Under the pieces are notes generated by a model. It saw only the letters and a list, made by a program, of their open reading frames with translations, searched no databases and was not told the origin of the DNA. Positions 1-64,000 of a DNA stretch of 64,000 bases are shown piece after piece. Each line of letters opens with the position of its first letter. Within the stretch, counting starts at the first letter, position 1. This DNA comes from Armatimonadota bacterium (GTDB taxonomy: Bacteria > Sysuimicrobiota > Sysuimicrobiia > Sysuimicrobiales > Humicultoraceae): assembly GCA_031081715.1 (NCBI GenBank), contig JAVHMA010000006.1, positions 1-64,000 of the forward strand. Reading direction: 5' to 3'. Made by a program: the position numbers and the translations under genes.

Positions 1-739
1 GCTCTTCCCCGGCAACCCGCGCGGCTCGGTCTCCGAGCAGGTCGCCCACGTCTACTTCCACGAGGTCGTCGCCCGCGCCAACGCCATGATCGACTTCCAT
101 GCTGGGGGGGAAGCTGGGTATGAGCGCTACGTCCTCTTCACGGCCGAGCGCGACCCGGCCAACCTCACCGACCTCGAACGCAAGCGCCGCAAACTCGTCG
201 TCGCCTTCGGCCTCGACCAGGCCGCCTTCTTCCCCCCGGATACCTTCGGCGCCAACAAAGCAAAGGAGGCGATCGAGGGGGCCGGGGTCGTCCAGTTCAC
301 GCTGGAGTTTGGCGGGGGGACGGGGTGGTTCAAGAACGGCGCCGACAACGTCCGCGACGCCGAACGCGGCATCTGGAACACCCTCAAGGCCCTGCGTATG
401 GTCGACGGCCCCTTCGAGGCCGACGGCCCGCTGTGCACCATCTACAACGCCAGCGTCGTCCTCTGGAAACCTCCCGTCGACGGCCTCTTCATCCGCAAGA
501 AGGGCTTCGGTGAGTTCGTCCGCGCCGGCGACGCCTACGGCATCATCCAGGATCCCTACACCGGCCGTCTCCTCGCCGAGATGCCGACCCCCCGCGACGC
601 CACCGTCATCCCCAGCGGGCGCGAGTGGCCGATCGCCGGAACGACGTCCATCGGGATTCTCGGCACCGTGGATCGCGTGGAGGACCGGCGCACGGCTGAT
701 CTGTACGTCTCATTCGAGGGAAGGACAGGCGGCACATGA
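1..739 (+). CDS. Succinylglutamate desuccinylase/aspartoacylase-family deacylase (5' end outside window)
   Basis: About 245 residues are visible, read in frame from base 2; the N-terminus with the first two zinc ligands (H..E) lies outside the window. The visible part starts with the family motif FPG..GS..EQ, then IDFHAGG, whose His is the third zinc ligand of M14-type AspA/AstE enzymes. A TLEFGGG segment follows, where the family keeps its catalytic Glu. Such enzymes hydrolyse N-acyl amino acids or similar amides in the cytoplasm; the substrate here is unknown. The stop overlaps the ATG of the next gene (ATGA), so the two are translationally coupled. It opens a plus-strand catabolic operon ending in a solute-binding protein, which suggests an imported N-acylated or amide compound. 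The family call is firm; the substrate is not. Confidence 0.85.
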   Translation, partial: LFPGNPRGSVSEQVAHVYFHEVVARANAMIDFHAGGEAGYERYVLFTAERDPANLTDLERKRRKLVVAFGLDQAAFFPPDTFGANKAKEAIEGAGVVQFTLEFGGGTGWFKNGADNVRDAERGIWNTLKALRMVDGPFEADGPLCTIYNASVVLWKPPVDGLFIRKKGFGEFVRAGDAYGIIQDPYTGRLLAEMPTPRDATVIPSGREWPIAGTTSIGILGTVDRVEDRRTADLYVSFEGRTGGT

Positions 740-2127
740 CCAGGACGGTGGGGGACGGCACGCGCAGCGCGACCGCGGTGCTCGGCCACTTCGCGGCCAC
801 GCTGCGCTACGAGGGCATACCGGCATCCTCGGTCACCAGGGCCAGGCAGCTTGTCCTCGACACGGTGGGCCTGGCGCTGGGCGGCCAGCGCACACCGCTG
901 GGGCGGGCGCTGGCGGCGTTCGCAGCAGGGCGGCTTCCTGGCGATGAGGCGACCATCATCGGCAGCGAACGGGCTTCCGTGGAGGGGGCGGCGTTCGCCA
1001 ACGCCGCGACCGCCAAGATCGTCGGCATGGAGGACACGAACCGGGCCTACGGTCACGTCGCTGTGGAGGTGGTGCCCGCGGCGCTGGCGGCCGCGGAGAG
1101 CACGCGACGAACTGGCCGAGACTTGATCGCCGCCGTCGTGGCCGGCTACGAGGTATTCGGTCGGGTGGGCCGACAGGTCCGGCAGGCACACTTGGCGCGG
1201 GGGATGGACATCAAGGGCACCGTGGGCACGCTCGCCGCTGCGGCGGCCGCGGGCGCCGCCCTGGGCCTGGACAGTGACCGCGTGGGGCACGCCCTGGCCA
1301 TCGCTGCGTCTCTGGCCGCCGGTCTGGAGACCTACGTCCACGATCCCGAAGAGAGCCACACCGAACACCTGATCGCCGGGTTCGCTGCGCGCCACGGGGT
1401 CATGGCCGCCCGCCTGGCCGGATCGGGATTCCGGGGCCCGAAGGGGGCGATCGACGGCCCAGGCGGCTTCGCGAGCGCGTTCGGGGACGGGTTTGGCGAG
1501 GGCACGCTGGCCGATCTGGGCGCGCGGTTCGAGATCGAGTCGGCCGGCGTGAAGCCGCATGCCGGGTGCCGTCACGTCCACCAGGCGGTGGACGCCGTGC
1601 TGGAGGCACGCCGCCAGGGCGCGATCGACCTCGACCGCGTGGCCCAAATCGACGTCGGCACGTACCGCCACGCGCTCGCGGCGCCGTTCCGAACCACCCT
1701 CTCTCCGAACAGCCCGGCCGCTGCTGCCTACAGCCTCCCAGTCGCGACCGCCGTGGCCCTCGTCTTCGGTGGTTTCGCCCCCGAGCATGTCGTGCGCTAC
1801 ACCGACCAGCGCGTGCGGGCGCTCCTGCCGAAGCTGCGGGTGCGCGAGGTCCCCGAGTTTCAGGCCTTCCACCCGCACAAGAACGGGTGTCTCGTGCGGA
1901 TTACCCTGGACGACGGGCGCGTCAGGGAGGGCCGGGTGGAGTACGCGCGGGGCGAGCCCGAGCACATGCTCACCGACCAAGAGTTCGAAGACAAATTCAG
2001 GGCACTCGCGGGTGAGCAGCTCCCGGCCGCGGATGTCGACCGCTGGATAGCCGCGCTCTGGGCGCTGGACGCGGCGGATGATGTGGTCACCGTGGTGGCA
2101 CCGGGACGCGAGCGCGCTCGTCTTTGA
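736..2127 (+). CDS. MmgE/PrpD family protein
   Basis: A 463-residue protein, the usual length for the MmgE/PrpD family (2-methylcitrate dehydratase, cis-aconitate decarboxylase and iminodisuccinate epimerase relatives). The N-terminal half is the all-helical domain, with the LDTVGLALGG stretch near residue 40. The segment around residue 275 (KPHAGCRHVHQAVDA) matches the family's K.yp.C...H active-site region. It overlaps the preceding deacylase by 4 bp and is followed by an Ldh-type oxidoreductase. That neighbourhood, and the absence of prpB/prpC, argue against a methylcitrate cycle and for a dehydratase, isomerase or epimerase step on a dicarboxylic acid or amino-acid derivative. The specific reaction is not determinable here. 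Confidence 0.88.
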   Translation: MTRTVGDGTRSATAVLGHFAATLRYEGIPASSVTRARQLVLDTVGLALGGQRTPLGRALAAFAAGRLPGDEATIIGSERASVEGAAFANAATAKIVGMEDTNRAYGHVAVEVVPAALAAAESTRRTGRDLIAAVVAGYEVFGRVGRQVRQAHLARGMDIKGTVGTLAAAAAAGAALGLDSDRVGHALAIAASLAAGLETYVHDPEESHTEHLIAGFAARHGVMAARLAGSGFRGPKGAIDGPGGFASAFGDGFGEGTLADLGARFEIESAGVKPHAGCRHVHQAVDAVLEARRQGAIDLDRVAQIDVGTYRHALAAPFRTTLSPNSPAAAAYSLPVATAVALVFGGFAPEHVVRYTDQRVRALLPKLRVREVPEFQAFHPHKNGCLVRITLDDGRVREGRVEYARGEPEHMLTDQEFEDKFRALAGEQLPAADVDRWIAALWALDAADDVVTVVAPGRERARL

Positions 2128-2160
2128 GCGTAACCGCATGTCAACGAAGGAGGTCAGGGA

Positions 2161-3237
2161 ATGAAAGAGATCCATGCACCGCTGAAGGAGTCGCTGATCC
2201 GACGCTACCCCGAACCTGTGATCCGCCAGTTCGCCAAGGATCTGGCGCTAGGCCTCGGCGCCAGCGATGAGGAGGCCGACGTCATCAGCGATGGGATCAC
2301 TACCGCGAGCCTGTGGTGGCATCCTGGCCAGGGACAGGGCCTCGAGAAGTTCTTCCGGTACTACCGCAGGGTCCGGAACGGCGGCTACGTGCCACGGGCA
2401 AGGTTGACCTGGGTCGCAGAAGGCCCCGCCTACGCGCTGCTGGAGGCTAACAAGGCCTTCGGCTACCACGCCGCCAACACCGCCATGCGCCGGGCGATCG
2501 ACCTGGCCGGCCGCGCCGGTATCGGCATCGTGGGCGTCCGCAACAGCAACCACTTCGGCATCGCCGGCTATCACGCCAAGACCGCCGCGGAGGCCGGGTT
2601 CATCGGCATCGCGATGACCAACGCCAAGGCCGAGATGGCGCCGTGGGGCGCCAAGACGGCGGTGCTTGGCACGAACCCCTGGGGCTGGGCAGTTCCGCGG
2701 CGTGGGGCCTACCCCATCATCCTGGACATGGCGCTCACGATGTCCGGGATCGGCATGATTGCCTGGGCGCATCGCGAGGGCCGCCAGGTGCCCGACGATC
2801 TGGCCCTCACCGCCGACGGGCGTCGCACCACGAACCCGGCTGAGCTGCTCGAGGGCAGCACCCAGCTGCCGATCGGGCGCGCCAAAGGCTACGGACTCAG
2901 CTTCATGACCGATGTCCTCACCGGCGTGCTGATGGGCGCGAAGTTCGGCCTGTCGGTATTCCAGGACGACACCCACTTCGACGTCGGCCATGTGATGATC
3001 GCAGTCAAGATCGACGCATTCATGCCCCGCGACCGATTCTTCGACCGCCTGGAACAGCTCGTCGCGGAAGTCAAGGCAGCCGCCCCCATCACCCCGGGCG
3101 ACGAGATACTCCTCCCCGGGGAAGCCGAGCAGCGGCGGATGCAGGAGCGTCTGGCGCATGGCATCCCGGTGGATGCGGAGACGGTCGAAAAGCTCCGCCC
3201 CATCGCGGCAGACCTGGGCGTCCCCTTTCCCCTGTGA
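2161..3237 (+). CDS. Ldh/malate dehydrogenase type-2 family NAD(P)-dependent oxidoreductase
   Basis: A 358-residue member of the Ldh_2 family (sulfolactate, ureidoglycolate, malate and L-lactate dehydrogenase relatives), which is unrelated to the Rossmann-type LDH/MDH family. The motif VGVRNSNHFG near residue 125 holds the family's catalytic His. The LGTNPWGWAVPR segment and the C-terminal GYGLSFMTDVLTGVL are also typical. A textbook Shine-Dalgarno (AAGGAGGT, 2147-2154) lies 6 bases before the ATG, so the start is well supported. Members reduce or oxidise 2-oxo/2-hydroxy acids in the cytoplasm. Next to a deacylase and an MmgE/PrpD protein, it probably handles an imported hydroxy-acid or oxo-acid intermediate. 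Confidence 0.9.
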   Translation: MKEIHAPLKESLIRRYPEPVIRQFAKDLALGLGASDEEADVISDGITTASLWWHPGQGQGLEKFFRYYRRVRNGGYVPRARLTWVAEGPAYALLEANKAFGYHAANTAMRRAIDLAGRAGIGIVGVRNSNHFGIAGYHAKTAAEAGFIGIAMTNAKAEMAPWGAKTAVLGTNPWGWAVPRRGAYPIILDMALTMSGIGMIAWAHREGRQVPDDLALTADGRRTTNPAELLEGSTQLPIGRAKGYGLSFMTDVLTGVLMGAKFGLSVFQDDTHFDVGHVMIAVKIDAFMPRDRFFDRLEQLVAEVKAAAPITPGDEILLPGEAEQRRMQERLAHGIPVDAETVEKLRPIAADLGVPFPL

Positions 3238-3282
3238 GCACACTCCGACCTGACCAACTCTACGACTGGAGGAGGATGATGA

Positions 3283-4437
3283 ATGCGCACGCCATCGCCT
3301 GAGCACCGCGCCGACGTCCAGCGGCGTCTCACCGAGCTAAAGAAGATCATGGCGGCCAACGACATCGGAGCCGTCCTCGGGGTCGCCGGCGGCGCGCCCG
3401 GGCAGAACGGGTTCCTGCGGTACTTCACGAACGTTGAGCTGTGGGCCGGACGCGCTTTCTTCATCGTGACGCCGCAGGAGCCCGACCCCCTCGTCGTCAT
3501 GTGGTCAAACTACGGAGCCGAGTGGGCCAAGCAGATCGCCACGACCCCGCGCGTGGTGAGCACGATACTCGAGAACCGCCCTCCGATGACCCGCGTAGTG
3601 GAAGAGTTGAAGAGTGCCGTGAGGCCCGATCAAAAGATCGGCACCCTGAACCTACACACCGTTCTCTCTCTCAACGAACACGTCATGCTGACGCAGGGCC
3701 TCCCGGGGGCGGTCTTCCAACCGCTGGACGCCGAGGTGAACGCCGTGCGGCAGATCAAGTCACCGTTCGAGATCGCCGCGATGGAAGAGACCGGGCGGAT
3801 TCTAGCAGGCGCTCTGGAGCGGTTCGCTGAGGTCGCTCGCCCCGGGACGCTGGCCTGGGAAGCCGCGGCCGAGGCGGAGCGATATGCGAAGGCGCGGGGC
3901 TGCTTCTGGGGGCGCTCGAAGTACTCGCTCGACCAGCGCCCGTACACCATCCCGACCCTGCTCGACCGTACGCTGCGCCGCGACGACGTCATCCTATTCG
4001 AGCTCGTCTACGCCGGCCCGTTGGGGTACTGGCACGAGATCACGTGCCTGTACTCCTTCGGGCCGTTACCCGACCCCGTGGCCCGGCGTCTGGAAACGTG
4101 GGAGCGGGCCGTGGCGGCCGCGGCCGCGGTCGCGAAGCCCGGCCGCCGCTTCGGGGAGATCGGCGACGCGGCCGATCGCGTGTTCGCGGACGCCGGGTAT
4201 ACGATCATCGGGCACCATACCCCCAACTGCCATACCATCGGCACGGACGAGGCCGACGGGGTTACGCCGCCGCCTCCCGATGAGGTGCTGCGCGAGCACA
4301 TGGTCCTCTCGTTCCACCCATCGACCTGGCTGGAGGGAGACCTAGCCTTCTTGATCTCCGACAACTATGAGGTTACGCCCAACGGTGGTCGCGTGCTCTC
4401 GCCGTTGGGACGCCCGTACCGGCAGATCGCCGCATGA
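3283..4437 (+). CDS. M24 (creatinase/Xaa-Pro peptidase fold) protein with degenerate metal site
   Basis: A 384-residue protein with the two-domain creatinase layout: an N-terminal domain to about residue 160 and a pita-bread M24 domain after it. GGAGGAGG (3268-3275) sits 7 bases before the chosen ATG. The five metal ligands of true M24 aminopeptidases (D, D, H, E, E) are not conserved. The first two positions read FELVYAG (Glu240) and YWHEIT (Glu252). GHH (His311) is followed by TPNCHTIG, and the usual ligand-bearing segments near the C-terminus read HMVLSFHP and ISDNYEVT. Creatinase itself lacks the metals and hydrolyses a C-N bond, so a non-peptidase amidinohydrolase-like role is plausible. 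Its place beside a deacylase and an importer binding protein fits small-molecule catabolism. Confidence 0.82.
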   Translation: MRTPSPEHRADVQRRLTELKKIMAANDIGAVLGVAGGAPGQNGFLRYFTNVELWAGRAFFIVTPQEPDPLVVMWSNYGAEWAKQIATTPRVVSTILENRPPMTRVVEELKSAVRPDQKIGTLNLHTVLSLNEHVMLTQGLPGAVFQPLDAEVNAVRQIKSPFEIAAMEETGRILAGALERFAEVARPGTLAWEAAAEAERYAKARGCFWGRSKYSLDQRPYTIPTLLDRTLRRDDVILFELVYAGPLGYWHEITCLYSFGPLPDPVARRLETWERAVAAAAAVAKPGRRFGEIGDAADRVFADAGYTIIGHHTPNCHTIGTDEADGVTPPPPDEVLREHMVLSFHPSTWLEGDLAFLISDNYEVTPNGGRVLSPLGRPYRQIAA

Positions 4438-4538
4438 AGAGTAGGCGTCAGGAGGTGAACCCAGAACATACGCCAGATCGATCGGGGCGAATGGTGAGAC
4501 GAGCCAGGAGCGAAACCAAGGGGGGAGCGTGATCGAAG

Positions 4539-6158
4539 ATGGGAGCAGTTCGCCGGATGTGGGTTCGACCGACGGCGATCGCGGCCTGCATCGCCATCGT
4601 GCTATCGCTGGGGTTGAGCGGCGCGGCCGCGCAGGCGCCGGCGCCGGTGCGGGGGGGCACCCTCACGCTGTCGTACCCGCCGGGCATACCGCACCTCGAT
4701 ACGAACGCGGTGTCGCAGACGCTGATCACCGAGGTCATCAGTAACATTTACGAGCGTCTCTACGAGCGTGACCACACGGGCCGTGTGCGCCCGCTGCTAG
4801 TCCAGCAGGAAACGGTCTCGCCCGATGGCCTCACCGTCACGTGGCGGCTGCACCCGAACATCAGGTTCCATGACGGATCGCCGTTCAACGCCGCGGCCGT
4901 CAAGTGGAACTTCGACCGCAAGATCTCGCGACGGCAGATCCAGTACGGTCTGCTACCGTTCAGGAGCATCGAAGTCGTGGACGACCTGACCGTGCGCGTC
5001 ACGCTCACGCGGCAGGCGCCCAACCTCCAGGCCATCCTGAGCCTGGGCAACCTGGCCATGTACAGCCCAACCTTCACGCAGCGCGTCGGCGACGACGGCA
5101 TCCGGTTGCAGGCCTCCGGCACCGGCCCCTTCATGGTGGAGGAGTTCCGCCCCAACCAGCTCGTGCGCCTGAAGCGGAACCCGAACTACTGGCGGCCGGG
5201 CCTGCCGTACCTGGACGAGATCGTCTATCGCGTCGCCGATGACATCAACACGCGCGCCACTATGCTGGCCGCGGGCGACGTCGACATCGCCCGGGAGATC
5301 TCCTATCCCGACGCGGCGCGCTTCAAGACCACACGCGGCATCCGCGTGCTGGAAGCCGTCGGGTCCCGACAGTACTGCATCTACATCAACACACGACGAC
5401 CGCTCATGAACGACGTGCGGGTGCGACAGGCGCTGAACTACGCGGTGGACAAGGAGAACATCATCCGGACCGTGTTGCTCGGGAACGGCAAGCCGGCCAC
5501 GGCGTGGCTCTTCGGTCCGGCCGTCAACGGCTACACGAACGCGGGCGGCTACCCCTACAATCCCGAGCGCGCGCGCCAGCTCCTCGACGAGGCCGGCTGG
5601 CGGACCGGCCCCGGTGGCGTCCGCTTCAAGGATGGCCAGCCGCTGCGCCCGATCTACATCACGCGCAAGGGCAGTGCGCCGGGCGATTTCGAGATTGCCG
5701 AGCTCGTCCAGGGCATGCTGCGCGCCGTTGGCGTGGACGTCCAGCTCGTCGTTGTGGACTCCGCGACCCTGCTGGCGCGCCTGAACGCCCCCGGCGGCCC
5801 GCAGATCGAATACGACCTGCTGAACCTAGCCAACAACACTTTCACCGGCGACGCGGAGTACATCATGCTCGGGTTCTACCGCGCCGCGGACTTCCCGCCC
5901 AACGGGTTCAACTACTCGCACTACTCGAACCCCCAGGTCGAGCGCCTGATCGAGGACTCGCTCCGCGCCCGCAACCTGGCCGGACGCAACTCCATCTATT
6001 ACAGCCAGATCATCAAGCAGGTCGTGCAGGACGCACCTGGTATCCTGCTCTTCGACATCGTGATGCAGGCGCCGATGAAGGATACGGTCCAGGGCGTCTA
6101 CCTCGACCCCGCGTACAACATGTGGCCGGTGAAGTACGCCTGGAAGGAACGCCGGTAG
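4539..6158 (+). CDS. ABC transporter substrate-binding protein, family 5 (peptide/nickel/opine type)
   Basis: A 539-residue protein with an N-terminal export signal: MGAVRR, a hydrophobic core around residues 13-30, then an AAAQA cleavage region. The mature part begins RGGTLTLSYPPG. Family-5 (SBP_bac_5) hallmarks follow: HPNIRFHDGSPF, then VKWNFDR, then RLKRNPNYWRPG and DVRVRQALNYAVDK. It captures its ligand outside the membrane and hands it to a DppB/DppC-type permease pair. Such permeases lie downstream on the opposite strand (7377-9189), across a shared terminator. No DppD/DppF ATPases are in the window. A purine-rich AAGGGGGGAG lies upstream of the start, with somewhat long spacing. Confidence 0.92.
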   Translation: MGAVRRMWVRPTAIAACIAIVLSLGLSGAAAQAPAPVRGGTLTLSYPPGIPHLDTNAVSQTLITEVISNIYERLYERDHTGRVRPLLVQQETVSPDGLTVTWRLHPNIRFHDGSPFNAAAVKWNFDRKISRRQIQYGLLPFRSIEVVDDLTVRVTLTRQAPNLQAILSLGNLAMYSPTFTQRVGDDGIRLQASGTGPFMVEEFRPNQLVRLKRNPNYWRPGLPYLDEIVYRVADDINTRATMLAAGDVDIAREISYPDAARFKTTRGIRVLEAVGSRQYCIYINTRRPLMNDVRVRQALNYAVDKENIIRTVLLGNGKPATAWLFGPAVNGYTNAGGYPYNPERARQLLDEAGWRTGPGGVRFKDGQPLRPIYITRKGSAPGDFEIAELVQGMLRAVGVDVQLVVVDSATLLARLNAPGGPQIEYDLLNLANNTFTGDAEYIMLGFYRAADFPPNGFNYSHYSNPQVERLIEDSLRARNLAGRNSIYYSQIIKQVVQDAPGILLFDIVMQAPMKDTVQGVYLDPAYNMWPVKYAWKERR

Positions 6159-6166
6159 GTCAGGCC

Positions 6167-6194
6167 GCGGGGCGGGCGCTCGCGCCCGCCCCGC
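6167..6194. terminator. Bidirectional intrinsic terminator hairpin
   Basis: A perfect 13-bp GC stem (GCGGGGCGGGCGC at 6167-6179 pairing with 6182-6194) with a 2-base apex. It lies exactly between the convergent stops of the family-5 binding protein and the DegT aminotransferase. The U-tract is poor, so termination may depend on the very strong stem or on Rho. Its symmetry lets it serve both strands. Confidence 0.7.
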
Positions 6195-6195
6195 C

Positions 6196-7380
6196 TCACC
6201 CGGCGGCGACCGTCTCGACCGCTCGGCGAAGCCGGTCGGCGACGAGGTCCACGTCCTCCTCTGGCAACCCGGGATAGACGGGCAGCGTGAGAAGCTCGCG
6301 GGCGACCTCCTCGGTCCGGGGCAGCGAGCCTCGGGCATACCCCAGGTCGCTAAACGCCGGCGTCAGGTGCGTCGGCGGGATATAGTGCGTGCCGGTGGCG
6401 ATACCGTCCTCGTACAGCGCCCGGCGCACGGCGTCGCGGCCGCGGACCCTGACCACGACGTTGCGATACACGTGCCGTATGCCGGGAGGATCGTCGGGCA
6501 GCCAGACGGCCGCGCCCGCCAGCCCTCGCCGGTAGCGCGTCGCGATCGCCCGGCGCTCGGCGATCATCGTCTCCAGGTGGCGGAGCTTGACGAGCAGCAC
6601 GGCTGCCTGGATCGTGTCCATGCGCAGATTCCACCCCATGACCTCGGGATGCAATCCCGCGAAGCGGAATCCGGCCGCGGGCGGCGGGTAGGCTGCTGGG
6701 TCCTCACCGTACGCCCGCAGCATTCGCGCGCGGCGCGCGAGCTCCGGGTCGTTGGTCGTGATCATGCCGCCCCACCCGAAGGCTCCCAGGACCTTCCCGG
6801 GGGCAAAGCTGAAGCAGCCGGCGTCCCCGAGCCCGCCGACCTTGCGGCCGTGGTACATCGCGCCGGTCGCGATGGCCGCATCCTCCACGACCCGCAGCCC
6901 GTGCGCGCGGGCCACTGCGAGGATCGGCTCCATGTCTGCCGGCCGGCCGTACATGTGGACCGGGAGGACCGCGCGCGTCCGTGGCGTGATGGCCGCGGCG
7001 AGCGCGGCAGGATCCATGGTCAGGCTGTGGGGATCGATATCGACGAGCACCGGGCGCGCGCCGGCGAACCGCACGGCGGCAACGGTGGACAGGTCCGAGT
7101 TGGCCACCGTGACGACCTCGTCTCCCTCCCCGATGCCCAGTGCCCGGAGCGCGAGGTGGAGCGCCGCGGTCCCCGAGTGCACGCTAACGCCGAACCGGGT
7201 GCCACAGTAGGCCGCGAACGCCTCCTCGAACTCGTAGACCTCTTGCCCGAGCTCGAACCGGCCGTCCTCGATGACCGCGCGCATGGCGGCGTCGAGCTCG
7301 TCGCGCAGCCGCTGATTCTGGACGCTCACGTCGTTGAACCGGACGCGCTCTCGCCGAGGCGCCCCTGCACCGTCCATCAT
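6196..7380 (-). CDS. DegT/DnrJ/EryC1/StrS family PLP-dependent aminotransferase
   Basis: A 394-residue sugar-aminotransferase-type protein. The PLP lysine is Lys196 in FSFAPGKVLG. VVEDAA (Asp167) contacts the PLP pyridine nitrogen, and HSGTAALHLAL near residue 68 forms the phosphate-binding turn. The family aminates keto-sugars, usually nucleotide-activated, with glutamate as donor. The ATG overlaps the stop of the DppC-like permease (ATGA), so it is co-translated as the last gene of the minus-strand set SDR, DppB, DppC, DegT. Co-transcription with a permease pair, rather than with nucleotide-sugar genes, is unusual. A catabolic or PLP-dehydratase-like role on an imported amino compound should be considered. 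Confidence 0.88.
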   Translation of the reverse strand: MMDGAGAPRRERVRFNDVSVQNQRLRDELDAAMRAVIEDGRFELGQEVYEFEEAFAAYCGTRFGVSVHSGTAALHLALRALGIGEGDEVVTVANSDLSTVAAVRFAGARPVLVDIDPHSLTMDPAALAAAITPRTRAVLPVHMYGRPADMEPILAVARAHGLRVVEDAAIATGAMYHGRKVGGLGDAGCFSFAPGKVLGAFGWGGMITTNDPELARRARMLRAYGEDPAAYPPPAAGFRFAGLHPEVMGWNLRMDTIQAAVLLVKLRHLETMIAERRAIATRYRRGLAGAAVWLPDDPPGIRHVYRNVVVRVRGRDAVRRALYEDGIATGTHYIPPTHLTPAFSDLGYARGSLPRTEEVARELLTLPVYPGLPEEDVDLVADRLRRAVETVAAG

Positions 7381-8261
7381 GCCATTCCGCCCGGCGTCCC
7401 GCTCATCCTCCGCAACCGAGGGTCCATGGCGTCGCGCAGGCCGTCACCGAACACGTTGAAGCCGAAGACCACCAGCATCAGGGCGAGGCCAGGGATCACC
7501 ATCACGTGCGGCGCCAGGCGCGCCCATTGCAGGCTGTGCTGGAGCATAGCGCCCCACTCGGAAGTCGGCGGCTGCACGCCCAGCCCCAGAAAGCTCAGCG
7601 TGGCCGCGGTCATGATCGCGCCCGGAATGAGCAGACTCGTCTGCACGATGATCGGACCCAGGGTGTTGGGTAGGATATGTCGGAAGATAATACTGCGGTC
7701 GGGCGCCCCGATGGCGACGGCCGCCTCCACAAACACGCGGTCCTTGACCGACAGCACCAGCCCGTGCGCGAGCCGCACGTACTGCGGGACCTGTACGATA
7801 GCGATCGCGACGATGACGTTCTCCAGGCCCTTTCCAAGAATCGACACGATCGTCAGAGCCACGATGATGCCGGGAAACGCCAGCAGCACATCGTTCAGGC
7901 GCATGATCGGCCCGTCGAGCGCTCGGTAGTACCCCGCCAGAATGCCAAGCGCCACGCCGACCACCGCACCACACCCTACCGAGGTCAAGGAGATGAGGAG
8001 CGACATCCGAGCCCCGTACAGCACCCGGCTCAGCAGGTCCCGCCCCTGGTTGTCGGTCCCCAGCAGGTTCACGCGACTCGGCGGCTGGAGCGTGGCCTGT
8101 ACATTGATCGCGTTGGGATCGTATGGGGCGAGCCACGGCGCGAGCAGACCAGCGGCCACGAACAGCACGACGATCACGCCGCCGATCGCCGCGAGCCGGT
8201 GCAAACGGAAAAAGGCCACGATCGGCCCCCGCGGCACGACACTGGGGCCGGACGGGCGCAT
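7377..8261 (-). CDS. ABC transporter permease, DppC/OppC type
   Basis: Inner-membrane permease with an N-terminal hydrophobic segment (FRLHRLAAIGGVIVVLFVA) and the OppC signature GTDNQGRDLLSRVLYGAR. The EAA-loop region DRVFVEAAVAIGA contacts the ATPase. The start is placed at the ATG preceded by GGTGAGGGCGGT, giving about 294 residues. An in-frame ATG at 8303 would give 308 residues and a 35-bp overlap with the partner gene, but it has no ribosome site. It pairs with the DppB-like gene immediately upstream. The likely binding protein is the family-5 gene at 4539-6158. ATP-binding subunits are absent from the window. Confidence 0.9.
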   Translation of the reverse strand: MRPSGPSVVPRGPIVAFFRLHRLAAIGGVIVVLFVAAGLLAPWLAPYDPNAINVQATLQPPSRVNLLGTDNQGRDLLSRVLYGARMSLLISLTSVGCGAVVGVALGILAGYYRALDGPIMRLNDVLLAFPGIIVALTIVSILGKGLENVIVAIAIVQVPQYVRLAHGLVLSVKDRVFVEAAVAIGAPDRSIIFRHILPNTLGPIIVQTSLLIPGAIMTAATLSFLGLGVQPPTSEWGAMLQHSLQWARLAPHVMVIPGLALMLVVFGFNVFGDGLRDAMDPRLRRMSGTPGGMA

Positions 8262-8268
8262 ACCGCCC

Positions 8269-9189
8269 TCACCGATAGCGGATCTGGGGGTCGAGGAATC
8301 CATAGAGGAGGTCCACGATCAGGTTGACCAGCACGAACGAGGTCGCGAAGAGCAACAGGATGCCCTGAATCAACGGGATGTCCCGCTGCCCGACGGCGGC
8401 GACCAGGAGGCGGCCGAGCCCTGGCCACGCGAAGACCTGCTCGATGACGACCGCGCCCCCCAGCATGTAGCCGAACCGCAGGCCGACCACGATCACCACC
8501 GGCAGCAGGGCATTGCGCAGGGCGTGGTAGCCCACGACGCGCCACTCCGGCGCGCCCTTGGCTCTCGCCGTCCGCACGTAGTCCTGCCGAATGACCTCCA
8601 GCAGCGACGACCGCGTCATGCGCGCGATGAACGCGAGCGAGAACGTCGCCAGGCTAATGGTCGGCATGACGTAGTGTCGCCATGTGTCGTCGCCGGCGCT
8701 CGGCAGGATGCGCAAGTTCACGCTGAACAGGTACATCATCAGCAGACCCAACCAGAACACGGGAATCGAGATGCCGAGCAGCGCCACGATGCTCGCCAGG
8801 TGATCCCACGCCGAGCCCTGACGCACCGCGGCGACGGTGCCCAGCAGTACCCCCACCACCGTCGCCAGGACAATGCTCGCCACCGAGAGCTTAACGGTGC
8901 TCAGGAACGGCGCCGCGAGCTCGAGCGAGACGTCCCGGCGCGTCATGATCGACCGGCCAAGGTCACCCTGGACCAGGCGGCGGAGGTAGCTGGCGTACTG
9001 GACGATCACAGGCCGGTCGAGCCCCAGCTCGCGCCGGACGCGCTCGACGACGTCGGGGGTGGCCTCGGGCCCCAGGAACGCCCGCGCCGGATCGCCGGGG
9101 ATGAGCTGGAAGGCGAAGAACACCGCAGTGACGACGAGGAACAGGACGGGGACGCCGGCCAGCACACGCCTTGCCACGTACGCTGCCAC
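8269..9189 (-). CDS. ABC transporter permease, DppB/OppB type
   Basis: A 306-residue inner-membrane permease starting at GTG with AAGGGGG just upstream. OppB-family marks are the N-terminal RRVLAGVPVLFLV membrane segment, IPGDPARAFLG, and the EAA loop DYVRTARAKGAPEWRV near residue 200, which docks the ATPase. About six membrane segments are visible. It forms the translocation pore with the DppC-like protein encoded 7 bases downstream. The ligand is probably an oligopeptide, opine or related small solute, judged only from family membership. Confidence 0.92.
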   Translation of the reverse strand: MAAYVARRVLAGVPVLFLVVTAVFFAFQLIPGDPARAFLGPEATPDVVERVRRELGLDRPVIVQYASYLRRLVQGDLGRSIMTRRDVSLELAAPFLSTVKLSVASIVLATVVGVLLGTVAAVRQGSAWDHLASIVALLGISIPVFWLGLLMMYLFSVNLRILPSAGDDTWRHYVMPTISLATFSLAFIARMTRSSLLEVIRQDYVRTARAKGAPEWRVVGYHALRNALLPVVIVVGLRFGYMLGGAVVIEQVFAWPGLGRLLVAAVGQRDIPLIQGILLLFATSFVLVNLIVDLLYGFLDPQIRYR

Positions 9190-9207
9190 GGATCCCCCTT
9201 CCCGCGA

Positions 9208-10026
9208 CTACGCGCCGTCCCGGCTCGCACGTTGGACCGCGAGCCACGCCGGGACGTCCCACCCGCGCTCGCGGATCAACTCGGACAGCGCGTACAGGTC
9301 GAAGCGACGCCCCGAGAGGACGCGCTCGGCCGTGCCGGCCAGGTACCCGAAGGCCTCCGCGAACGCCTCAGGGCTGACATACCGGCGTCGCTCCTCATCC
9401 GGGAAGGCCGCGAACTCCGCGTCCGTCATCGAAGTCGGCTTGGTCTTCGCCCCGGGCGTGCCCAGCGTCACGATGACTCCGTGCGCCGCGGCCTCCAGCG
9501 CCAGCGATCGGAAGAGGCCCTCGACGCCGAACTTGGTTGCACAGTAGGCGGTCTCGAGCGCAAACGGTCGTACGCCGGCGTTCGAGGACATCGCGATCAC
9601 GTTGCCGCGGCCGCGGCCGACCACAACCGGGTACATGCGCCAGGTCAGGTAGTACGCCGCGACCAGGTTCACCCGGAGGGTGTCCTCCCACACCCCGGTG
9701 TCGGTCTCCTCGAACGGCCGGAGGTAGAGGACCGCGGCGTTGTTGACCAGGATGTCTGGCTCTCCCCACTGCCCGCGTACCTCGGCCAGCGCGCGGTCGA
9801 TCTCGTCGGGCCGGCGGAGGTCGACGCGGACGGGCAAGATGTCGCCGCCCTCATCGCGCACGATTCGGACCGTCGTGTCGAGCTCGTCGCTGAGGTCCAT
9901 GGCCGCCACGCGGGCTCCCCGGCGCGCGACGCCCAGCGCGGCGCCGCGTCCGATGCCTCGGCCCGCCCCGGTGATCACGGCCACGCGCCCGCGGAGGCCG
10001 TCGTCTGGTCGCGGCGACATCATCAT
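9208..10026 (-). CDS. Short-chain dehydrogenase/reductase (SDR)
   Basis: A classical SDR of about 270 residues: cofactor loop TGAGRGIGRG, NNAAVL, the catalytic Ser in MSSNAG, and the dyad YCATK. After the dyad, LGTPGAKTKP replaces the usual PG segment. The start is uncertain, with three consecutive ATG codons (10018-10026) and no clear ribosome site. A TTG-started extension to 10110 exists, but its extra residues do not look like an SDR N-terminus. It likely oxidises a sugar or alcohol with NAD(P). It is the first gene of the minus-strand set with the peptide-type permeases and is divergent from the Gfo/Idh/MocA gene. Confidence 0.85.
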   Translation of the reverse strand: MMMSPRPDDGLRGRVAVITGAGRGIGRGAALGVARRGARVAAMDLSDELDTTVRIVRDEGGDILPVRVDLRRPDEIDRALAEVRGQWGEPDILVNNAAVLYLRPFEETDTGVWEDTLRVNLVAAYYLTWRMYPVVVGRGRGNVIAMSSNAGVRPFALETAYCATKFGVEGLFRSLALEAAAHGVIVTLGTPGAKTKPTSMTDAEFAAFPDEERRRYVSPEAFAEAFGYLAGTAERVLSGRRFDLYALSELIRERGWDVPAWLAVQRASRDGA

Positions 10027-10068
10027 CGAAGAGTACGTCTGGAGCAGAGGATTCGCACGGACGTGAGA

Positions 10069-10085
10069 GCCTCCTGCCGGGAGGC
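10069..10085. promoter_or_regulatory. Inverted repeat in divergent intergenic region
   Basis: GCCTCC-TGCCG-GGAGGC is a perfect 6-bp inverted repeat. It lies in the roughly 100-bp spacer between the divergent SDR and Gfo/Idh/MocA genes. It could be an operator for a shared regulator or a leader hairpin. No regulator gene is adjacent, so the role is a guess. Confidence 0.3.
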
Positions 10086-10127
10086 CCGCTCGACGGTGAC
10101 AGAACTCCAACGAGAAGAGGATGGGAC

Positions 10128-11106
10128 ATGATGCGGCGGGTGGGAATCATCGGCGCCGGCCAGGCCAGTCCACCATGCAACGGCCATCACGGCCAGCCGG
10201 CGTGCCTCGGTCGCGTGGGTGGCGGATCCCGTGCAGGCGCGGGGTGAAGCCCTGGCCGAGCGCTGCCGAAGCCGGTACGTACCGGACTATCGCACGGCGC
10301 TCGCCGACGCAGAGGCCGCGTGCATCTGCGTGCCCCACGCTAACCTGGCGGAGGTCGCGGTGGAGGTCGCGTGCGCTGGGGTCCACCTGTTGCTGGAAAA
10401 GCCCATGGCGACGACCCTGGCCGACGCCGACCGGGTGATCGGCGCCGCGCGCGAGCATGCCGTGATCCTGATGGTGGGGTTCGTGCACCGGTTCCGGCCA
10501 GAGGCGACCGAGGCTCGCCGGTTGATCGTCGCGGGCGCGATCGGTCGGCCCGTGCTCATCACTGACCATGGATTCGGCGGCGGGCAGGACGCCTGGCCCG
10601 CGTGGGTACAGCAAGCGCGGTCGGGGGGCGGCCTGCTGCTCTACTCCGGCGTCCACCGGTTCGATCGGGTCCGTTGGCTGCTCGCGCGCGAGGTGATCGC
10701 CGTGCGTGGGACGGTTGCCGCGCTCCTGCCAGGCAGTGATGTCGACTCGTCCTACGGAGCCCTGCTGGATCTGGAAGACCACAGGCGCGCAGTACTGACG
10801 CATCATTACCACGCGATCCCTGCACCGCACACCTGGGAGACGGAAATCCACGGTCTGGACGGTCTCATTCGGATCCGTACGGGTGAAGGGCTCGAGGTCT
10901 TCACGCGGGAGGGCATCAGACGAGTGTCCTCGGGACCGGACCGGCGGTTCGAGGCCCAGCTCGAGGCCTTCCTGGACGCGATCGACGGCGCGCGGGATCC
11001 GCTGTCCTCGGGCGCGGACGGGCGGGCCGCGCTCGCCATCGCACTGGCGGTCGCCCGCGCGCACACGACCGGGGAGACCGTGGCGCTCTCACCACCCCAC
11101 CAATAG
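10128..11106 (+). CDS. Gfo/Idh/MocA family oxidoreductase, apparently frameshifted near its start
   Basis: A NAD(P)-dependent sugar or inositol dehydrogenase-type protein. From 10128 the reading frame encodes MMRRVGIIGAGQA, the expected Rossmann glycine loop. The continuation (HHATAITAS..ASVAWVADPVQARGE) lies in another frame, which then stays open to the stop. The shift falls in about 10160-10168, equal to one extra base or two missing bases. Downstream the family motif LLEKPMATT is intact, as are the C-terminal domain (SGGGLLLYSGVHRFD) and FVHRFRPEA. The longest intact piece starts at 10219 (295 residues) and lacks the cofactor loop, so it should not bind NAD(P). Either a sequencing error or a recent mutation is possible. 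The next gene, an enolase-superfamily enzyme, starts shortly after. Confidence 0.75.
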
Positions 11107-11122
11107 AGGCAGGAGGATGCCG

Positions 11123-12223
11123 ATGCGGATCACGAGAGTACACGCGTGGCACGTACGCATGAGGCGGCGGGTCAGACTCACGACCTCGTACGGCGCCACG
11201 GCAGAGTCGGTGACGGTCGTGGCGGCGCTCGACACGGACCAGGGTCTCACCGGGTTCGGCCAAACCACGTCCGCCGCTCCGTGGTACGGCGAGAGCGCGG
11301 AGGCGATCATGGCCCAGATCGAGCGGTACCTGGGACCGGCCATCCTCGGCCGGAGCCCGCTAGACATCGAGGCCCTCGTACCCGTGCTAGACCGCGGCCT
11401 GCCCGGGGCCCTCTATGCCAAGTCCGCTATCGAGTTCGCCCTCTGGGACCTGAAAGGCAAGGCGCTGGGGGTGCCAGTCTACCAGCTCCTGGGCGGGCGG
11501 GCGCAGGAAGGCCTTCACCTGCACGGCTTCGTTCATCACGGCACGGTTGACGAGATGGTGGCCATGACGCATCAGCAGATCAGGGAAGGCTGGGTGATCC
11601 TTAAGATGAAGATTGGCATGAACCCAGCCGAGGATGCCGCCCGTTTTGCCGCGGTGCGCGAGGCCGCCGGCGGCCGCGCGGCCTTCCAGCTGGACGGGAA
11701 TACGGGCTACTCCCTGGGTGACGCGCTGCCCGCGCTGCGTGCGATGGAACGCCTCGGCGGTGTGGCGGTCTTCGAGCAGCCGGTGCGCTCCCTGGATGGG
11801 ATGGTCCGGCTGGCGCAGGCGCTGGAGACGCCGCTCATGGCCGACGAGCTGCTGAACACGCCCGAAGACGCCTTCCAGATCGCCCGCCGGCGAGCCGCGC
11901 ACGTCTTCCATATGAAACTGCACAAGTTCGGCGGCCTGCTGCGTGCCAAGCGCATTGCAGCCGTCGCCGAGGCAGCCGGGATCGTTCTCTCCGTGGCTCC
12001 CTACACCGACATCGAACTCGCGGCGGCGGCGCACTTCGCCGCATCCACACCGAACGCCACGTGGCCCGCAGGATTCACGCCGATGCACGACTCGATCCTG
12101 AGCGACCCGCTCGAGGTCATCGGGCAGCAGGTCAGGCCGCCCGAGCGAGCCGGGCTCGGTGTCGAGGTGGACCTGGCGCGGGTGCGGGCCGCGGCCCGCC
12201 AGGCGATCTCGGTGACCGCGTAG
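11123..12223 (+). CDS. Mandelate racemase/muconate lactonizing enzyme family protein
   Basis: A 366-residue enolase-superfamily enzyme with capping domain (about 1-120) and TIM barrel. The catalytic K-x-K is Lys161/Lys163. Metal-ligand candidates are Asp191 (FQLDGN), Glu218 (FEQP) and Asp241/Glu242 (ADE). The opposing lysine is Lys268 in HKFGG, which places it in the MLE-like rather than the mandelate-racemase (His/Asp) subgroup. AGGAGG ends 6 bases before the chosen ATG; an ATG at 11117 abuts the AGGAGG and is less likely. The reaction would start by proton abstraction next to a carboxylate (cycloisomerisation, racemisation or dehydration). Its pairing with the Gfo/Idh/MocA gene suggests sugar-acid or amino-acid-derivative catabolism. 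Confidence 0.9.
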   Translation: MRITRVHAWHVRMRRRVRLTTSYGATAESVTVVAALDTDQGLTGFGQTTSAAPWYGESAEAIMAQIERYLGPAILGRSPLDIEALVPVLDRGLPGALYAKSAIEFALWDLKGKALGVPVYQLLGGRAQEGLHLHGFVHHGTVDEMVAMTHQQIREGWVILKMKIGMNPAEDAARFAAVREAAGGRAAFQLDGNTGYSLGDALPALRAMERLGGVAVFEQPVRSLDGMVRLAQALETPLMADELLNTPEDAFQIARRRAAHVFHMKLHKFGGLLRAKRIAAVAEAAGIVLSVAPYTDIELAAAAHFAASTPNATWPAGFTPMHDSILSDPLEVIGQQVRPPERAGLGVEVDLARVRAAARQAISVTA

Positions 12224-12226
12224 GGT

Positions 12227-13375
12227 CTACGACGCGGGCGGCGGCGCGTCCGCCCACCGCCAGAGCAGCAGGATCGCGAGACCCACGGCCGCACCCGAGG
12301 AGATCAGCAGCGGGTATGCCGGATTCGCGCGGTACGCGTACCCGCCTGCGAACGACCCGGCGGCCGCGAGTAGCGCTGATGACATGCCGGCCAGGGAGAA
12401 CGCCCGGCCCAGAATCGCGGGCGGAGTCCGGGCACCGATCATGGCCTGAGCGAGCGCACTGAGCGGCGCGCGGCACCGCAGGGTCGCCGCTACCGGGAGC
12501 AGGACCGTCGGACCGTACACGGTCGCGAGCACGCCGAGCGAGAACACGCCGAGCTGGCCCGCCAGCGCCGGCGCGAGGCCGACGCGATCCGCTAACCGGC
12601 CGGCGAGCGGTGTCAGGATTACGGCTCCCACGGCCATCATGGAGTTCAGCATGCCGATCTCCGCGAGAGAGACACCGCGCGCCTCGCGCAGGAAGGGGGA
12701 CAAGAAAGGCACGACCAGGAGGATTACGGTCTGAACCCCGACGTAGACCGCCAGCACCGGGGCGAGCAGACGGAGATCGCCGATCGACGGCGCCCGCGAC
12801 GCGCCCGACGGCATCGCGCCGGGGCCGCCGTGCTCGACGCGAACGATGAGCCCTGTGGACAGCACGAAGAGGAAGAACGCCACCACCAACACCACGCGGA
12901 TGCCCGCGTATTCGGCGATCACGCCGCCCACCGCCGGGGAGACCAGGAAACCCACCGACGTCATCGTGCCCATCACGCTAAAGGCGCCCGCCAGCTCGCC
13001 TGGCGGTACGCGCTCCGTGACGTACGACTGGATGACCGGAAGGGCGAAGAACGTCAGCTCGTAGAGGAGCAGCCCCGGCAGGAGCCAGAGGTAACCAGGC
13101 GCCGCGGCCAGCATCAGCGGCACCGGCAGACCGATCAGCCACGACGCCAGCATCAACGTTCGCCGGCTGAACCGGTCCGCGACGCCCCATCCGATCAGGA
13201 AACCGACCGCCAGCGCCAGACTGCGGACCGTGAACAGGACGCCGAGCTCCACCGCCGAGGCGCCGAGCTGGCGGGCAAAGATAGGGATAAGGCCCTCGTA
13301 GAGGCCGACCCCGAGCATCCACAGCAACAGCGACGCGAACAGGAGCCGCAGGTTGCGGTCGGTACGGATCCTCAT
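12227..13375 (-). CDS. MFS transporter
   Basis: A 382-residue major-facilitator protein with about 12 membrane segments. After the second helix comes the loop GVADRFSRRTLM, an A-like motif (G..aDr..rr), repeated in weaker form as GRLADRVG in the second half. The start is the ATG of MRIRTDRNLRLLF, 8 bases after the GHMP-kinase stop; longer upstream reading has no membrane-protein character. It is the last gene of the ten-gene minus-strand operon and converges on the enolase-superfamily gene with a 3-base gap. A sugar or metabolite exporter is likely; the direction and substrate cannot be read from the sequence. Confidence 0.88.
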   Translation of the reverse strand: MRIRTDRNLRLLFASLLLWMLGVGLYEGLIPIFARQLGASAVELGVLFTVRSLALAVGFLIGWGVADRFSRRTLMLASWLIGLPVPLMLAAAPGYLWLLPGLLLYELTFFALPVIQSYVTERVPPGELAGAFSVMGTMTSVGFLVSPAVGGVIAEYAGIRVVLVVAFFLFVLSTGLIVRVEHGGPGAMPSGASRAPSIGDLRLLAPVLAVYVGVQTVILLVVPFLSPFLREARGVSLAEIGMLNSMMAVGAVILTPLAGRLADRVGLAPALAGQLGVFSLGVLATVYGPTVLLPVAATLRCRAPLSALAQAMIGARTPPAILGRAFSLAGMSSALLAAAGSFAGGYAYRANPAYPLLISSGAAVGLAILLLWRWADAPPPAS

Positions 13376-13383
13376 TCGGACCG

Positions 13384-14391
13384 CTACCGCCGCACGCGCA
13401 CGCTCAGCCCCCGCGCCGCGATGCGCGCCGGCAGCACTGGAAACCCGGCCTGCCGCAGCCCGGCCTCGCAGAACCGCTTCGCGCCCGGCCGCACCACCAG
13501 CAGCACGCACCCGCCGCCGCCCGCGCCACACGCCTTGCCCGCGAGCGCGCCGTGGCGCCGCGCCACGGCGAGGGCTCGGGCGACGACCGGGGTGGAGACA
13601 CCCGAGGCGAGCTCCCGACGGTGCTCCCACTCCTCCGCGACGAGCGAGGCCAGCGCATCGAGCCGGCGCTGCAGCAAGGCATCGCGCACGCGGCGCGCGA
13701 TGGCCGCGATGCTGCGCAGGTGGTTCACCGTGGACGGCACCCCGTCCAGGTACGCCCGCACGACCCCCCAGTTCGTCAGGCCCGAGGAGTGCGGCCGGCC
13801 GGTGTAGGCGATGACCAGCCGTTCCTGGAGCGCGCGGCGCAGCCGCGGGTCGCGCAGCACGGGGTGCACCCCGTCGCCGTCGGCGCCGAAGCGGATCGCG
13901 TTGACCCCGCCCCAGAGCGCGGCCAAGTAGTCCTGCCGACCCGTGAGGGTGCGCAGCGCCTGCGCCTCCAGACGCCAAGCCGCCGCCACGAGGTCGGCGG
14001 GCGACCGGCGTCGTCGCGTCCAACGGTCGAGCGCGGCCAGCAGTGCCACCAGGAGCGCGGACGACGCGCCGAGCCCGCTGCCCGGCGGGGCGGCCGACTC
14101 CATCGTCACCGCGAGTCCCTCGCGCGGCCGCGCGAACCGCAGCGCTCGGGCGGCGAGGTCCAGCGGCCCGCCTGCGGGCAGGGCGTCGAGCGTCGGGGCG
14201 ACAGCGCGCTCGCCCTGGTCCTTCGAGACCACGACGTAGCCACGCGGCGCGGGCGCCAGCCGCACACGCACCGGCACCTCCACCGCCACGTTCACCGTCC
14301 AGGCGTCGTCCTCAAGCAGGTAGAGGGGATGGATGTCGAGCGTGCCGCCGGCCAGGTCGACGCGCGTGGGCGCGCGCGCGGTGACGATCAC
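13384..14391 (-). CDS. GHMP-family kinase (sugar kinase type)
   Basis: A 335-residue GHMP-superfamily protein. It starts ARAPTRVDLAGGTLD, carries the ATP-binding motif PPGSGLGASSAL near residue 95 and ends with the C-terminal glycine motif GKACGAGGGGCVLLV. The profile is closest to bacterial heptose or fucose 1- and 7-kinases. The start is a GTG overlapping the TGA of the upstream gene (GTGA), which shows translational coupling. It would phosphorylate a sugar released in the cytoplasm from the ligand of the neighbouring ABC importer. The exact sugar is unknown. Confidence 0.87.
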   Translation of the reverse strand: MIVTARAPTRVDLAGGTLDIHPLYLLEDDAWTVNVAVEVPVRVRLAPAPRGYVVVSKDQGERAVAPTLDALPAGGPLDLAARALRFARPREGLAVTMESAAPPGSGLGASSALLVALLAALDRWTRRRRSPADLVAAAWRLEAQALRTLTGRQDYLAALWGGVNAIRFGADGDGVHPVLRDPRLRRALQERLVIAYTGRPHSSGLTNWGVVRAYLDGVPSTVNHLRSIAAIARRVRDALLQRRLDALASLVAEEWEHRRELASGVSTPVVARALAVARRHGALAGKACGAGGGGCVLLVVRPGAKRFCEAGLRQAGFPVLPARIAARGLSVRVRR

Positions 14392-15068
14392 AGCGCCATC
14401 GCGTCCAGTGCCCGCCGGAACGCCTCGGTCGCGCGTCCGATCCCGCGCGCGGTGCGACCGGTGACCACGGCACCGATCATGATCGCCCACACCTGTGGAA
14501 TCGCGAAGTACCGCGGCAGGTCCTCGGGCCGCACCCGCCGCTGGGTGGGCACGATCATGCGGCGCCTGGCGGCGGCGCCCAACCGTGCGAGCGCCACCAA
14601 GTCGCCCGCCGCCGGGTGCCGGCCGTACCCGTCGGGCGCGACCAGCGCGGCCTCGAGCCACTCGCCCGGCAGCGCGGCCAGCGCGCCGAGAGCCTCGGGC
14701 GGGTAGTCGTGGGGGATCGCGGGGACCACCGGGACGCCCACATCATAAAGGAAGAGCGGCAGCCTGGTGATGTAGGCATCGAGGAACGCGAACCGCCGCA
14801 GCCGCCGCAGCTCGTCCGGGCTCACCATCTCGTCCTCGCCGGGCACCAGGCCCGTGGGCAGCCCCACCGCCAGGATCTCCTCCAGCGCGGCGCCCTCCTC
14901 GTCGAGTGAGCCGAAGCGGGTTCCCGAGGCGCGGTGCCGGACATTGACGTGTACCTTGAGCAGGTCGGCGCCGGCGGAGGCGGCGGCGCGCGCCAGCGCC
15001 ACGTCGTTGCGCGGCAGGCTCACGATGAGCAGGCCGCGCCGGCCGAGCGGGTCGGTCCCCCGGGTCAT
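14388..15068 (-). CDS. Uncharacterised TIM-barrel-like protein
   Basis: A 226-residue protein I do not recognise as a named family. It shows alternating strand/helix periodicity like a small beta/alpha barrel: GLLIVSLPRND, then ADLLKVHVNV, then GLPTGLVPGEDE, then VPVVPAIPHDYP. The end (VTGRTARGIGRATEAFRRAL) recalls the phosphate-binding terminus of HisA/NanE-like barrels. KVHVNVRHRASG..FGSLDEE may hold active-site residues. It is locked between the FAD oxidoreductase (ATGA overlap) and the GHMP kinase (GTGA overlap), so equimolar co-translation is likely. An isomerase, epimerase or aldolase on the sugar phosphate is a reasonable but untested guess. Confidence 0.7.
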   Translation of the reverse strand: MTRGTDPLGRRGLLIVSLPRNDVALARAAASAGADLLKVHVNVRHRASGTRFGSLDEEGAALEEILAVGLPTGLVPGEDEMVSPDELRRLRRFAFLDAYITRLPLFLYDVGVPVVPAIPHDYPPEALGALAALPGEWLEAALVAPDGYGRHPAAGDLVALARLGAAARRRMIVPTQRRVRPEDLPRYFAIPQVWAIMIGAVVTGRTARGIGRATEAFRRALDAMAL

Positions 15069-16435
15069 GGCCCGACGAACGCCCCGCGCTCGCGGAGTCG
15101 CGCCCGTAGCGCCCGCGGGTCCACGGCCCGCAGCCCGACCCCGGCCCTCGCGGCCATCGCAGCCGCGGTCCCCGCCGCCTGCGCGATCGCCATCACGATC
15201 GCCGAGACCCGGAAGGCCGCGAACGCCTCGTGCGTGGACGAGATGCACCGGCCGGCGACCAGCCAGTTCTCGCCGCCGCGCGGCAGCAGGCACCGATAGG
15301 GAATCGTGTAGTAGTCGCCGCGCGGCACGCGGCGCGTGACCAGCCGCTCGGACGCCGGATCGTGGATGTCGATGGGATAGGCGCCGCAGGCCACCGCGTC
15401 CTCGAACTTCCGGGCCGAGACGATGTCGTCCGCCGTGAGCACGTAGTCCCCCACCACCCGCCGGGTCTCCCGCACGCCGATCTGCGCCGGCGTCTCGAGC
15501 AGGTAGGACGCGCCGAACCCGGGCACCCGCCGCCGGAGGAAGTCGGCCACCTGATACGCCTGGCGTCGCCCCTCGACCTCGGCCCGCGCGAGGTCCTCGC
15601 CCACGATGCCCAGCCGGTCGAGCACCCGCGTCGTGTTGACCACCGCCTCGCCGGGCCGTACGCCCTCGAAGACCAGCAGGCGGTCGCGCGGCACGGTCCA
15701 CTCGCCCCGCGCGCGCGCCTCGCGCACCAGCCCGCCGAACCCGGCGAAGCCGCGGCTGGGCAGCCCGCGCAGCCAAGCGATCTCGATGCGCTCGTGGATG
15801 CCCTGGCCGTGCTGGACCTCGTCGGGATGACGCTCGAGGTGCGCCATCACCGCCGCCCAGTCCACCCCGCCCAGGCGGAACATCATCGTCATCGGCTGCG
15901 GCCGCCGGTCCGAGGACCGGCCGACCTCGGCCTGCGCGCCCGCGGAGACCGAGAGGTCGCCGTCGCCCGAGGCGTCCACGAACACCGGTGCGCGCAGCTC
16001 GCGCTCGCCGTCCTTCTGCCAGACGCGCGCGGCGCGCACCACCCCACCGTCGGCCCGCGCGCGCAGGAACACGGTGTGGAGCCAGAGTTCCACCCCGGCA
16101 CCGGTCGCCATCTCCAGCAACACGCGCTTGAGGCCCTCGTAGTCGAACGGCGTGACCGAGTCGCAGAAGTCGATCGGGTCGGGGACGTGCCCGGGCGAGG
16201 CACCCAGGGCCACCAGCCGCTCGACGATCTCGCCGGGAATCCCGCGAACCACTTGAAGGTCGCCCGCGTGGAATCCCATGATCGGGGCCACCATCGCGGC
16301 GGTCAGCGTCCCGCCCAGAAACCCGTAGCGCTCCACGAGTGCCACGCGCGCGCCCTCGCGGGCGGCCGCGATCGCGGCGGTGGAGCCGGCCGGGCCCCCG
16401 CCGATCACCACGACGTCAAACGCCTTGCGCCTCAT
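15065..16435 (-). CDS. FAD-dependent oxidoreductase (FAD_oxidored/GidA-like fold)
   Basis: A 456-residue flavoprotein. Its N-terminal dinucleotide fold VVIGGGPAGSTAAIAAAREG is followed by VALVERYGFLGG, the ribose-binding acidic end and FAD loop of the FAD_oxidored family. VFVDASGDGDLS lies in the middle, and the C-terminal FAD contact reads NWLVAGRCISSTHEAFA. Relatives are common beside sugar ABC transporters in Gram-positive bacteria and candidate phyla, mostly with no assigned substrate. It overlaps DUF4127 upstream by 20 bp and the TIM-barrel gene downstream by 4 bp. A role oxidising a carbohydrate-derived compound in the cytoplasm is inferred from the operon. Confidence 0.87.
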   Translation of the reverse strand: MRRKAFDVVVIGGGPAGSTAAIAAAREGARVALVERYGFLGGTLTAAMVAPIMGFHAGDLQVVRGIPGEIVERLVALGASPGHVPDPIDFCDSVTPFDYEGLKRVLLEMATGAGVELWLHTVFLRARADGGVVRAARVWQKDGERELRAPVFVDASGDGDLSVSAGAQAEVGRSSDRRPQPMTMMFRLGGVDWAAVMAHLERHPDEVQHGQGIHERIEIAWLRGLPSRGFAGFGGLVREARARGEWTVPRDRLLVFEGVRPGEAVVNTTRVLDRLGIVGEDLARAEVEGRRQAYQVADFLRRRVPGFGASYLLETPAQIGVRETRRVVGDYVLTADDIVSARKFEDAVACGAYPIDIHDPASERLVTRRVPRGDYYTIPYRCLLPRGGENWLVAGRCISSTHEAFAAFRVSAIVMAIAQAAGTAAAMAARAGVGLRAVDPRALRARLRERGAFVGP

Positions 16436-17924
16436 CCGTCAACCGCACCTCGACCTCGAACAGCCGGTCCCACGGAAATGCCACGCCGTCGAAACCCGTG
16501 GCGCCGAGCGCGCGCTCGATCGGCGGCAGGACCTCGTCGCGGAAACGGCGCTGCGCCGCGTCGGACACCGCGGCCGCCGCCGCGCCCAGAGCCGCGGCGT
16601 TTGCGCCCACGCCCGCGAGCACCTCCTGCGCCAGGTACGGCCGGACCACGGCCTGGTACCCCCAGTCGTCGAGGAGCCGGCGCGCCAGGTAGCGCCGCCG
16701 CAGCCGGCGCAGCCGCACCTCGCCCAGCCGGCCGCGCGCGCAGAGGACCAGGATCACCTGGGCCAGCACCGTGCCCAGGGTGTTGCTGCACGTGTTCCAT
16801 CCGGCATAGCCCCACAGACCGGCCAGGTCGTCGCGCGCGAACAGCGACCGCACGAGCGCGTCGTCCGCGCCGTTGGCGAAGCGCACATCGGCGCACCCGC
16901 AGATGAGCCCGCGCCCCGCGGCCTCGGCTAGCGCCGCGGCCACCGTCCGCGTCGGGGCCGGCGGCGCCCCGCGCTGGTCCGCGGCCTCGCGCTGGGTGAC
17001 GCCCGCGAAGTTGTGCACCCACAGCAGGACCTCTGGCGACTCGTCGTCGACGACGCAGCCCGCGGCCTCCAGGTGGCTCGCCACGGTCTCCTCAAGCGTG
17101 AACGGCTCGTAGCGCGGCACGCTCCGCCTGGCCTCGGGGTAGGTGTACCGCACGGCCACCCGCGGCGGCCGGCCGAGCTCGTCCACCGCGGCGCGTGCGA
17201 GCAGCCGCGCGCACAGCTCGTCGGCGCCGGCCGAGACGTGTGCCCGCGCTCCGCCGCAGCGGTCGCGGAAGCGGCGCAGCACGGCCAGGTCCCCACGGGT
17301 CAGGCCGTAGGGCTCGGCGTCGTCCTGGCCGATCAGGAGCGCGCTCAGGCGCCCGGCACCGGCCAGGACGATGAGCTCGATGTTGACCACGAGCTGACGG
17401 CGCCGACGCCGGAGCAGGTCGTCCACCACGGTGGCGGGGACATCCGCGATCGCGTCGAGCGCCAGCCGGATGCGGCCGTCGTTGTCCGTGGCCTCACCGG
17501 CGTCCAGGTGCGCGGAGTACGCGCGCAGCCGGTCGCCGTAGGCGCCCCAGTACGCGGGCTCTTCGTCGCCGCCCCCGGTGGGGATGCGCGGGTTCACCGC
17601 GGCCAGGTAGGTGGGCACGCGCGCGGCCAGGCGAACGACCCGGTCGAGCCGGCGCCACAGAACCTCGAGCGAGTCCACCGAGAGCCGCGAGGCCACCAAC
17701 CCGCCGTGGATGAGCACCTCGGCCGAGGCGATCAGCGCATCCGCCCCTGGCGCCTCGCGCTCGACCCACCGGAACAGCCCGTCCAGGTCAGCCGGACGGC
17801 GCCGGCGCCCCAGCAGGTCGCGGGGCGGCGTGTCCCATGCCGCCCCGAGCAGCGGCAGCAGGTCGAGCACCGTCTCGCGCGTCGCCGGCCGGTCGTCGAG
17901 CGGCACGAAGAGCACCCGCTTCAC
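16416..17924 (-). CDS. DUF4127 family protein
   Basis: A 502-residue protein of the DUF4127 family, recognised from the N-terminal VLFVPLDDRPATRETV, ASAEVLIHGGLVASR near residue 80 and GYAGWNTCSNTLGTVLAQ near residue 375. The family has no established activity known to me. Conserved Asp, Asn and His clusters suggest an enzyme, and genomic neighbours in other bacteria are usually sugar importers. Here the GTG start overlaps the stop of the MalG-like permease (GTGA), tying its synthesis to sugar uptake. No signal peptide is visible, so it should act in the cytoplasm. Its position directly after the importer suggests the first modification or cleavage of the imported ligand. Confidence 0.85.
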   Translation of the reverse strand: MKRVLFVPLDDRPATRETVLDLLPLLGAAWDTPPRDLLGRRRRPADLDGLFRWVEREAPGADALIASAEVLIHGGLVASRLSVDSLEVLWRRLDRVVRLAARVPTYLAAVNPRIPTGGGDEEPAYWGAYGDRLRAYSAHLDAGEATDNDGRIRLALDAIADVPATVVDDLLRRRRRQLVVNIELIVLAGAGRLSALLIGQDDAEPYGLTRGDLAVLRRFRDRCGGARAHVSAGADELCARLLARAAVDELGRPPRVAVRYTYPEARRSVPRYEPFTLEETVASHLEAAGCVVDDESPEVLLWVHNFAGVTQREAADQRGAPPAPTRTVAAALAEAAGRGLICGCADVRFANGADDALVRSLFARDDLAGLWGYAGWNTCSNTLGTVLAQVILVLCARGRLGEVRLRRLRRRYLARRLLDDWGYQAVVRPYLAQEVLAGVGANAAALGAAAAAVSDAAQRRFRDEVLPPIERALGATGFDGVAFPWDRLFEVEVRLTDEAQGV

Positions 17925-18727
17925 CGCACCGCCCCCACCGTGAGCCCGCGCAGGAAGTACCGCTGCGTGAACAGGAAGACGACCACGATGGGGATGGTCA
18001 TGAGCACCGCGCCCGCGGCCACCGCCCGCGTGTTGTGGGCGAACAGCCCCGAGAGGTACAGCAGCCCCACGGCCAGGGGGTACTTCTCGGGCGTCTTCAG
18101 CACGATCAACGGCCACAGGAACGAGTTCCACACCGCCACGAACTCGAACAGCGCGAGCGCGGCCAGCGCGGGCGCGATCACGGGCAGCATCACGCGCCAC
18201 CAGATGCCCCACTCCGAGGCGCCGTCGATGCGCGCCGCGTCCTCCAGCTCGGCCGGCACGGTCAGGAATGCCTGGCGCAGCAGGAAGATCCCGAAGACGG
18301 ACACCGCGCCCGGCAGCAGCACACCGGCGTACGTGTCCACCAGCCCCAGCCGGAGCAGCGTGACGAAGTTCACGATCATGCCCACGTGCCCGGGCAGCAT
18401 CAGGGTGGAGAGCAGCAGCGCGGCCACGAGCTTCCGGCCTGGGAACTCGATGCGCGCCAGGGGGTAGGCGGCCATCGCGCACAGCACGACGTTGAGCGCC
18501 ACCGCGGCGCCGCACAGCAGCACGGTGTTGGCGAAGAAGCGCGGGAGCGGCATCGTCTGCCACACGGTGACGAAGTGCGCCGCCGAGACCGGCCAGGGCA
18601 CGAGCTGGGGCGGGAAGCCGAAGACGCTGCCGGTGGCGCGCAGGGCGATCGAGAGCAGCCACAACAGCGGAAAGATGGCAAACGCCGCGAGCGCCGCCAG
18701 GCCCGCGTAGCGCACGGCCAGCCCCAC
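17921..18727 (-). CDS. Carbohydrate ABC transporter permease, MalG type
   Basis: A 268-residue inner-membrane protein with six membrane segments, starting at GTG. The EAA loop, PAELEDAARIDGASEWGIWWRVMLP, contacts the ATPase. The terminal RYFLRGLTVGAVR is the usual MalG-family end. It pairs with the MalF-type gene 7 bases upstream and overlaps DUF4127 by 4 bp. No ATPase gene is in this operon; a shared MsmK/UgpC-type ATPase such as the one at 36739-37818 could energise it. Confidence 0.93.
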   Translation of the reverse strand: MGLAVRYAGLAALAAFAIFPLLWLLSIALRATGSVFGFPPQLVPWPVSAAHFVTVWQTMPLPRFFANTVLLCGAAVALNVVLCAMAAYPLARIEFPGRKLVAALLLSTLMLPGHVGMIVNFVTLLRLGLVDTYAGVLLPGAVSVFGIFLLRQAFLTVPAELEDAARIDGASEWGIWWRVMLPVIAPALAALALFEFVAVWNSFLWPLIVLKTPEKYPLAVGLLYLSGLFAHNTRAVAAGAVLMTIPIVVVFLFTQRYFLRGLTVGAVR

Positions 18728-18734
18728 GCTGCGG

Positions 18735-19682
18735 CTAGTGATAGGTCCACCCCCCCTCGCGGAAGATGCGGAAGTTGACCGCCGACAGCGCCAGGATGGC
18801 CCCGGCCAGCACCACCGCCAGCGCCGCGGCGTAGCCCATGTCGAGCTGCTGAAACCCGCGGTCGAAGATGTAGTAGAACATGGTGTACGTCCGGAACATC
18901 GGGCCGCCGCCGGTCATCACATAGACCTCCTCGAAGACCTTGAGCGCGGCCATCGCCGAGATCGTCGAGGCGAGCAGAATCGAGGGCCGCAGCAGCGGCA
19001 GGGTGACGCGGCGGAAGACCTGCCATCGCGTGGCACCGTCCACGACGGCCGCCTCCTCCACCTCGGGCGAGATCGCCTGCAGGCCGACCAGGTAGATCAC
19101 CATGTAGAAGCCGAGGCCCTTCCACAGGGTCACGAACATCACCGCGTAGAGCGCCAGGTCGGGATCGCCGAGCCAGGCGACCGGCCGCGCCAGCGCGCCG
19201 ATGCTCAGCAACAGCCAGTTCACCACCCCGTCCTGCTCGAGCAGCCACCGCCACATCAGGCCGACCGCGACCATCGAGGTCACGACCGGGAGGTAGTACG
19301 CGGCACGGAACCACCGGATCCCGCGGACCGGCTTGTTGACCGTGACGGCGAGCGCGATGGAGAGGCCCTGCAGCACCGGCACCACGAGCAGGAACTTCAC
19401 GGAGTTACCCAGCGCGATCCAGAAGTAGCGGTCTTCCGCCATGGCGCGAAAGTGCGCGAGCCCGACGAAGCGCGGCGGCGAGATCACGTCGTAGTCGAAC
19501 AGGGCGAGCGCGGTGCCGAAGAGCACAGGGTAGAACGTGAAGACGCCGAGCAGAACCAGCGCCGGCGTCAGGAACGCGTAGGCGACCGCCGCGGCGCGAC
19601 GCTCCCGCCGGGTGAGCCCCCGGCGACCGACGCGGGCGGCGGCGCGGACGGCGGGGCGCGCGGGGCGGGCCTCAGCCCCCAT
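18735..19682 (-). CDS. Carbohydrate ABC transporter permease, MalF type
   Basis: Sugar permease of about 315 residues. The cytoplasmic start is Arg-rich (GRRGLTRRERR), then comes the first membrane segment AYAFLTPALVLLGVF. The EAA loop reads PEVEEAAVVDGATRWQVFRRVTLP. The start is set at the ATG giving an 11-bp overlap with the esterase gene; an ATG at 19727 would lengthen the overlap to 56 bp. It forms the translocation channel with the MalG-type protein encoded downstream. Confidence 0.92.
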   Translation of the reverse strand: MGAEARPARPAVRAAARVGRRGLTRRERRAAAVAYAFLTPALVLLGVFTFYPVLFGTALALFDYDVISPPRFVGLAHFRAMAEDRYFWIALGNSVKFLLVVPVLQGLSIALAVTVNKPVRGIRWFRAAYYLPVVTSMVAVGLMWRWLLEQDGVVNWLLLSIGALARPVAWLGDPDLALYAVMFVTLWKGLGFYMVIYLVGLQAISPEVEEAAVVDGATRWQVFRRVTLPLLRPSILLASTISAMAALKVFEEVYVMTGGGPMFRTYTMFYYIFDRGFQQLDMGYAAALAVVLAGAILALSAVNFRIFREGGWTYH

Positions 19683-20685
19683 CGGGGCCGGCGAGCGTTT
19701 CGCAGAGCCGTCGGAGGGACTCGACATAGCGGTAGTTGATGGAGGTGTGATCGTCGTCGAACTCCGCGTACTCGTGCCGGATCCCCAGGGCCTGGAGGCG
19801 CCGGTGGAGCTGGCGCGCCCCGAGGTGGAGGTGGTACTGATCGCGCGAACCGCACTCCAGATAGATGAGCCGGTGGCGGCGGAGCGCGTCGGCGTAGCGC
19901 GGGGCCATGCGGAGCGGATCCCAGTCGAGCCAGCGCGCCCAGGTCTCCTCGTCGAGCGCGCCCGTGTGCGGGTCGAACGGCAGGTCGAACCGAAACGGCG
20001 CCCGGGCCGGGTTCGGCGAGTACGCCATCGCCATGGCGGCGATGTTCACCGCCGTCAGCGCGTCGTGGGTCTTCTTGGGCATCTCGAGGAACGCCTGGAG
20101 GAAGGCATCGGAGCCGCCGTACTTCGCCACGATGTTGCAATACTTCCAGAAGTCGGGCATATAGCAGGCTTCGAAGAACATATCGCCCGAGTGCGACGCC
20201 ACCGCCCCGAAGACGTCGGGGTGGCGCATCGCCAGGACGAGGGCGCCGTAGCCGCCGCTCGACTTGCCGTCGACGCCGCGGTGGCGCGCGGAGGGCAGCG
20301 TCCGGTACCGACCGTCGACGAACGCGACGAGCTCGCGCGCGACGAAGTCCTCGTATCGGCCGGTGGCCTCGGAGTTCAGGTACTGGCTGCCGCCGAAGCG
20401 TGTGAAGCCGTCCGCCATGACCAGGATCGCCGGCGGCGCGCCCGCCGCCGCCGCCCGGTCCATGCACTCGGGCAGCGAGGGCACCCACGGGTTCGCGTTG
20501 ATCGCGGAGAGCCCGATGCCGGTGAAGCCGTGCAGCCAGTAGATGACGGGATAGCGAGCCGCACCGTCGTCGTAGCCTGGCGGCAGGTAGACCGGGATAC
20601 GGCGGACGTGGGGGTCGCCGAGCGGGTTGCCGCGGAGCTCGCGGCTGTCGACCTCCTCCACCACCAGGCGCCCGCGGAGCGTCAT
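19672..20685 (-). CDS. Alpha/beta-hydrolase fold esterase (esterase D/Fes-like)
   Basis: A 337-residue putative esterase (PF00756-type). Markers are RRIPVYLPPGYDDG near residue 30, the oxyanion region YWLHGFTG and the nucleophile elbow GVDGKSSGGYGA, whose Ser lies about residue 141. The catalytic acid and His are expected around DPLRMAP and EFDDDHTS near the C-terminus. There is no export signal, so it should act in the cytoplasm. Such esterases remove acyl groups from carbohydrates or siderophores. It is encoded between the binding protein and the permeases of a sugar importer, which suggests deacylation of an acylated sugar ligand. Confidence 0.85.
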   Translation of the reverse strand: MTLRGRLVVEEVDSRELRGNPLGDPHVRRIPVYLPPGYDDGAARYPVIYWLHGFTGIGLSAINANPWVPSLPECMDRAAAAGAPPAILVMADGFTRFGGSQYLNSEATGRYEDFVARELVAFVDGRYRTLPSARHRGVDGKSSGGYGALVLAMRHPDVFGAVASHSGDMFFEACYMPDFWKYCNIVAKYGGSDAFLQAFLEMPKKTHDALTAVNIAAMAMAYSPNPARAPFRFDLPFDPHTGALDEETWARWLDWDPLRMAPRYADALRRHRLIYLECGSRDQYHLHLGARQLHRRLQALGIRHEYAEFDDDHTSINYRYVESLRRLCETLAGPDGG

Positions 20686-20732
20686 CCTGGCGGAAGATTC
20701 AGGACGCCGTGAAAGGACCCCTGCTCCAAGAC

Positions 20733-20746
20733 AGCCGGTGCCGGCT
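20733..20746. other. Palindromic hairpin after the binding-protein stop
   Basis: AGCCGG-TG-CCGGCT is a perfect 6-bp stem overlapping the stop of the sugar-binding-protein gene on the minus strand. It lies just before the esterase gene. Hairpins here often protect binding-protein mRNA or partly terminate transcription to lower permease levels. A similar arrangement occurs after the other sugar-binding-protein gene at 34972-34997. Confidence 0.35.
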
Positions 20747-21983
20747 AGAGGCGCTCGTTCCAGCCGCGGACCGCCCAGTCGAGCGCGTCCTGCGGGCTCC
20801 GCTTGCCGTAGAACGCGCTCTCGACGGCCTCGCGAAAGATACGGAACAGGTCCCCGGCGTGCGGCACGACGACGCTCAGATCGCGCGCGACCGGCAAGTC
20901 TGCGGCGGCGATGCGACGCGCGACGTCCTCGGGCCCGCTCCCCGCCGCCCGGAAGAACGGATCCGCCGCGGCCCGGCGAGTGGACGGGAAGACCACCACC
21001 CGGCGGCTGAACGCGAGCTGGTTGGCGTCGTTGGTAACGTAGAGCGCGAAGTCTACCGCCGCCTGCCGGTGGCGCGAGGCGCGCGGGACCGAGACCACCA
21101 TCGTCGCCAGGTGCAGCACGCGGCCGCGGCCCCGGGGGTAGGCCGCCACGCGCGTCTGCGCGTAGACCTCGGGGTTGTCCTGCTTCACCCGCAGGAGAAA
21201 CTGGGGCCCGGTCACGAGCATGCCGAGCCGGCCGGCGCTGTACCGCTCGGTCGCGCCCAGGTAGCCGCGGCGCAGCGTGTCCTCGGGGAAGTAGTCCGCC
21301 TTGAACAGTTCCACGTACTGCGCCAGGTAGCGCACGTGCGCCGGCGAGTTGAAGACCGCCCGCTTCCCGTCCGGGCTCAGCACCGGGAGTCCGTGTTCCT
21401 GGAACCGGTGGAGCATGCGCACGCCGTCCACGTTGGGCATGAAACCGTAGGTGCCCGTGCGGTCCTTGATCTGGCGGGCGTGGCGAATCATCTCGTCCTC
21501 GGTCCGGGGCGGCGCGGCCGGATCGAGGCCCGCGCGCTCGTAGAGCACCGCATTATAGGCCGTCACGCTCGGCGTGACGTACCAGGGCACACCGTAGGTG
21601 CGGCCGCCTACCCGCGCCGAGCGCCACAGGCCCTCGAAGTACCGGGCGCGGGCCTCCGCCGGGACGGCCGCGTCCATGTCCACCAGCGCGTCGCGCTGCG
21701 CCAGCCGCACCGCGATCTCGGTGTTGAGGTTGACCACGTCGGGCGCCACGCGGCCGGCGAGCGCCGCGAGCAGGCGCTGCTCGACAGCCTGGAACTGCAC
21801 GTCCACCCAGCGGACGCGCACGGTCGGGTTGGCCTGCTGGTAGGCGGCGATCAGGCCGTTGACGTAGTCGGTGAAGAACGGCTGCAGGGAGATGGTCCAG
21901 AACTCGAGGGTCACGGCGGGCGCGGCCGTGCCGTGCCCGATGACGCCCAGCAGCAGCACAAGGGCCAGGACAACCGCCCTCAT
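20745..21983 (-). CDS. Extracellular sugar-binding protein of ABC transporter (family 1)
   Basis: A 412-residue exported binding protein. The signal peptide is MRAVVLALVLLLGVIGHGTA-APA; the mature protein begins VTLEFWTIS. Family-1 features are PDVVNLNTEIAVRLAQRDALVDMD, YGVPWYVTP and the C-terminal AVDFALYVTNDANQLAFSRR. The ATG overlaps the stop of the PP-loop gene (ATGA). It supplies the MalF/MalG pair encoded further on, probably with an oligosaccharide or glycoside ligand. An upstream in-frame ATG at 22055 would bury the signal sequence and is rejected. Confidence 0.92.
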   Translation of the reverse strand: MRAVVLALVLLLGVIGHGTAAPAVTLEFWTISLQPFFTDYVNGLIAAYQQANPTVRVRWVDVQFQAVEQRLLAALAGRVAPDVVNLNTEIAVRLAQRDALVDMDAAVPAEARARYFEGLWRSARVGGRTYGVPWYVTPSVTAYNAVLYERAGLDPAAPPRTEDEMIRHARQIKDRTGTYGFMPNVDGVRMLHRFQEHGLPVLSPDGKRAVFNSPAHVRYLAQYVELFKADYFPEDTLRRGYLGATERYSAGRLGMLVTGPQFLLRVKQDNPEVYAQTRVAAYPRGRGRVLHLATMVVSVPRASRHRQAAVDFALYVTNDANQLAFSRRVVVFPSTRRAAADPFFRAAGSGPEDVARRIAAADLPVARDLSVVVPHAGDLFRIFREAVESAFYGKRSPQDALDWAVRGWNERL

Positions 21984-22966
21984 GTCGGCGTCCCGGCCGG
22001 CACCGCGTCGACGACCTGGAAGGTGCGGAGGCGCGGGTTTTGGCTCGGCCGCCACTCCACCTCGATCGGGTGCGCGAAGTCCACTGCCAGGCGACCGCGG
22101 GCCACCCAGCCGCGCCCGGCGGCATCGCCGGCGAGCGCCGGGCCGGCCATGACCACGAGGCGCTGCGGGCCGTCCACAAATCGGACCTCGTCCAGGACCG
22201 GGAGGCGCACGAGCGCCGCACGGATCGCCTCCCGCACCTCGGCCGGCGGATGCGGGCGCACGTTCACGAGCGCGACGTTGCGCGACAGGGGGCCGATGAT
22301 CTTCACGTTCGCCAGGTCGGCCCGCACCCCGTGGCTTGACAGCACCTCGAGCAGCACCTCGTTCGCCTCGGCCACGGCGCGGCCGTGATAGGTAGGGCTG
22401 ACCAGTGGCTTCAGCAGGTGCTTGAGTTTGCAGCCCTCGCGCCCCGGGTGCTCGCCGATACGCGGTATCCGCAGGCCCAGCTCGTCGGCGAGCCCGCGGA
22501 TCTGCGGCTTGTCCAGGTCGAGCAGCGGCGCGTAGAAGCCGTTGGCAACCTTGACGCCCATCTGGCCCCAGGTGTCACTGCGGTTCGACCCGGTGAGCAC
22601 CAGGCGGCCGCGCGAGGCGGCCTTCACCATGCCGAGCTTGATCGTCCGCGTGCACCGGTTGCAGGCCGGGCCGCCGCGCTGGACGACGTGCTGCATCCCC
22701 TGGCCCAGCAGACAGCGCTGGGGTAGCCCGAGCTGGTCGGCCATCTCCAGGACGATGCGGTTGCCGCGCCGGTAGGCGTACTGCCCCATGTTCACCGTGA
22801 CGAGCAGCACGCGGTCCCCGCCGAGGGCATCGCGGGCAAGCGCGGCGACCGTGGACGAGTCCAGGCCGCCGCTGAAGGCGACGACGACGGGCGCGCCGGC
22901 GGCGACCTCGCGGATCTCCGTCAGCAGGCCATCGAGCAGGGCTGAGCGCGCGGCCACCGGCGTCAT
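21980..22966 (-). CDS. PP-loop superfamily ATP-pyrophosphatase, LarE-like
   Basis: A 328-residue protein. The adenylation PP-loop is FSGGLDSSTVA (about residue 31), as in LarE, ExsB/QueC and TtuA. A CNRC pair (around residue 104) and a later GREGC give three cysteines in the order seen in Fe-S-containing sulfur-transfer members. C-terminal SRNVALVNVRPHP resembles the LarE C-domain. LarE builds the nickel-pincer cofactor by donating sulfur; this relative could modify a cofactor, a tRNA or a metabolite. It heads the long minus-strand sugar operon, which is unexpected. A TATAAT element on the minus strand (22976-22981) lies so close that the mRNA may be almost leaderless. Confidence 0.78.
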   Translation of the reverse strand: MTPVAARSALLDGLLTEIREVAAGAPVVVAFSGGLDSSTVAALARDALGGDRVLLVTVNMGQYAYRRGNRIVLEMADQLGLPQRCLLGQGMQHVVQRGGPACNRCTRTIKLGMVKAASRGRLVLTGSNRSDTWGQMGVKVANGFYAPLLDLDKPQIRGLADELGLRIPRIGEHPGREGCKLKHLLKPLVSPTYHGRAVAEANEVLLEVLSSHGVRADLANVKIIGPLSRNVALVNVRPHPPAEVREAIRAALVRLPVLDEVRFVDGPQRLVVMAGPALAGDAAGRGWVARGRLAVDFAHPIEVEWRPSQNPRLRTFQVVDAVPAGTPT

Positions 22967-22975
22967 CGCGCCTCC

Positions 22976-22981
22976 ATTATA
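22976..22981 (-). promoter_or_regulatory. Putative -10 element of the ten-gene operon
   Basis: TATAAT reads on the minus strand 9 bases before the ATG of the PP-loop gene. The predicted start point is only a few bases before the ATG. No good -35 match is seen 16-18 bases further out. GGAGG lies between the -10 and the ATG. This could be the promoter of the whole 22966-to-12227 operon. Confidence 0.45.
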
Positions 22982-23078
22982 GTACGCTTGCCCGCGCGGC
23001 CAGGAGGAACTCCTGCGGGCGATCCGAACACAACAGGGACAGGTTCGGACTCATCTTCGTTGTCGCGGAGGTGCCGGC

Positions 23079-23429
23079 ATGAGCACGTCGCCCGCGTCGG
23101 ACTCGAACAAGCTGCTGGCGGCCCTGGCGTATCCGATCTGGATCATCGCCCTGGTCATCGTGGTGACCGACATGAAGAAGGACGCGTTCATGCGGCACCA
23201 CGGCTGGACGGCCCTGTTCTGGGGCATCGCCTGGGTCGCCATCTACGTGATCCTGACCATCCTGGGGAACATCCCCATCCTGGGCTGGCTGCTGGTCATC
23301 GTGGGCGGCCCGATCCTGTGGCTGGCGTGGCTCATCCTGTCGATCTACTACGCGCTGCAGGCGTACAACGGCAAGGAAGTCAGCATCCCGCTGGTCAGCG
23401 ACTGGGCGAAGCGGTACGCCGCGTCCTAG
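23079..23429 (+). CDS. Small membrane protein, DUF4870-like
   Basis: A 116-residue protein with four hydrophobic stretches, a charged MKKDAFMRHHGW between the first two, and a conserved-looking AYPIWIIALVIV start. This matches the DUF4870/Tic20-like group of small integral membrane proteins (residues entering at F.R.H), whose function is unknown. A GGAGGTG ribosome site precedes the ATG. It is monocistronic, divergent from the PP-loop gene and followed by the oppositely oriented tRNA gene. Confidence 0.75.
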   Translation: MSTSPASDSNKLLAALAYPIWIIALVIVVTDMKKDAFMRHHGWTALFWGIAWVAIYVILTILGNIPILGWLLVIVGGPILWLAWLILSIYYALQAYNGKEVSIPLVSDWAKRYAAS

Positions 23430-23519
23430 CCCCCGGCTCAGACCACCCTGTTGCGCGCCGCGCGCCTGGACGAGGCGGCCGCGGTGCGGCGTCATGGCGG
23501 CGTTGCGGTCAGGTGCTGC

Positions 23520-23609
23520 TGGCGGAGAGGGTGGGATTCGAACCCACGAGGGCTTGCACCCTAACGGATTTCAAGTCCGCCGCCTTCAACCAGGCTCAGC
23601 CACCTCTCC
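23520..23609 (-). tRNA. tRNA-Ser (anticodon UGA)
   Basis: Read on the minus strand: acceptor GGAGAGG/CCTCTCC (23603-23609 with 23524-23530), discriminator G and encoded CCA (23520-23522). The anticodon loop is CTTGAAA, with the anticodon at 23571-23573. A long variable arm (AGGG..CCCT) is typical of class II serine tRNA, and the T-arm is GTGGG-TTCGAAT-CCCAC. Length is 90 bases with CCA. It decodes UCA/UCN serine codons. Confidence 0.96.
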
Positions 23610-23616
23610 AGAGGCC

Positions 23617-23622
23617 ATTATA
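23617..23622 (-). promoter_or_regulatory. -10 element of tRNA-Ser
   Basis: TATAAT on the minus strand, 7 bases before the mature tRNA 5' end, so transcription would begin at or very near the mature end. The -35 region is poor (TTCGCC-like). Confidence 0.5.
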
Positions 23623-23647
23623 GCCAACCCGCCGAGGGAGGCGAACC

Positions 23648-25063
23648 ATGCACGATCTCGTCCTGGCCGGCGGGCACGTGCTCGACCCGGCCAACAACCT
23701 GGACGGCCCGGCCGACGTGGGCATCGCCGGCGGCCGCGTCGCCGAGGTCGGCCGCGTCACCACCGGTGCGCGGCGGACGATCGACGTCGGCGGCCGATAT
23801 GTGCTCCCCGGCCTGATCGACACCCACGCGCACCTCTCGCGACACTTCGGATCGGCCGAGGGACATGCGATGGTAGCCGAGACCGGGGTGGTGACCGTGT
23901 TGGACCTGGCGGGCGACGCCGACGACCTGGCGGGCGCCCTCGCCGGCGGTGGCGCGGGCCTCAACGTCGCCTACCTGCACCCGCTGATTCCCGATCGCAC
24001 GGTGCCGGGCCGCGACCCCTCGGCCGACGAGGTCGGGCGCGCGGTGGACAGCGCGCTCGAGGCCGGGGCGCTCGGCATCAAGCTGCTCGGCGGCCATTAC
24101 CCTCTGACCCCGGGCGCCACGGGCCGGGCCATGGACGCGGCCACGGCCCGGCGCTGCTACCTGGCGTTCCACGTCGGCACGACCGAGACCGGCTCGGACG
24201 TCCGCGGCCTGGCCGAGGCGCTCGACCTGGCCGCGGGCCGGCGCATCCACATCGCGCACGTGAACTCGTACTGCCGCGGACAGACGACCGGCGACCCGGT
24301 GGCCGAGGCACAGCAGGCCCTGGACCTGCTCTACGCGTATCCGTCGGCGCTGTCGGAGTCATATCTGTCCGTCCACAATGGCACCTCGGCGCGCTGCGAC
24401 GACGGCATCCCGACCAGCGGCGTCACGCGCACCTGCCTGCGGCTGGGCGGCTACGAGCAGACCGAGCGCGGGCTGGAGGCCGCGATCCGCGCGGGCTACG
24501 CGCGCATCCACGCGATCGCCGGCGGCCGCGTGATCCTGGCGACGCCGCAGGCCGGCCTGGAAGCCTGGCGTGCGGCCGGCACCGACGCCGGCATCTCGTT
24601 CCCGGTGAACCACATCCCCTCGGCGATCCTGCTCGCCACCGCGCGGCGCGCGGGCCGGTTCGTCATCGAGGCGCTGTCCACCGACGGCGGCTCGATCCCC
24701 CGCAACTTCCTGGTGCGCCACGGCCTGATGCTCGTCCAGATAGGCGCGTGGACCCTGCGCGACTTCGCGGTCAAGGCCAGCCTCAACCCGGCCCGGATGC
24801 TGGGCATCCCGACCAAGGGCCACCTCGCGGTGGGCGCCGACGCCGACGTAACGGTGGTGGACCCCGACGCGGGCCGCGCGATCTGGTCGGTGGCCGGCGG
24901 CCGGTTGGTCCTCGACGAGGGCCACCTGGTCGGCCGCGGCGGCGCGTTCATCACCACGCCGCGGGGCGAAGCCGCGGTGCGCGCGCGGCTCGGCGCCTGC
25001 GCCGTCGTCCACGCGGAGGGCTGGGGCGAGGACGACGACCGCGCGGCGGGGTACCGGGCTTGA
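23648..25063 (+). CDS. Amidohydrolase family protein (dihydroorotase/D-aminoacylase-like)
   Basis: A 471-residue metal-dependent amidohydrolase. The small beta-sandwich start contains LVLAGGHVLDPANN. The metal motif is GLIDTHAHLS (HxH near residue 60); the bridging-lysine candidate is GIKLLGGH near residue 138; further ligand His residues lie in AFHVGT and HIAHVNS. The C-terminal ASLNPARMLGIPTKGHLAVGADADVTVVD is typical. Substrate is unclear: no pyrimidine genes are adjacent, and the unusual long segment around SYCRGQTTGDP argues against classical PyrC. GGGAGGCG precedes the ATG. The next gene is a P5C-type aldehyde dehydrogenase. Confidence 0.85.
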   Translation: MHDLVLAGGHVLDPANNLDGPADVGIAGGRVAEVGRVTTGARRTIDVGGRYVLPGLIDTHAHLSRHFGSAEGHAMVAETGVVTVLDLAGDADDLAGALAGGGAGLNVAYLHPLIPDRTVPGRDPSADEVGRAVDSALEAGALGIKLLGGHYPLTPGATGRAMDAATARRCYLAFHVGTTETGSDVRGLAEALDLAAGRRIHIAHVNSYCRGQTTGDPVAEAQQALDLLYAYPSALSESYLSVHNGTSARCDDGIPTSGVTRTCLRLGGYEQTERGLEAAIRAGYARIHAIAGGRVILATPQAGLEAWRAAGTDAGISFPVNHIPSAILLATARRAGRFVIEALSTDGGSIPRNFLVRHGLMLVQIGAWTLRDFAVKASLNPARMLGIPTKGHLAVGADADVTVVDPDAGRAIWSVAGGRLVLDEGHLVGRGGAFITTPRGEAAVRARLGACAVVHAEGWGEDDDRAAGYRA

Positions 25064-25128
25064 CCCGCGGGCGCGTCCGGCCCAGTGTATGTGGTGGCGA
25101 TCCGAGTTCCCCACCCCCGAGGTGAGTG

Positions 25129-26679
25129 ATGGCGCTGCCCGAGTTCCGCAACGAGCCGCTGACCGACTTCTCCCAGGATCCGGGGCGGGCCGCGATGACC
25201 GAGGCGCTCGCGCGCGTGGGCCGCGAGCTCGGCAGGGAGTTCCCCCTGATCATCGGCGGGGAGCGGCCGCGGACCGGGAGTACGTTCACCTCGTGGAACC
25301 CCTCGGCGAAGGCCGAGGCGGTGGCCCTCTGTCAGAAGGCGACCGGCAGCCACGTCGAGCAGGCGGTGGCCGCGGCCGGCCGCGCGTTCGCCGCCTGGAG
25401 CCGCGTGCCCGCCGAGGAGCGGGCCGCGATCCTGCTGCGGGCCGCCGACATCCTGCGCCGGCGCAAGTTCTGGGCCGCGGCCTGGCAGGTCTACGAAGTC
25501 GGGAAGAACTGGGCCGAGGCGGACGCCGACGTCGCCGAGACCATCGACTTCATGGAGTACTACGCGCGCGAGGCGCTGCGGTGGGCGCGCGGGCACGAGA
25601 TGGCGCCGCACCCGCAGGAGTGGAGCGAGCTGACCTACATCCCGATCGGCGTGGTCGCGGTGATCCCACCGTGGAACTTCCCGCTCGCGATCCCCGCGGG
25701 CATGGCGACCGCGGCCATCGCGGCGGGCAACACGGTCGTCATGAAGCCCAGCAGCGATGCGCCCGCTAACGCCTACGTCCTGCACGAGGTGCTGGAGGCG
25801 GCCGGCCTGCCCGAGGGTGTGCTCAACATCGTCACCGGCTCGGGCGGCGAGGTGGGCGACCCGCTGGTCCTCCACCCCCGGGTGCGGATGGTGGCATTCA
25901 CCGGTTCCAAAGAGGTCGGCATCCGCATCTACGGGCAGGCCGCGCAGGTTGCCCCGGGCCAGATCTGGTTGAAGCGCGTCATCGCCGAGATGGGCGGCAA
26001 GAACGCTCTCATCGTGGACGAGAGCGCCGACCTGGAGGAGGCGGTTGCCGCGGCCGTGGTCTCCGGCTACGGCTTCCAGGGCCAAAAGTGCTCGGCTGGC
26101 TCTCGCCTGGTGGTGCACGAGCGTCGCTACCACGAGGTGCTCGACGCGTTCGCCGCGCGCGTCCGCGACCTGCGGGTGGGGCCGGCCAAGGAGAACTTCC
26201 CCGTCGGCCCGGTCATCAACGAGCGGGCGCGGCGGACCATCATGGAGTACATCGGGATCGGCAGGCACGAGGGCCGGCTGGTCGCCGGCGGCGAGCCGGG
26301 CGACGGCGAGGGGTTCTTCGTGCAGCCCACCGCCTTCGCGGACGTGGACCCCCGCGCGCGCATCGCCCAGGAAGAGATCTTCGGGCCGGTCGTGGCGGTC
26401 ATCAAGGCGCGCGACTTCGACCACGCGCTGGAGATCGCCAACGGCACCGAGTTCGGGCTCACCGGCTCGGTGTTCACGCGCGCGCCCGAGCACATCGCCC
26501 GCGCCCGGCGCGAGTTCATGGTCGGCAACCTCTACATCAACCGCAAGAGCACCGGCGCGCTGGTGGGAGTCCATCCCTTCGGCGGGTTCAACATGAGCGG
26601 CACCGATGCCAAGGCCGGCGGGCCGGACTACCTGGGGTACTTCCTCCAGCCCAAGGCGGTGGCGATCAAGCACCGCTAG
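25129..26679 (+). CDS. rocA: L-glutamate gamma-semialdehyde (1-pyrroline-5-carboxylate) dehydrogenase
   Basis: A 516-residue aldehyde dehydrogenase of the RocA/PruA type. The N-terminal FRNEPLTDFS is characteristic of P5C dehydrogenases, and length matches. The catalytic Cys is Cys321 in GQKCSAGSR; the general-base Glu is Glu287 in IAEMGGKNA. NAD contacts lie in PPWNFPLAIP, MKPSSDAP and FTGSKEVG. It oxidises glutamate semialdehyde to glutamate, the second step of proline degradation and also the arginine/ornithine exit route. No proline dehydrogenase gene is in the window. GAGGTGA precedes the ATG; a GTG one codon earlier is an alternative start. Confidence 0.9.
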   Translation: MALPEFRNEPLTDFSQDPGRAAMTEALARVGRELGREFPLIIGGERPRTGSTFTSWNPSAKAEAVALCQKATGSHVEQAVAAAGRAFAAWSRVPAEERAAILLRAADILRRRKFWAAAWQVYEVGKNWAEADADVAETIDFMEYYAREALRWARGHEMAPHPQEWSELTYIPIGVVAVIPPWNFPLAIPAGMATAAIAAGNTVVMKPSSDAPANAYVLHEVLEAAGLPEGVLNIVTGSGGEVGDPLVLHPRVRMVAFTGSKEVGIRIYGQAAQVAPGQIWLKRVIAEMGGKNALIVDESADLEEAVAAAVVSGYGFQGQKCSAGSRLVVHERRYHEVLDAFAARVRDLRVGPAKENFPVGPVINERARRTIMEYIGIGRHEGRLVAGGEPGDGEGFFVQPTAFADVDPRARIAQEEIFGPVVAVIKARDFDHALEIANGTEFGLTGSVFTRAPEHIARARREFMVGNLYINRKSTGALVGVHPFGGFNMSGTDAKAGGPDYLGYFLQPKAVAIKHR

Positions 26680-26710
26680 GGCAGGAGGTCAGGGCCTGCG
26701 GCGCGTAGGG

Positions 26711-26716
26711 TATACT
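26711..26716 (+). promoter_or_regulatory. Putative -10 element before methyltransferase gene
   Basis: TATACT lies 9 bases before the methyltransferase ATG. Transcription would start within about 3 bases of the ATG, implying a nearly leaderless mRNA. No ribosome site is present just before this ATG, which fits. No clear -35 is seen. Confidence 0.45.
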
Positions 26717-26725
26717 CCTACCATC

Positions 26726-27589
26726 ATGGACGCGTCCGAGGCCCCCTGGCAGGCCCCGGCGCCGGCCGTGCCTAGCGGGGCGGCGGACGCCGATGAGCAG
26801 TTCTCCTTCGCGAAGTTCGCCGCGCACCCGTTCTTCAAGGAGGTGAACGCCTGGCTGGTGGCCCACTCGGGCATCCGGCCGGGCGCGGAGGTCGTGGACC
26901 TGGGATGCGGCCCTGGTGCGGTGACCGAGCTCATCCTCCAGTGGATGGGCATCCCCCCGCGCGGCCGGGTGTTCGCGATCGACCCGTCGGCTTCCGCGCT
27001 GGTGCAGGCGGCCGGCCGCATTCGGGCGGCCATCGTGCAGTTCATCCAGGGTACCGCCGAGCGTGTCGCGCAGCTCGTCCCGCCCGTGGACACCGTCGTC
27101 TTCTGCAACGCGATCCACCTGGTCGCCGACAAGAACCAGGTGGTCGGCGGCATCAGCCGCATCCTGCGCCCCGGCGGCGTCTTCTCGTTCAACACGACGT
27201 TCTTCACCGGCGCTTACCCCGGCGACACCCCGCGCTTCTACAAGCTGTGGGTGCTGCGCGCGGTACGCTGGCTGCGCGAGCGGGGCTACGACGTCGCGCG
27301 CGGGGTGAAGGCCACCGCGATGCAGTGGCTCTCCCCGGAGGAGTACCAGGCGTTGCTGCGCGCGCACGGGTTCGGCGAGGCGGTCGTGGAGTTTCAGGAG
27401 AAGGAGCTCAACTGCCAGGCCTGGGAGGACATCAGCGAGTTCTCCATGTTCATCCAGGGCGCGCTCCCGGGCGTGCCGCTCGAGGTGGGCATGGAGGCCC
27501 TCAAGGTCGGCGTCCGTCAGGCGTTCGAGGAGATGAAGCTGCAGGCCGTGCCCCGCGTGTGGCTGCAGGTCGTCGCCCGCCGCGCGTAA
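26726..27589 (+). CDS. Class I SAM-dependent methyltransferase
   Basis: A 287-residue protein with the SAM-binding glycine loop VVDLGCGPGAVTE near residue 56, the acidic strand end VFAIDPSA, and DTVVFCNAIHLVADK in the motif II/III region. LRPGGVFSFNT follows, as in UbiE/Coq5-like small-molecule methyltransferases. The C-terminal third is specific and unassigned. There is no ribosome site, and a -10-like TATACT lies right upstream, so leaderless translation is possible. The stop is one base from the start of the following FabG-like gene, so the two form an operon; lipid or polyketide-like methylation is a possibility only. Confidence 0.85.
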   Translation: MDASEAPWQAPAPAVPSGAADADEQFSFAKFAAHPFFKEVNAWLVAHSGIRPGAEVVDLGCGPGAVTELILQWMGIPPRGRVFAIDPSASALVQAAGRIRAAIVQFIQGTAERVAQLVPPVDTVVFCNAIHLVADKNQVVGGISRILRPGGVFSFNTTFFTGAYPGDTPRFYKLWVLRAVRWLRERGYDVARGVKATAMQWLSPEEYQALLRAHGFGEAVVEFQEKELNCQAWEDISEFSMFIQGALPGVPLEVGMEALKVGVRQAFEEMKLQAVPRVWLQVVARRA

Positions 27590-27590
27590 C

Positions 27591-28391
27591 GTGACGCTCG
27601 CACACAGGGTCGCCCTCGTCACCGGAGGCTCGTCGGGACTCGGCCGGGCCATGGTGGCCGCGCTGGTCGAGGCGGGCGCGCGCGTGGCCTTCACCTATCG
27701 CGCGAACGCCGACGGCGCGCAGGCGCTGGTCGCCTCGCTCGCGCCGCGGCCGGTGCTGGCGCTGGCCGGCGACGTGCGCGACGAGGCCGCCGTGGCCCGG
27801 ATCGTGGCCGAGACCGCGGCCTGGGGCGGCGGGCTGGACATCCTGGTGAACAACGCCGGGATCACGCGGGACGGGCTGGCGATGCGCATCTCGGCCGAGG
27901 ACTGGCACGCCGTGCTCGAGACCAACCTGACGGGCGCCCTCCGCTGCTGCCGGTACGCGCTCCCCCACCTCCTGCGCAGCCGCTGCGGCCGCATCATCAA
28001 CATCGCCTCGGTCGCGGGGCTCGTCGGCAGCGCCGGCCAGGCGAACTACTCGGCGGCGAAGGCGGCGCTGGTGGGCCTCACCGGGGTGCTCGCGCGCGAG
28101 CTGGCACCCCGGGGCATCACGGTCAACACGGTGGCGCCCGGGGCCATCGACGCGGGCATCGTGGCCGGCCTGCCCGAGGAGCAGCGCCGCCGCCTGGTCG
28201 AGGTCATCCCGATGCGCCGGATGGGGACGGCCGAGGATGTGGCCGCGGTCGTCGTCTTCCTGGCGGGACCGCACACCGGGTACATCACCGGGCAGACGAT
28301 CGCCGTGGACGGCGGCACGACCGCCGGCGGCGTGGAGACCGCGGCGCTCCTCGATACAGCCGGCGTAGCGGTCGATCAGCCGAGCGGGTAG
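27591..28391 (+). CDS. SDR family oxidoreductase, FabG-like (3-oxoacyl-ACP reductase type)
   Basis: A 266-residue classical SDR starting at GTG one base after the methyltransferase stop. Cofactor loop TGGSSGLGRAM, NNAGITRDGL, catalytic Ser in IASVAG and the dyad YSAAK (NYSAAKAAL) are intact. APGAID and the C-terminal GQTIAVDGGTT are also FabG-like. Such enzymes reduce 3-oxoacyl thioesters with NADPH. The last 16 bp overlap the convergent MBL-fold gene. With no fatty-acid genes nearby, a dedicated role alongside the methyltransferase is as likely as housekeeping lipid synthesis. Confidence 0.87.
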   Translation: MTLAHRVALVTGGSSGLGRAMVAALVEAGARVAFTYRANADGAQALVASLAPRPVLALAGDVRDEAAVARIVAETAAWGGGLDILVNNAGITRDGLAMRISAEDWHAVLETNLTGALRCCRYALPHLLRSRCGRIINIASVAGLVGSAGQANYSAAKAALVGLTGVLARELAPRGITVNTVAPGAIDAGIVAGLPEEQRRRLVEVIPMRRMGTAEDVAAVVVFLAGPHTGYITGQTIAVDGGTTAGGVETAALLDTAGVAVDQPSG

Positions 28392-29158
28392 ACCGCCCCG
28401 TCCTCGGGAATCTCCACCGGTCCAGCGAACTCGCGTTGGGCGTCTGCGATCCAGCGCCCTGGATTGGCGTGGTCGCCCAGGTGGACGAGCAGCAGGCGTC
28501 GTGCGCCGGCGAGCGCCGCGATGCGGCCGGCCTGCCCCGCGGTGGAGTGGCCTCCGGCCCCTGCCAGGTCTTCCTCGCCGCTCGCGTAGGTCGCCTCGTG
28601 GACGAAGAGGTCGGAGGAAGCCCCGAACGCGGCGAGGGCGTCCAGCGGCCTGGTGTCGGTCGAGTACGTCACCCGCAGGCCCCCGGGCGCATCCCAGCGC
28701 ACCGCGCAGGCGGGCGGGCCGTGGTCGACGGTGTGAGCGTGGAGCCGGTGCCCGCCCCGCTCCCAGAACGGTCGCCCGGGGTCGTCGGGCAGCGCCCGGT
28801 GGTCGAGGAACGCCGCCCGGCGGTCCAGGTCGAACAGGGCGAGCAGCGCTCGCACCCGCCCGGCCTCCGCCGCGGGCGCGTAGAGCGGCAGCGGCGCGCG
28901 CGGGGCCCCTCGGGCGACCATCCAGAGGCTGTGAACCAGCGAGACCAGTCCGTAGACATGATCGGGGTGGGCATGCGTGAGCACCACCGCGTCCAGCGCT
29001 GTCGGATCCACGCCGGCCCGCAGCAGCTTGGTGTAGACGCCGCCGGGGCAGTCTATGAGCACGCCGCCGGTCCCGATCCGGAAGGCGAGCGCCGTGTTGT
29101 CGCGCCGCGCGGTCGGCAGCGCGCCGCCGGTGCCCAGGACGACGAGCGCCGCGTCCAC
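28376..29158 (-). CDS. MBL-fold metallo-hydrolase (RNase Z-like)
   Basis: A 260-residue metallo-beta-lactamase-fold protein with the metal motif LTHAHPDHVYG near residue 62, further ligand His in HTVDHG, STDTRP and a final VHLGDH. It starts LVVLGTGGALPT, as in tRNase Z and related phosphodiesterases, but lacks the long exosite of canonical RNase Z. Either a compact tRNase Z or another phosphodiesterase/lactonase is possible. It starts at GTG one base after the carB stop, so it is probably the last gene of the carAB operon. Its 3' end overlaps the FabG-like gene by 16 bp tail to tail. Confidence 0.85.
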   Translation of the reverse strand: MDAALVVLGTGGALPTARRDNTALAFRIGTGGVLIDCPGGVYTKLLRAGVDPTALDAVVLTHAHPDHVYGLVSLVHSLWMVARGAPRAPLPLYAPAAEAGRVRALLALFDLDRRAAFLDHRALPDDPGRPFWERGGHRLHAHTVDHGPPACAVRWDAPGGLRVTYSTDTRPLDALAAFGASSDLFVHEATYASGEEDLAGAGGHSTAGQAGRIAALAGARRLLLVHLGDHANPGRWIADAQREFAGPVEIPEDGAVYPLG

Positions 29159-29159
29159 C

Positions 29160-32100
29160 CTAGCCCGCCAGCGGCGCCAGGTCGCGCTCGGGCTCTGCGG
29201 AGAAAGCCTCGACGAGCGCCCGCACCGAGTCGAGCGAGGTCAGCGCCGGCACGTTGAGTTCGAACGCCGCCCGCCGCAGCAGGAACCCCGCGCGGTCGGG
29301 CCGGCCCCCGGCCGTGGGGGTGTTGACCACGACTCCGACGCGGCCCGAACCCACGAGACGTACCGCCTCGTCCACGCCGATCGCCTCCACCGGGAGCCCA
29401 CGCGAGGCGATCGCGGCCGCGGTGCCCTCGGTCGCCACCAGCCGGAAGCCGGCCGCGTGCGCGGCCACGGCCACCTCCGCGGCCTCGGCCTTGTCCCGGT
29501 CGGCGACGGAAAACAGCACCAGCCGCGCCGGCCGTGGGGGCACGCCCGCGGCCACGAACGCCTTGCGCAGCGCCGCCGCCGGCGTGGGCCCGGTACCCAT
29601 GACCTCGCCGGTGGACCGCATCTCCGGGCCGAGCAGCGGGTCGGCGCCGAAGAGCTTGCCGCTCGAGAAGACCGGCGCCTTGACGGCCCACCGCGGCGGC
29701 GCGGGCAGCAGGCGGATGCCAGAGTAGCCGAACTCCGCCAACGACCGGCCCAGCATCACCTCGGTGGCCAGGCGCACCATCGGCACACCGGTGGCCTTGC
29801 AGACGAACGGCACCGTGCGGCTCGCGCGCAGGTTGACCTCGAGCACGTACGGCCGGCCGCGCCAGACCACGAACTGGATGTTCAGGAACCCACGCACCTG
29901 CAGCGCCCACGACAGCCGCGCGGCATAGTCCACGATCATGCGCGCGACGTCGGGGTGCACCGACCGCGCCGGCAGGAGCGCCATGCTGTCGCCGGAGTGC
30001 ACACCGGCCCGCTCGATCTGCTCCATCAGCGCCGGGATCAGGAGGTTCGTGCCGTCGGCCACCGCGTCGAGCTCGACCTCGAGCCCCTCCAGGTAGCGGT
30101 CGAGCAGCACCGGACCCGCCTCCCCGGCCAGCGCCTGCGTGGCGGCCTCGCGCAGCTCGTCCATCGTGCGGGCGATGATCATCCCGCGGCCGCCGAGCAC
30201 GTAGGACGGCCGCACGAGCAACGGCAGGCCCTCGCGCTCGCCGATGGCGATTGCCTCGGCCAGCGAGCCGGCGGTCCAGCCCTGGGGTTGGGGGATGCTG
30301 AGCTCGCGCAGCAGCGCCGCGAACTTGCGGCGGTCCTCGGAGACGTCCAGGCTCTCGACCGAGGTGCCGAGCACGCGCACGCCGGCGGCCGCGAGCGCGA
30401 GCGCGGCGTTCAGCGGGGTCTGGCCGCCGAACTGCACCAGCACGCCCTGCGCGCCCTCGCGCTCGACCACGGCGCGCACGTCGTCGGGCGCGAGCGGCTC
30501 CATGTAGAGCCGGTCGGAGATGTCGAAGTCCGTCGAGAGCGTCTCGGGGTTGTTGTTGACCACCACCGCCTCCCACCCGGCCTGCTTGAGCGCCTGGATG
30601 CCGTGGACGGTGCAGTAGTCGAACTCGATCCCCTGACCGATGCGGATGGGACCCGAGCCGAGGATCACCGCGGCGCGCGTCTGCGCCCGGGGCACCTCGT
30701 CCTCGTCCTCGTAGGTGCTGTAGTAGTAGGGCGTCCTCGCCGGGAACTCGCCGGCGCAGGTGTCCACGCACTTGTAGGTGGGGACGAGCCCGCGGGCGAG
30801 TCGGCGCGCACGCACGTCGCGCGCGGGCAGACCCGCAGCACGGGCAACCGCCCGGTCGTCGAAGCCGAGCCGGCAGAGCTCGGGCAGGGCGGCGTCCAGG
30901 TCCTCGCCCGCGCGGCGCTCGGCCGCGACGATACGCGCGATCCCGTCCAGGAAGAACCGGTGGATGCGGCTCGCGGCGGCCAGCGCCGCGGGGTCGGCCC
31001 CGCGGCGCAACGCCTCGGCCAGGGCGAAGAGCCGGTGCTCGTGCGGGGTGCGGATGCGGTCCCAGAGGTCGGCTTCGCACCAGCCTTCAACCATGCGGTG
31101 CCAGAGCCCCACGGCCCCCAGGTCGAGCGAGCGGACGCCCTTGAGCAGCGCCTCCTCGAAGGTGCGCCCCAGCGCCATGGCTTCGCCCGTGGACTTCATC
31201 TGCGTACCCAGCGTGCGGTCTACGCCAGGGAACTTGTCGAACGGCCAGCGCGGGATCTTCACCACCAGGTAGTCGAGCGCCGGCTCGAAACACGCCACCC
31301 CGCCCGTGATGGCGTTGGTGATCTCGTCGAGCCGGCGGCCGAGCGCGATCTGCGCCGCGACGCGGGCGATCGGGTACCCGGTGGCCTTGCTCGCGAGCGC
31401 GCTCGATCGGCTGACGCGCGGGTTTACCTCGATGACGTAGTAGCCCGCGCGGTCCGGCCTGGCCTTGCCGGGCGCGGGCGGCCGCAGCCCGGCGGGGTCG
31501 AGGGCGAACTGCACGTTGCAGGCGCCCCGGATGTCCAGACCGCGCACGATGCGCAGCGCCGCCGAGCGCAGCAGGTGGTACTCGTGGTCGGTGAGCGTCT
31601 GGCTCGGCGCCACCACGATGGAGTCGCCGGTGTGCACACCCATCGGGTCCACGTTTTCCATGTTGCAGATCACGACGGCGTTGTCCGCGCCGTCGCGCAG
31701 CACCTCGTACTCGATCTCCCGCCATCCGGCGACCGACGTCTCTACCAACACCTGGCCGATCGCGCTCAGGCACAGGCCCCGCGCGGCGATCGCGCGCACC
31801 TCGTCCATGGTCGTCGCGATGCCGCCGCCGCTGCCCCCGAGCGTGAACGCCGGCCGCACGACCACCGGCAGGCCCAGCCGCGCGGCCGCCGCGACCGCTG
31901 CGTCCACCGAGGCTGCGGTCGCCGACGGCGGCAGCGGCTCGCCCAGCCGCTCCATCGTCGCCTTGAACGCCGCGCGGTCCTCGGCGGCCCGGATCGCCTC
32001 GAGCGGGGTGCCCAGGATTCGCACCCCGTAGCGGTCGAGCACGCCGCGCTCCGCGAGCGCCGCCGTGAGGTTGAGCCCGGTCTGCCCGCCCACGGTGCCG

Positions 32101-32363
32101 AGCAGGCCGTGCGGCCGCTCGGCGGCGATGATCTCCGCCAGCACCTCCGGGACCAGGGGCTCGACGTAGACGCGGTCGGCGACCCCGGGGTCGGTCATGA
32201 TGGTCGCCGGGTTGCTGTTGACCAGCACGACCTCCACGCCCGCTTCGCGTAGCGCCCGGCACGCCTGAGTGCCGGAGTAGTCGAACTCGGCGGCCTGGCC
32301 GATGACGATCGGGCCGCTGCCGATGATGAGCACCTTGCGCAGCTCGCGCGGCGGCTCAGGCAC
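29160..32363 (-). CDS. carB: Carbamoyl-phosphate synthase large subunit
   Basis: A 1067-residue protein of full CarB length with two homologous ATP-grasp halves. The first half starts KVLIIGSGPIVIGQAAEFDYSG. The second repeats it as VILGSGPIRIGQGIEFDYC near residue 565. The GGSGGG and GGRGM ATP loops are present, and a C-terminal MGS-like allosteric domain covers about the last 140 residues. It combines ammonia from CarA with bicarbonate and two ATP to make carbamoyl phosphate for arginine and pyrimidine synthesis. The GTG start overlaps the carA stop by 8 bp. An ATG much further upstream would run through carA and is rejected. Confidence 0.97.
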   Translation of the reverse strand: MPEPPRELRKVLIIGSGPIVIGQAAEFDYSGTQACRALREAGVEVVLVNSNPATIMTDPGVADRVYVEPLVPEVLAEIIAAERPHGLLGTVGGQTGLNLTAALAERGVLDRYGVRILGTPLEAIRAAEDRAAFKATMERLGEPLPPSATAASVDAAVAAAARLGLPVVVRPAFTLGGSGGGIATTMDEVRAIAARGLCLSAIGQVLVETSVAGWREIEYEVLRDGADNAVVICNMENVDPMGVHTGDSIVVAPSQTLTDHEYHLLRSAALRIVRGLDIRGACNVQFALDPAGLRPPAPGKARPDRAGYYVIEVNPRVSRSSALASKATGYPIARVAAQIALGRRLDEITNAITGGVACFEPALDYLVVKIPRWPFDKFPGVDRTLGTQMKSTGEAMALGRTFEEALLKGVRSLDLGAVGLWHRMVEGWCEADLWDRIRTPHEHRLFALAEALRRGADPAALAAASRIHRFFLDGIARIVAAERRAGEDLDAALPELCRLGFDDRAVARAAGLPARDVRARRLARGLVPTYKCVDTCAGEFPARTPYYYSTYEDEDEVPRAQTRAAVILGSGPIRIGQGIEFDYCTVHGIQALKQAGWEAVVVNNNPETLSTDFDISDRLYMEPLAPDDVRAVVEREGAQGVLVQFGGQTPLNAALALAAAGVRVLGTSVESLDVSEDRRKFAALLRELSIPQPQGWTAGSLAEAIAIGEREGLPLLVRPSYVLGGRGMIIARTMDELREAATQALAGEAGPVLLDRYLEGLEVELDAVADGTNLLIPALMEQIERAGVHSGDSMALLPARSVHPDVARMIVDYAARLSWALQVRGFLNIQFVVWRGRPYVLEVNLRASRTVPFVCKATGVPMVRLATEVMLGRSLAEFGYSGIRLLPAPPRWAVKAPVFSSGKLFGADPLLGPEMRSTGEVMGTGPTPAAALRKAFVAAGVPPRPARLVLFSVADRDKAEAAEVAVAAHAAGFRLVATEGTAAAIASRGLPVEAIGVDEAVRLVGSGRVGVVVNTPTAGGRPDRAGFLLRRAAFELNVPALTSLDSVRALVEAFSAEPERDLAPLAG

Positions 32364-33423
32364 GGCCGCCCGCCATCGCCAGGAAGCGGTCGAACAGGTG
32401 CGCGGAGTCCTGCGGGCCCGGACGGCCCTCGGGATGGTACTGCACCGAGAAGACCGGGAGGCGGCGGTGGCGCATCCCCTCCACCGTGCCATCGTGCAGG
32501 TTGCGGTGGGTGACCTCGAACCCGGTACCCCCGAGCGACGCCTCGTCCACCGCGTAGCCGTGGTTCTGCGTGGTGATCGCCACCCGGCCCGTGGTCTCGT
32601 CGCGCACCGGGTGGTTCGACCCACGGTGGCCGAAGGGCAGCTTGAACGTCCGCGCGCCAGCGCCGATCGCCAGGATCTGGTGTCCGAGGCAGATGCCCAT
32701 GACCGGCATCTCCTCGCACAGGGCCCGCACCTGGGCGGCGACGGCGCCCAGGCGCGCCGGATCGCCCGGGCCGTTGGTCACCACCAGGCCGGCCGGGCGC
32801 TCCTCGCGGATCGCGCCGGCCTCGGCGTCGTGCGGAAACAGGACGACCTCGCATCCGCGCGCGCGCAGGTGCGCGACGATGCCCTGCTTGGCCCCGCAGT
32901 CGAGCACCGCGATCCGCGGACCAGGAGCGGGCCAGCGCACGACCTCGCGCGTGGAGACCTGCGCCACCAGGTCGAGCTCACCCAGGTCAGGCACGGCCCG
33001 CGCGCGCGCGATCAGGTCGCCAGGCGACTCCCGCGCTGTGGTGATGACACCGCGCCTGACGCCGCCGGTGCGCAGGTGCCGGACGAGCCGGCGCGTGTCC
33101 ACGTCCGCGACGCCCGCCACGCCCCAGGCGCGCAGGTAGGCGTCCAGGTCGGCGCGGCCCCCGGAGGCCGGCGCCGCCCAGCGCACGACGAAGCCTGCGG
33201 CCTGCGGCCGCGCCGACTCCAGGTGCGCGTCGTGGAAACCGTAGTTGCCGATGAGCGGGTAGGCCATCACGACGATCTGACCACGGTAGGACGGGTCGCT
33301 GAGGACCTCCTGGTAGCCCGTGAGGCTGGTGGTGAAGACGACCTCGCCGCCGGCCGGCGCGGTGGCGCCGATGGCCCGGCCGGTCAGGATCAGGCCGTCG
33401 TCGAGCGTGAGCGTGGCCTGCAT
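32356..33423 (-). CDS. carA: Carbamoyl-phosphate synthase small subunit
   Basis: A 355-residue glutamine amidotransferase subunit. The N-terminal domain has FTTSLTGYQEVLSDPSY. The class I GATase triad is Cys245 (GICLGHQ), His330 and Glu332 (QYHPE). It releases ammonia from glutamine and channels it to CarB, encoded immediately downstream with an 8-bp overlap. Two ArgR-like boxes lie over its promoter, so arginine repression is likely. Confidence 0.97.
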   Translation of the reverse strand: MQATLTLDDGLILTGRAIGATAPAGGEVVFTTSLTGYQEVLSDPSYRGQIVVMAYPLIGNYGFHDAHLESARPQAAGFVVRWAAPASGGRADLDAYLRAWGVAGVADVDTRRLVRHLRTGGVRRGVITTARESPGDLIARARAVPDLGELDLVAQVSTREVVRWPAPGPRIAVLDCGAKQGIVAHLRARGCEVVLFPHDAEAGAIREERPAGLVVTNGPGDPARLGAVAAQVRALCEEMPVMGICLGHQILAIGAGARTFKLPFGHRGSNHPVRDETTGRVAITTQNHGYAVDEASLGGTGFEVTHRNLHDGTVEGMRHRRLPVFSVQYHPEGRPGPQDSAHLFDRFLAMAGGRA

Positions 33424-33445
33424 GGAGCCCCCCCCGACGGGTGTT

Positions 33446-33461
33446 ATGAATAATCATACAT
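33446..33461 (-). promoter_or_regulatory. ARG box 1 (ArgR/AhrC operator) upstream of carAB
   Basis: ATGTATGATTATTCAT on the minus strand matches the ideal palindromic ARG box ATGAATAATTATTCAT at 14 of 16 positions. It sits in an A+T-rich island inside roughly 70% GC DNA and covers the likely carA -10. Distance to the carA ATG is 22 bases. Confidence 0.75.
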
Positions 33462-33476
33462 CGGAATGGATAACAA
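33447..33476 (-). promoter_or_regulatory. carAB promoter
   Basis: On the minus strand TTGTTA (33471-33476) is a -35 candidate. TATTCA (33447-33452, 18-base spacer) or TTATTC (33448-33453, 17-base spacer) is the -10. Both elements are embedded in the two ARG boxes, a classic repression geometry. The rest of the 230-bp divergent gap to 33654 holds a 12-bp tandem repeat (33556-33581) and a GGGGAGG ribosome site, but no convincing plus-strand promoter. Confidence 0.55.
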
Positions 33477-33481
33477 TGCAA
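33466..33481 (-). promoter_or_regulatory. ARG box 2 (weaker)
   Basis: TGCATTGTTATCCAT on the minus strand matches the ARG box core at about 11 of 15 positions. Its centre lies 20 bp from box 1, close to the two-turn spacing of tandem boxes bound by one ArgR hexamer. It covers the likely -35. Confidence 0.55.
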
Positions 33482-33653
33482 GCGGGGGTCCCTCGGGCAG
33501 CTCCCCAAACGGCCTGCGCGCCGGCGGCGCGCGCACGCGGCGCCGGACGAGCCCGCGGCCCCATCGTCGGCCCCATCGTCGCCGGGCGGGACGCCCGCGT
33601 GGTACCATGCGGGTGGAGCTTGTACGCCACATATGGCGAAGGGGAGGTAGCGC

Positions 33654-34958
33654 ATGAACGCTCGCAGCATCGCCCTCTCGCTCGCACTGGTCCTGACGGC
33701 CCTCGGGGCCCCGGCGGCCTCGGCGCCCGTCCAGGAGATCACCTTCTCGTCCACCCAGCTCAACCCGGTCCAGGAGCAGGAGTGGGCGCGGAACACGCTT
33801 CTCAAGGGGTTCGAGGACGAGGCCGGCATCCGGGTGCGCTTCGTCCCGGACACGGCCGGACCGTTCATCGACCGACTGCTCGCCGAGGCCCGCGCAGGCC
33901 GCGGCACCGTGGATGTCGCCGGTACGCTGCACGGCGACTTCCCCCTGCTCGCCGCCGAGAACGCGTTGCGCGACGTCGCGGCCGTGCTCCGCAACCTGGA
34001 AGCCCGACGCGACCGGACGTTCATCGCCGACCTGGTCCGCGCCGGGAACATCAACAACGTCCAGACGTTCGTGCCCTGGATGCAGGCGACCTACCTGATC
34101 GCCGCCAACCGGCAGGCGCTGGCGCACTTCCCGCGGGGGCGCAACCCGCAGGCCATGACCTACGACGACCTGCTGCAGTGGGGCGAGAACATCCGCCAGG
34201 CCACCGGCCAGCGCCGGCTGGGCTTCCCCGCCGGTCCCTCGGGCCTCTACGGCCGCTTCCTGCACGGGTACATCTACCCGTCGTTCACGGGCGCCCAGGT
34301 CAAGCGGTTCAAGACCGCCGACGCAGTGACGATGTGGACGTACCTGAAGCAGCTCTGGACCGTGACCAACCCGGCTTCGTTCCGGTACGACTTCATGAAC
34401 GAGCCGCTGCTGACCGGCGAGGTCTGGGTGGCGTGGGACCACGTCGTGCGCCTGCTGCCCGCCCTGCGCGAGCGGCCTAACGACTTTGTGATCCTGCCCT
34501 CGCCCGCCGGCCCGCGCGGGCGGTCGTTCCTGACGGTCATCGCCGGGCTCGGCCTCCCGCGGAACTCGCCGAATCCCGAGGCCGCGGAGCGCCTGATCGA
34601 GTACCTGACGCGGCCGCGCACCCAGGTCACGACGCTGCAGGGGGTGGCGTTCTTCCCGACCGTGCGGGAGGCCTCGGGCGCGGTGCCCACCGGCGGTCTG
34701 CGCGTCATGGCCGAGGGCGTCGCGGCGCAGGCGACCGCCCCTGACGCCCGGACGGCGCTGCTGCCGATCGGGCTGGGCGCCCGCTCGGGCGAGTTCGTCC
34801 CGCTCTACGTGGACACGTTCCGCGAGATCGCCGTGCAGGGGCGGCCCGTCGCCGACGTGCTGGCCACGCAGGGACGCAAGCTCGAGGACCTCTACCGGGC
34901 GATGAACGCGGTCTGCCCGCCGCCCGACCCGCAGGAGCGGCCCTGCCGGCTGGAGTAG
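33654..34958 (+). CDS. Sugar-binding protein of ABC transporter (family 1)
   Basis: A 434-residue exported protein. The signal peptide (MNARSIALSLALVLTALGAPAASA) is followed by a mature start at PVQEITFSS. Extracellular binding-protein marks are KGFEDEAGIRVRFVPD and GTVDVAGTLHGDFPLL, with a WVAWDHVVRLLPAL segment near residue 260. GGGGAGG lies before the ATG. It starts an operon of two permeases, an ATPase and a GH63-like hydrolase, so its ligand is probably a glycoside such as glucosylglycerate. A stable hairpin follows its stop. Confidence 0.9.
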   Translation: MNARSIALSLALVLTALGAPAASAPVQEITFSSTQLNPVQEQEWARNTLLKGFEDEAGIRVRFVPDTAGPFIDRLLAEARAGRGTVDVAGTLHGDFPLLAAENALRDVAAVLRNLEARRDRTFIADLVRAGNINNVQTFVPWMQATYLIAANRQALAHFPRGRNPQAMTYDDLLQWGENIRQATGQRRLGFPAGPSGLYGRFLHGYIYPSFTGAQVKRFKTADAVTMWTYLKQLWTVTNPASFRYDFMNEPLLTGEVWVAWDHVVRLLPALRERPNDFVILPSPAGPRGRSFLTVIAGLGLPRNSPNPEAAERLIEYLTRPRTQVTTLQGVAFFPTVREASGAVPTGGLRVMAEGVAAQATAPDARTALLPIGLGARSGEFVPLYVDTFREIAVQGRPVADVLATQGRKLEDLYRAMNAVCPPPDPQERPCRLE

Positions 34959-34971
34959 GTTCCGCGTGACC

Positions 34972-34997
34972 GGGGGAGGCCGCCCGCGGCCTCCCCC
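34972..34997 (+). terminator. Intercistronic hairpin after binding-protein gene
   Basis: A perfect 12-bp inverted repeat (GGGGGAGGCCGC with its complement, 2-base apex; realistically a 10-11-bp stem with a small loop). It lies between the binding-protein stop and the first permease start. The tail TTCTCC is weakly U-rich. It probably attenuates transcription or protects the upstream mRNA, giving an excess of binding protein over permease. Confidence 0.55.
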
Positions 34998-35004
34998 TTC
35001 TCCG

Positions 35005-35904
35005 ATGACCATCGCCGAGCAGCGGCTCGACTCCCCGGCGCCCGCGGCGCGCGCCCGCGTCGACTGGCTGCCCTACGCGCTGCTGCTGCCCACGCTGCTC
35101 TTCCTCGCGGTGTTCTTCGTCTACCCCATGATCCAGGCCGTGGTGCTCAGCGTGCGCGATCCCTCCGGCGGGTTGACCCTCCGCTACTTCCAGGCCATGG
35201 TGACGGACACATACTTCCGCGGGGCCGTCCGCAACAGCCTGCTGCTCACGGCGATCGTCATCCCCCTCCAGGTGACGCTCGCGCTCGCAATCGCGCTGCT
35301 CGTCAACACGCGGTTCCGCGGGCACCAGTGGTTCCTCTACATCTGCGCCATCCCGCTCGGCATCTCCGACCTGGCGGCGGGGCTGGTGTGGCTGTCGATC
35401 TTCACCGACCGCGGCACGCTCAACATGCTCCTGCTGTGGCTGGGGGTGATCGACCAGCCGATCGCGTTCCTGTCGTTTGAGGAGCCGGTCTGGCTGTACG
35501 CCGCGATCGTGGCCACCGAGGTGTGGCGCGCCACGGCCATCGTGATGGTGATCCTGGTCGCCGGACTCCAGTTGATCCCCAAAGACTACTTCGAGACCGC
35601 GGACGTCTTCGGCGCGACCGGCTGGCGCAAGCTGTGGCACGTCACGCTGCCGCTGATGCGCCCGGCGCTGCAGACCGCGCTCATCATCCGGACAATCCTA
35701 GCCTTCCAGCTCTTCGCGACGGTCATCGCGCTCGCGGGCCGCATCGTCCCGGTGCTCGCCGGCGAAGCGTACTTCCAGTACTCGCTCTACCGGAACCCGC
35801 CGGTCGCGAGCGCCTACGCGGTGCTCATCATGGCGACCTCGATGGTCATCACGGTCGCCTACCTGCGGCTGCTGCGCGGCCGCGAGACCGAGGCCGGGGC
35901 GTGA
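35005..35904 (+). CDS. Sugar ABC transporter permease, MalF type
   Basis: A 299-residue inner-membrane protein with membrane segment YALLLPTLLFLAVFFVYP near the start. The EAA loop is KDYFETADVFGATGWRKLWHVTLP. The ATG just downstream of the intercistronic hairpin is preferred over a GTG at 34966, which would place the hairpin inside the gene. The stop overlaps the next permease (GTGA). Confidence 0.92.
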   Translation: MTIAEQRLDSPAPAARARVDWLPYALLLPTLLFLAVFFVYPMIQAVVLSVRDPSGGLTLRYFQAMVTDTYFRGAVRNSLLLTAIVIPLQVTLALAIALLVNTRFRGHQWFLYICAIPLGISDLAAGLVWLSIFTDRGTLNMLLLWLGVIDQPIAFLSFEEPVWLYAAIVATEVWRATAIVMVILVAGLQLIPKDYFETADVFGATGWRKLWHVTLPLMRPALQTALIIRTILAFQLFATVIALAGRIVPVLAGEAYFQYSLYRNPPVASAYAVLIMATSMVITVAYLRLLRGRETEAGA

Positions 35905-36716
35905 GTGCCGCCGCGCGGCGGGCGCTGCTCGCGCTGGCCGTCACCGGCGTGGGGGCCTGGGTGCTCGCGCCGATCGTGCTCATCGCGCTCGCGAGCTTCA
36001 CCACGCGCTCCCAGCTCTACGCGTGGCCGCGCGGCGTCATCCCCAACCCCTGGTCGGTGGAGACCCTGCGGTTCTTCCTCCAGGCGCAGGGCGTGCTCCA
36101 GGCCACCTGGCACAGCCTGGTCGTGGCGGGGCTCACGATCGCGCTGGCGATCCTGATCGGCGCGCCCGCCGGCTACGCGCTCTCCCGGTTCCGCTTCGCG
36201 GGCCGCGAGGCGTTTCGACTCGCCATCCTGGGCACGAAGATGTTCCCGGCCACCATCCTGGCTGTGCCGCTGGCGGTCTCGTTCATCCACTGGGGGCTGT
36301 ACGACACGCTGCTGGGCGTGGCGTTCGTCCACACGGCGCTGGCGCTCCCGTTCGCCATCATCATCACCACCAGCGTGTTCGTGGGCGTGCCGTTCGAGCT
36401 CGAGGAGGCGGCGATGACCCTGGGGTGCGGCCGGCTCCAGGCGTTCCTGCGGGTCGCGCTGCCGATCGCGCTGCCCGGCTTGGCCGCCGCGGCGATCTTC
36501 ACGTTCGTGCTCTCGTGGAACGAGGTGTTCGCGGCGACGATCCTGACGCTGCGCACCCGCACGCTGCCGGCGTTGGTCATGAACGCCGTCGGCAGCGCGG
36601 GCGCGCCGGCCGACTTCCGGTTCGCCGCCGGCTTCTTCATGATCGTTCCCGCGTTGATCATCATCATGGTGATTCGCCGCTACCTGCTCACGCTGTGGGG
36701 CGTCACCGTCCGGTAG
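35901..36716 (+). CDS. Sugar ABC transporter permease, MalG type
   Basis: A 271-residue permease started by a GTG that overlaps the previous stop. Six membrane segments are visible. The EAA loop is PFELEEAAMTLGCGRLQAFLRVALP. The terminal LLTLWGVTVR is a MalG-like end. It forms the channel with the preceding gene product and contacts the ATPase encoded 22 bases downstream. Confidence 0.92.
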   Translation: MSAAARRALLALAVTGVGAWVLAPIVLIALASFTTRSQLYAWPRGVIPNPWSVETLRFFLQAQGVLQATWHSLVVAGLTIALAILIGAPAGYALSRFRFAGREAFRLAILGTKMFPATILAVPLAVSFIHWGLYDTLLGVAFVHTALALPFAIIITTSVFVGVPFELEEAAMTLGCGRLQAFLRVALPIALPGLAAAAIFTFVLSWNEVFAATILTLRTRTLPALVMNAVGSAGAPADFRFAAGFFMIVPALIIIMVIRRYLLTLWGVTVR

Positions 36717-36738
36717 CCACGCCCGCGGAGGCCCGACG

Positions 36739-37818
36739 ATGGCGAGCATCAGGATGGAGCGGCTGCGCAAGGTCTTCGGGAAGGTCGTCGCGGTCGCTGA
36801 CGTCTCGCTCGAGATCGCCGACGGCGAGTTCATGGTGTTGCTGGGCCCCAGCGGCTGCGGGAAGACCACGATGCTGCGGTGCCTGGCCGGGCTGGAGCGC
36901 CCCGACGGCGGCCGCGTGTTCATCGGCGACCGCGACGTCACCGACGCGCCGCCGGCGACGCGCGGGATCGCGATGGTGTTCCAGAGCTACGCGGTCTTCC
37001 CGCACATGACCGTCCGGGACAACATCGCGTTCGGCCTGCGGATGCGCGGCGTCCCCCCAGACAAGGTCCGGCGCCGGGTGGAGGACGGCGCGGCGCTCCT
37101 CCAGATCGACCAGCTCCTGGACCGCTACCCGGCGCAGCTCTCGGGCGGCCAGCGCCAGCGGGTCGCGGTCGCGCGCGCCATCGTCATGCAGCCCGAGGTG
37201 CTGCTCATGGACGAGCCGCTGTCCAACCTGGACGCGCTGCTGCGCCTGCAGATGCGCGCGGAGCTGAAGCGGTTGCACGAGGAAGTGCGCTCCACCACCG
37301 TCTACGTGACCCACGACCAAGTGGAAGCCCTGAGCCTGGGCCAGCGCATCGCGGTGATCCGCGGCGGGCAGGTCGTCCAGTGCGACACGCCGGGTCGGGT
37401 CTACGACGCGCCGGCGAACCGGTTCGTGGGCGGCTTCATCGGAAGCCCGCCGATGAACTTCCTCGACGCCACGCTGCGCCGCGACGGCGCGGGCGCCGCG
37501 GTCGAGGTGGGGGGTGCGCGCATCCCGCTCCCCCGCGCCCCGCAGGCCGCCGACGGCGGCGAGGTCGTGGTCGGCATCCGGCCGGAGCACATCGCCGTGC
37601 AGCCCGCGCCCTCCCCGGACGGCGTGCGCGCCCGCGTGGTGGTGCTGGAGCCACTCGGCCCGCAGGCGCTGCTGACCGTGCGCGCCGGCGCCGAGACGCT
37701 GAAGGTAACGACCCCCGTCGAGTTCCACGCGGAGCCGGGCGCCGAGGTCTGGCTGCGGTTCGATGCGGCGCGCATCCGGCTGATGGACGCGCGCACCGGC
37801 GACGCGCTCGCCGGCTGA
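36739..37818 (+). CDS. Sugar ABC transporter ATP-binding protein (MsmK/UgpC/MalK type)
   Basis: A 359-residue ATPase. Walker A is GPSGCGKTT (about residue 37), the signature is LSGGQRQRVAVARA, and Walker B is LLMDEPLSNLDA. A TOBE-type regulatory domain from about residue 240 (VVVGIRPEHIAV) is as in MalK/UgpC/MsmK. It energises the adjacent importer. As the only sugar-type ATPase in the window, it may also serve the importer at 17921-21983, as MsmK does for several systems in other bacteria. That sharing is inferred. Confidence 0.93.
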   Translation: MASIRMERLRKVFGKVVAVADVSLEIADGEFMVLLGPSGCGKTTMLRCLAGLERPDGGRVFIGDRDVTDAPPATRGIAMVFQSYAVFPHMTVRDNIAFGLRMRGVPPDKVRRRVEDGAALLQIDQLLDRYPAQLSGGQRQRVAVARAIVMQPEVLLMDEPLSNLDALLRLQMRAELKRLHEEVRSTTVYVTHDQVEALSLGQRIAVIRGGQVVQCDTPGRVYDAPANRFVGGFIGSPPMNFLDATLRRDGAGAAVEVGGARIPLPRAPQAADGGEVVVGIRPEHIAVQPAPSPDGVRARVVVLEPLGPQALLTVRAGAETLKVTTPVEFHAEPGAEVWLRFDAARIRLMDARTGDALAG

Positions 37819-37821
37819 GCC

Positions 37822-39108
37822 GTGGCCGGCGACGACCCCTTGCTCGCGGCGGCGGAGGGGGTCCTGCGCGGCAACGACCTGGGCGACTACACGAAGCCGA
37901 GCCCGCGCCTCTACCCGCACCAGTGGAACTGGGACTCCGCGCTGGTGGCGATCGGCTGGGCGCACCTCGACTGGCCGCGCGCGGCGCGCGAGATCGAGTC
38001 GTTGCTCGAGGCCCAGTGGACCGACGGCATGCTCCCGCACATCCGCTACAACCCGACCGTGACCGACTACCATCCGGGGCCGGAGTGGTGGCCGGACGTG
38101 CCCGTGCGGCGCAAGGGCGTCCGGACCAGCGGCATCTCGCAGCCGCCTGTGCTGGGTGCCGCGGTCCACACGGTCGGCCTGCTCCAGCCCGACGCGAGCA
38201 CGCGCCTGACGTGGTGGGCGCGCGTCTACGATCCGGTGCGGGAGGCGCTCCTTTACTTCGCGCGTCACCGGACGGTCGGCGGTTCACCGCTCGTCGCGAT
38301 CATCCACCCCTGGGAGAGCGGTCTCGACAACAGCCCGCGGTGGGACTTCGCGGTCCGGGGGGGGCTCCGCCCCTCGCGACCCTACCGGCGGGTGGACAAT
38401 ACGATCGTCGCCGCGGCCCATCGGCCGACGCAGGCGGACTACGACCTCTACATGCACCTGGTCGAGTGGATCGCCGCGGACTACCGGGTGGGGTCGCGGC
38501 TGGCGCAGGCGCCGTTCCTGGTCTACGATGCGCTGTTCAACGCCGCCTGGTTCCGGTCCGCGCTCGACCTCAACCGCATCGCGGCCGCGCTGGACCGGCC
38601 GCCCGCGGTCTCCGACGCCGACCTCGATGCCTTCCGCGCGGCCTACCACGCGACGCTGTGGCACGCGCCAAGCCTGCTGTTCCGCGACGTGGACGTCCGC
38701 GGCGGCACGCAGATCCCGGTGGACACGGTCGCGGGCCTCATCGCCATCTACGGGGGACTCGTCTCGGCGGACCAGGCCGCGGCCATGATGGCGCGGTACC
38801 GCCAGCGGTGCCGGGGCTGCCGGATGGTGCCGTCCGTCCCGCCCGACCAGCCCGCGTTCGACCCGCACCGCTACTGGCGCGGTCCGGTCTGGGTTCATGT
38901 GAACTGGCTCATCGTGCGCGGGCTGGAGGCGCTGGGGCTGCGGGACGAGGCCGCCTCGCTGGCCGAGGAGACGCTGGCGCTGGTGCGGCGCGCCGGGCTG
39001 CACGAGTACTACGACCCCTATACCGACGCGGGCCTGGGCGGTCCGGACTTCTCCTGGCCCGCGGCGCTTGCCATCGACCTGGTGCGTCGGCCCGTCGCCG
39101 GGGCCTAG
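37822..39108 (+). CDS. GH63-like glycoside hydrolase (mannosyl-/glucosyl-glycerate hydrolase type)
   Basis: A 428-residue (alpha/alpha)6-barrel hydrolase starting at GTG 3 bases after the ATPase stop. The substrate region YPHQWNWDSALVAIGW near residue 32, GMLPHIRYNP near residue 71 and HPWESGLDNSPRWD near residue 165 are the signature of the GH63/GH37-type group. That group includes bacterial mannosylglycerate/glucosylglycerate hydrolases, which have this length. No signal peptide is visible, so it acts on an imported substrate in the cytoplasm. The operon thus reads as import and hydrolysis of a glycosylated osmolyte, next to trehalose genes. Specificity is unproven; glucosylglycerol or kojibiose-type substrates remain possible. 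Confidence 0.8.
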   Translation: MAGDDPLLAAAEGVLRGNDLGDYTKPSPRLYPHQWNWDSALVAIGWAHLDWPRAAREIESLLEAQWTDGMLPHIRYNPTVTDYHPGPEWWPDVPVRRKGVRTSGISQPPVLGAAVHTVGLLQPDASTRLTWWARVYDPVREALLYFARHRTVGGSPLVAIIHPWESGLDNSPRWDFAVRGGLRPSRPYRRVDNTIVAAAHRPTQADYDLYMHLVEWIAADYRVGSRLAQAPFLVYDALFNAAWFRSALDLNRIAAALDRPPAVSDADLDAFRAAYHATLWHAPSLLFRDVDVRGGTQIPVDTVAGLIAIYGGLVSADQAAAMMARYRQRCRGCRMVPSVPPDQPAFDPHRYWRGPVWVHVNWLIVRGLEALGLRDEAASLAEETLALVRRAGLHEYYDPYTDAGLGGPDFSWPAALAIDLVRRPVAGA

Positions 39109-39197
39109 AGGGCTATCTTCTCGAGGAGCCGAACAGGAGGTCGGGCGTCGTGCCCACCGGTACCTACCCCGCCGAGCGCGGCGTGCACCGGGGCGCC

Positions 39198-39713
39198 TCA
39201 GTGAATGCGCCAGTACGCGGTGACGACGGTCAGGGCGGCGAAGAGCAGGTAGATCGGACGGCGCAGGACCACCACGAGCGCCTCGGTCCAGACGAGCGGC
39301 GCTCCGGCGATCGCGAGCGTCGCGGCCTGGGGCGCGCCGAACAGGAAGCCCACCGCGCACGAGGCGGCCGCGGCCAGGGCGAGCGCCGGCCCGCGCTTGC
39401 CGCCGGCCGCGCGGCCCGCGGCCGCGCCCACCAGGGCGCCGGCGGGAAGCGCCAGCAGGATCAGGAGCAGCCCGATCCCCGGCCGCACGGTCAGGGCCAC
39501 GGCGCCTGCCGCGGTACCCAGCGCGAGGCTCGCCGCCATCGCGACGGCCAGCGGCGCCGGGCCGACGCGATAGACCGCGGGCAGGGGCGCGCGACCGCAG
39601 TCAGGGCACTTCATGCCCACGGGGGTCTCCACCATGCAGTCCGGGCAGATCGGGGTCCCGCAGGTCACGCACGTCAGCAGCGTCTCGGCACCGGGATGCC
39701 GGGCGCAGCGCAT
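39198..39713 (-). CDS. B-box/zinc-ribbon membrane protein of unknown function
   Basis: A 171-residue protein. Residues 1-40 form a zinc-binding module (CARHPG.......C..CG..IC..C, then KCPDCG), as in B-box-type fingers fused to rhomboids and other bacterial membrane proteins. About four hydrophobic segments follow. GGAGGTGAGG lies just before the ATG, deciding this start over an upstream reading to 39863. It is divergent from glgE and convergent with the GH63-like gene. The approximately 90 bases between it and that gene, and the approximately 180 bases to glgE, show no recognisable RNA or strong promoter. Confidence 0.75.
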   Translation of the reverse strand: MRCARHPGAETLLTCVTCGTPICPDCMVETPVGMKCPDCGRAPLPAVYRVGPAPLAVAMAASLALGTAAGAVALTVRPGIGLLLILLALPAGALVGAAAGRAAGGKRGPALALAAAASCAVGFLFGAPQAATLAIAGAPLVWTEALVVVLRRPIYLLFAALTVVTAYWRIH

Positions 39714-39895
39714 CGCCTCACCTCCACCGCGGGTCTCTGCCCTCAGGATGACGGTACGCGCGTCCTCGCGCAAGCGCGGCGGTCCCGGTAGGAAACCTTG
39801 CGGCTGGGCCGAACGTAGTGGTGGCCCGGGGGCCCGCTCCGGGCCGTCGTGCTTCTCGACCACGAGGGGGTGCCGACATCGCTGCCGCCACGCGC

Positions 39896-41893
39896 GTGAC
39901 GCACGCGGCGCACATCGCCGCCCGGCCCAGCCGGGTCGTGATCGGCCGCGTCCGGCCGGAGATTGACGGCGGCCGTTTCCCGATCAAGCGCACCGTGGGC
40001 GAGCCGGTCACCGTCGAGGCAGAGGCCTTCGCCGACGGCCACGACGTGCTCGGCGCGGCCCTGCTCTACCGGCGCGACGAGGACGCGGCGTGGACCGCCC
40101 TGCCCATGGCGCCCCTGGGCAACGACCGGTGGGAGGGCTCCTTCGTCCCTCGGGCCCTGGGCCGGTACGCCTACACGGTGCAGGCGTGGATCGACCGATT
40201 CGGTACCTGGACGCGCGACCTCTCGCGTCGGATCGCCGCGGGGCAGGACATCGCCACCGACTTGGCCATCGGCGCCGGACTCGTGGAGACCGCGGCGGAC
40301 CGCGCCGGCCCCGAGGACGCGGCCCGGCTCCGGTCGGCGGCGGCGCGGCTCCGGGGGGGCGGGCCCGATGCCGGCGCCGCCGCGCTCGACGCCGACCTGG
40401 CGGCGGCCATGGCGCGCTGCGCCGAGCGGGACGACCTGGTCACCTACGACCGCGAGTTGTGGGTGCTGGTGGACCGCGAGCGCGCGCGGTTCTCCGCCTG
40501 GTACGAGCTGTTTCCTCGCTCGTGTGCGTCCGAACCCGGCCGGCACGGCACGCTCGCGGACTGCGCGGCGCGGCTGGACTACGTGGCCGGGATGGGCTTC
40601 GACGTGGTCTACCTGCCGCCGATCCACCCGATCGGCCGCACCAACCGCAAGGGACGCAACAACGCTCCCGTCGCCGAAGCGGACGCCCCGGGCAGCCCGT
40701 GGGCGATCGGCGCGGCCGAGGGCGGGCATGACGCGGTCCACCCGCAGCTCGGCACGCTCGAAGACTTCCGCCGGCTGGTGGCACGGGCGCGCGAGCTCGG
40801 CCTGGAGGTCGCCCTCGACCTGGCGTTCCAGTGCTCGCCCGACCACCCCTACGTCGCCGCGCATCCCGAGTGGTTCCGGTGGCGACCCGACGGGCGCGTG
40901 CAGTACGCCGAGAACCCGCCGAAGCGCTACGAGGACATCTTCCCGCTACACTTCGAGGGCGACGCCTGGCAGTCGCTGTGGGAGGAGTTGCGGCGCGTCG
41001 TCCTGTTCTGGATCGGGCAGGGTGTGCGCATCTTCCGGGTGGACAACCCGCACACCAAGCCGTTCCGCTTCTGGGAGTGGCTGCTCGCGCAAATCCGCGC
41101 CGAGCACCCCGACGTCCTGTTCCTCTCCGAGGCGTTCACACGGCCCGCGGTGATGTACCACCTGGCGAAGCTCGGGTTCGCGCAGTCCTACACCTACTTT
41201 GCATGGCGCAACACGAAAGACGAGCTGGAGCGCTACTTCACCGAGCTGACCCGGACCGAGGTCGCGGAGTTCTTCCGGCCGAACCTGTGGCCGAACACGC
41301 CGGACATCTTGACCGAGTACCTCCAGACCGGGGGGCGGCCGGCGTTCATCGCGCGCCTCGTGCTGGCCGCCACGCTGGGCGCGAGCTACGGCATCTACGG
41401 ACCGGCGTTCGAGCTGTGCGAGGCACGGCCGCGCGAGCCAGGGAGCGAGGAGTACCTGCACTCGGAGAAGTACGAGATCCGGCACTGGGAGCTCGATCGG
41501 CCGGACAGCCTGCGGCATCTCATCGCGCGGCTGAACCGCATCCGACGCGAGCACCCGGCGCTGCAGGCCGACCGTTCGCTGGCCTTCCACCCGGTGGATA
41601 CGGAGGCGCTCATCGCCTACAGCAAGCGGACCGAGGACGGCGCCAACATCGTGCTGGTCGTGGTCAACCTGGATCCACACCACCGCCAGGCCGGGTGGGT
41701 GACGCTGCCGCTCGAGGGGCTGGGCCTGAGCCCGCACGAGCCCTACCAGGTGCACGACCTGCTGACCGGCACGCGGTACCTGTGGTCGGGGGCGCGCAAC
41801 TACGTCGAGCTCGATCCCCACGGCCTGCCCGCGCACGTCTTTGTGGTCCGGCGCCGGATTCGCCGGGAGCAGGACTTTGAGTACTACCTCTAG
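39896..41893 (+). CDS. glgE: Alpha-1,4-glucan:maltose-1-phosphate maltosyltransferase
   Basis: A 665-residue GH13_3 protein. The N-terminal domain begins [14 protein letters not shown]. The catalytic nucleophile is Asp383 (RVDNPHTKP) and the acid/base Glu412 (FLSEAFTRP), the GlgE-specific versions of the GH13 motifs. [15 protein letters not shown] marks the barrel start. It extends alpha-1,4-glucan using maltose-1-phosphate made by the next gene product. The start is a GTG chosen because third-base GC drops sharply upstream of it; a GTG at 39818 would add 26 poorly coding residues. No strong ribosome site is seen. Confidence 0.93.
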
Positions 41894-41918
41894 GGACGCC
41901 CGACCGGCCCCGCGGCCG

Positions 41919-45233
<3,315 letters not shown>

Positions 45234-45239
45234 CCGGCC

Positions 45240-47132
45240 GTGACGCTGCTCAGCGACGCGGATCTCTACCTGTTCAACGAGGGGACGCACGTCCGGCTGT
45301 GGGAGAAGCTCGGTGCCCATCCCCTGACCGCCGACGGCGTATCGGGCACGCACTTCGCGGTGTGGGCGCCTGCGGCCGAGGGCGTGTGGGTGATGGGGGA
45401 CTTCAACGGCTGGAGCCGCGGCCGGCACGCACTGACGCCGCGGGGCTCTTCGGGTGTTTGGGAGGGCTGGGTCCCGGGCGCCGACCAGGGGATGCGCTAC
45501 AAGTACCACATCCTCTCGCGCTACGGCGGACATCGCGCCGACAAGGCGGACCCGGTCGCCTTCGCCTCGGAGCTACCGCCCGGCACGTCGTCGGTAATCT
45601 GGGACCTGGCGTATGAGTGGCGTGACGGCGACTGGATGGCGGCGCGCGGGGCGCGTCAGCGCCTGGACCGGCCGATGGCGATTTACGAGGTGCACCTTGG
45701 CTCGTGGCGCCGCGCGCTCGAGGCAGGCGGGCGGATGCTCACCTACCGCGAGCTGGCGACCCCGCTCGCCGAGTACGCCCGCGCGCTCGGCTTCACGCAC
45801 GTGGAGCTGCTGCCGATCATGGAGCACCCGTTCTACGGCTCGTGGGGGTACCAGGTCACCGGGTTCTTCGCGCCCACGGCGCGCTACGGCGCACCGCAGG
45901 ACCTGATGTTCCTGATCGACACGCTGCACCGGCACGGGCTCGGCGTGATCCTCGACTGGGTGCCGGCGCACTTCCCCTCCGACGCCCACGCGCTGGGCTT
46001 CTTCGACGGCACGCACCTCTACGAGCACGCCGACCCGCGGCTGGGCGTCCACCCGGACTGGCACAGCCTGATCTTCAACTACGGTCGTCACGAGGTACGC
46101 AGCTTCCTCGTGAGCAGCGCGCTGTTCTGGCTGCAGGTCTACCACGCCGACGCCCTCCGCATCGACGCGGTGGCCTCCATGCTCTACCTGGACTACTCGC
46201 GCGCCGAGGGTCAATGGATTCCCAACGCCTTCGGCGGCCGGGAGAACCTGGAGGCGATCGCGTTCCTGCGGCGCCTCAACGAGGACGTCTACCGGCACGT
46301 CCCTGACGCGCAGACCATCGCGGAGGAGTCCACGGCCTGGCCCATGGTCTCCCGACCGACTTACCTCGGCGGGCTCGGCTTTGGCCTCAAGTGGGACATG
46401 GGCTGGATGCACGACACCCTCGCCTACATGGCCCGCGACCCGATCTTCCGCAAGTACCACCACGGCGCCCTGACGTTCCGGGCGCTCTACCAGTACACCG
46501 AGAACTTCGTGCTGCCGCTGTCGCACGACGAGGTCACGCACGGCAAGGGCTCCCTGCTCGCGCGGATGCCCGGGGACGACTGGCAGCGGTTCGCCAACCT
46601 CCGGCTACTGCTGGCCTCCATGTACGCGCAGCCCGGGAAGAAGCTGCTGTTCATGGGCGGCGAGTTCGGCCAGTGGCGCGAGTGGGACCACGAGAGGAGC
46701 CTGGACTGGCACCTGCTCGACGACGAGCGGCACGCGGGCGTCCAGCGGCTGGTGGCCGACCTGAACCGGCTCTACCGTGAGCTGCCCGCGCTGCACGAGG
46801 GCGACTGCCAGCCGTGGGGGTTCGAGTGGGTCGACGCCGGCGACGCCGAGCAGAGCGTGATCGCCTTCCTGCGGCGCGGCCGAACCGCGGCCGACGACGT
46901 CCTGGTGGTCTGCCACTTCACGCCGGTGCCGCGCGACAACTACCTGGTCGGTGTGCCGGCGCCCGGCTACTGGCGCGAGCGGCTCAACACCGACGCCGCC
47001 GCCTACGGGGGCAGCGGCCGCGGCAACCTCGGCGGCGTCGAGGCGTCACCGCACCCGGCGCACGGCCGGTACCACTCGCTCTCCCTAACGCTCCCGCCGC
47101 TGGCCGCGCTGTTCTTCCAGCGGCCGGGGTGA
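45240..47132 (+). CDS. glgB: 1,4-alpha-glucan branching enzyme
   Basis: A 630-residue GH13_9 enzyme with N-terminal CBM48 ([23 protein letters not shown]). Nucleophile Asp309 ([14 protein letters not shown]), acid/base Glu362 (IAEESTAWP) and [12 protein letters not shown] are all present. It adds alpha-1,6 branches to glucan made by GlgE. The start is a GTG 6 bases after the treS-mak stop, and the stop overlaps treZ (GTGA). With GlgE and TreS-Mak it completes the GlgE pathway in one operon. Confidence 0.96.
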
Positions 47133-48922
47133 GCCGCACCGCGCGCCCCCGCCGCGCGGTCCGTGCCGGGCTCGGCGCGGTGCCGGTACCCGGCGGCGTG
47201 CGCTTCCGGCTCTGGGCGCCGGGAGCGCGGACCGCCGAGGTGGTGCTCGAGCCCGGCGGTGCGCTTCCCATGGCGCCCGCGCGCGACGGGACGTTCGAGG
47301 CGCTGGCCCCCGGACTCCGCACGGGCACGCGTTATCGCATCCGGGTGGACGGCGGCCCGGCCTGCCCCGACCCCGCGTCGCGCTACCAGCCCGAGGGGCC
47401 CCACGGCCCGTCCGAGGTGATCGACCCCGCGGCCTTTCGCTGGTCCGACGCGCACTGGAGACCGCCCCGGCGGCGCGACCTGGTCTTCTACGAACTCCAC
47501 GTCGGCACGTTCTCGCCCGAGGGCACCTTCGACGGCGCGCGGCGCCGCCTACGGTCCCTGCGCGCGCTCGGCGTGACCGCGGTGGAGCTCATGCCCGTCG
47601 CCGAGTTCCCGGGGCGGTGGAACTGGGGGTACGACCCCGCGGCCCTCTTCGCGCCGTGCCGCGCGTACGGGGCGCCCGATGACCTGCGCGCGTTGGTCGA
47701 CGAAGCGCACGCGCTCGGGCTGGCGGTCGTCCTCGACGTCATCTACAACCACTTCGGCCCGGACGGCGCCTACGCGCCGGCGGTGGCGCCCGCGTTCCTC
47801 TCGACGCGTCACCGTACCGCGTGGGGCCCGGCGGTCAACCTGGACGGCCCCGACGCCGGGGGCGTCCGGCGCTTCTTTATCGACAACGCCCTGCACTGGC
47901 TGGAGGAGTACCACACCGACGGCCTGCGGCTGGACGCCACGCACGCGCTCGCAGACGACAGCCCGGTCCACTTCCTCCGCGAACTGAGCGACGCGGTGCG
48001 CCGGTTGCCCGGCCCGCGCCGGTTCCTCGTGGCCGAGGACCACCGCAACCTCGACACGCTGGTGCGGCCGGAGCGATCCGGCGGCTACGGGCTGGACGCG
48101 GTCTGGAGCGACGACTACCACCATGAGCTGCGCCGGCTGCTCGCCGGCGACCGCGACGGCTACTTCGCCGACTTCGCCGGCACCACGCGCGATCTGGCGA
48201 CCACAATCGCGCGCGGATGGCTGTTCGATGGCCGGCCCTCGGCGTACTTCGGCGGGCCGCGCGGCTCCGATCCCGCCGGCATCCCGCTCGACCGGTTTGT
48301 CCACTTCATCCAGAACCACGACCAGGTGGGCAACCGGCCGCGCGGCGACCGCCTGACCGCGCGCGTGGGCCTGGACGCCTTCCGCGCGGCGAGCGCGCTG
48401 CTGCTGTTCGCACCCGCTCTCCCCCTGGTGTTCATGGGTCAGGAGTGGGCCGCGACCACGCCGTTCCGCTACTTTACCGACCACGCGGAGCCCCTGGGGG
48501 CCCGGGTGCGCGAGGGACGCCGGCGCGAGTTCGAGCGCTTCGAAGGGTTTCGCGGGGACGTACCGGATCCGCAGGACCCGGCCACGTTCGCGGCCAGCCG
48601 CCTGGACTGGGCCGAAGTGGATCGGATGCCTCACGCGGGCGTGCTCCGCCTCTACCGCGACCTGCTGGCGCTACGGCCGCGGCTGCGCGGGCCGTTCCAC
48701 GTGGCCAGCCCGACCGACGGCGGCATCGTCATGCACCGCGGGCGCCACACACTGCTGGTGGCGCTGCGGCCGGGGGTGGTCCTGACGCCGCCCCGGGGCG
48801 CCCGCGTGGCGTGGACCACGGAGGACACACGCTACGCCCTGGCCGGCGAGCCACCGCGCTCGACGGCGGCGGGCCTGGCGTTCCCGCGGCCGGCGGCGGC
48901 GCTGGCCGCCAGGCGGCCATGA
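47129..48922 (+). CDS. treZ: Malto-oligosyltrehalose trehalohydrolase
   Basis: A 597-residue GH13_10 enzyme. After an Arg-rich start comes the CBM48-like module ([18 protein letters not shown]). Then follow [13 protein letters not shown], the nucleophile in [11 protein letters not shown], the acid/base in FLVAEDHRN and [15 protein letters not shown], the TreZ form of motif IV. It cleaves maltooligosyl-trehalose to free trehalose in the cytoplasm. The GTG start overlaps glgB and the stop overlaps treY (ATGA), so it is translationally coupled on both sides. Confidence 0.95.
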
Positions 48923-51544
48923 TCGCGACCTACCGCCTCCAGCTCGGTCCGGGCTTCGGCTTCGACGACGCCCGCGCGCTGGTTCCCTACTTCCGCCGCC
49001 TGGGCATCAGCCACCTCTACCTCTCCCCGATCACCGACGCGCGGCGGGGCAGCACGCACGGCTACGACGTGGTGGACCACAACCGCATCCGCGACGAGCT
49101 CGGCGGGCCCGACGGCTTCCGGGCCCTGCTGCGCGCCGCGCGCGCCGCGGGGCTCGCGCTCATCCTCGACATCGTGCCCAACCACGCGGGCGTCGGCGCC
49201 CGCAACGCCCGCTGGCAGGACGTGCTCGCCTACGGCCCGCACTCGCCGTACGCCTTCCACTTCGATGTGGAGTGGCAGCCGCTCAAGCCCGAACTGCGGC
49301 GCAAGATCCTCCTGCCCTATCTGGGCCGGCCGTACGGCGAGGCGCTTGACGCCGGCGAGATCACGCTCGTGTTCGAGGAAGGCCGGCTCTCGGCGGCCTG
49401 CGGGCGAGACCGCTTTGCCCTGGCGCCCGCCACCTACGCCGACGTGCTCGCGGCCGCGTTCGACGGCGAGGACGTGCACGACCGCGACGCGGTCGCGGCG
49501 CTTGCCGGGGAGTTCGCGACCCTGGCGCCGCACGAGCGGGGACGGGCGGATATGCTGCGCACCCGCCTGGCCGTGCTCGCGGGTCGCCTGGATTTGCCCG
49601 CGCGTCTGGCCCGCGTGCGCGGCGAGCGGCTGCACGCGATCCTGGAGCGGCAGTTCTGGCGGCTCGCCTCGTGGAAGGTCGCGGCGCACGAGATCAACTA
49701 CCGCCGTTTCTTCGACGTGAACGACCTGGTGGGGCTCCGCATGGAACGGCCTGAGGTCTTCGACGACGCCCATCGGCTGATCGCGCGCCTCGCCGCGCAA
49801 CCGGGCGTCGAGGGCGTGCGGGTGGACCACATCGACGGGCTGTTCGACCCGCAGGCCTACCTGGAGCGGCTGCGCACCATCGGTGTGCGGGGCGTCTGGG
49901 TCGAGAAGATCCTGGCCCTGGGCGAGACGCTGCCCCCGAACTGGCCGGTGGAGGGTACGAGCGGCTACGAGTTCCTCAACGACGTGCTCGGGCTGCTGAC
50001 CCGTCCCGAGGGCGCGCTGCCGCTGGATCGCGCCTGGCGCTGGTTCGTCCGCGACCCGCGGCCGTACGCGGACGTGGCCTACGAGAGCCGGCGTCTGGTC
50101 ATGGACACCTCGCTCGCGGGCGAGCTGTCGCGCCTGGCCTACAGCCTGGACCGGATTTCGGAGGGCGACTACCACACGCGCGACTTCACCTTCGAGGCCC
50201 TGCGCCAGGCGCTTGCGGACATCACCGCCGCGCTCCCGCGCTACCGCACCTACCTGCCCCATGACCGGCCGGAGGCCGAGCGCACGATCCGCGAGGCGGT
50301 CCACGAGGCGCGGCGGCGTCACCCCGGCGTCGAGCCCACGGTGTACGCCTTCGTCGGCGCGGCCCTGCTGGGCGAGGTCGCCCCACCGCTGCGCGAGGCG
50401 GCCGCCGCGTGGGCGGCGCAGTTCCAGCAGTACACGGCCCCCCTCGCCGCGAAGGGCGTCGAGGACACGGCATTCTACCGGTGGTTGCGCCTGGTCGCCC
50501 TCAACGAGGTCGGTGGGGCGCCCGACCGCTTTGGGGTCCCGGCCCGGGCGTTTCACGCCCGCGCCCGCTTCAGGGCGCACCGTTACCCGCGCACGCTCCT
50601 GGCCACCGCGACCCACGATCACAAGCGGGGCGAGGACCTGCGCGCGCGGCTCGTCGCGCTGGCCGAGATCCCCGAGATCTGGCGGCGCACCGTGGGGGTG
50701 CTCTCCGGACTGGCGCGCCGGCACCGCTCGCCCGACGGCCCGTCCCGCGGCGACGAGTATCTGTTCTATCAGACCCTGGCCGGGCTCTGGCACGGCGCCG
50801 CGCGCGAGGAGCTGGCCGGGCGGCTGGCGGCGTACATGCTGAAGGCCGCGCGCGAGGCCAAGCTCCGCACGAGCTGGTTGAGCCCCGACGCCGCTTACGA
50901 GGCCGCGCTGGAACGGTTCGTCTGCGGGATGATCGCCGACGCGCGCGTCGGCCGCGCTGTCGATCCCCTGGCCCGCGCGCTCGCGCGCGCCGGCTTCGCG
51001 AACAGTCTGAGCCAGCTCGTGGTGAAGCTCACCTCGCCGGGCGTCCCGGACTTCTACCAGGGAACCGAGCTGCTCGACCTCTCGCTGGTGGACCCGGACA
51101 ATCGGCGGCCGGTGGACTTCGAGGCGCGCACCCGCCTGCTCGACGAGCTCGAGCCCCACCTGGCGCAGCCCGACCCGGCCGTGCTCCGCGGGTGGGTGGA
51201 GGCGCTTGACCCGCGCGCCAAGTTTTTCGTGACCGTGCGCCTGCTCCGCTTCCGGCAGGCGCACCCGGCGCTGTTCGCGGGCACCTACCGGCCGCTAGAG
51301 GCCGAGGGCCCGCAGGCCGGCTGTCTCGTCGCGTACACCCGCGAGGCCGCCAACGCCGCGCTGGTGGTCGCCGTGCCGCGCTTCCCGCTCGCGCTCGAGC
51401 GCGCGGGCGGCTTTGGCGCGACGCGACTCGCGCTGCCCGCCGAGCCCGGCGGCCGCCCCTGGAGTGATGTGCTCACCGAGCAGCCGCTGGACGCCGGCGC
51501 GTCCTGGCGGGCCGCGGCGTGGCCGCTGCCGTGGGTCGTGCTCT

Positions 51545-53665
<2,121 letters not shown>

Positions 53666-53753
53666 GGTCTCGCATTTCGGCGGGAGGGCGTCCTGGCCTG
53701 CCTGCGATGTGCCCGCGCGTCATCAAGACCCCACGCTGGTCTGCGCGGCTGAC

Positions 53754-53765
53754 CGATGCTAGAAT
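53754..53765 (+). promoter_or_regulatory. Extended -10 promoter for the treT operon
   Basis: GATGCTAGAAT holds the extended -10 form TGnTAGAAT, with the hexamer at 53760-53765. The -35 (TGGTCT, 53737-53742, 17-base spacer) is weak, as expected for an extended -10. Transcription would begin about 20 bases before the riboswitch aptamer. The rest of the 335-bp gap back to glgX shows only A+T-rich patches that could serve glgX on the other strand. Confidence 0.5.
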
Positions 53766-53790
53766 AATCTACGACGACGACGCAACAGAC

Positions 53791-53926
53791 AACAGCCATC
53801 GCCGAATCTCCGCCGCGCGGCGGGGAGCGGGGGAACCAAGCCGTCGGGGCGCATCTCGCGAGCCGCGAGTAGGGTAGTCTCTCGACCCGAGCCCGTCAGC
53901 TAACCCCGCAGGCAGCGAGAGAAGGT
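53791..53926 (+). promoter_or_regulatory. Cyclic di-AMP riboswitch (ydaO-yuaA leader)
   Basis: The aptamer shows the conserved ydaO blocks in order: ATCGCCGAA (53798-53806), GGGGGAACC, GGGGCGCATC, the hairpin CTCGCG-AGC-CGCGAG, AGGGTAG, and the diagnostic block at 53892-53913 (CCCGTCAGCTAACC then CGCAGGC). This RNA class binds cyclic di-AMP and normally turns genes off when the messenger, and thus turgor, is high. The 3' strand runs into GAGAAGGT (53919-53926), which can pair with part of the following terminator. It leads the operon treT, mscS-like, brkB-like, otsA-otsB and CBS gene. Confidence 0.93.
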
Positions 53927-53942
53927 GGCCGAGGTCCATCCG

Positions 53943-53973
53943 GCCCGGAGACCTTCTCCGGGCTGTTGATTTC
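53943..53973 (+). terminator. Intrinsic terminator of the c-di-AMP riboswitch
   Basis: GCCCGGAGA (53943-53951) and TCTCCGGGC (53955-53963) form a perfect 9-bp stem followed by TGTTGATTTCT. ACCTTCTC within it (53951-53958) is the exact complement of GAGAAGGT at 53919-53926 at the aptamer end. The two structures are therefore mutually exclusive, the expected expression platform of a genetic OFF switch. It ends about 28 bases before the treT ATG. Confidence 0.8.
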
Positions 53974-54000
53974 TCGCCGGAGGGGAGGCGCGCGACCCGG

Positions 54001-55272
54001 ATGCTGAACCTCGTCGGCGTCAAGCGCAAGGCGCTGCGGTCCTACGAACCGCTGACCGACGACGACCTGATCGCCGAGATCCGCGAGCTGGCCAGCCGGT
54101 TGCGCGGCCTGCGGGTCCTCCACCTGAACTCCACGGCCTACGGTGGGGGGGTGGCCGAGCTGCTCGTGTCCCTGGTGGCCCTCGAGAAGGACGTCGGCCT
54201 CGACGTCGAGTGGCGCACCATGGGCGAGGACGAGGCGTTCTTCAAGGTCACCAAGCGCATCCACAACGCCCTGCAGGGGCAGCCCTACGACATGACCGAT
54301 GAGGAGCGCGCGACCTACCTGCGGTGCAACGAGGCCGCGGCCGGGGCGCTGAACGGACAGTACGACGCGGTCATCGTCCACGACCCGCAGCCCGCCGCGG
54401 TCCGGCACGTCGCCGGGCGGCGCGGCGCGCGGTGGATCTGGCGGTGCCACATCGACACTTCCGAACCCGACGCCGGGGTGTGGGCCTTCGTGGAGCCCTA
54501 CGTGGAGGAGCACGACGCGGCCGTGTTCACCATGGCTCAGTTCGTGCCGCCCGGCCTGGCCGTGTCGCGCCTTGAGTTCATCCCGCCCGCGATCGACCCG
54601 CTGTCGTCGAAGAACCGAGACCTGCCCGACGATCTGGCCCGGGCGCTCGTCGGCGAGTTCGGCGTGGACGCCGAGCGGCCGCTCATGGTCCAGGTCGCGC
54701 GGTTCGACCCGTGGAAGGACCCGGCCGGGGTGATCCAGGCCTACCGCCTGGTCAAGGCGGAACTGCCGGAGGTACAGCTCGCCCTCATCGGCTCGATGGC
54801 CGGCGACGACCCCGAGGCCTGGGAGATCTACCGCGGCATCACCGAGACCGACCGCGACGACGACCTGTTCGTGTTCACGAACCTGGTCGGGGTCGGCAGC
54901 CTGGAGGTGAACTGCTTCCAGCGCGCCAGCGACGTGGTGATCCAGAAGTCGCTGCGCGAGGGGTTCGGGCTGGCGGTCTCGGAGGGGTTGTGGAAGCGGC
55001 GGCCGGTGATCGGCGGCGCGGCCGGCGGCATCCCGCTGCAGCTCCAGGACGGGGTGGGCGGCTACCTGGTCACCACGGTCGAGCAGTGCGCGGAGCGGGC
55101 TCTCTACCTCCTCCGCCACCCCGAGGAGGCCCGCCGCGTTGCCGAGGCGGGCTATCAGGTGGTCCGGCGGCGCTTCCTGATGCCGCGGCTGCTCCGGGAC
55201 GAGCTGCGGCTGCTCTGCGACGTCACGACGGGCACGAGCGCCCGGAGGCCCGAGGAGCGAGTCGTGCGGTGA
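54001..55272 (+). CDS. treT: Trehalose glycosyltransferring synthase
   Basis: A 423-residue GT4-family protein. VLHLNSTAYGGGVAELL near residue 39 is the TreT-type start of the acceptor domain. The donor domain has VQVARFDPWKDPAG near residue 230 and the E-x7-E motif in SLREGFGLAVSEGLWK, then PVIGGAAGGIPLQ. TreT makes trehalose from NDP-glucose plus free glucose, reversibly, in the cytoplasm. AGGGGAGG lies 12 bases before the ATG, slightly long spacing. It is the first gene after the c-di-AMP riboswitch, and the stop overlaps the channel gene (GTGA). Confidence 0.92.
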   Translation: MLNLVGVKRKALRSYEPLTDDDLIAEIRELASRLRGLRVLHLNSTAYGGGVAELLVSLVALEKDVGLDVEWRTMGEDEAFFKVTKRIHNALQGQPYDMTDEERATYLRCNEAAAGALNGQYDAVIVHDPQPAAVRHVAGRRGARWIWRCHIDTSEPDAGVWAFVEPYVEEHDAAVFTMAQFVPPGLAVSRLEFIPPAIDPLSSKNRDLPDDLARALVGEFGVDAERPLMVQVARFDPWKDPAGVIQAYRLVKAELPEVQLALIGSMAGDDPEAWEIYRGITETDRDDDLFVFTNLVGVGSLEVNCFQRASDVVIQKSLREGFGLAVSEGLWKRRPVIGGAAGGIPLQLQDGVGGYLVTTVEQCAERALYLLRHPEEARRVAEAGYQVVRRRFLMPRLLRDELRLLCDVTTGTSARRPEERVVR

Positions 55273-56336
55273 CGGTTCTCGACCTGGTCTACTACGGCAA
55301 TACCGTGCGGGCCTGGCTCGTGGCGGCGGCCGTGGCCGCGGGCGTGCTCGCGGGGCTGCGCGTGGGGCAGGCCGTCCTGCTGCGCCGGCTGGCCGCCGCG
55401 GATCGCACACCGACCGGGCTCGACGAGCTGACCGCGGACCTGGTCAGACGCACCCGGCTGCTGTTCCTGCTCCTCCTCGCCCTCTCGGCCGGGGCCTACG
55501 CGCTCGCGCTGCCGCCCCGGGCGGACCGCCTGCTCGCGGTCGCGGTGATGCTCGCCGTCCTGCTGCAGGTCGGCGCGTGGGGCAACGCCCTCATCGGCTT
55601 CCTGCTGGCGCGGCACGTGCGCCTGCGCCTCGAGCAGGACGCGGCCGCGGCCACCACGATGGCCGCCTTCGGGTTCCTGGGCCGGCTCGCGCTGTGGACG
55701 CTGCTGTTCTTCGTCGCGCTCGGGAACCTCGGGGTCAACATCACGGCGCTCGTGGCGGGCCTGGGCGTGGGCGGCATCGCGGTGGCGCTCGCGGTCCAGA
55801 ACATCCTGGGCGACCTCTTCGCCTCGTTCACGATCGTGCTGGACAAACCGTTCGTCATCGGCGACTTCATCGTCATCGGCGAGCACGCGGGCACCGTCGA
55901 GCACATCGGGCTCAAGACCACCCGCGTGCGCAGCCTCTCGGGCGAACAGATCATCTTCGCGAACAACGACCTGCTGTCCAGCCGGGTGCGCAACTTCAAG
56001 CGCATGTACGAACGCCGTGTGGTCTTCACCATCGGGGTCACGTACCAGACGCCCCTGGCGAAGGTCGAGGCCATACCCGGGATGCTGCGGGAGATCGTCG
56101 AGGCCCAGCCGCTGGCACGCTTCGACCGCGCGCACTTCAAGGCGTACGGCGACTTCGCGCTCGTCTTCGAGGTCGTCTACTTCGTCCGCGATCCGGCGTT
56201 CAACGTCTACATGGACGTCCAGCAGGCGATCAACCTCGAGATTGGCCGGCGCTTCGCCGCCCAGGGCGTCGAGTTCGCGTACCCAACCCAGACGGTCTAC
56301 CTCGCCCGGAGCGCGGCGGCGGGGTCGGCGTCCTGA
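55269..56336 (+). CDS. MscS-family mechanosensitive ion channel
   Basis: A 355-residue protein. Three to four N-terminal membrane segments precede the pore-lining helix LGVGGIAVALAVQNILGDLFASF. The MscS beta domain (DKPFVIGDFIVIGEHAGTVEHIGLKTTRVRSLSGE) and a cytoplasmic alpha/beta portion follow. It opens under membrane tension to release solutes during hypo-osmotic shock. The GTG start overlaps treT, and the TGA overlaps the start of the next gene (TGATG). Co-control with trehalose synthesis by c-di-AMP gives an osmotic-adaptation unit. Confidence 0.92.
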   Translation: MTVLDLVYYGNTVRAWLVAAAVAAGVLAGLRVGQAVLLRRLAAADRTPTGLDELTADLVRRTRLLFLLLLALSAGAYALALPPRADRLLAVAVMLAVLLQVGAWGNALIGFLLARHVRLRLEQDAAAATTMAAFGFLGRLALWTLLFFVALGNLGVNITALVAGLGVGGIAVALAVQNILGDLFASFTIVLDKPFVIGDFIVIGEHAGTVEHIGLKTTRVRSLSGEQIIFANNDLLSSRVRNFKRMYERRVVFTIGVTYQTPLAKVEAIPGMLREIVEAQPLARFDRAHFKAYGDFALVFEVVYFVRDPAFNVYMDVQQAINLEIGRRFAAQGVEFAYPTQTVYLARSAAAGSAS

Positions 56337-57184
56337 TGGGGGGGCGGGTGTGGATCGCGACGGTGGTCACCTTCGCCCGGTGCCTGGTGACGCACGAAGT
56401 GCCGCTCCTGGCGGCCGCGATCGCCTACACGGCGGTCCTGTCGTTCTTCCCGCTCCTGGTCGGCGTCGTGGCGCTGCTGGCACGGTGGGTCGAGGAACCG
56501 CGGGCACAGCAGGCCGTGGTGGAGGCGCTACGCCCCTACCTGCCGCCGGGCGCGGTGAGCCTGGTCTGGGGCACCCTCGACGCGGCGATCCGGGCGCGTG
56601 GCGCCGCGAGCGTGGTGGCGACCGTGGTGTTGTTCTGGACCGCCACCGCGGCGGCCAGCACGATTCGGCACAGCCTGAACCGTGTGCTGGGCGCGGCCCG
56701 GCCGCGACCGTTCTGGCGGCGCAAGGTGATCGAGCTCGGGCTGGTGACGCTCGCCGGAGGGCTCATCAGCCTCTCGCTGATCGCGAGCGCGGCGCTTGCG
56801 GCGCTGGGGGCGGTACCCGCGCTGGCAGACGCCGTGAGAGCCCTGCGGGTGAGCCCGATGGCCACCACGCTGGCGCGGGTGAGCCCGTGGGTGCTGTCGG
56901 TCGCGGCGTTCGCGGTGGTCTACGCTTGGCTGCCCAACGTGCGCCTGGCGTGGCGCACGCTGGCGGTCGGAACGCTGACCGCCGCCGCGCTCTTCGAGGC
57001 GACGAAGCAGGCGTTCTTCTGGTACCTGCGCGTGCTCGCGGACTACCCGCTCGTCTACAGCCACCTGGCGGGCGTGGTCGTGCTGATGATCTGGATCTAC
57101 CTCGCGGCGTTCGTGCTGCTGATGGGGGCTGAGGTCATGCGACAGCTCGAGGACCGAAGGCAGGTGACGGCCGATGTCGGTTGA
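56336..57184 (+). CDS. YihY/BrkB family inner-membrane protein
   Basis: A 282-residue integral membrane protein of the YihY/virulence-factor BrkB family. An amphipathic N-terminus leads into LLAAAIAYTAVLSFFPLLVG, the family signature, and about six membrane helices. SHLAGVVVLMIWIYLAAFVLLMGAEV near the end is the conserved terminal helix pair. Function is unsettled; roles in envelope integrity or transport have been proposed. It sits between a mechanosensitive channel and trehalose-6-phosphate synthase in a c-di-AMP-controlled operon, which favours a link with osmotic stress. Confidence 0.87.
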   Translation: MGGRVWIATVVTFARCLVTHEVPLLAAAIAYTAVLSFFPLLVGVVALLARWVEEPRAQQAVVEALRPYLPPGAVSLVWGTLDAAIRARGAASVVATVVLFWTATAAASTIRHSLNRVLGAARPRPFWRRKVIELGLVTLAGGLISLSLIASAALAALGAVPALADAVRALRVSPMATTLARVSPWVLSVAAFAVVYAWLPNVRLAWRTLAVGTLTAAALFEATKQAFFWYLRVLADYPLVYSHLAGVVVLMIWIYLAAFVLLMGAEVMRQLEDRRQVTADVG

Positions 57185-59486
57185 GCACCGCCACGACCCG
57201 CAGCCGTGCGGCCTGCCGGCCGACCGGCAGTTCATCGTGGTCAGCAACCGCGAGCCCTACGTCCACCGGCACGGCCCCGCGGGCGTCGAGGTCGAGCGGC
57301 CGGCGGGTGGGCTGGTGGCGGCGCTGGACCCGGTCATGCAGGCGGTGCGCGGTACCTGGATCGCCTGGGGCAGCGGCGACGCCGACTTCGAGGTCGCAGA
57401 CGCCGCCGGCCGGGTGATGGTGCCGCCGGGGGAGGCCCGGTACGTGCTGCGGCGGCTGAGGCTCTCGCGCGACGAGGTGGACGGGTTCTACAACGGTTAC
57501 GCGAACCAGGCGCTGTGGCCACTCTGCCACATGGCGATGGAGCACGCCCGCTTCCGACGGCGCGCGTGGGAGGTCTACCAGGCGGTCAACGCACGGTTCG
57601 CCGACGCCGTGGCCGAGGAGGCGCGCGGCGACGCGTTCGTCTGGATCCAGGACTACCACCTGGCCCGGTGCCCGCGCGCGTTGCGCCGCGCCCGGCCCGA
57701 CCTGTTCCTGATGCACTTCTGGCACATTCCCTGGCCCGCGTGGGACGTCTTCCGCGCCTGCCCGCAGAGCGCGGATTTGGTGGACGGCCTGCTCGCGAAC
57801 GACCTGGTGGTCTTCCAGCACCCCCGGCACGCGCAGCACTTCATCGAGTGCGCGGAACGCGAGGTCGGCGCGCGCGCCGACGCCGAGCGCGAGGGCGTCG
57901 AGTACGACGGCCGGATGGTGCGCGTGGCCGCGATTCCGATCAGCGTGGACTTCGCGACGTGGGACGCGACGAGCCGCTCGCGCGCCGCACAGCGGTGGAT
58001 GACGCGGCTGCGGGGCCGGCTGGGCGCCCGCGACCGCCTGCTGGCGGTCAGCGTGGACCGGCTGGACTACACGAAGGGCATTCCCGAGCGGCTGCGCGCC
58101 ATCGACCTGTTCTTCCGGCGGTTCCCGCAGTTCCGCTCGCGCGTGGTCTTCGTGCAGAAGTGCGCGCCCAGCCGGACCGGCATCCGAGCCTACCGTGAGC
58201 TCCAGCAGCGCGTGGAGGCCGAGATCGCCCGGCTCAACGCGACGTACGGCACCCCCGGCTGGCAACCGGTCGTCTACCTGCCCCGGCCGCTGCCGCCGCC
58301 GGCGATGGCGGCGCTGTACCGCATGGCCGACCTCTGCATCGTGAGCTCGCTGGCCGACGGCATGAACCTGGTCGCCAAGGAGTTCGTCGCCTGCCAGGTG
58401 GATGGCCGCGGCGTGCTCGCCCTCTCGGAGCTGGCCGGCGCCCGCGACGAGCTGCCGTGGGCGCTGCCGGTCAACCCGTACGACGCCGAGGGGTGCGCGG
58501 AAATCATCGCCGCGGGCCTGCGGATGCCGGCCGAGGAGCGCGGCGAGCGCATGGCGCACCTGCGGCGCGCGGTGGAGGAGCACGACATCGGCCGGTGGTT
58601 GCGCGAGCACCTGCGGCTGGCGGCCCGGCTGGCCGCGGGCCGCGCGCCGACCGAGTGGCTGCTCGACCGCACCATGCCGCTGCGGCAGCGGCTCGACGCC
58701 GGCCGTGCGCTGGCGCTGCTGCTCGACTTCGACGGGACGCTGGCACGCCTGGTGGACGACCCCGCGCGCGCCGAGATCCCCGCCGCGGTCCGCGCGTCGC
58801 TGGCACGCATCGCCCGCGCCGACGGCACGCTCGTGGCGGTCATCAGCGGGCGGGCGCTCGGCGACATCCGTGCCCGCGTCGGCCTCTACGGTCTGGTCTA
58901 CGCCGGCAATCACGGGCTGGAGATGAGCGGCCCGGGGTGGAACTGGTCGCACAAGGGCGCCGTCGGCGCGCGTGAGGCGCTCGCGGCTGCTCTGACGGCG
59001 CTGCGCGCGCGGCTACGCCGGGTCCCGGGCGTGCTGATCGAGGACAAAGGGTACAGCGCCAGTGTGCACTACCGCCGCACCCCGGCCCCGCGCGTCGAGG
59101 AGGTCCGTGTGGCCGTGATGGAGGAGGTCGCCCGGGTTGCTGGCGCGCGCCTCGCCGTGCGCCGCGGCAAGCAGGTGCTGGAGATCCGGCCGGCCGTGGA
59201 CTGGGACAAGGGGGCCGCGGCGCGCTGGTTGCTCGTGCGCACCTACGGCGACGGGTGGCCCGAGCGCGCGGCCGTCGTCTACGTCGGTGACGACCGCACC
59301 GACGAGGACGCCTTCGTGGCGCTGGGCGACGACGCCGTCACGGTGCGGGTCGGCGCCGGCAGCGCGCCCACCGCGGCCCGGTACGCCGTGCGCAGCGTGG
59401 AGGAGGTACACCGCTTCCTCGAGCTCCTGGAGACCTGGATGCGGCCCGCGGTGGCGGCGGGAGGCGCCAGTGCTGACGGTCGCTGA
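57174..59486 (+). CDS. otsA: Trehalose-6-phosphate synthase/trehalose-6-phosphate phosphatase fusion
   Basis: A 770-residue OtsA-OtsB fusion. Residues about 15-490 are a GT20 synthase: VVSNREPYV, then PAGGLVAALDPV, FVWIQDYHLAR, SVDRLDYTKGI and SLADGMNLVAKEF. Residues about 515-750 are a HAD phosphatase: LLLDFDGTLA (nucleophile Asp), VAVISGR, then YVGDDRTDEDAF. It makes trehalose-6-phosphate from NDP-glucose and glucose-6-phosphate and dephosphorylates it to trehalose. The ATG overlaps the YihY/BrkB stop by 11 bp. A GT20 relative making glucosylglycerol phosphate cannot be fully excluded, but the OtsB half favours trehalose. Confidence 0.93.
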   Translation: MSVEHRHDPQPCGLPADRQFIVVSNREPYVHRHGPAGVEVERPAGGLVAALDPVMQAVRGTWIAWGSGDADFEVADAAGRVMVPPGEARYVLRRLRLSRDEVDGFYNGYANQALWPLCHMAMEHARFRRRAWEVYQAVNARFADAVAEEARGDAFVWIQDYHLARCPRALRRARPDLFLMHFWHIPWPAWDVFRACPQSADLVDGLLANDLVVFQHPRHAQHFIECAEREVGARADAEREGVEYDGRMVRVAAIPISVDFATWDATSRSRAAQRWMTRLRGRLGARDRLLAVSVDRLDYTKGIPERLRAIDLFFRRFPQFRSRVVFVQKCAPSRTGIRAYRELQQRVEAEIARLNATYGTPGWQPVVYLPRPLPPPAMAALYRMADLCIVSSLADGMNLVAKEFVACQVDGRGVLALSELAGARDELPWALPVNPYDAEGCAEIIAAGLRMPAEERGERMAHLRRAVEEHDIGRWLREHLRLAARLAAGRAPTEWLLDRTMPLRQRLDAGRALALLLDFDGTLARLVDDPARAEIPAAVRASLARIARADGTLVAVISGRALGDIRARVGLYGLVYAGNHGLEMSGPGWNWSHKGAVGAREALAAALTALRARLRRVPGVLIEDKGYSASVHYRRTPAPRVEEVRVAVMEEVARVAGARLAVRRGKQVLEIRPAVDWDKGAAARWLLVRTYGDGWPERAAVVYVGDDRTDEDAFVALGDDAVTVRVGAGSAPTAARYAVRSVEEVHRFLELLETWMRPAVAAGGASADGR

Positions 59487-60546
59487 CGTCATGAGCCGGC
59501 AGCCGGTGGCCGTCCACGCCGCGGCCACCGTGGCCGACGCCCTGCGCGTGATGCGCGCGCACGGCATCTCCAGTGTGCTCGTGCCGCCGCTGGCGGGCTC
59601 GCCCGAGTACGGCATCGTCACGATGCAGGACGTCCTGGCCAAGGTGGTCCGCGCCGGTGCCGACGCCCGGACGGTCCGCCTGGGCGACGTGATGACCTGG
59701 CGCCTCGTGACCGCCGAGCCGGGCTGGACGGTCCGCCGGGCCGCGGAGGCCATGGCGGACGCGCGGGTGCGCCGCCTGCCGGTGACCGACGGTCGCGGCA
59801 TCGTGGGGCTCGTCAGCGACACCGACATTTTCACGTCGCTCGTGCCGCGCGAGGAGTGGGGCCACGTGCGGCGGGTGCGCAAGGAACGGGCGCTTCGGCG
59901 GGCGGCGGCGGCCGGGCCCGCGGCAGCGGTCGCCGACCTGATGTCGAGCCCGGTGCTCACCATCGCGGGCGACGCGCCGGTGCGCGACGCGGTCGCCAAG
60001 ATGGTGGCCGCGGGCATCAGCAGCCTGCTCGTGACCGCGCCCGGCGGCCCCCCGGCGGCGATCGTCACCAAGCGCGACGTCGTCACCAAGGCCGTCGCGC
60101 ACGGCCGGCCGATCGAGGCCACGCGCGTCGAGGCCCTGGCGTCGGGCCCGCTCCGCACCGTCGCGGCCGAGGCGACCGTGGAGGCGTGCTCGGCCGAGAT
60201 GGCCGCCGCGCGCGTGCGCCGCCTGCCCGTCACCCGCGAGGGCCAAATCGTCGGGATCGTGAGCGACAGCGACATCCTGGCCGCGGTGGCCGGGGGCCGC
60301 TGGGTCGGGAAGGGCACGGGCCCCACCGCGGCGATCGCCGCGGACGTCTTGCGCGCGCCGCCCGTGGCGATGCAGGCAAGCACGGCCGGGGCGCTGGCGC
60401 CGGAGACCTCGCTATGGGAGTGCGCCGCCCGGCTCGCGGACGCCGGCACCCGGGAGCTTCCGGTCGTCCAGGACGGCCAGGTCATCGGGGTCGTTGGCGA
60501 GGAGGACATCGTCCGCGCGCTCGCCGAGCGCGGAGGGCACGACTAG
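59470..60546 (+). CDS. Multi-CBS-domain protein
   Basis: A 358-residue soluble protein made only of CBS motifs. Four clear ones begin at VADVMSRQPVAV, LGDVMTWRLVTA, VADLMSSPVLTI and VEALASGPLRTV. A divergent fifth follows, AADVLRAPPVAM to VVGEEDIVRALAE. CBS pairs bind adenine nucleotides (AMP, ATP, SAM, c-di-AMP in some cases). The GTG start lies 6 bases after GGGAGG and overlaps otsA by 17 bp; an upstream reading from 59137 is in the wrong frame for otsA and lacks CBS character. As the last gene of a c-di-AMP-riboswitch operon, it may be an energy or second-messenger sensor. Its partner is unknown. Confidence 0.85.
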   Translation: MLTVADVMSRQPVAVHAAATVADALRVMRAHGISSVLVPPLAGSPEYGIVTMQDVLAKVVRAGADARTVRLGDVMTWRLVTAEPGWTVRRAAEAMADARVRRLPVTDGRGIVGLVSDTDIFTSLVPREEWGHVRRVRKERALRRAAAAGPAAAVADLMSSPVLTIAGDAPVRDAVAKMVAAGISSLLVTAPGGPPAAIVTKRDVVTKAVAHGRPIEATRVEALASGPLRTVAAEATVEACSAEMAAARVRRLPVTREGQIVGIVSDSDILAAVAGGRWVGKGTGPTAAIAADVLRAPPVAMQASTAGALAPETSLWECAARLADAGTRELPVVQDGQVIGVVGEEDIVRALAERGGHD

Positions 60547-60589
60547 CCAGCCGCCTGGCCCCGCGCCGTCCCTACTACCGCGCCCCACC

Positions 60590-60618
60590 TTGACAACCGC
60601 GGCGCGGTTCCGTAAGGT
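60590..60618 (+). promoter_or_regulatory. Promoter of gltB leader
   Basis: TTGACA (60590-60595) and TAAGGT (60613-60618) are separated by exactly 17 bases, the strongest sigma-70-type promoter in the window. Transcription should begin around 60625, giving a leader of about 280 bases. Confidence 0.75.
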
Positions 60619-60689
60619 AGCACGCAACGGTGGACCGTGGGCCGCCGCGACGCGGCCGGATGGGATCGGGGTCCGCCGCGTCAGCGTCC

Positions 60690-60800
60690 TGAGGAAGTGC
60701 GCCTAGGGTTCCGCGGCCGCACCCGCGGCCGGTCTGGACCGAGCGGCGCAGGCGGAAACCCAGTCCGCTACACCGTCGGGAGAGAAGCCCGAGGGAGAGG
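60690..60800 (+). promoter_or_regulatory. ykkC-class riboswitch (likely ppGpp subtype by context) upstream of gltB
   Basis: The leader holds the conserved ykkC blocks: CTAGGGTTCCG (60703-60713), GGTCTGGACCGAG (60731-60743), TACACC, and CGGGAGAGAAGCCCGAGGGAGA (shown in two parts at 60777-60791 and 60792-60798). P1 is TGCGCC (60698-60703) with GGCGCA (60745-60750). P2 and a GCGGA/TCCGC hairpin are also visible. The ykkC scaffold covers guanidine-I, ppGpp, PRPP and ADP-type riboswitches. A glutamate-synthase target and no guanidine exporter or purine gene favour the ppGpp subtype, but the subtype was not resolved base by base. Confidence 0.8.
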
Positions 60801-60888
60801 TTCCTCGCACCGGAGGTCGCCTCCGGATGCACACCGGGGAGCCCATCGCCCGGGCTTCTCGCATTTCCCGCCGGTCCGCCCGGCGGGA
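60782..60888 (+). promoter_or_regulatory. Expression platform of the gltB riboswitch
   Basis: GAGAAGCCCG (60782-60791), part of the aptamer core, is perfectly complementary to CGGGCTTCTC (60851-60860), giving a 10-bp competing stem. Between them is the hairpin CCGGAGG-TCG-CCTCCGG (60810-60826). After them comes a perfect 9-bp hairpin TCCCGCCGG/CCGGCGGGA (60866-60888). The ribosome site GGTGATC (60894-60900) follows. Ligand binding and the competing stem cannot coexist; whether the output is transcriptional or translational is unclear, as no good U-tract is seen. Confidence 0.6.
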
Positions 60889-60905
60889 CAGCGGGTGATC
60901 GTCTG

Positions 60906-63900
60906 GTGATCGCGCGTACGCCGCCGGCCCCCCCGGCGACCTGGGACCGTGAGCGCGACGCGTGCGGCGTCGGCTTCGTCGCCGACCGCCGTGGCCGGCA
61001 CAGCCACGCCGTGCTCCGCTGTGCGCTCACCGCGGTCGCCAGCATGAGCCACCGCGGCGCGCTCGCCGCCGACGCGAAGACCGGCGACGGCGCCGGGGTC
61101 CTGACCCAGATCCCCTACACCCTGCTGCGCCGCGACCTGCGGCTGCGCACGGCCAACGCCGACCTCGGTGTCGGCATGGTCTTCCTGCCCCGCGCCACCG
61201 ACGCCGCGCGCGCCTCCTGGACGCTTGTCGCCACCACGCTCGAGGAGCACGGCGTGCCAGTGCTCGGCTGGCGGCTCGTGCCCACCGACCCCACGGCGCT
61301 CGGCGACCACGCGCGCCGCACCCAGCCGGAGATCGCGCAGGTGGTCGTGGGCCGGCCGCGCGGCGCGGACGACGAGGCCTACGAGCGGGCGCTCTACCGC
61401 GCGCGGCGCGCGATCGAACGCCGCGCCGCCGCCGAGGCCCTGGACCTCTACCTACCCTCGCTCTCGCACGCCACCGTGGTCTACAAGGGGCTGTTCGTCT
61501 CGCCACAGCTGCCGAAGTTCTACCCCGACCTGGAGCACCCAGCGTTCGAGACCGCGATCGCGGTCTTCCACCAGCGCTACAGCACCAACACCTTTCCGTC
61601 CTGGGCGCTCGCGCAGCCTTTCCGGTTGCTGGCGCACAACGGCGAGATCAACACGCTGCAGGGCAACGTCACCTGGATGGCCGCGCGCGAGGCGCTGCTG
61701 CGCTCGCCGCACTGGCCCGAGGGGCTCGACGACCTGACCCCCGTGATCCAGCCCGGCGGCAGCGACAGCGCGATGCTGGACAACGTGCTCGAGCTGCTGC
61801 GGCGGGGCGGCCGGTCGCTGCTGCACGCCATGCTCATGCTGGTCCCGAGTGCCTGGGAGGGCCTGGGCGACCTGCCCGAGCTGGTCCGCGCGTTCTTCGA
61901 GTACCATGCCTGCCTGATGGAGCCGTGGGACGGCCCGGCCGCGCTGGCGTTCTCCGATGGCCGCTACGCCGCGGCCGCGCTCGACCGGAACGGCCTGCGC
62001 CCGGCGCGCTACGTCGTCACGCGGGACGGCCTGGTGGTCGTGGCCTCGGAAGCCGGGGTGGTCGACGTGCCGGCCGAGCGCGTGGTCGAGAAAGGCCGGC
62101 TCGGTCCGGGCCAGGTGCTCGCGGTGGACACGCACAAGGGCGTCGTTCTGCACGACGACGAGGTCAAGATGCTCTGCGCCGCGCAGCGGCCCTACGGCAC
62201 CTGGGTGGAGCGGGAGCTGATCCGACTCGGCCGGCCGGCCGGCGAGACCCCTGCGCCGCCGCCAGACCTGGTCAGACGGCAGCGAGTCTTCGGCTACACC
62301 GGCGAGGACCTCCGCCGGGTCCTGCGGCCCATGGTGGACGAGGGCAAGGACCCCGTCTTCTCGATGGGTGACGACACGCCGCCCGCGGCGCTGGCAACGC
62401 GCCCCCGCGGGCTCGCCGCGTACTTCCGGCAGCGCTTCGCGCAGGTCACGAACCCGCCGATCGACCCGCTGCGCGAGCGGCTCGTCATGTCGCTGACCGG
62501 CTACCTCGGCCCGCGGCCGAACCTGCTCGAGGAAACCCCGGCGCATGCCCGGCTGGTGGCTCTGCCCTCACCCGTGCTCACTGCCGGAATGGTCGAGGCG
62601 ATCCGGAGGGACGCGCCGTTCCCGGTGACAACGCTGGCGACGCTGTTCGACGCCGGCGGGGGACCGGGGGCGATGCGCCGCGCGCTCGACGACCTAGTGC
62701 GCGCCGCGTGCGAGGCGGTGCGCGCGGGAACCGGCGTCCTGTTGCTCACCGACCGGGACGTGACGCCCGACCGCGCGCCGATCCCCATGCTGCTCGCCAC
62801 CTCGGCGGTGCACCACGGCCTGATCCGCGCCGGGCTGCGCGGCCGGACCGGGTTGCTCGTGGAGTCGGGCGAGGCGCGGGACATCCACCACATCGCCGCG
62901 CTCATCGGGTACGGCGCGAGCGGTGTGCACGCCTACCTGGCCCTCGCAAGCATCGCGGCCGACGCCGCCGACGAGCGCGAGGCGCGGGGGCGCGTGGAGC
63001 GGTGGCGCGAGGCGGTCGAGGCCGGGCTGCTCAAGATCATGTCGAAGATGGGGATCAGCGCGCTGGCGGCCTACCACGGCGCGCAGGTCTTCGAGGCCGT
63101 GGGCCTGGCCCGCGACCTGGTGGACACCTACTTCCCCGGGACGCCCTCGCGCGTGGGCGGCGTGGGCCCCGACGCGCTCGCCGCGGAGGTGCTGGCGCGC
63201 CACGCCGAGGCGTACCGCACCAGCGGTCCGATCGTCGAGACCGGATGGATCCGATACCAGCGGGGCGGCGAGTACCACGCCTACAACCCGGACGTCGTCC
63301 GGGCGATCCACCGGATCGCCGGAATCCGACGCGCGGACGCCCGCGACGACGACGCGGCGGCCGACGCCAGGGGCGCGCTGGCCGCCCTGGTGGAAGGCCG
63401 GCCCGCCACCGCGCTCCGCGACCTGCTGGAGTTCGTCCCGGGCACCCCGGTGCCGCTTGAGGAGGTCGAGCCGGCCTCGCAGATCGTGGCGCGCTTCGTC
63501 ATCTCGGCGATGTCCCACGGCGCCCTCTCGCTCGAGGCGCACACGACACTCGCGATCGCGGCCAACCGCATCGGCGCGCGCTCGAACTCGGGCGAGGGCG
63601 GTGAGGATCCCGCGCGCTACGTGCGCCGGCCCACCGGCGACTGGCCGAACAGCGCCATCAAGCAGATCGCCTCGGCGCGCTTCGGGGTGACGCCGGCCTA
63701 CGTCCGGTCGGCGCGCGAGCTCGAGATCAAGATGGCGCAGGGGAGCAAGCCCGGCGAGGGCGGCCAGCTCCCGGGGCACAAGGTGAGCGCGGAGATCGCG
63801 CGCATCCGGCGCTCGCAGCCCGGCATCACGCTCATCTCGCCGCCGCCGCACCACGACATCTACAGCATCGAGGACCTCGCGCAGCTCATCTATGACCTCA

Positions 63901-64000
63901 AGGTCGTGCACCCCGAGGCGCGCGTGGCGGTGAAGCTCGTCGCGGAGACCGGCGTGGGCACGATCGCCGCGGGCGTCGCAAAGGGCTTCGCCGACACGGT
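60906..64000 (+). CDS. gltB: Glutamate synthase large subunit (3' end outside window)
   Basis: The first 1031 residues of a roughly 1500-residue protein. Translation starts at GTG, 5 bases after GGTGATC. A 19-residue propeptide precedes Cys20 in RDACGVGFVAD, the Ntn glutaminase nucleophile exposed by processing. MSHRGA, QRYSTNTFPSW and AHNGEINTLQGN are glutaminase-domain motifs. The central domain covers about 430-780. The FMN barrel begins near residue 865 (ISAMSHGALSLEAH, then RSNSGEGGED). It converts 2-oxoglutarate and glutamine to two glutamates with the small subunit GltD, expected beyond the window. A ykkC-class leader controls it. Confidence 0.96.
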   Translation, partial: MIARTPPAPPATWDRERDACGVGFVADRRGRHSHAVLRCALTAVASMSHRGALAADAKTGDGAGVLTQIPYTLLRRDLRLRTANADLGVGMVFLPRATDAARASWTLVATTLEEHGVPVLGWRLVPTDPTALGDHARRTQPEIAQVVVGRPRGADDEAYERALYRARRAIERRAAAEALDLYLPSLSHATVVYKGLFVSPQLPKFYPDLEHPAFETAIAVFHQRYSTNTFPSWALAQPFRLLAHNGEINTLQGNVTWMAAREALLRSPHWPEGLDDLTPVIQPGGSDSAMLDNVLELLRRGGRSLLHAMLMLVPSAWEGLGDLPELVRAFFEYHACLMEPWDGPAALAFSDGRYAAAALDRNGLRPARYVVTRDGLVVVASEAGVVDVPAERVVEKGRLGPGQVLAVDTHKGVVLHDDEVKMLCAAQRPYGTWVERELIRLGRPAGETPAPPPDLVRRQRVFGYTGEDLRRVLRPMVDEGKDPVFSMGDDTPPAALATRPRGLAAYFRQRFAQVTNPPIDPLRERLVMSLTGYLGPRPNLLEETPAHARLVALPSPVLTAGMVEAIRRDAPFPVTTLATLFDAGGGPGAMRRALDDLVRAACEAVRAGTGVLLLTDRDVTPDRAPIPMLLATSAVHHGLIRAGLRGRTGLLVESGEARDIHHIAALIGYGASGVHAYLALASIAADAADEREARGRVERWREAVEAGLLKIMSKMGISALAAYHGAQVFEAVGLARDLVDTYFPGTPSRVGGVGPDALAAEVLARHAEAYRTSGPIVETGWIRYQRGGEYHAYNPDVVRAIHRIAGIRRADARDDDAAADARGALAALVEGRPATALRDLLEFVPGTPVPLEEVEPASQIVARFVISAMSHGALSLEAHTTLAIAANRIGARSNSGEGGEDPARYVRRPTGDWPNSAIKQIASARFGVTPAYVRSARELEIKMAQGSKPGEGGQLPGHKVSAEIARIRRSQPGITLISPPPHHDIYSIEDLAQLIYDLKVVHPEARVAVKLVAETGVGTIAAGVAKGFADT

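Follow-up and report, generated by a model that had tools for sequence, protein, structure and literature searches.

The window, the whole 64,000-nucleotide stretch analysed here, carries an operon whose conserved core is a ChiE-like sugar ABC importer together with a DUF4127 protein, a PF12831 FAD oxidoreductase and a 226-residue barrel protein, here called BAR, and not the complete set of ten genes. DUF4127, the FAD enzyme and BAR very probably belong to one undescribed sugar-breakdown route, since their genes adjoin one another in operons for amino-sugar uptake from at least two bacterial phyla.

The operon and its conserved core

The ten-gene operon is real. It is a minus-strand run of overlapping or tightly spaced genes (22966-12227, Table 1). 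Gene calls trained on the operon and direct reading of the sequence agree with a first-pass annotation on all ten genes, their overlaps and their gaps, and Pfam agrees with each family that it had named; BAR has no Pfam match. A TATAAT hexamer, possibly a -10 element, lies 9 bp upstream of the ATG of the first gene; a sigma-70 scan identified no complete promoter. The order SBP-MalF-MalG-DUF4127 (SBP, solute-binding protein) is kept in most of the DUF4127-bearing relatives examined. Together with the conserved co-occurrence of DUF4127 and BAR across genomes, this gene order places the operon beyond chance.

Table 1. Features of the operon, in order of transcription
Feature	Positions	Strand	Junction with next gene	Evidence
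TATAAT hexamer, possible -10 element	22976..22981	-		sequence reading
PP-loop ATPase (NAD_synthase/QueC/LarE-like HUP domain), first gene	21980..22966	-	4-bp ATGA overlap	Pfam/NCBIfam
Sugar ABC solute-binding protein (SBP, SBP_bac_1)	20745..21983	-	59-bp gap	Pfam; PDB match
PF00756 esterase (esterase D / feruloyl-esterase-like)	19672..20685	-	11-bp overlap	Pfam/NCBIfam
MalF-type ABC permease	18735..19682	-	7-bp gap	Pfam, gene call
MalG-type ABC permease	17921..18727	-	4-bp GTGA overlap	Pfam, gene call
DUF4127 protein (PF13552)	16416..17924	-	20-bp overlap	Pfam
FAD-dependent oxidoreductase PF12831	15065..16435	-	4-bp ATGA overlap	Pfam
226-aa (βα)8-barrel protein BAR	14388..15068	-	4-bp GTGA overlap	AF2 model; no sequence family
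GHMP kinase	13384..14391	-	8-bp gap	Pfam/NCBIfam
MFS transporter, last gene	12227..13375	-		Pfam/NCBIfam

The DUF4127 protein, encoded by a single-copy gene in the window's genome, matches PF13552 over positions 1-488 of 489 (372.6 bits for a gathering threshold of 27, E = 3e-111). PDB sequence-profile searches returned no match for it, and a structure model built from four sequences (the window's and three provirus-flank relatives) was useless (pLDDT 38). The FAD oxidoreductase matches PF12831 over its full length (420.6 bits for a threshold of 27, E = 1e-125). Of 43 genomes from the window's phylum, 32 have DUF4127, as do 46 of 300 genomes sampled from a single Bacillota phylum, and Deinococcus carries it too. 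It is thus a sizeable family, and the literature library searched yielded no paper on it or its partners, nor, as the first-pass annotation had supposed, any described pathway with this gene set.

The genes for DUF4127, FAD and BAR are co-located in loci of the window's phylum (L043, L044, L046, L047, L052 and L054) and directly adjacent in Bacillota (L152-L158). The FAD gene lies at most five genes from BAR in 46 of 50 BAR loci. Bacillota genomes with BAR have DUF4127 in 10 of 12 cases, a strong enrichment over the 46 of 300 in the sample as a whole (Fisher p = 1.5e-7, shared ancestry uncorrected). The DUF4127 genes linked to BAR are spread over separate DUF4127 groups, and the BAR label changes at least five times on well-supported branches of the tree. 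That the three adjoin one another in the window's phylum as well as in Bacillota, on distinct DUF4127 lineages, argues for a real coupling. The conserved co-occurrence on which the first-pass annotation had staked its proposal is thereby found in distant genomes.

However, BAR and FAD are a separable pair. They occur without DUF4127 or any hexosaminidase in Rhizobiales operons (LacI-FAD-ABC-BAR) and in Bacillota loci that also encode a hydantoinase/oxoprolinase and a secondary transporter. Their substrate is therefore not necessarily an amino sugar, a point against the reading that we prefer. Many Bacillota DUF4127 genes stand alone, and one family (f4) has SBP-GH-DUF4127 without FAD or BAR. 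The earlier suggestion that the three uncharacterised proteins act in sequence thus holds as a coupling of neighbours but not as an obligatory chain everywhere. These separate occurrences, and the usual presence of NanE in genomes with BAR, would suit a reading in which BAR and FAD handle a second compound on their own, such as the aglycone that remains once the hexosamine is removed, with DUF4127 and the hexosaminidases serving the sugar half. We consider this rather unlikely: BAR adjoins DUF4127 in seven Bacillota loci, and DUF4127-FAD pairs with NanE/NanK in place of BAR are common (L055, L056, L164-L168), which argues that the FAD enzyme belongs with the sugar half too.

Amino-sugar genes in related operons

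An acylated or glycosylated carbohydrate had initially been proposed as the imported compound. The genes of related operons instead favour a GlcNAc/ManNAc-type glycoside, which is the most likely substrate. GH20 is encoded in the operons of several relatives (L043, L044, L047, L052 and L054 among them), L066 has a GH3 above the beta-N-acetylhexosaminidase (NagZ-type) cut-off, and a Deinococcus plasmid has the order nagZ-SBP-GH20-x-MalF-MalG-FAD-DUF4127. NanE and a NanK-like ROK kinase accompany FAD-DUF4127 in L055, L166-L168 and L194, NanE is present in L056, and Priestia, Carnobacterium and Enterococcus show NanE-DUF4127. In Bacillota, 20 of 31 NanE genomes have DUF4127 (p = 2e-11); among good genomes of the window's phylum, NanE is found in 22 of 23 with DUF4127 and in none of the 5 others (p = 6e-5), shared ancestry being uncorrected in both comparisons. 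Pfam identified no hexosaminidase among the ten window genes, which counts against an amino-sugar substrate; with GH20 missing from this operon, the link is hidden in the window.

NanE and the NanK-like kinase occupy the place of BAR in sister operons. Both forms are carried by G113 (Bacillota), where esterase-RpiR-NanE-ROK-FAD-GHL10-DUF4127-SBP-GH20-MalF-MalG is directly followed by LacI-DUF4127-BAR-FAD-SBP-MalF-MalG. In the FAD tree a single clade (100%) holds nearly all NanE-type proteins and is separate from the BAR-type ones. The sister DUF4127-FAD operons share NanE, the NanK-like ROK kinase and RpiR regulators with nan-type ManNAc catabolism. The window operon differs in having BAR and a GHMP kinase in their place. 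None of the DUF4127 loci examined has a recognisable gene for sialic-acid lyase (NanA). As a separate observation, two BAR-FAD-hydantoinase loci include a 2-keto-3-deoxygluconate-kinase-like gene and a PALP enzyme, which prompted the idea of an oxidative (glucosaminate) route. The PALP enzyme scores best as D-cysteate sulfo-lyase, below the cut-off, and no paper linking the relevant terms was found in the literature searched.

The closest solved relative of the SBP is MsBP (6WPM/6WPN; E = 1e-58 for 6WPM), whose group carries the K17244 ChiE (chitobiose) annotation by similarity, in favour of an amino-sugar substrate. MsBP is reported to prefer phosphorylated sugars with zinc and showed no affinity for GlcNAc (PMC8938411), which again speaks against an amino-sugar substrate. 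The ChiE-like SBP and MalF/MalG-type permeases form a MalE/F/G-type importer like that of the Thermotoga ChiEFG-CbsA-NagAB chitobiose operon (Rodionov 2013, PMC3750489; PMC8938411). The beta-N-acetylhexosaminidase of that operon is shared with the window's relatives, as GH20, but is lost from the window's operon; neither a beta-N-acetylglucosaminidase nor nagA/nagB is found among the ten genes. Conversely, the Thermotoga description has no counterpart of DUF4127, the PF12831 enzyme or BAR.

BAR and the family-specific genes

BAR matched no sequence family in Pfam, NCBIfam or the PDB. Its AF2 model (pLDDT 94.2, pTM 0.91) confidently predicts a (βα)8 barrel of the ribulose-phosphate-binding class, in line with the fold first suggested for it. 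Foldseek aligns the model with TrpA, PdxJ, RPE, KDPGal/KDPG aldolase, KGPDC and MfnB (E ~1e-7 to 6e-6, TM ~0.5-0.7). However, identities are 11-22%, no family stands out and no sequence profile matches; a viral structure library returned generic barrels only. K38, H40, H45, E58, E139 and Q176 are invariant in the BAR alignment. A mostly conserved G-x-[VIL]-VTG motif follows strand 8 and is suggestive of a candidate phosphate site at strands 7-8.

One rival reading has BAR catalyse the step of NanE (ManNAc-6-P to GlcNAc-6-P) as a distinct protein, the GHMP kinase replacing NanK. Where DUF4127 loci have sugar genes, those scored with BAR within eight genes all lack NanE (p ~0.005-0.014, ancestry uncorrected). 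BAR also has the same broad fold class as NanE, which is the sole sugar-phosphate enzyme among its weak PDB profile matches (E = 0.5). Yet NanE is usually encoded elsewhere in genomes with BAR (in 9 of 12 from Bacillota and in most from the window's phylum, G000 included), which rules BAR out as a genome-level substitute, and the two operon forms stand side by side in G113. BAR is not NanE by profile either: none of 19 BAR members matches PF04131, and the hhalign probability is a non-significant 6.8%. We regard this replacement as improbable.

The esterase, PP-loop, GHMP kinase and MFS genes are mostly limited to the window's family in the locus comparison (the PP-loop gene occurs in the operon in that family only), and the core is found without them. 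They are largely additions by this family; therefore the import, deacylation, phosphorylation and export series of the first-pass annotation belongs to this lineage and does not represent the conserved pathway. Reading all ten genes as one pathway that imports, deacylates, oxidises, rearranges and phosphorylates an acylated sugar and exports a product has in its favour the presence of each named gene, their tight coupling and the recurrence of ester hydrolases in relatives (AXE1-type in L166 and Priestia, GDSL in Rhizobiales). The near confinement of four of its genes to one family makes it improbable. The PP-loop protein reaches no NCBIfam cut-off. The GHMP kinase is nearest to D-glycero-D-manno-heptose 7-phosphate kinase (HddA; PDB 3k85, E = 2e-28) over almost its whole length, but it lies outside the HddA equivalog NF049969 (93.5 bits for a cut-off of 600) and has no heptose genes nearby. 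Finally, a peptidoglycan (MurNAc) recycling operon, evoked by NagZ-type GH3, NanE and RpiR regulators in sister loci, is very improbable and was rejected: MurQ, AnmK and AmgK are absent from the ten genes, and in the window's genome AnmK, MurQ and a NagK-like kinase lie together with an oligopeptide-type ABC importer in another cluster (L221), none of these genes being part of the operon.

A proposed amino-sugar route

We give about even credence to an operon for the breakdown of a beta-linked N-acetylhexosamine glycoside, such as a GlcNAc- or ManNAc-containing disaccharide. By homology, the ChiE-like importer would take up the glycoside, from which a co-encoded GH20 or GH3/NagZ would cleave off the N-acetylhexosamine in relatives; in the window copy, which appears to have lost GH20, the esterase may trim an acyl group instead. 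The conserved neighbourhood suggests that the DUF4127-FAD pair performs a shared central conversion of the imported sugar, whose product would pass to NanK and NanE in relatives or to BAR in the window version. From its fold class, and because it lies where the sister operon has NanE, BAR may be an epimerase, aldolase or lyase for a sugar or sugar phosphate, with the product of the FAD enzyme as its substrate. The HddA-like GHMP kinase beside BAR would supply the phosphate in the window's family, as ROK/NanK would elsewhere. The MFS transporter and the PP-loop protein are lineage-specific.

More tentatively, and at less than even confidence, DUF4127, the PF12831 flavoenzyme and BAR may be three new enzymes of an undescribed amino-sugar route found in several phyla, in which a flavoenzyme oxidation and a barrel epimerase or aldolase replace the NanK-NanE branch. 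The recurring neighbourhood would give DUF4127 and BAR, the latter a family without any name, a substrate class (GlcNAc/ManNAc glycosides) and two product branches (NanK/NanE or BAR), and Priestia, Deinococcus, Carnobacterium and Rhizobium offer culturable hosts in which this may be tested.

The operon and its importer

The first-pass annotation had described a ten-gene minus-strand operon, and this operon is real: a gene caller trained on operon codons returned the same ten genes, all the gene names agree with Pfam, and reading the junctions in the sequence confirmed the claimed overlaps and gaps. A Gfo/Idh/MocA oxidoreductase gene and a plus-strand mandelate-racemase/enolase-superfamily gene are convergent with it, the end of the latter lying 3 bp from the MFS stop. 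DUF4127 and the 226-residue barrel protein (BAR) are each single copy in this genome.

Operon genes in order (minus strand; junctions read from the sequence) and other regions mentioned
Feature	Position	Junction with next gene
PP-loop ATPase		ATGA
Solute-binding protein (SBP)	20745..21983	59 bp
Esterase		11-bp overlap
MalF		7 bp
MalG		GTGA
DUF4127 (PF13552)	16416..17924	20-bp overlap
FAD oxidoreductase (FAD, PF12831)	15065..16435	ATGA
BAR	14388..15068	GTGA
GHMP kinase		8 bp
MFS transporter
Gfo/Idh/MocA and enolase-superfamily genes	10219-12223
Second sugar ABC cluster	33654-37818
Alpha-amylase-family genes	41919-53665
Fusion gene	41919-45233
Recycling cluster, locus L221 (G000:C33:57000-74582)	7697-17568
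Two-BAR locus L082	2914-10669

The nearest solved relative of the SBP is MsBP of Synechococcus (E = 1e-58). The MsBP cluster carries a chitobiose-binding ChiE annotation by similarity, but MsBP itself is reported to prefer phosphorylated sugars when zinc is present and showed no binding of GlcNAc (PMC8938411). The Thermotoga ChiEFG assignment was based on a chitobiose-responsive regulator (PMC3750489). The DUF4127 importer lacks a dedicated ATPase. Elsewhere in the window, another sugar ABC cluster comprises SBP, MalF, MalG and a UgpC-like ATPase that could energize this importer. The alpha-amylase-family genes, including a trehalose-synthase/maltokinase-type fusion, likely form a trehalose/glycogen region.

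Conservation and amino-sugar partners

Loci were annotated with our own gene caller and profiles, annotated plasmid records excepted. Among 43 genomes of the window's phylum, DUF4127 was found in 32 and BAR in 11, plus one fragment. An SBP-MalF-MalG-DUF4127 core is common to nearly all DUF4127 loci read there. It is followed by FAD and BAR in the window's family (f1) and parts of family f3, while PP-loop, esterase, GHMP kinase and MFS genes are almost limited to f1.

In f1 relatives, a gene for a GH20 beta-N-acetylhexosaminidase lies between the SBP and esterase genes; the window operon has lost this gene. Families f3 and f4 have a GH3 enzyme (the member tested, L066, exceeds the NCBIfam beta-N-acetylhexosaminidase cut-off). 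In f5, NanE (ManNAc-6-P 2-epimerase) lies upstream of SBP, and locus L055 has a ROK kinase above the N-acetylmannosamine kinase subfamily cut-off. These genes identify a substrate class not visible from the window alone; for the window operon itself, we infer the substrate class, the step order and all reactions of DUF4127, FAD and BAR. In the f4 operons (L057-L059, L064-L069), which lack FAD and BAR, DUF4127 is paired with GH3 and a double GNAT acetyltransferase. The window's genome also has a separate amino-sugar recycling cluster (L221) with AnmK, MurQ, a NagK-like kinase, a serine-hydrolase-like gene, an oligopeptide-type ABC importer and an RpiR-type regulator; a NanE gene lies between AnmK and MurQ on the opposite strand.

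Outside the phylum, a Deinococcus plasmid has the order nagZ, then SBP-GH20-(hypothetical)-MalF-MalG-FAD-DUF4127. DUF4127 accompanies NanE on Priestia, Carnobacterium and Enterococcus plasmids, a PTS apparently replacing the ABC importer in the latter two. Among 300 genomes drawn evenly from the phylum to which the Bacillota MAG G043 belongs, 46 have DUF4127 above cut-off, 12 have BAR and 10 have both (Fisher p = 1.5e-7, ignoring shared ancestry). BAR directly adjoins DUF4127, with FAD alongside, in seven Bacillota loci (L152-L158, with L154 and L155 almost duplicates of each other). Because many further Bacillota DUF4127 genes are solitary, the operon arrangement represents only part of the family. 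Distant-subfamily DUF4127 genes adjoin phage-like genes on provirus contigs from IMG/VR (L172-L174).

In a quick DUF4127 tree (85 sequences, some long branches), BAR-linked members form a Bacillota group and are otherwise scattered within the window-phylum group. On its well-supported branches, the BAR label must switch five times or more, an approximate count that nonetheless speaks against inheritance as one cluster. In the FAD tree, NanE-linked proteins form one fully supported clade, except one distant copy, indicating that FAD subtype tracks its partner; this clade also holds two DUF4127-linked proteins with no NanE seen at their locus.

BAR and FAD with other partners

BAR and FAD also occur without DUF4127. 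A Rhizobiales operon reads LacI-FAD-SBP-MalF-MalG-UgpC-BAR, and in some Bacillota the pair lies beside a secondary transporter and a hydantoinase/oxoprolinase whose nearest named model is caprolactamase alpha (below cut-off). Locus L152 unites hydantoinase, BAR, DUF4127 and FAD. Because of these Rhizobiales and hydantoinase contexts, the substrates of BAR and FAD may extend beyond amino sugars. FAD was not called in 4 of 50 BAR loci. Two of these loci reach a contig end or are broken across contigs; at another of the four, L083, BLAST recovered a FAD-family gene.

Locus L082 (Bacillota MAG ZC3RG07, a genome without DUF4127) contains a ROK regulator, a secondary transporter, a hydantoinase/oxoprolinase and a FAD gene flanked by two distinct BAR paralogues. 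The BAR-FAD-hydantoinase loci L159 and L163 (Bacillota) also carry an amidohydrolase, an RraA-like aldolase, a D-cysteine-desulfhydrase-family enzyme and aldehyde-dehydrogenase-like and 2-keto-3-deoxygluconate-kinase-like genes, possibly a separate catabolic route. Small proteins (176-209 AA) with an HExxH-like motif lie beside hydantoinase, BAR and FAD in L152, L159, L160 and L162; the two tested had no Pfam match.

The BAR fold and its relation to NanE

BAR has no sequence match in Pfam, NCBIfam or PDB. AlphaFold2 with 22 homologues predicts a confident (ba)8 barrel (pLDDT 94, pTM 0.91). Foldseek matches to this model include TrpA, PdxJ, ribulose-phosphate 3-epimerase, KDPGal aldolase, KGPDC and MfnB (TM ~0.5-0.7, low identity), which settles the predicted fold class rather than the reaction. 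The invariant residues are found on, or directly following, strands 2 (K38, H40, H45), 6 (E139) and 7 (Q176), and strand 8 is followed by a mostly conserved G-x-[VIL]-VTG motif. Having a lysine and a glutamate on opposing strands would be compatible with a Schiff-base aldolase or with an epimerase.

Genome G113 carries two operon versions side by side. The first comprises acetyl-xylan-esterase-like, RpiR, NanE, ROK, FAD, GHL10-like, DUF4127, SBP, GH20, MalF and MalG genes (esterase and regulator named from our reading of the sequences), and the adjoining second comprises LacI, DUF4127, BAR, FAD, SBP, MalF and MalG. BAR thus occupies the NanE/NanK place of the sister version. That BAR is a mere NanE substitute is nevertheless rejected, since the two go together across genomes: G113 retains NanE despite its BAR operon, and NanE is present in 9 of the 12 Bacillota BAR genomes (p = 7e-8, ignoring shared ancestry). 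It is likelier that BAR takes a different, though related, product as its substrate.

Follow-up and report, generated by a model that had tools for sequence, protein, structure and literature searches.

The window, as the whole stretch of 64,000 nucleotides analysed here will be called, ends within gltB, the gene of the glutamate synthase large subunit. Its product, 1503 amino acids long in the contig, matches NF008730 with 1698 bits (cut-off 1047), and its closest named full-length relatives come from Chloroflexi MAGs, with 54% identity in the best segment. The gene is preceded by a leader that comprises a likely promoter, an aptamer of the ykkC class with its P0 helix, and a long stem incompatible with the aptamer (Table 1). 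The promoter had been described as strong from the letters alone. This holds for its -35 box, identical to the consensus in 6/6 positions, but not for the -10 box, which matches TATAAT in 3/6 and is rejected by the consensus scan; accordingly, no canonical promoter was called at the gltB leader. The layout TTGACA-17/18-TANNNT is nonetheless found before 17/17 ilv leaders and before the closest gltB leader, against a chance expectation, from shuffles, of well under 1% per leader on average; of the gltB leaders checked, the remaining 19 lack it. Downstream of the promoter, at 60649-60682, there is a hairpin, GACGCGGC...GCCGCGTC, which precedes the aptamer.

Further upstream, the Rfam scan of the window detects a c-di-AMP riboswitch at 53790-53926 (80.7 bits). 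The sequence-only reading had noticed such a switch about 7 kb from the one on gltB; it is real, and the distance is 6.8 kb. The region 53790-60546 holds this switch and then a run of genes that look related to osmotic stress (a TreT-type trehalose synthase, an MscS channel, a BrkB/YihY protein, an OtsA-OtsB fusion and a CBS-domain protein). The run stops 44 bases short of the gltB promoter, and no terminator was called between the two. A joint c-di-AMP/ppGpp control unit was considered and rejected: at the gathering threshold there is no Rfam match in the 16 kb around and upstream of gltB in G005, the closest gltB relative, or in the 10.5 kb around and upstream of gltB in G001, and the 6.8-kb spacing therefore looks accidental.

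Table 1. Elements of the gltB leader, with positions in the window
Feature	Position	Strand	Basis or remark
Likely promoter: TTGACA 60590-60595, 17 bp, TAAGGT 60613-60618	60590-60618	+	Sequence; layout in relatives
ykkC subtype 2a (ppGpp-type) aptamer	60691-60806	+	P0, P1, P2, P3; RF00442, model R1 and MFE fold
P0 helix, 5' strand GAGGAA	60691-60696	+	Pairs with 60801-60806
Position 49 = C (A in guanidine-I)	60744	+	Marker from PMC6031431
C75 equivalent	60771	+	Within ACACC at 60770-60774; PMC6031431
GAG after P3	60791-60793	+	Bulged G of PRPP aptamers absent or A instead; one-base gap versus PRPP model
P0 helix, 3' strand TTCCTC	60801-60806	+	Pairs with 60691-60696
OFF stem, 5' arm: P3 hairpin, P3 3' strand, P0 3' strand	60778-60808	+	Duplex with 60834-60870
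OFF stem, terminal hairpin CCGGAGGTCGCCTCCGG	60810-60826	+	Fold
OFF stem, 3' arm, with moderately T-rich tail TTCTCGCATTTC after GGGC	60834-60870	+	Probable intrinsic terminator
Possible Shine-Dalgarno GGTGA	60894-60898	+	From sequence; outside OFF stem
gltB, glutamate synthase large subunit	60906-64000, past window end	+	GTG start; NF008730

The presence of a ykkC-class leader on gltB, as originally proposed, is well established, since the aptamer stands far above chance with two models. In an open-threshold Rfam scan of the window, RF00442 matches positions 60692-60799 (+) over the full length of the model (59.3 bits, E 3.4e-10). This score does not reach the curated cut-off of the family, 63 bits, and the scan at curated thresholds misses the aptamer, reporting the c-di-AMP switch and a tRNA only. 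R1, a ppGpp model made exclusively from Clostridia ppGpp-type sequences, gives a single match in the 64 kb (63.8 bits, E 3e-15). The landmarks quoted for the class were all found: CTAGGGTTCCG begins at 60703, GGTCTGGACCGAG occupies 60731-60743 and GGGAGAGAAGCCCG occupies 60778-60791, together with GAGAAGCCCG and CGGGCTTCTC, described below. The minimum free energy fold of 60690-60807 is the four-way junction of the ykkC class. When 40 sequences from the host's order are compared, 90.2% of the aptamer structure is paired, versus 85.8% in shuffles, and 16 pairs of the aptamer plus P0 are changed on both sides, versus 8.3 in shuffles (0/500). For P0 itself, 97.5% of cells are paired in 40 same-order relatives and three pairs are changed on both sides. 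The family name, on the contrary, does not decide the ligand, because RF00442 alone matches meaningfully, with neither a ppGpp nor a PRPP family among the open-threshold results; in practice, this model picks up all ykkC subtypes.

The subtypes can be told apart by a few marker bases (PMC6031431). Guanidine-I RNAs have an A at position 46, while the ppGpp and PRPP types have a pyrimidine at position 49 and are the only ones provided with P0. G96 is conserved in more than 97% of the PRPP types, and in the ppGpp types, which are variable after P3, this position is never G or is absent; in the solved structure, the guanine of ppGpp has C75 as its pairing partner. Among the Clostridia controls, those linked to SugE carry A49, those before purC or purL have CCC-A-G, and those linked to natA have C49 and vary after P3, as published for ppGpp types. 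The window aptamer has the A5 and G6 of the P0 region (60696-60697), keeps C75, and shows an A or a gap at position 96, where the alignment is ambiguous by a single base. C49 and GA after P3, with no G at position 96, are found in 42/42 tabulated same-order sequences. The comparison with the ppGpp class was made by these published markers and the Clostridia control loci.

Three subtype models were built from the Clostridia control loci, the guanidine set including in addition one Bacillus-type sequence, and they score the window aptamer at 63.8 (ppGpp), 63.1 (PRPP) and 33.2 bits (guanidine). The scoring by subtype that had been suggested as a check therefore excludes guanidine by about 30 bits but fails to split ppGpp from PRPP, probably because the two models contain only 5-7 sequences each and the classes are nearly identical. 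Since both models score equally, the call between these two ligands rests on the missing G of the S-turn and on the gene context.

Regarding the gene context, aptamer matches are present in 33/43 genomes of the host's order and in 0/18 genomes outside it. The genes downstream of 43 same-order aptamers are gltB in 23 cases (G001 included), ilvB or related TPP enzymes in 18, and citramalate synthase or a close relative in two, with no purine gene among them. An aptamer lies directly upstream of 22 of the 26 same-order gltB genes that have an intact 5' end; a degenerate remnant is visible at the gltB of G016, and no remnant was seen upstream of those of G004, G018 and G021. In one same-order locus (L046, 1223-3034) a ppGpp-type aptamer and a T-box precede a divergent TPP enzyme, 24% identical to IlvB, and in L007 and L024 a ppGpp-type aptamer precedes a similarly divergent one (25-26% identity). 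The genome of the window itself contains a second ppGpp-type aptamer followed by a T-box (G000 C26, L033, 5800-6250), before ilvB-ilvC-ilvN-leuA-leuC-leuD. Both elements are below their Rfam cut-offs, the aptamer with 56.6 bits (cut-off 63) and the T-box with 51 bits and E 2.7e-10 (cut-off 93). A ppGpp riboswitch in tandem with a T-box is a predicted AND gate (PMC9481103), and this second copy has the same layout, ppGpp type first and T-box second, while the gltB leader differs from the tandem leaders in having no T-box. RelA/SpoT is also encoded in this genome. The ppGpp subtype predicted at the outset is thus supported by the marker positions, P0, the gene contexts across the order, RelA/SpoT and the T-box tandem.

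The alternative ligands have to be weighed against this evidence. A PRPP riboswitch (subtype 2b) has a near-identical consensus, shares P0, C49 and C75 with the ppGpp type, and scores less than 1 bit apart; moreover, the G at 60793 is invariant among relatives and could in principle act as G96. In PRPP riboswitches, however, a bulged G96 pairs with C75 and the genes are those of purine metabolism, and the gltB leader shows neither feature. Compared with the purC/purL controls (L159, L160 and L163), its S-turn lacks one base, and the alignment to the PRPP model shows a one-base gap there, although the placement of this gap is ambiguous and cmsearch can leave a G facing G96. In addition, nearly all relatives pair C81 with G95 and U80 with A96 in the ordinary way, no purine gene follows any same-order match, and the T-box tandem is a known ppGpp arrangement, all of which makes a PRPP switch on gltB very unlikely. 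There is a comparably slim chance that the same-order aptamers, given their missing P3 bulge and the invariant G equivalent to 60793, have changed their specificity, still within the alarmone family, or also respond to PRPP; if true, glutamate synthase would read a different or a mixed signal.

The remaining members of the class can practically be discarded. Guanidine-I, suggested by the name of the only meaningfully matching Rfam family, shares with the window the core ykkC fold and the conserved CTAGGGTTCCG, but this identity was rejected in view of position 49 (C replaces the A of A46/A49), the additional and covarying P0, a guanidine model score of 33.2 versus 63.8 bits, and a downstream gene that is neither a guanidine transporter nor a carboxylase. 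Equally negligible is subtype 2c, which senses nucleoside diphosphates. The 2c-like controls also carry CCC-G-(A/C)-G after P3, yet those before a NUDIX gene (L210) and thiC (L168) have G49, U5 and G7 where the window has C49, A5 and U7, and they score 25-32 bits with R1, compared with 63.8 for the window; neither a NUDIX/HAD gene nor the 2c marker bases occur at the window locus, where gltB lies downstream. The thiC control deserves a separate comment. In the Clostridia genome G121 (L168/L154), a 2c-like RNA at 209-314 of L168 precedes thiC, and no TPP riboswitch was found. As G230 (L210) has a near-identical RNA before a NUDIX hydrolase, the thiC-leader RNA, which had looked new at first, probably belongs to subtype 2c; thiC would be an unusual gene for a switch of the nucleoside-diphosphate type.

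How the aptamer might control gltB is suggested by the sequence that follows it. The competing 10-bp stem described originally, GAGAAGCCCG (60782-60791) with CGGGCTTCTC (60851-60860), is present, but it is the core of a longer stem, into which the entire 3' half of the aptamer is drawn. The aptamer fold and this OFF stem are mutually exclusive. The duplex between its two arms has -47.2 kcal/mol, and the fold of 60780-60905 has z = -5.0. In relatives, native arms beat swapped arms in 31/33 cases (mean -30.8 versus -26.9 kcal/mol). At one loop position, left unpaired by the aptamer fold, the pairs made with the downstream arm are GC, CG, TA and AT. This covarying stem, common to the relatives, supports an ON switch that would work by antitermination. 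The tail after the stem, TTCTCGCATTTC, has 6 T of 12 in a broken run; it is poorer in T than the tails of many relatives, whose T runs at this site are better, and still within their range. No terminator was called in the leader by the pattern scan. The end of the OFF stem is overlapped by a 9-bp GC-rich hairpin at 60867-60887 (inside CCCGCCGGTCCGCCCGGCGGG), which lies just 5' of the gltB start.

From these observations we infer which ligand is sensed, that the switch acts in the ON direction, and that the step under control is termination and not translation. As long as ppGpp is absent, the downstream arm would capture the P3 loop and the 3' strands of P3 and P0, which make up the 3' half of the aptamer, giving a long terminator-like hairpin that would stop transcription 5' of gltB. 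Amino acid starvation would raise ppGpp, the guanine of which would pair with C75 while its pyrophosphates bind around P0; with P0 and P3 locked in this way, the OFF hairpin would be blocked and glutamate synthase made. This ON mechanism is extrapolated from a homologue, the ppGpp riboswitch of Clostridiales, an ON antitermination switch in which ppGpp stabilizes the closing helix against the propagation of the terminator (PMC10687018); the strand shared by aptamer and OFF stem is observed at gltB. The same ppGpp aptamer might instead use the OFF hairpin to act on translation or on the access of Rho, as the interrupted T tract and the lack of a called canonical terminator would allow; nevertheless, the putative Shine-Dalgarno is outside the OFF stem and the T runs of the relatives are better at the same place, so this variant seems rather unlikely. 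The gltB leader is predicted, with high confidence, to be a ppGpp riboswitch (ykkC subtype 2a) that would turn the gene ON through control of termination.

Subtype 2a is known to include RNAs before glutamate synthases (PMC5912903), and ppGpp riboswitches activate glutamate synthesis (PMC7266159). As its target has been published, the switch of the window adds to the known ppGpp class and does not define a new one. It has in common with this class the fold, P0, C49, C75 and the lack of G96 (PMC5912903; PMC6031431; PMC10687018), the association with amino acid genes including glutamate synthase, and a strand common to aptamer and terminator. It departs from it in its high GC content, a score below the Rfam cut-off, a P3 lower stem without bulge, and a weaker T tract.

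In summary, the RNA in the gltB leader is a switch of a known type, most likely sensing ppGpp and turning gltB on. The single ykkC model of Rfam, named guanidine-I and with a cut-off of 63 bits, misses such switches and would misname them. With their recognition, the range of an already known RNA sensor for the starvation alarmone widens to a poorly known order of high-GC bacteria, mostly represented by genomes only, in which gltB and the operons for branched-chain amino acids form one conserved regulon under RNA control.
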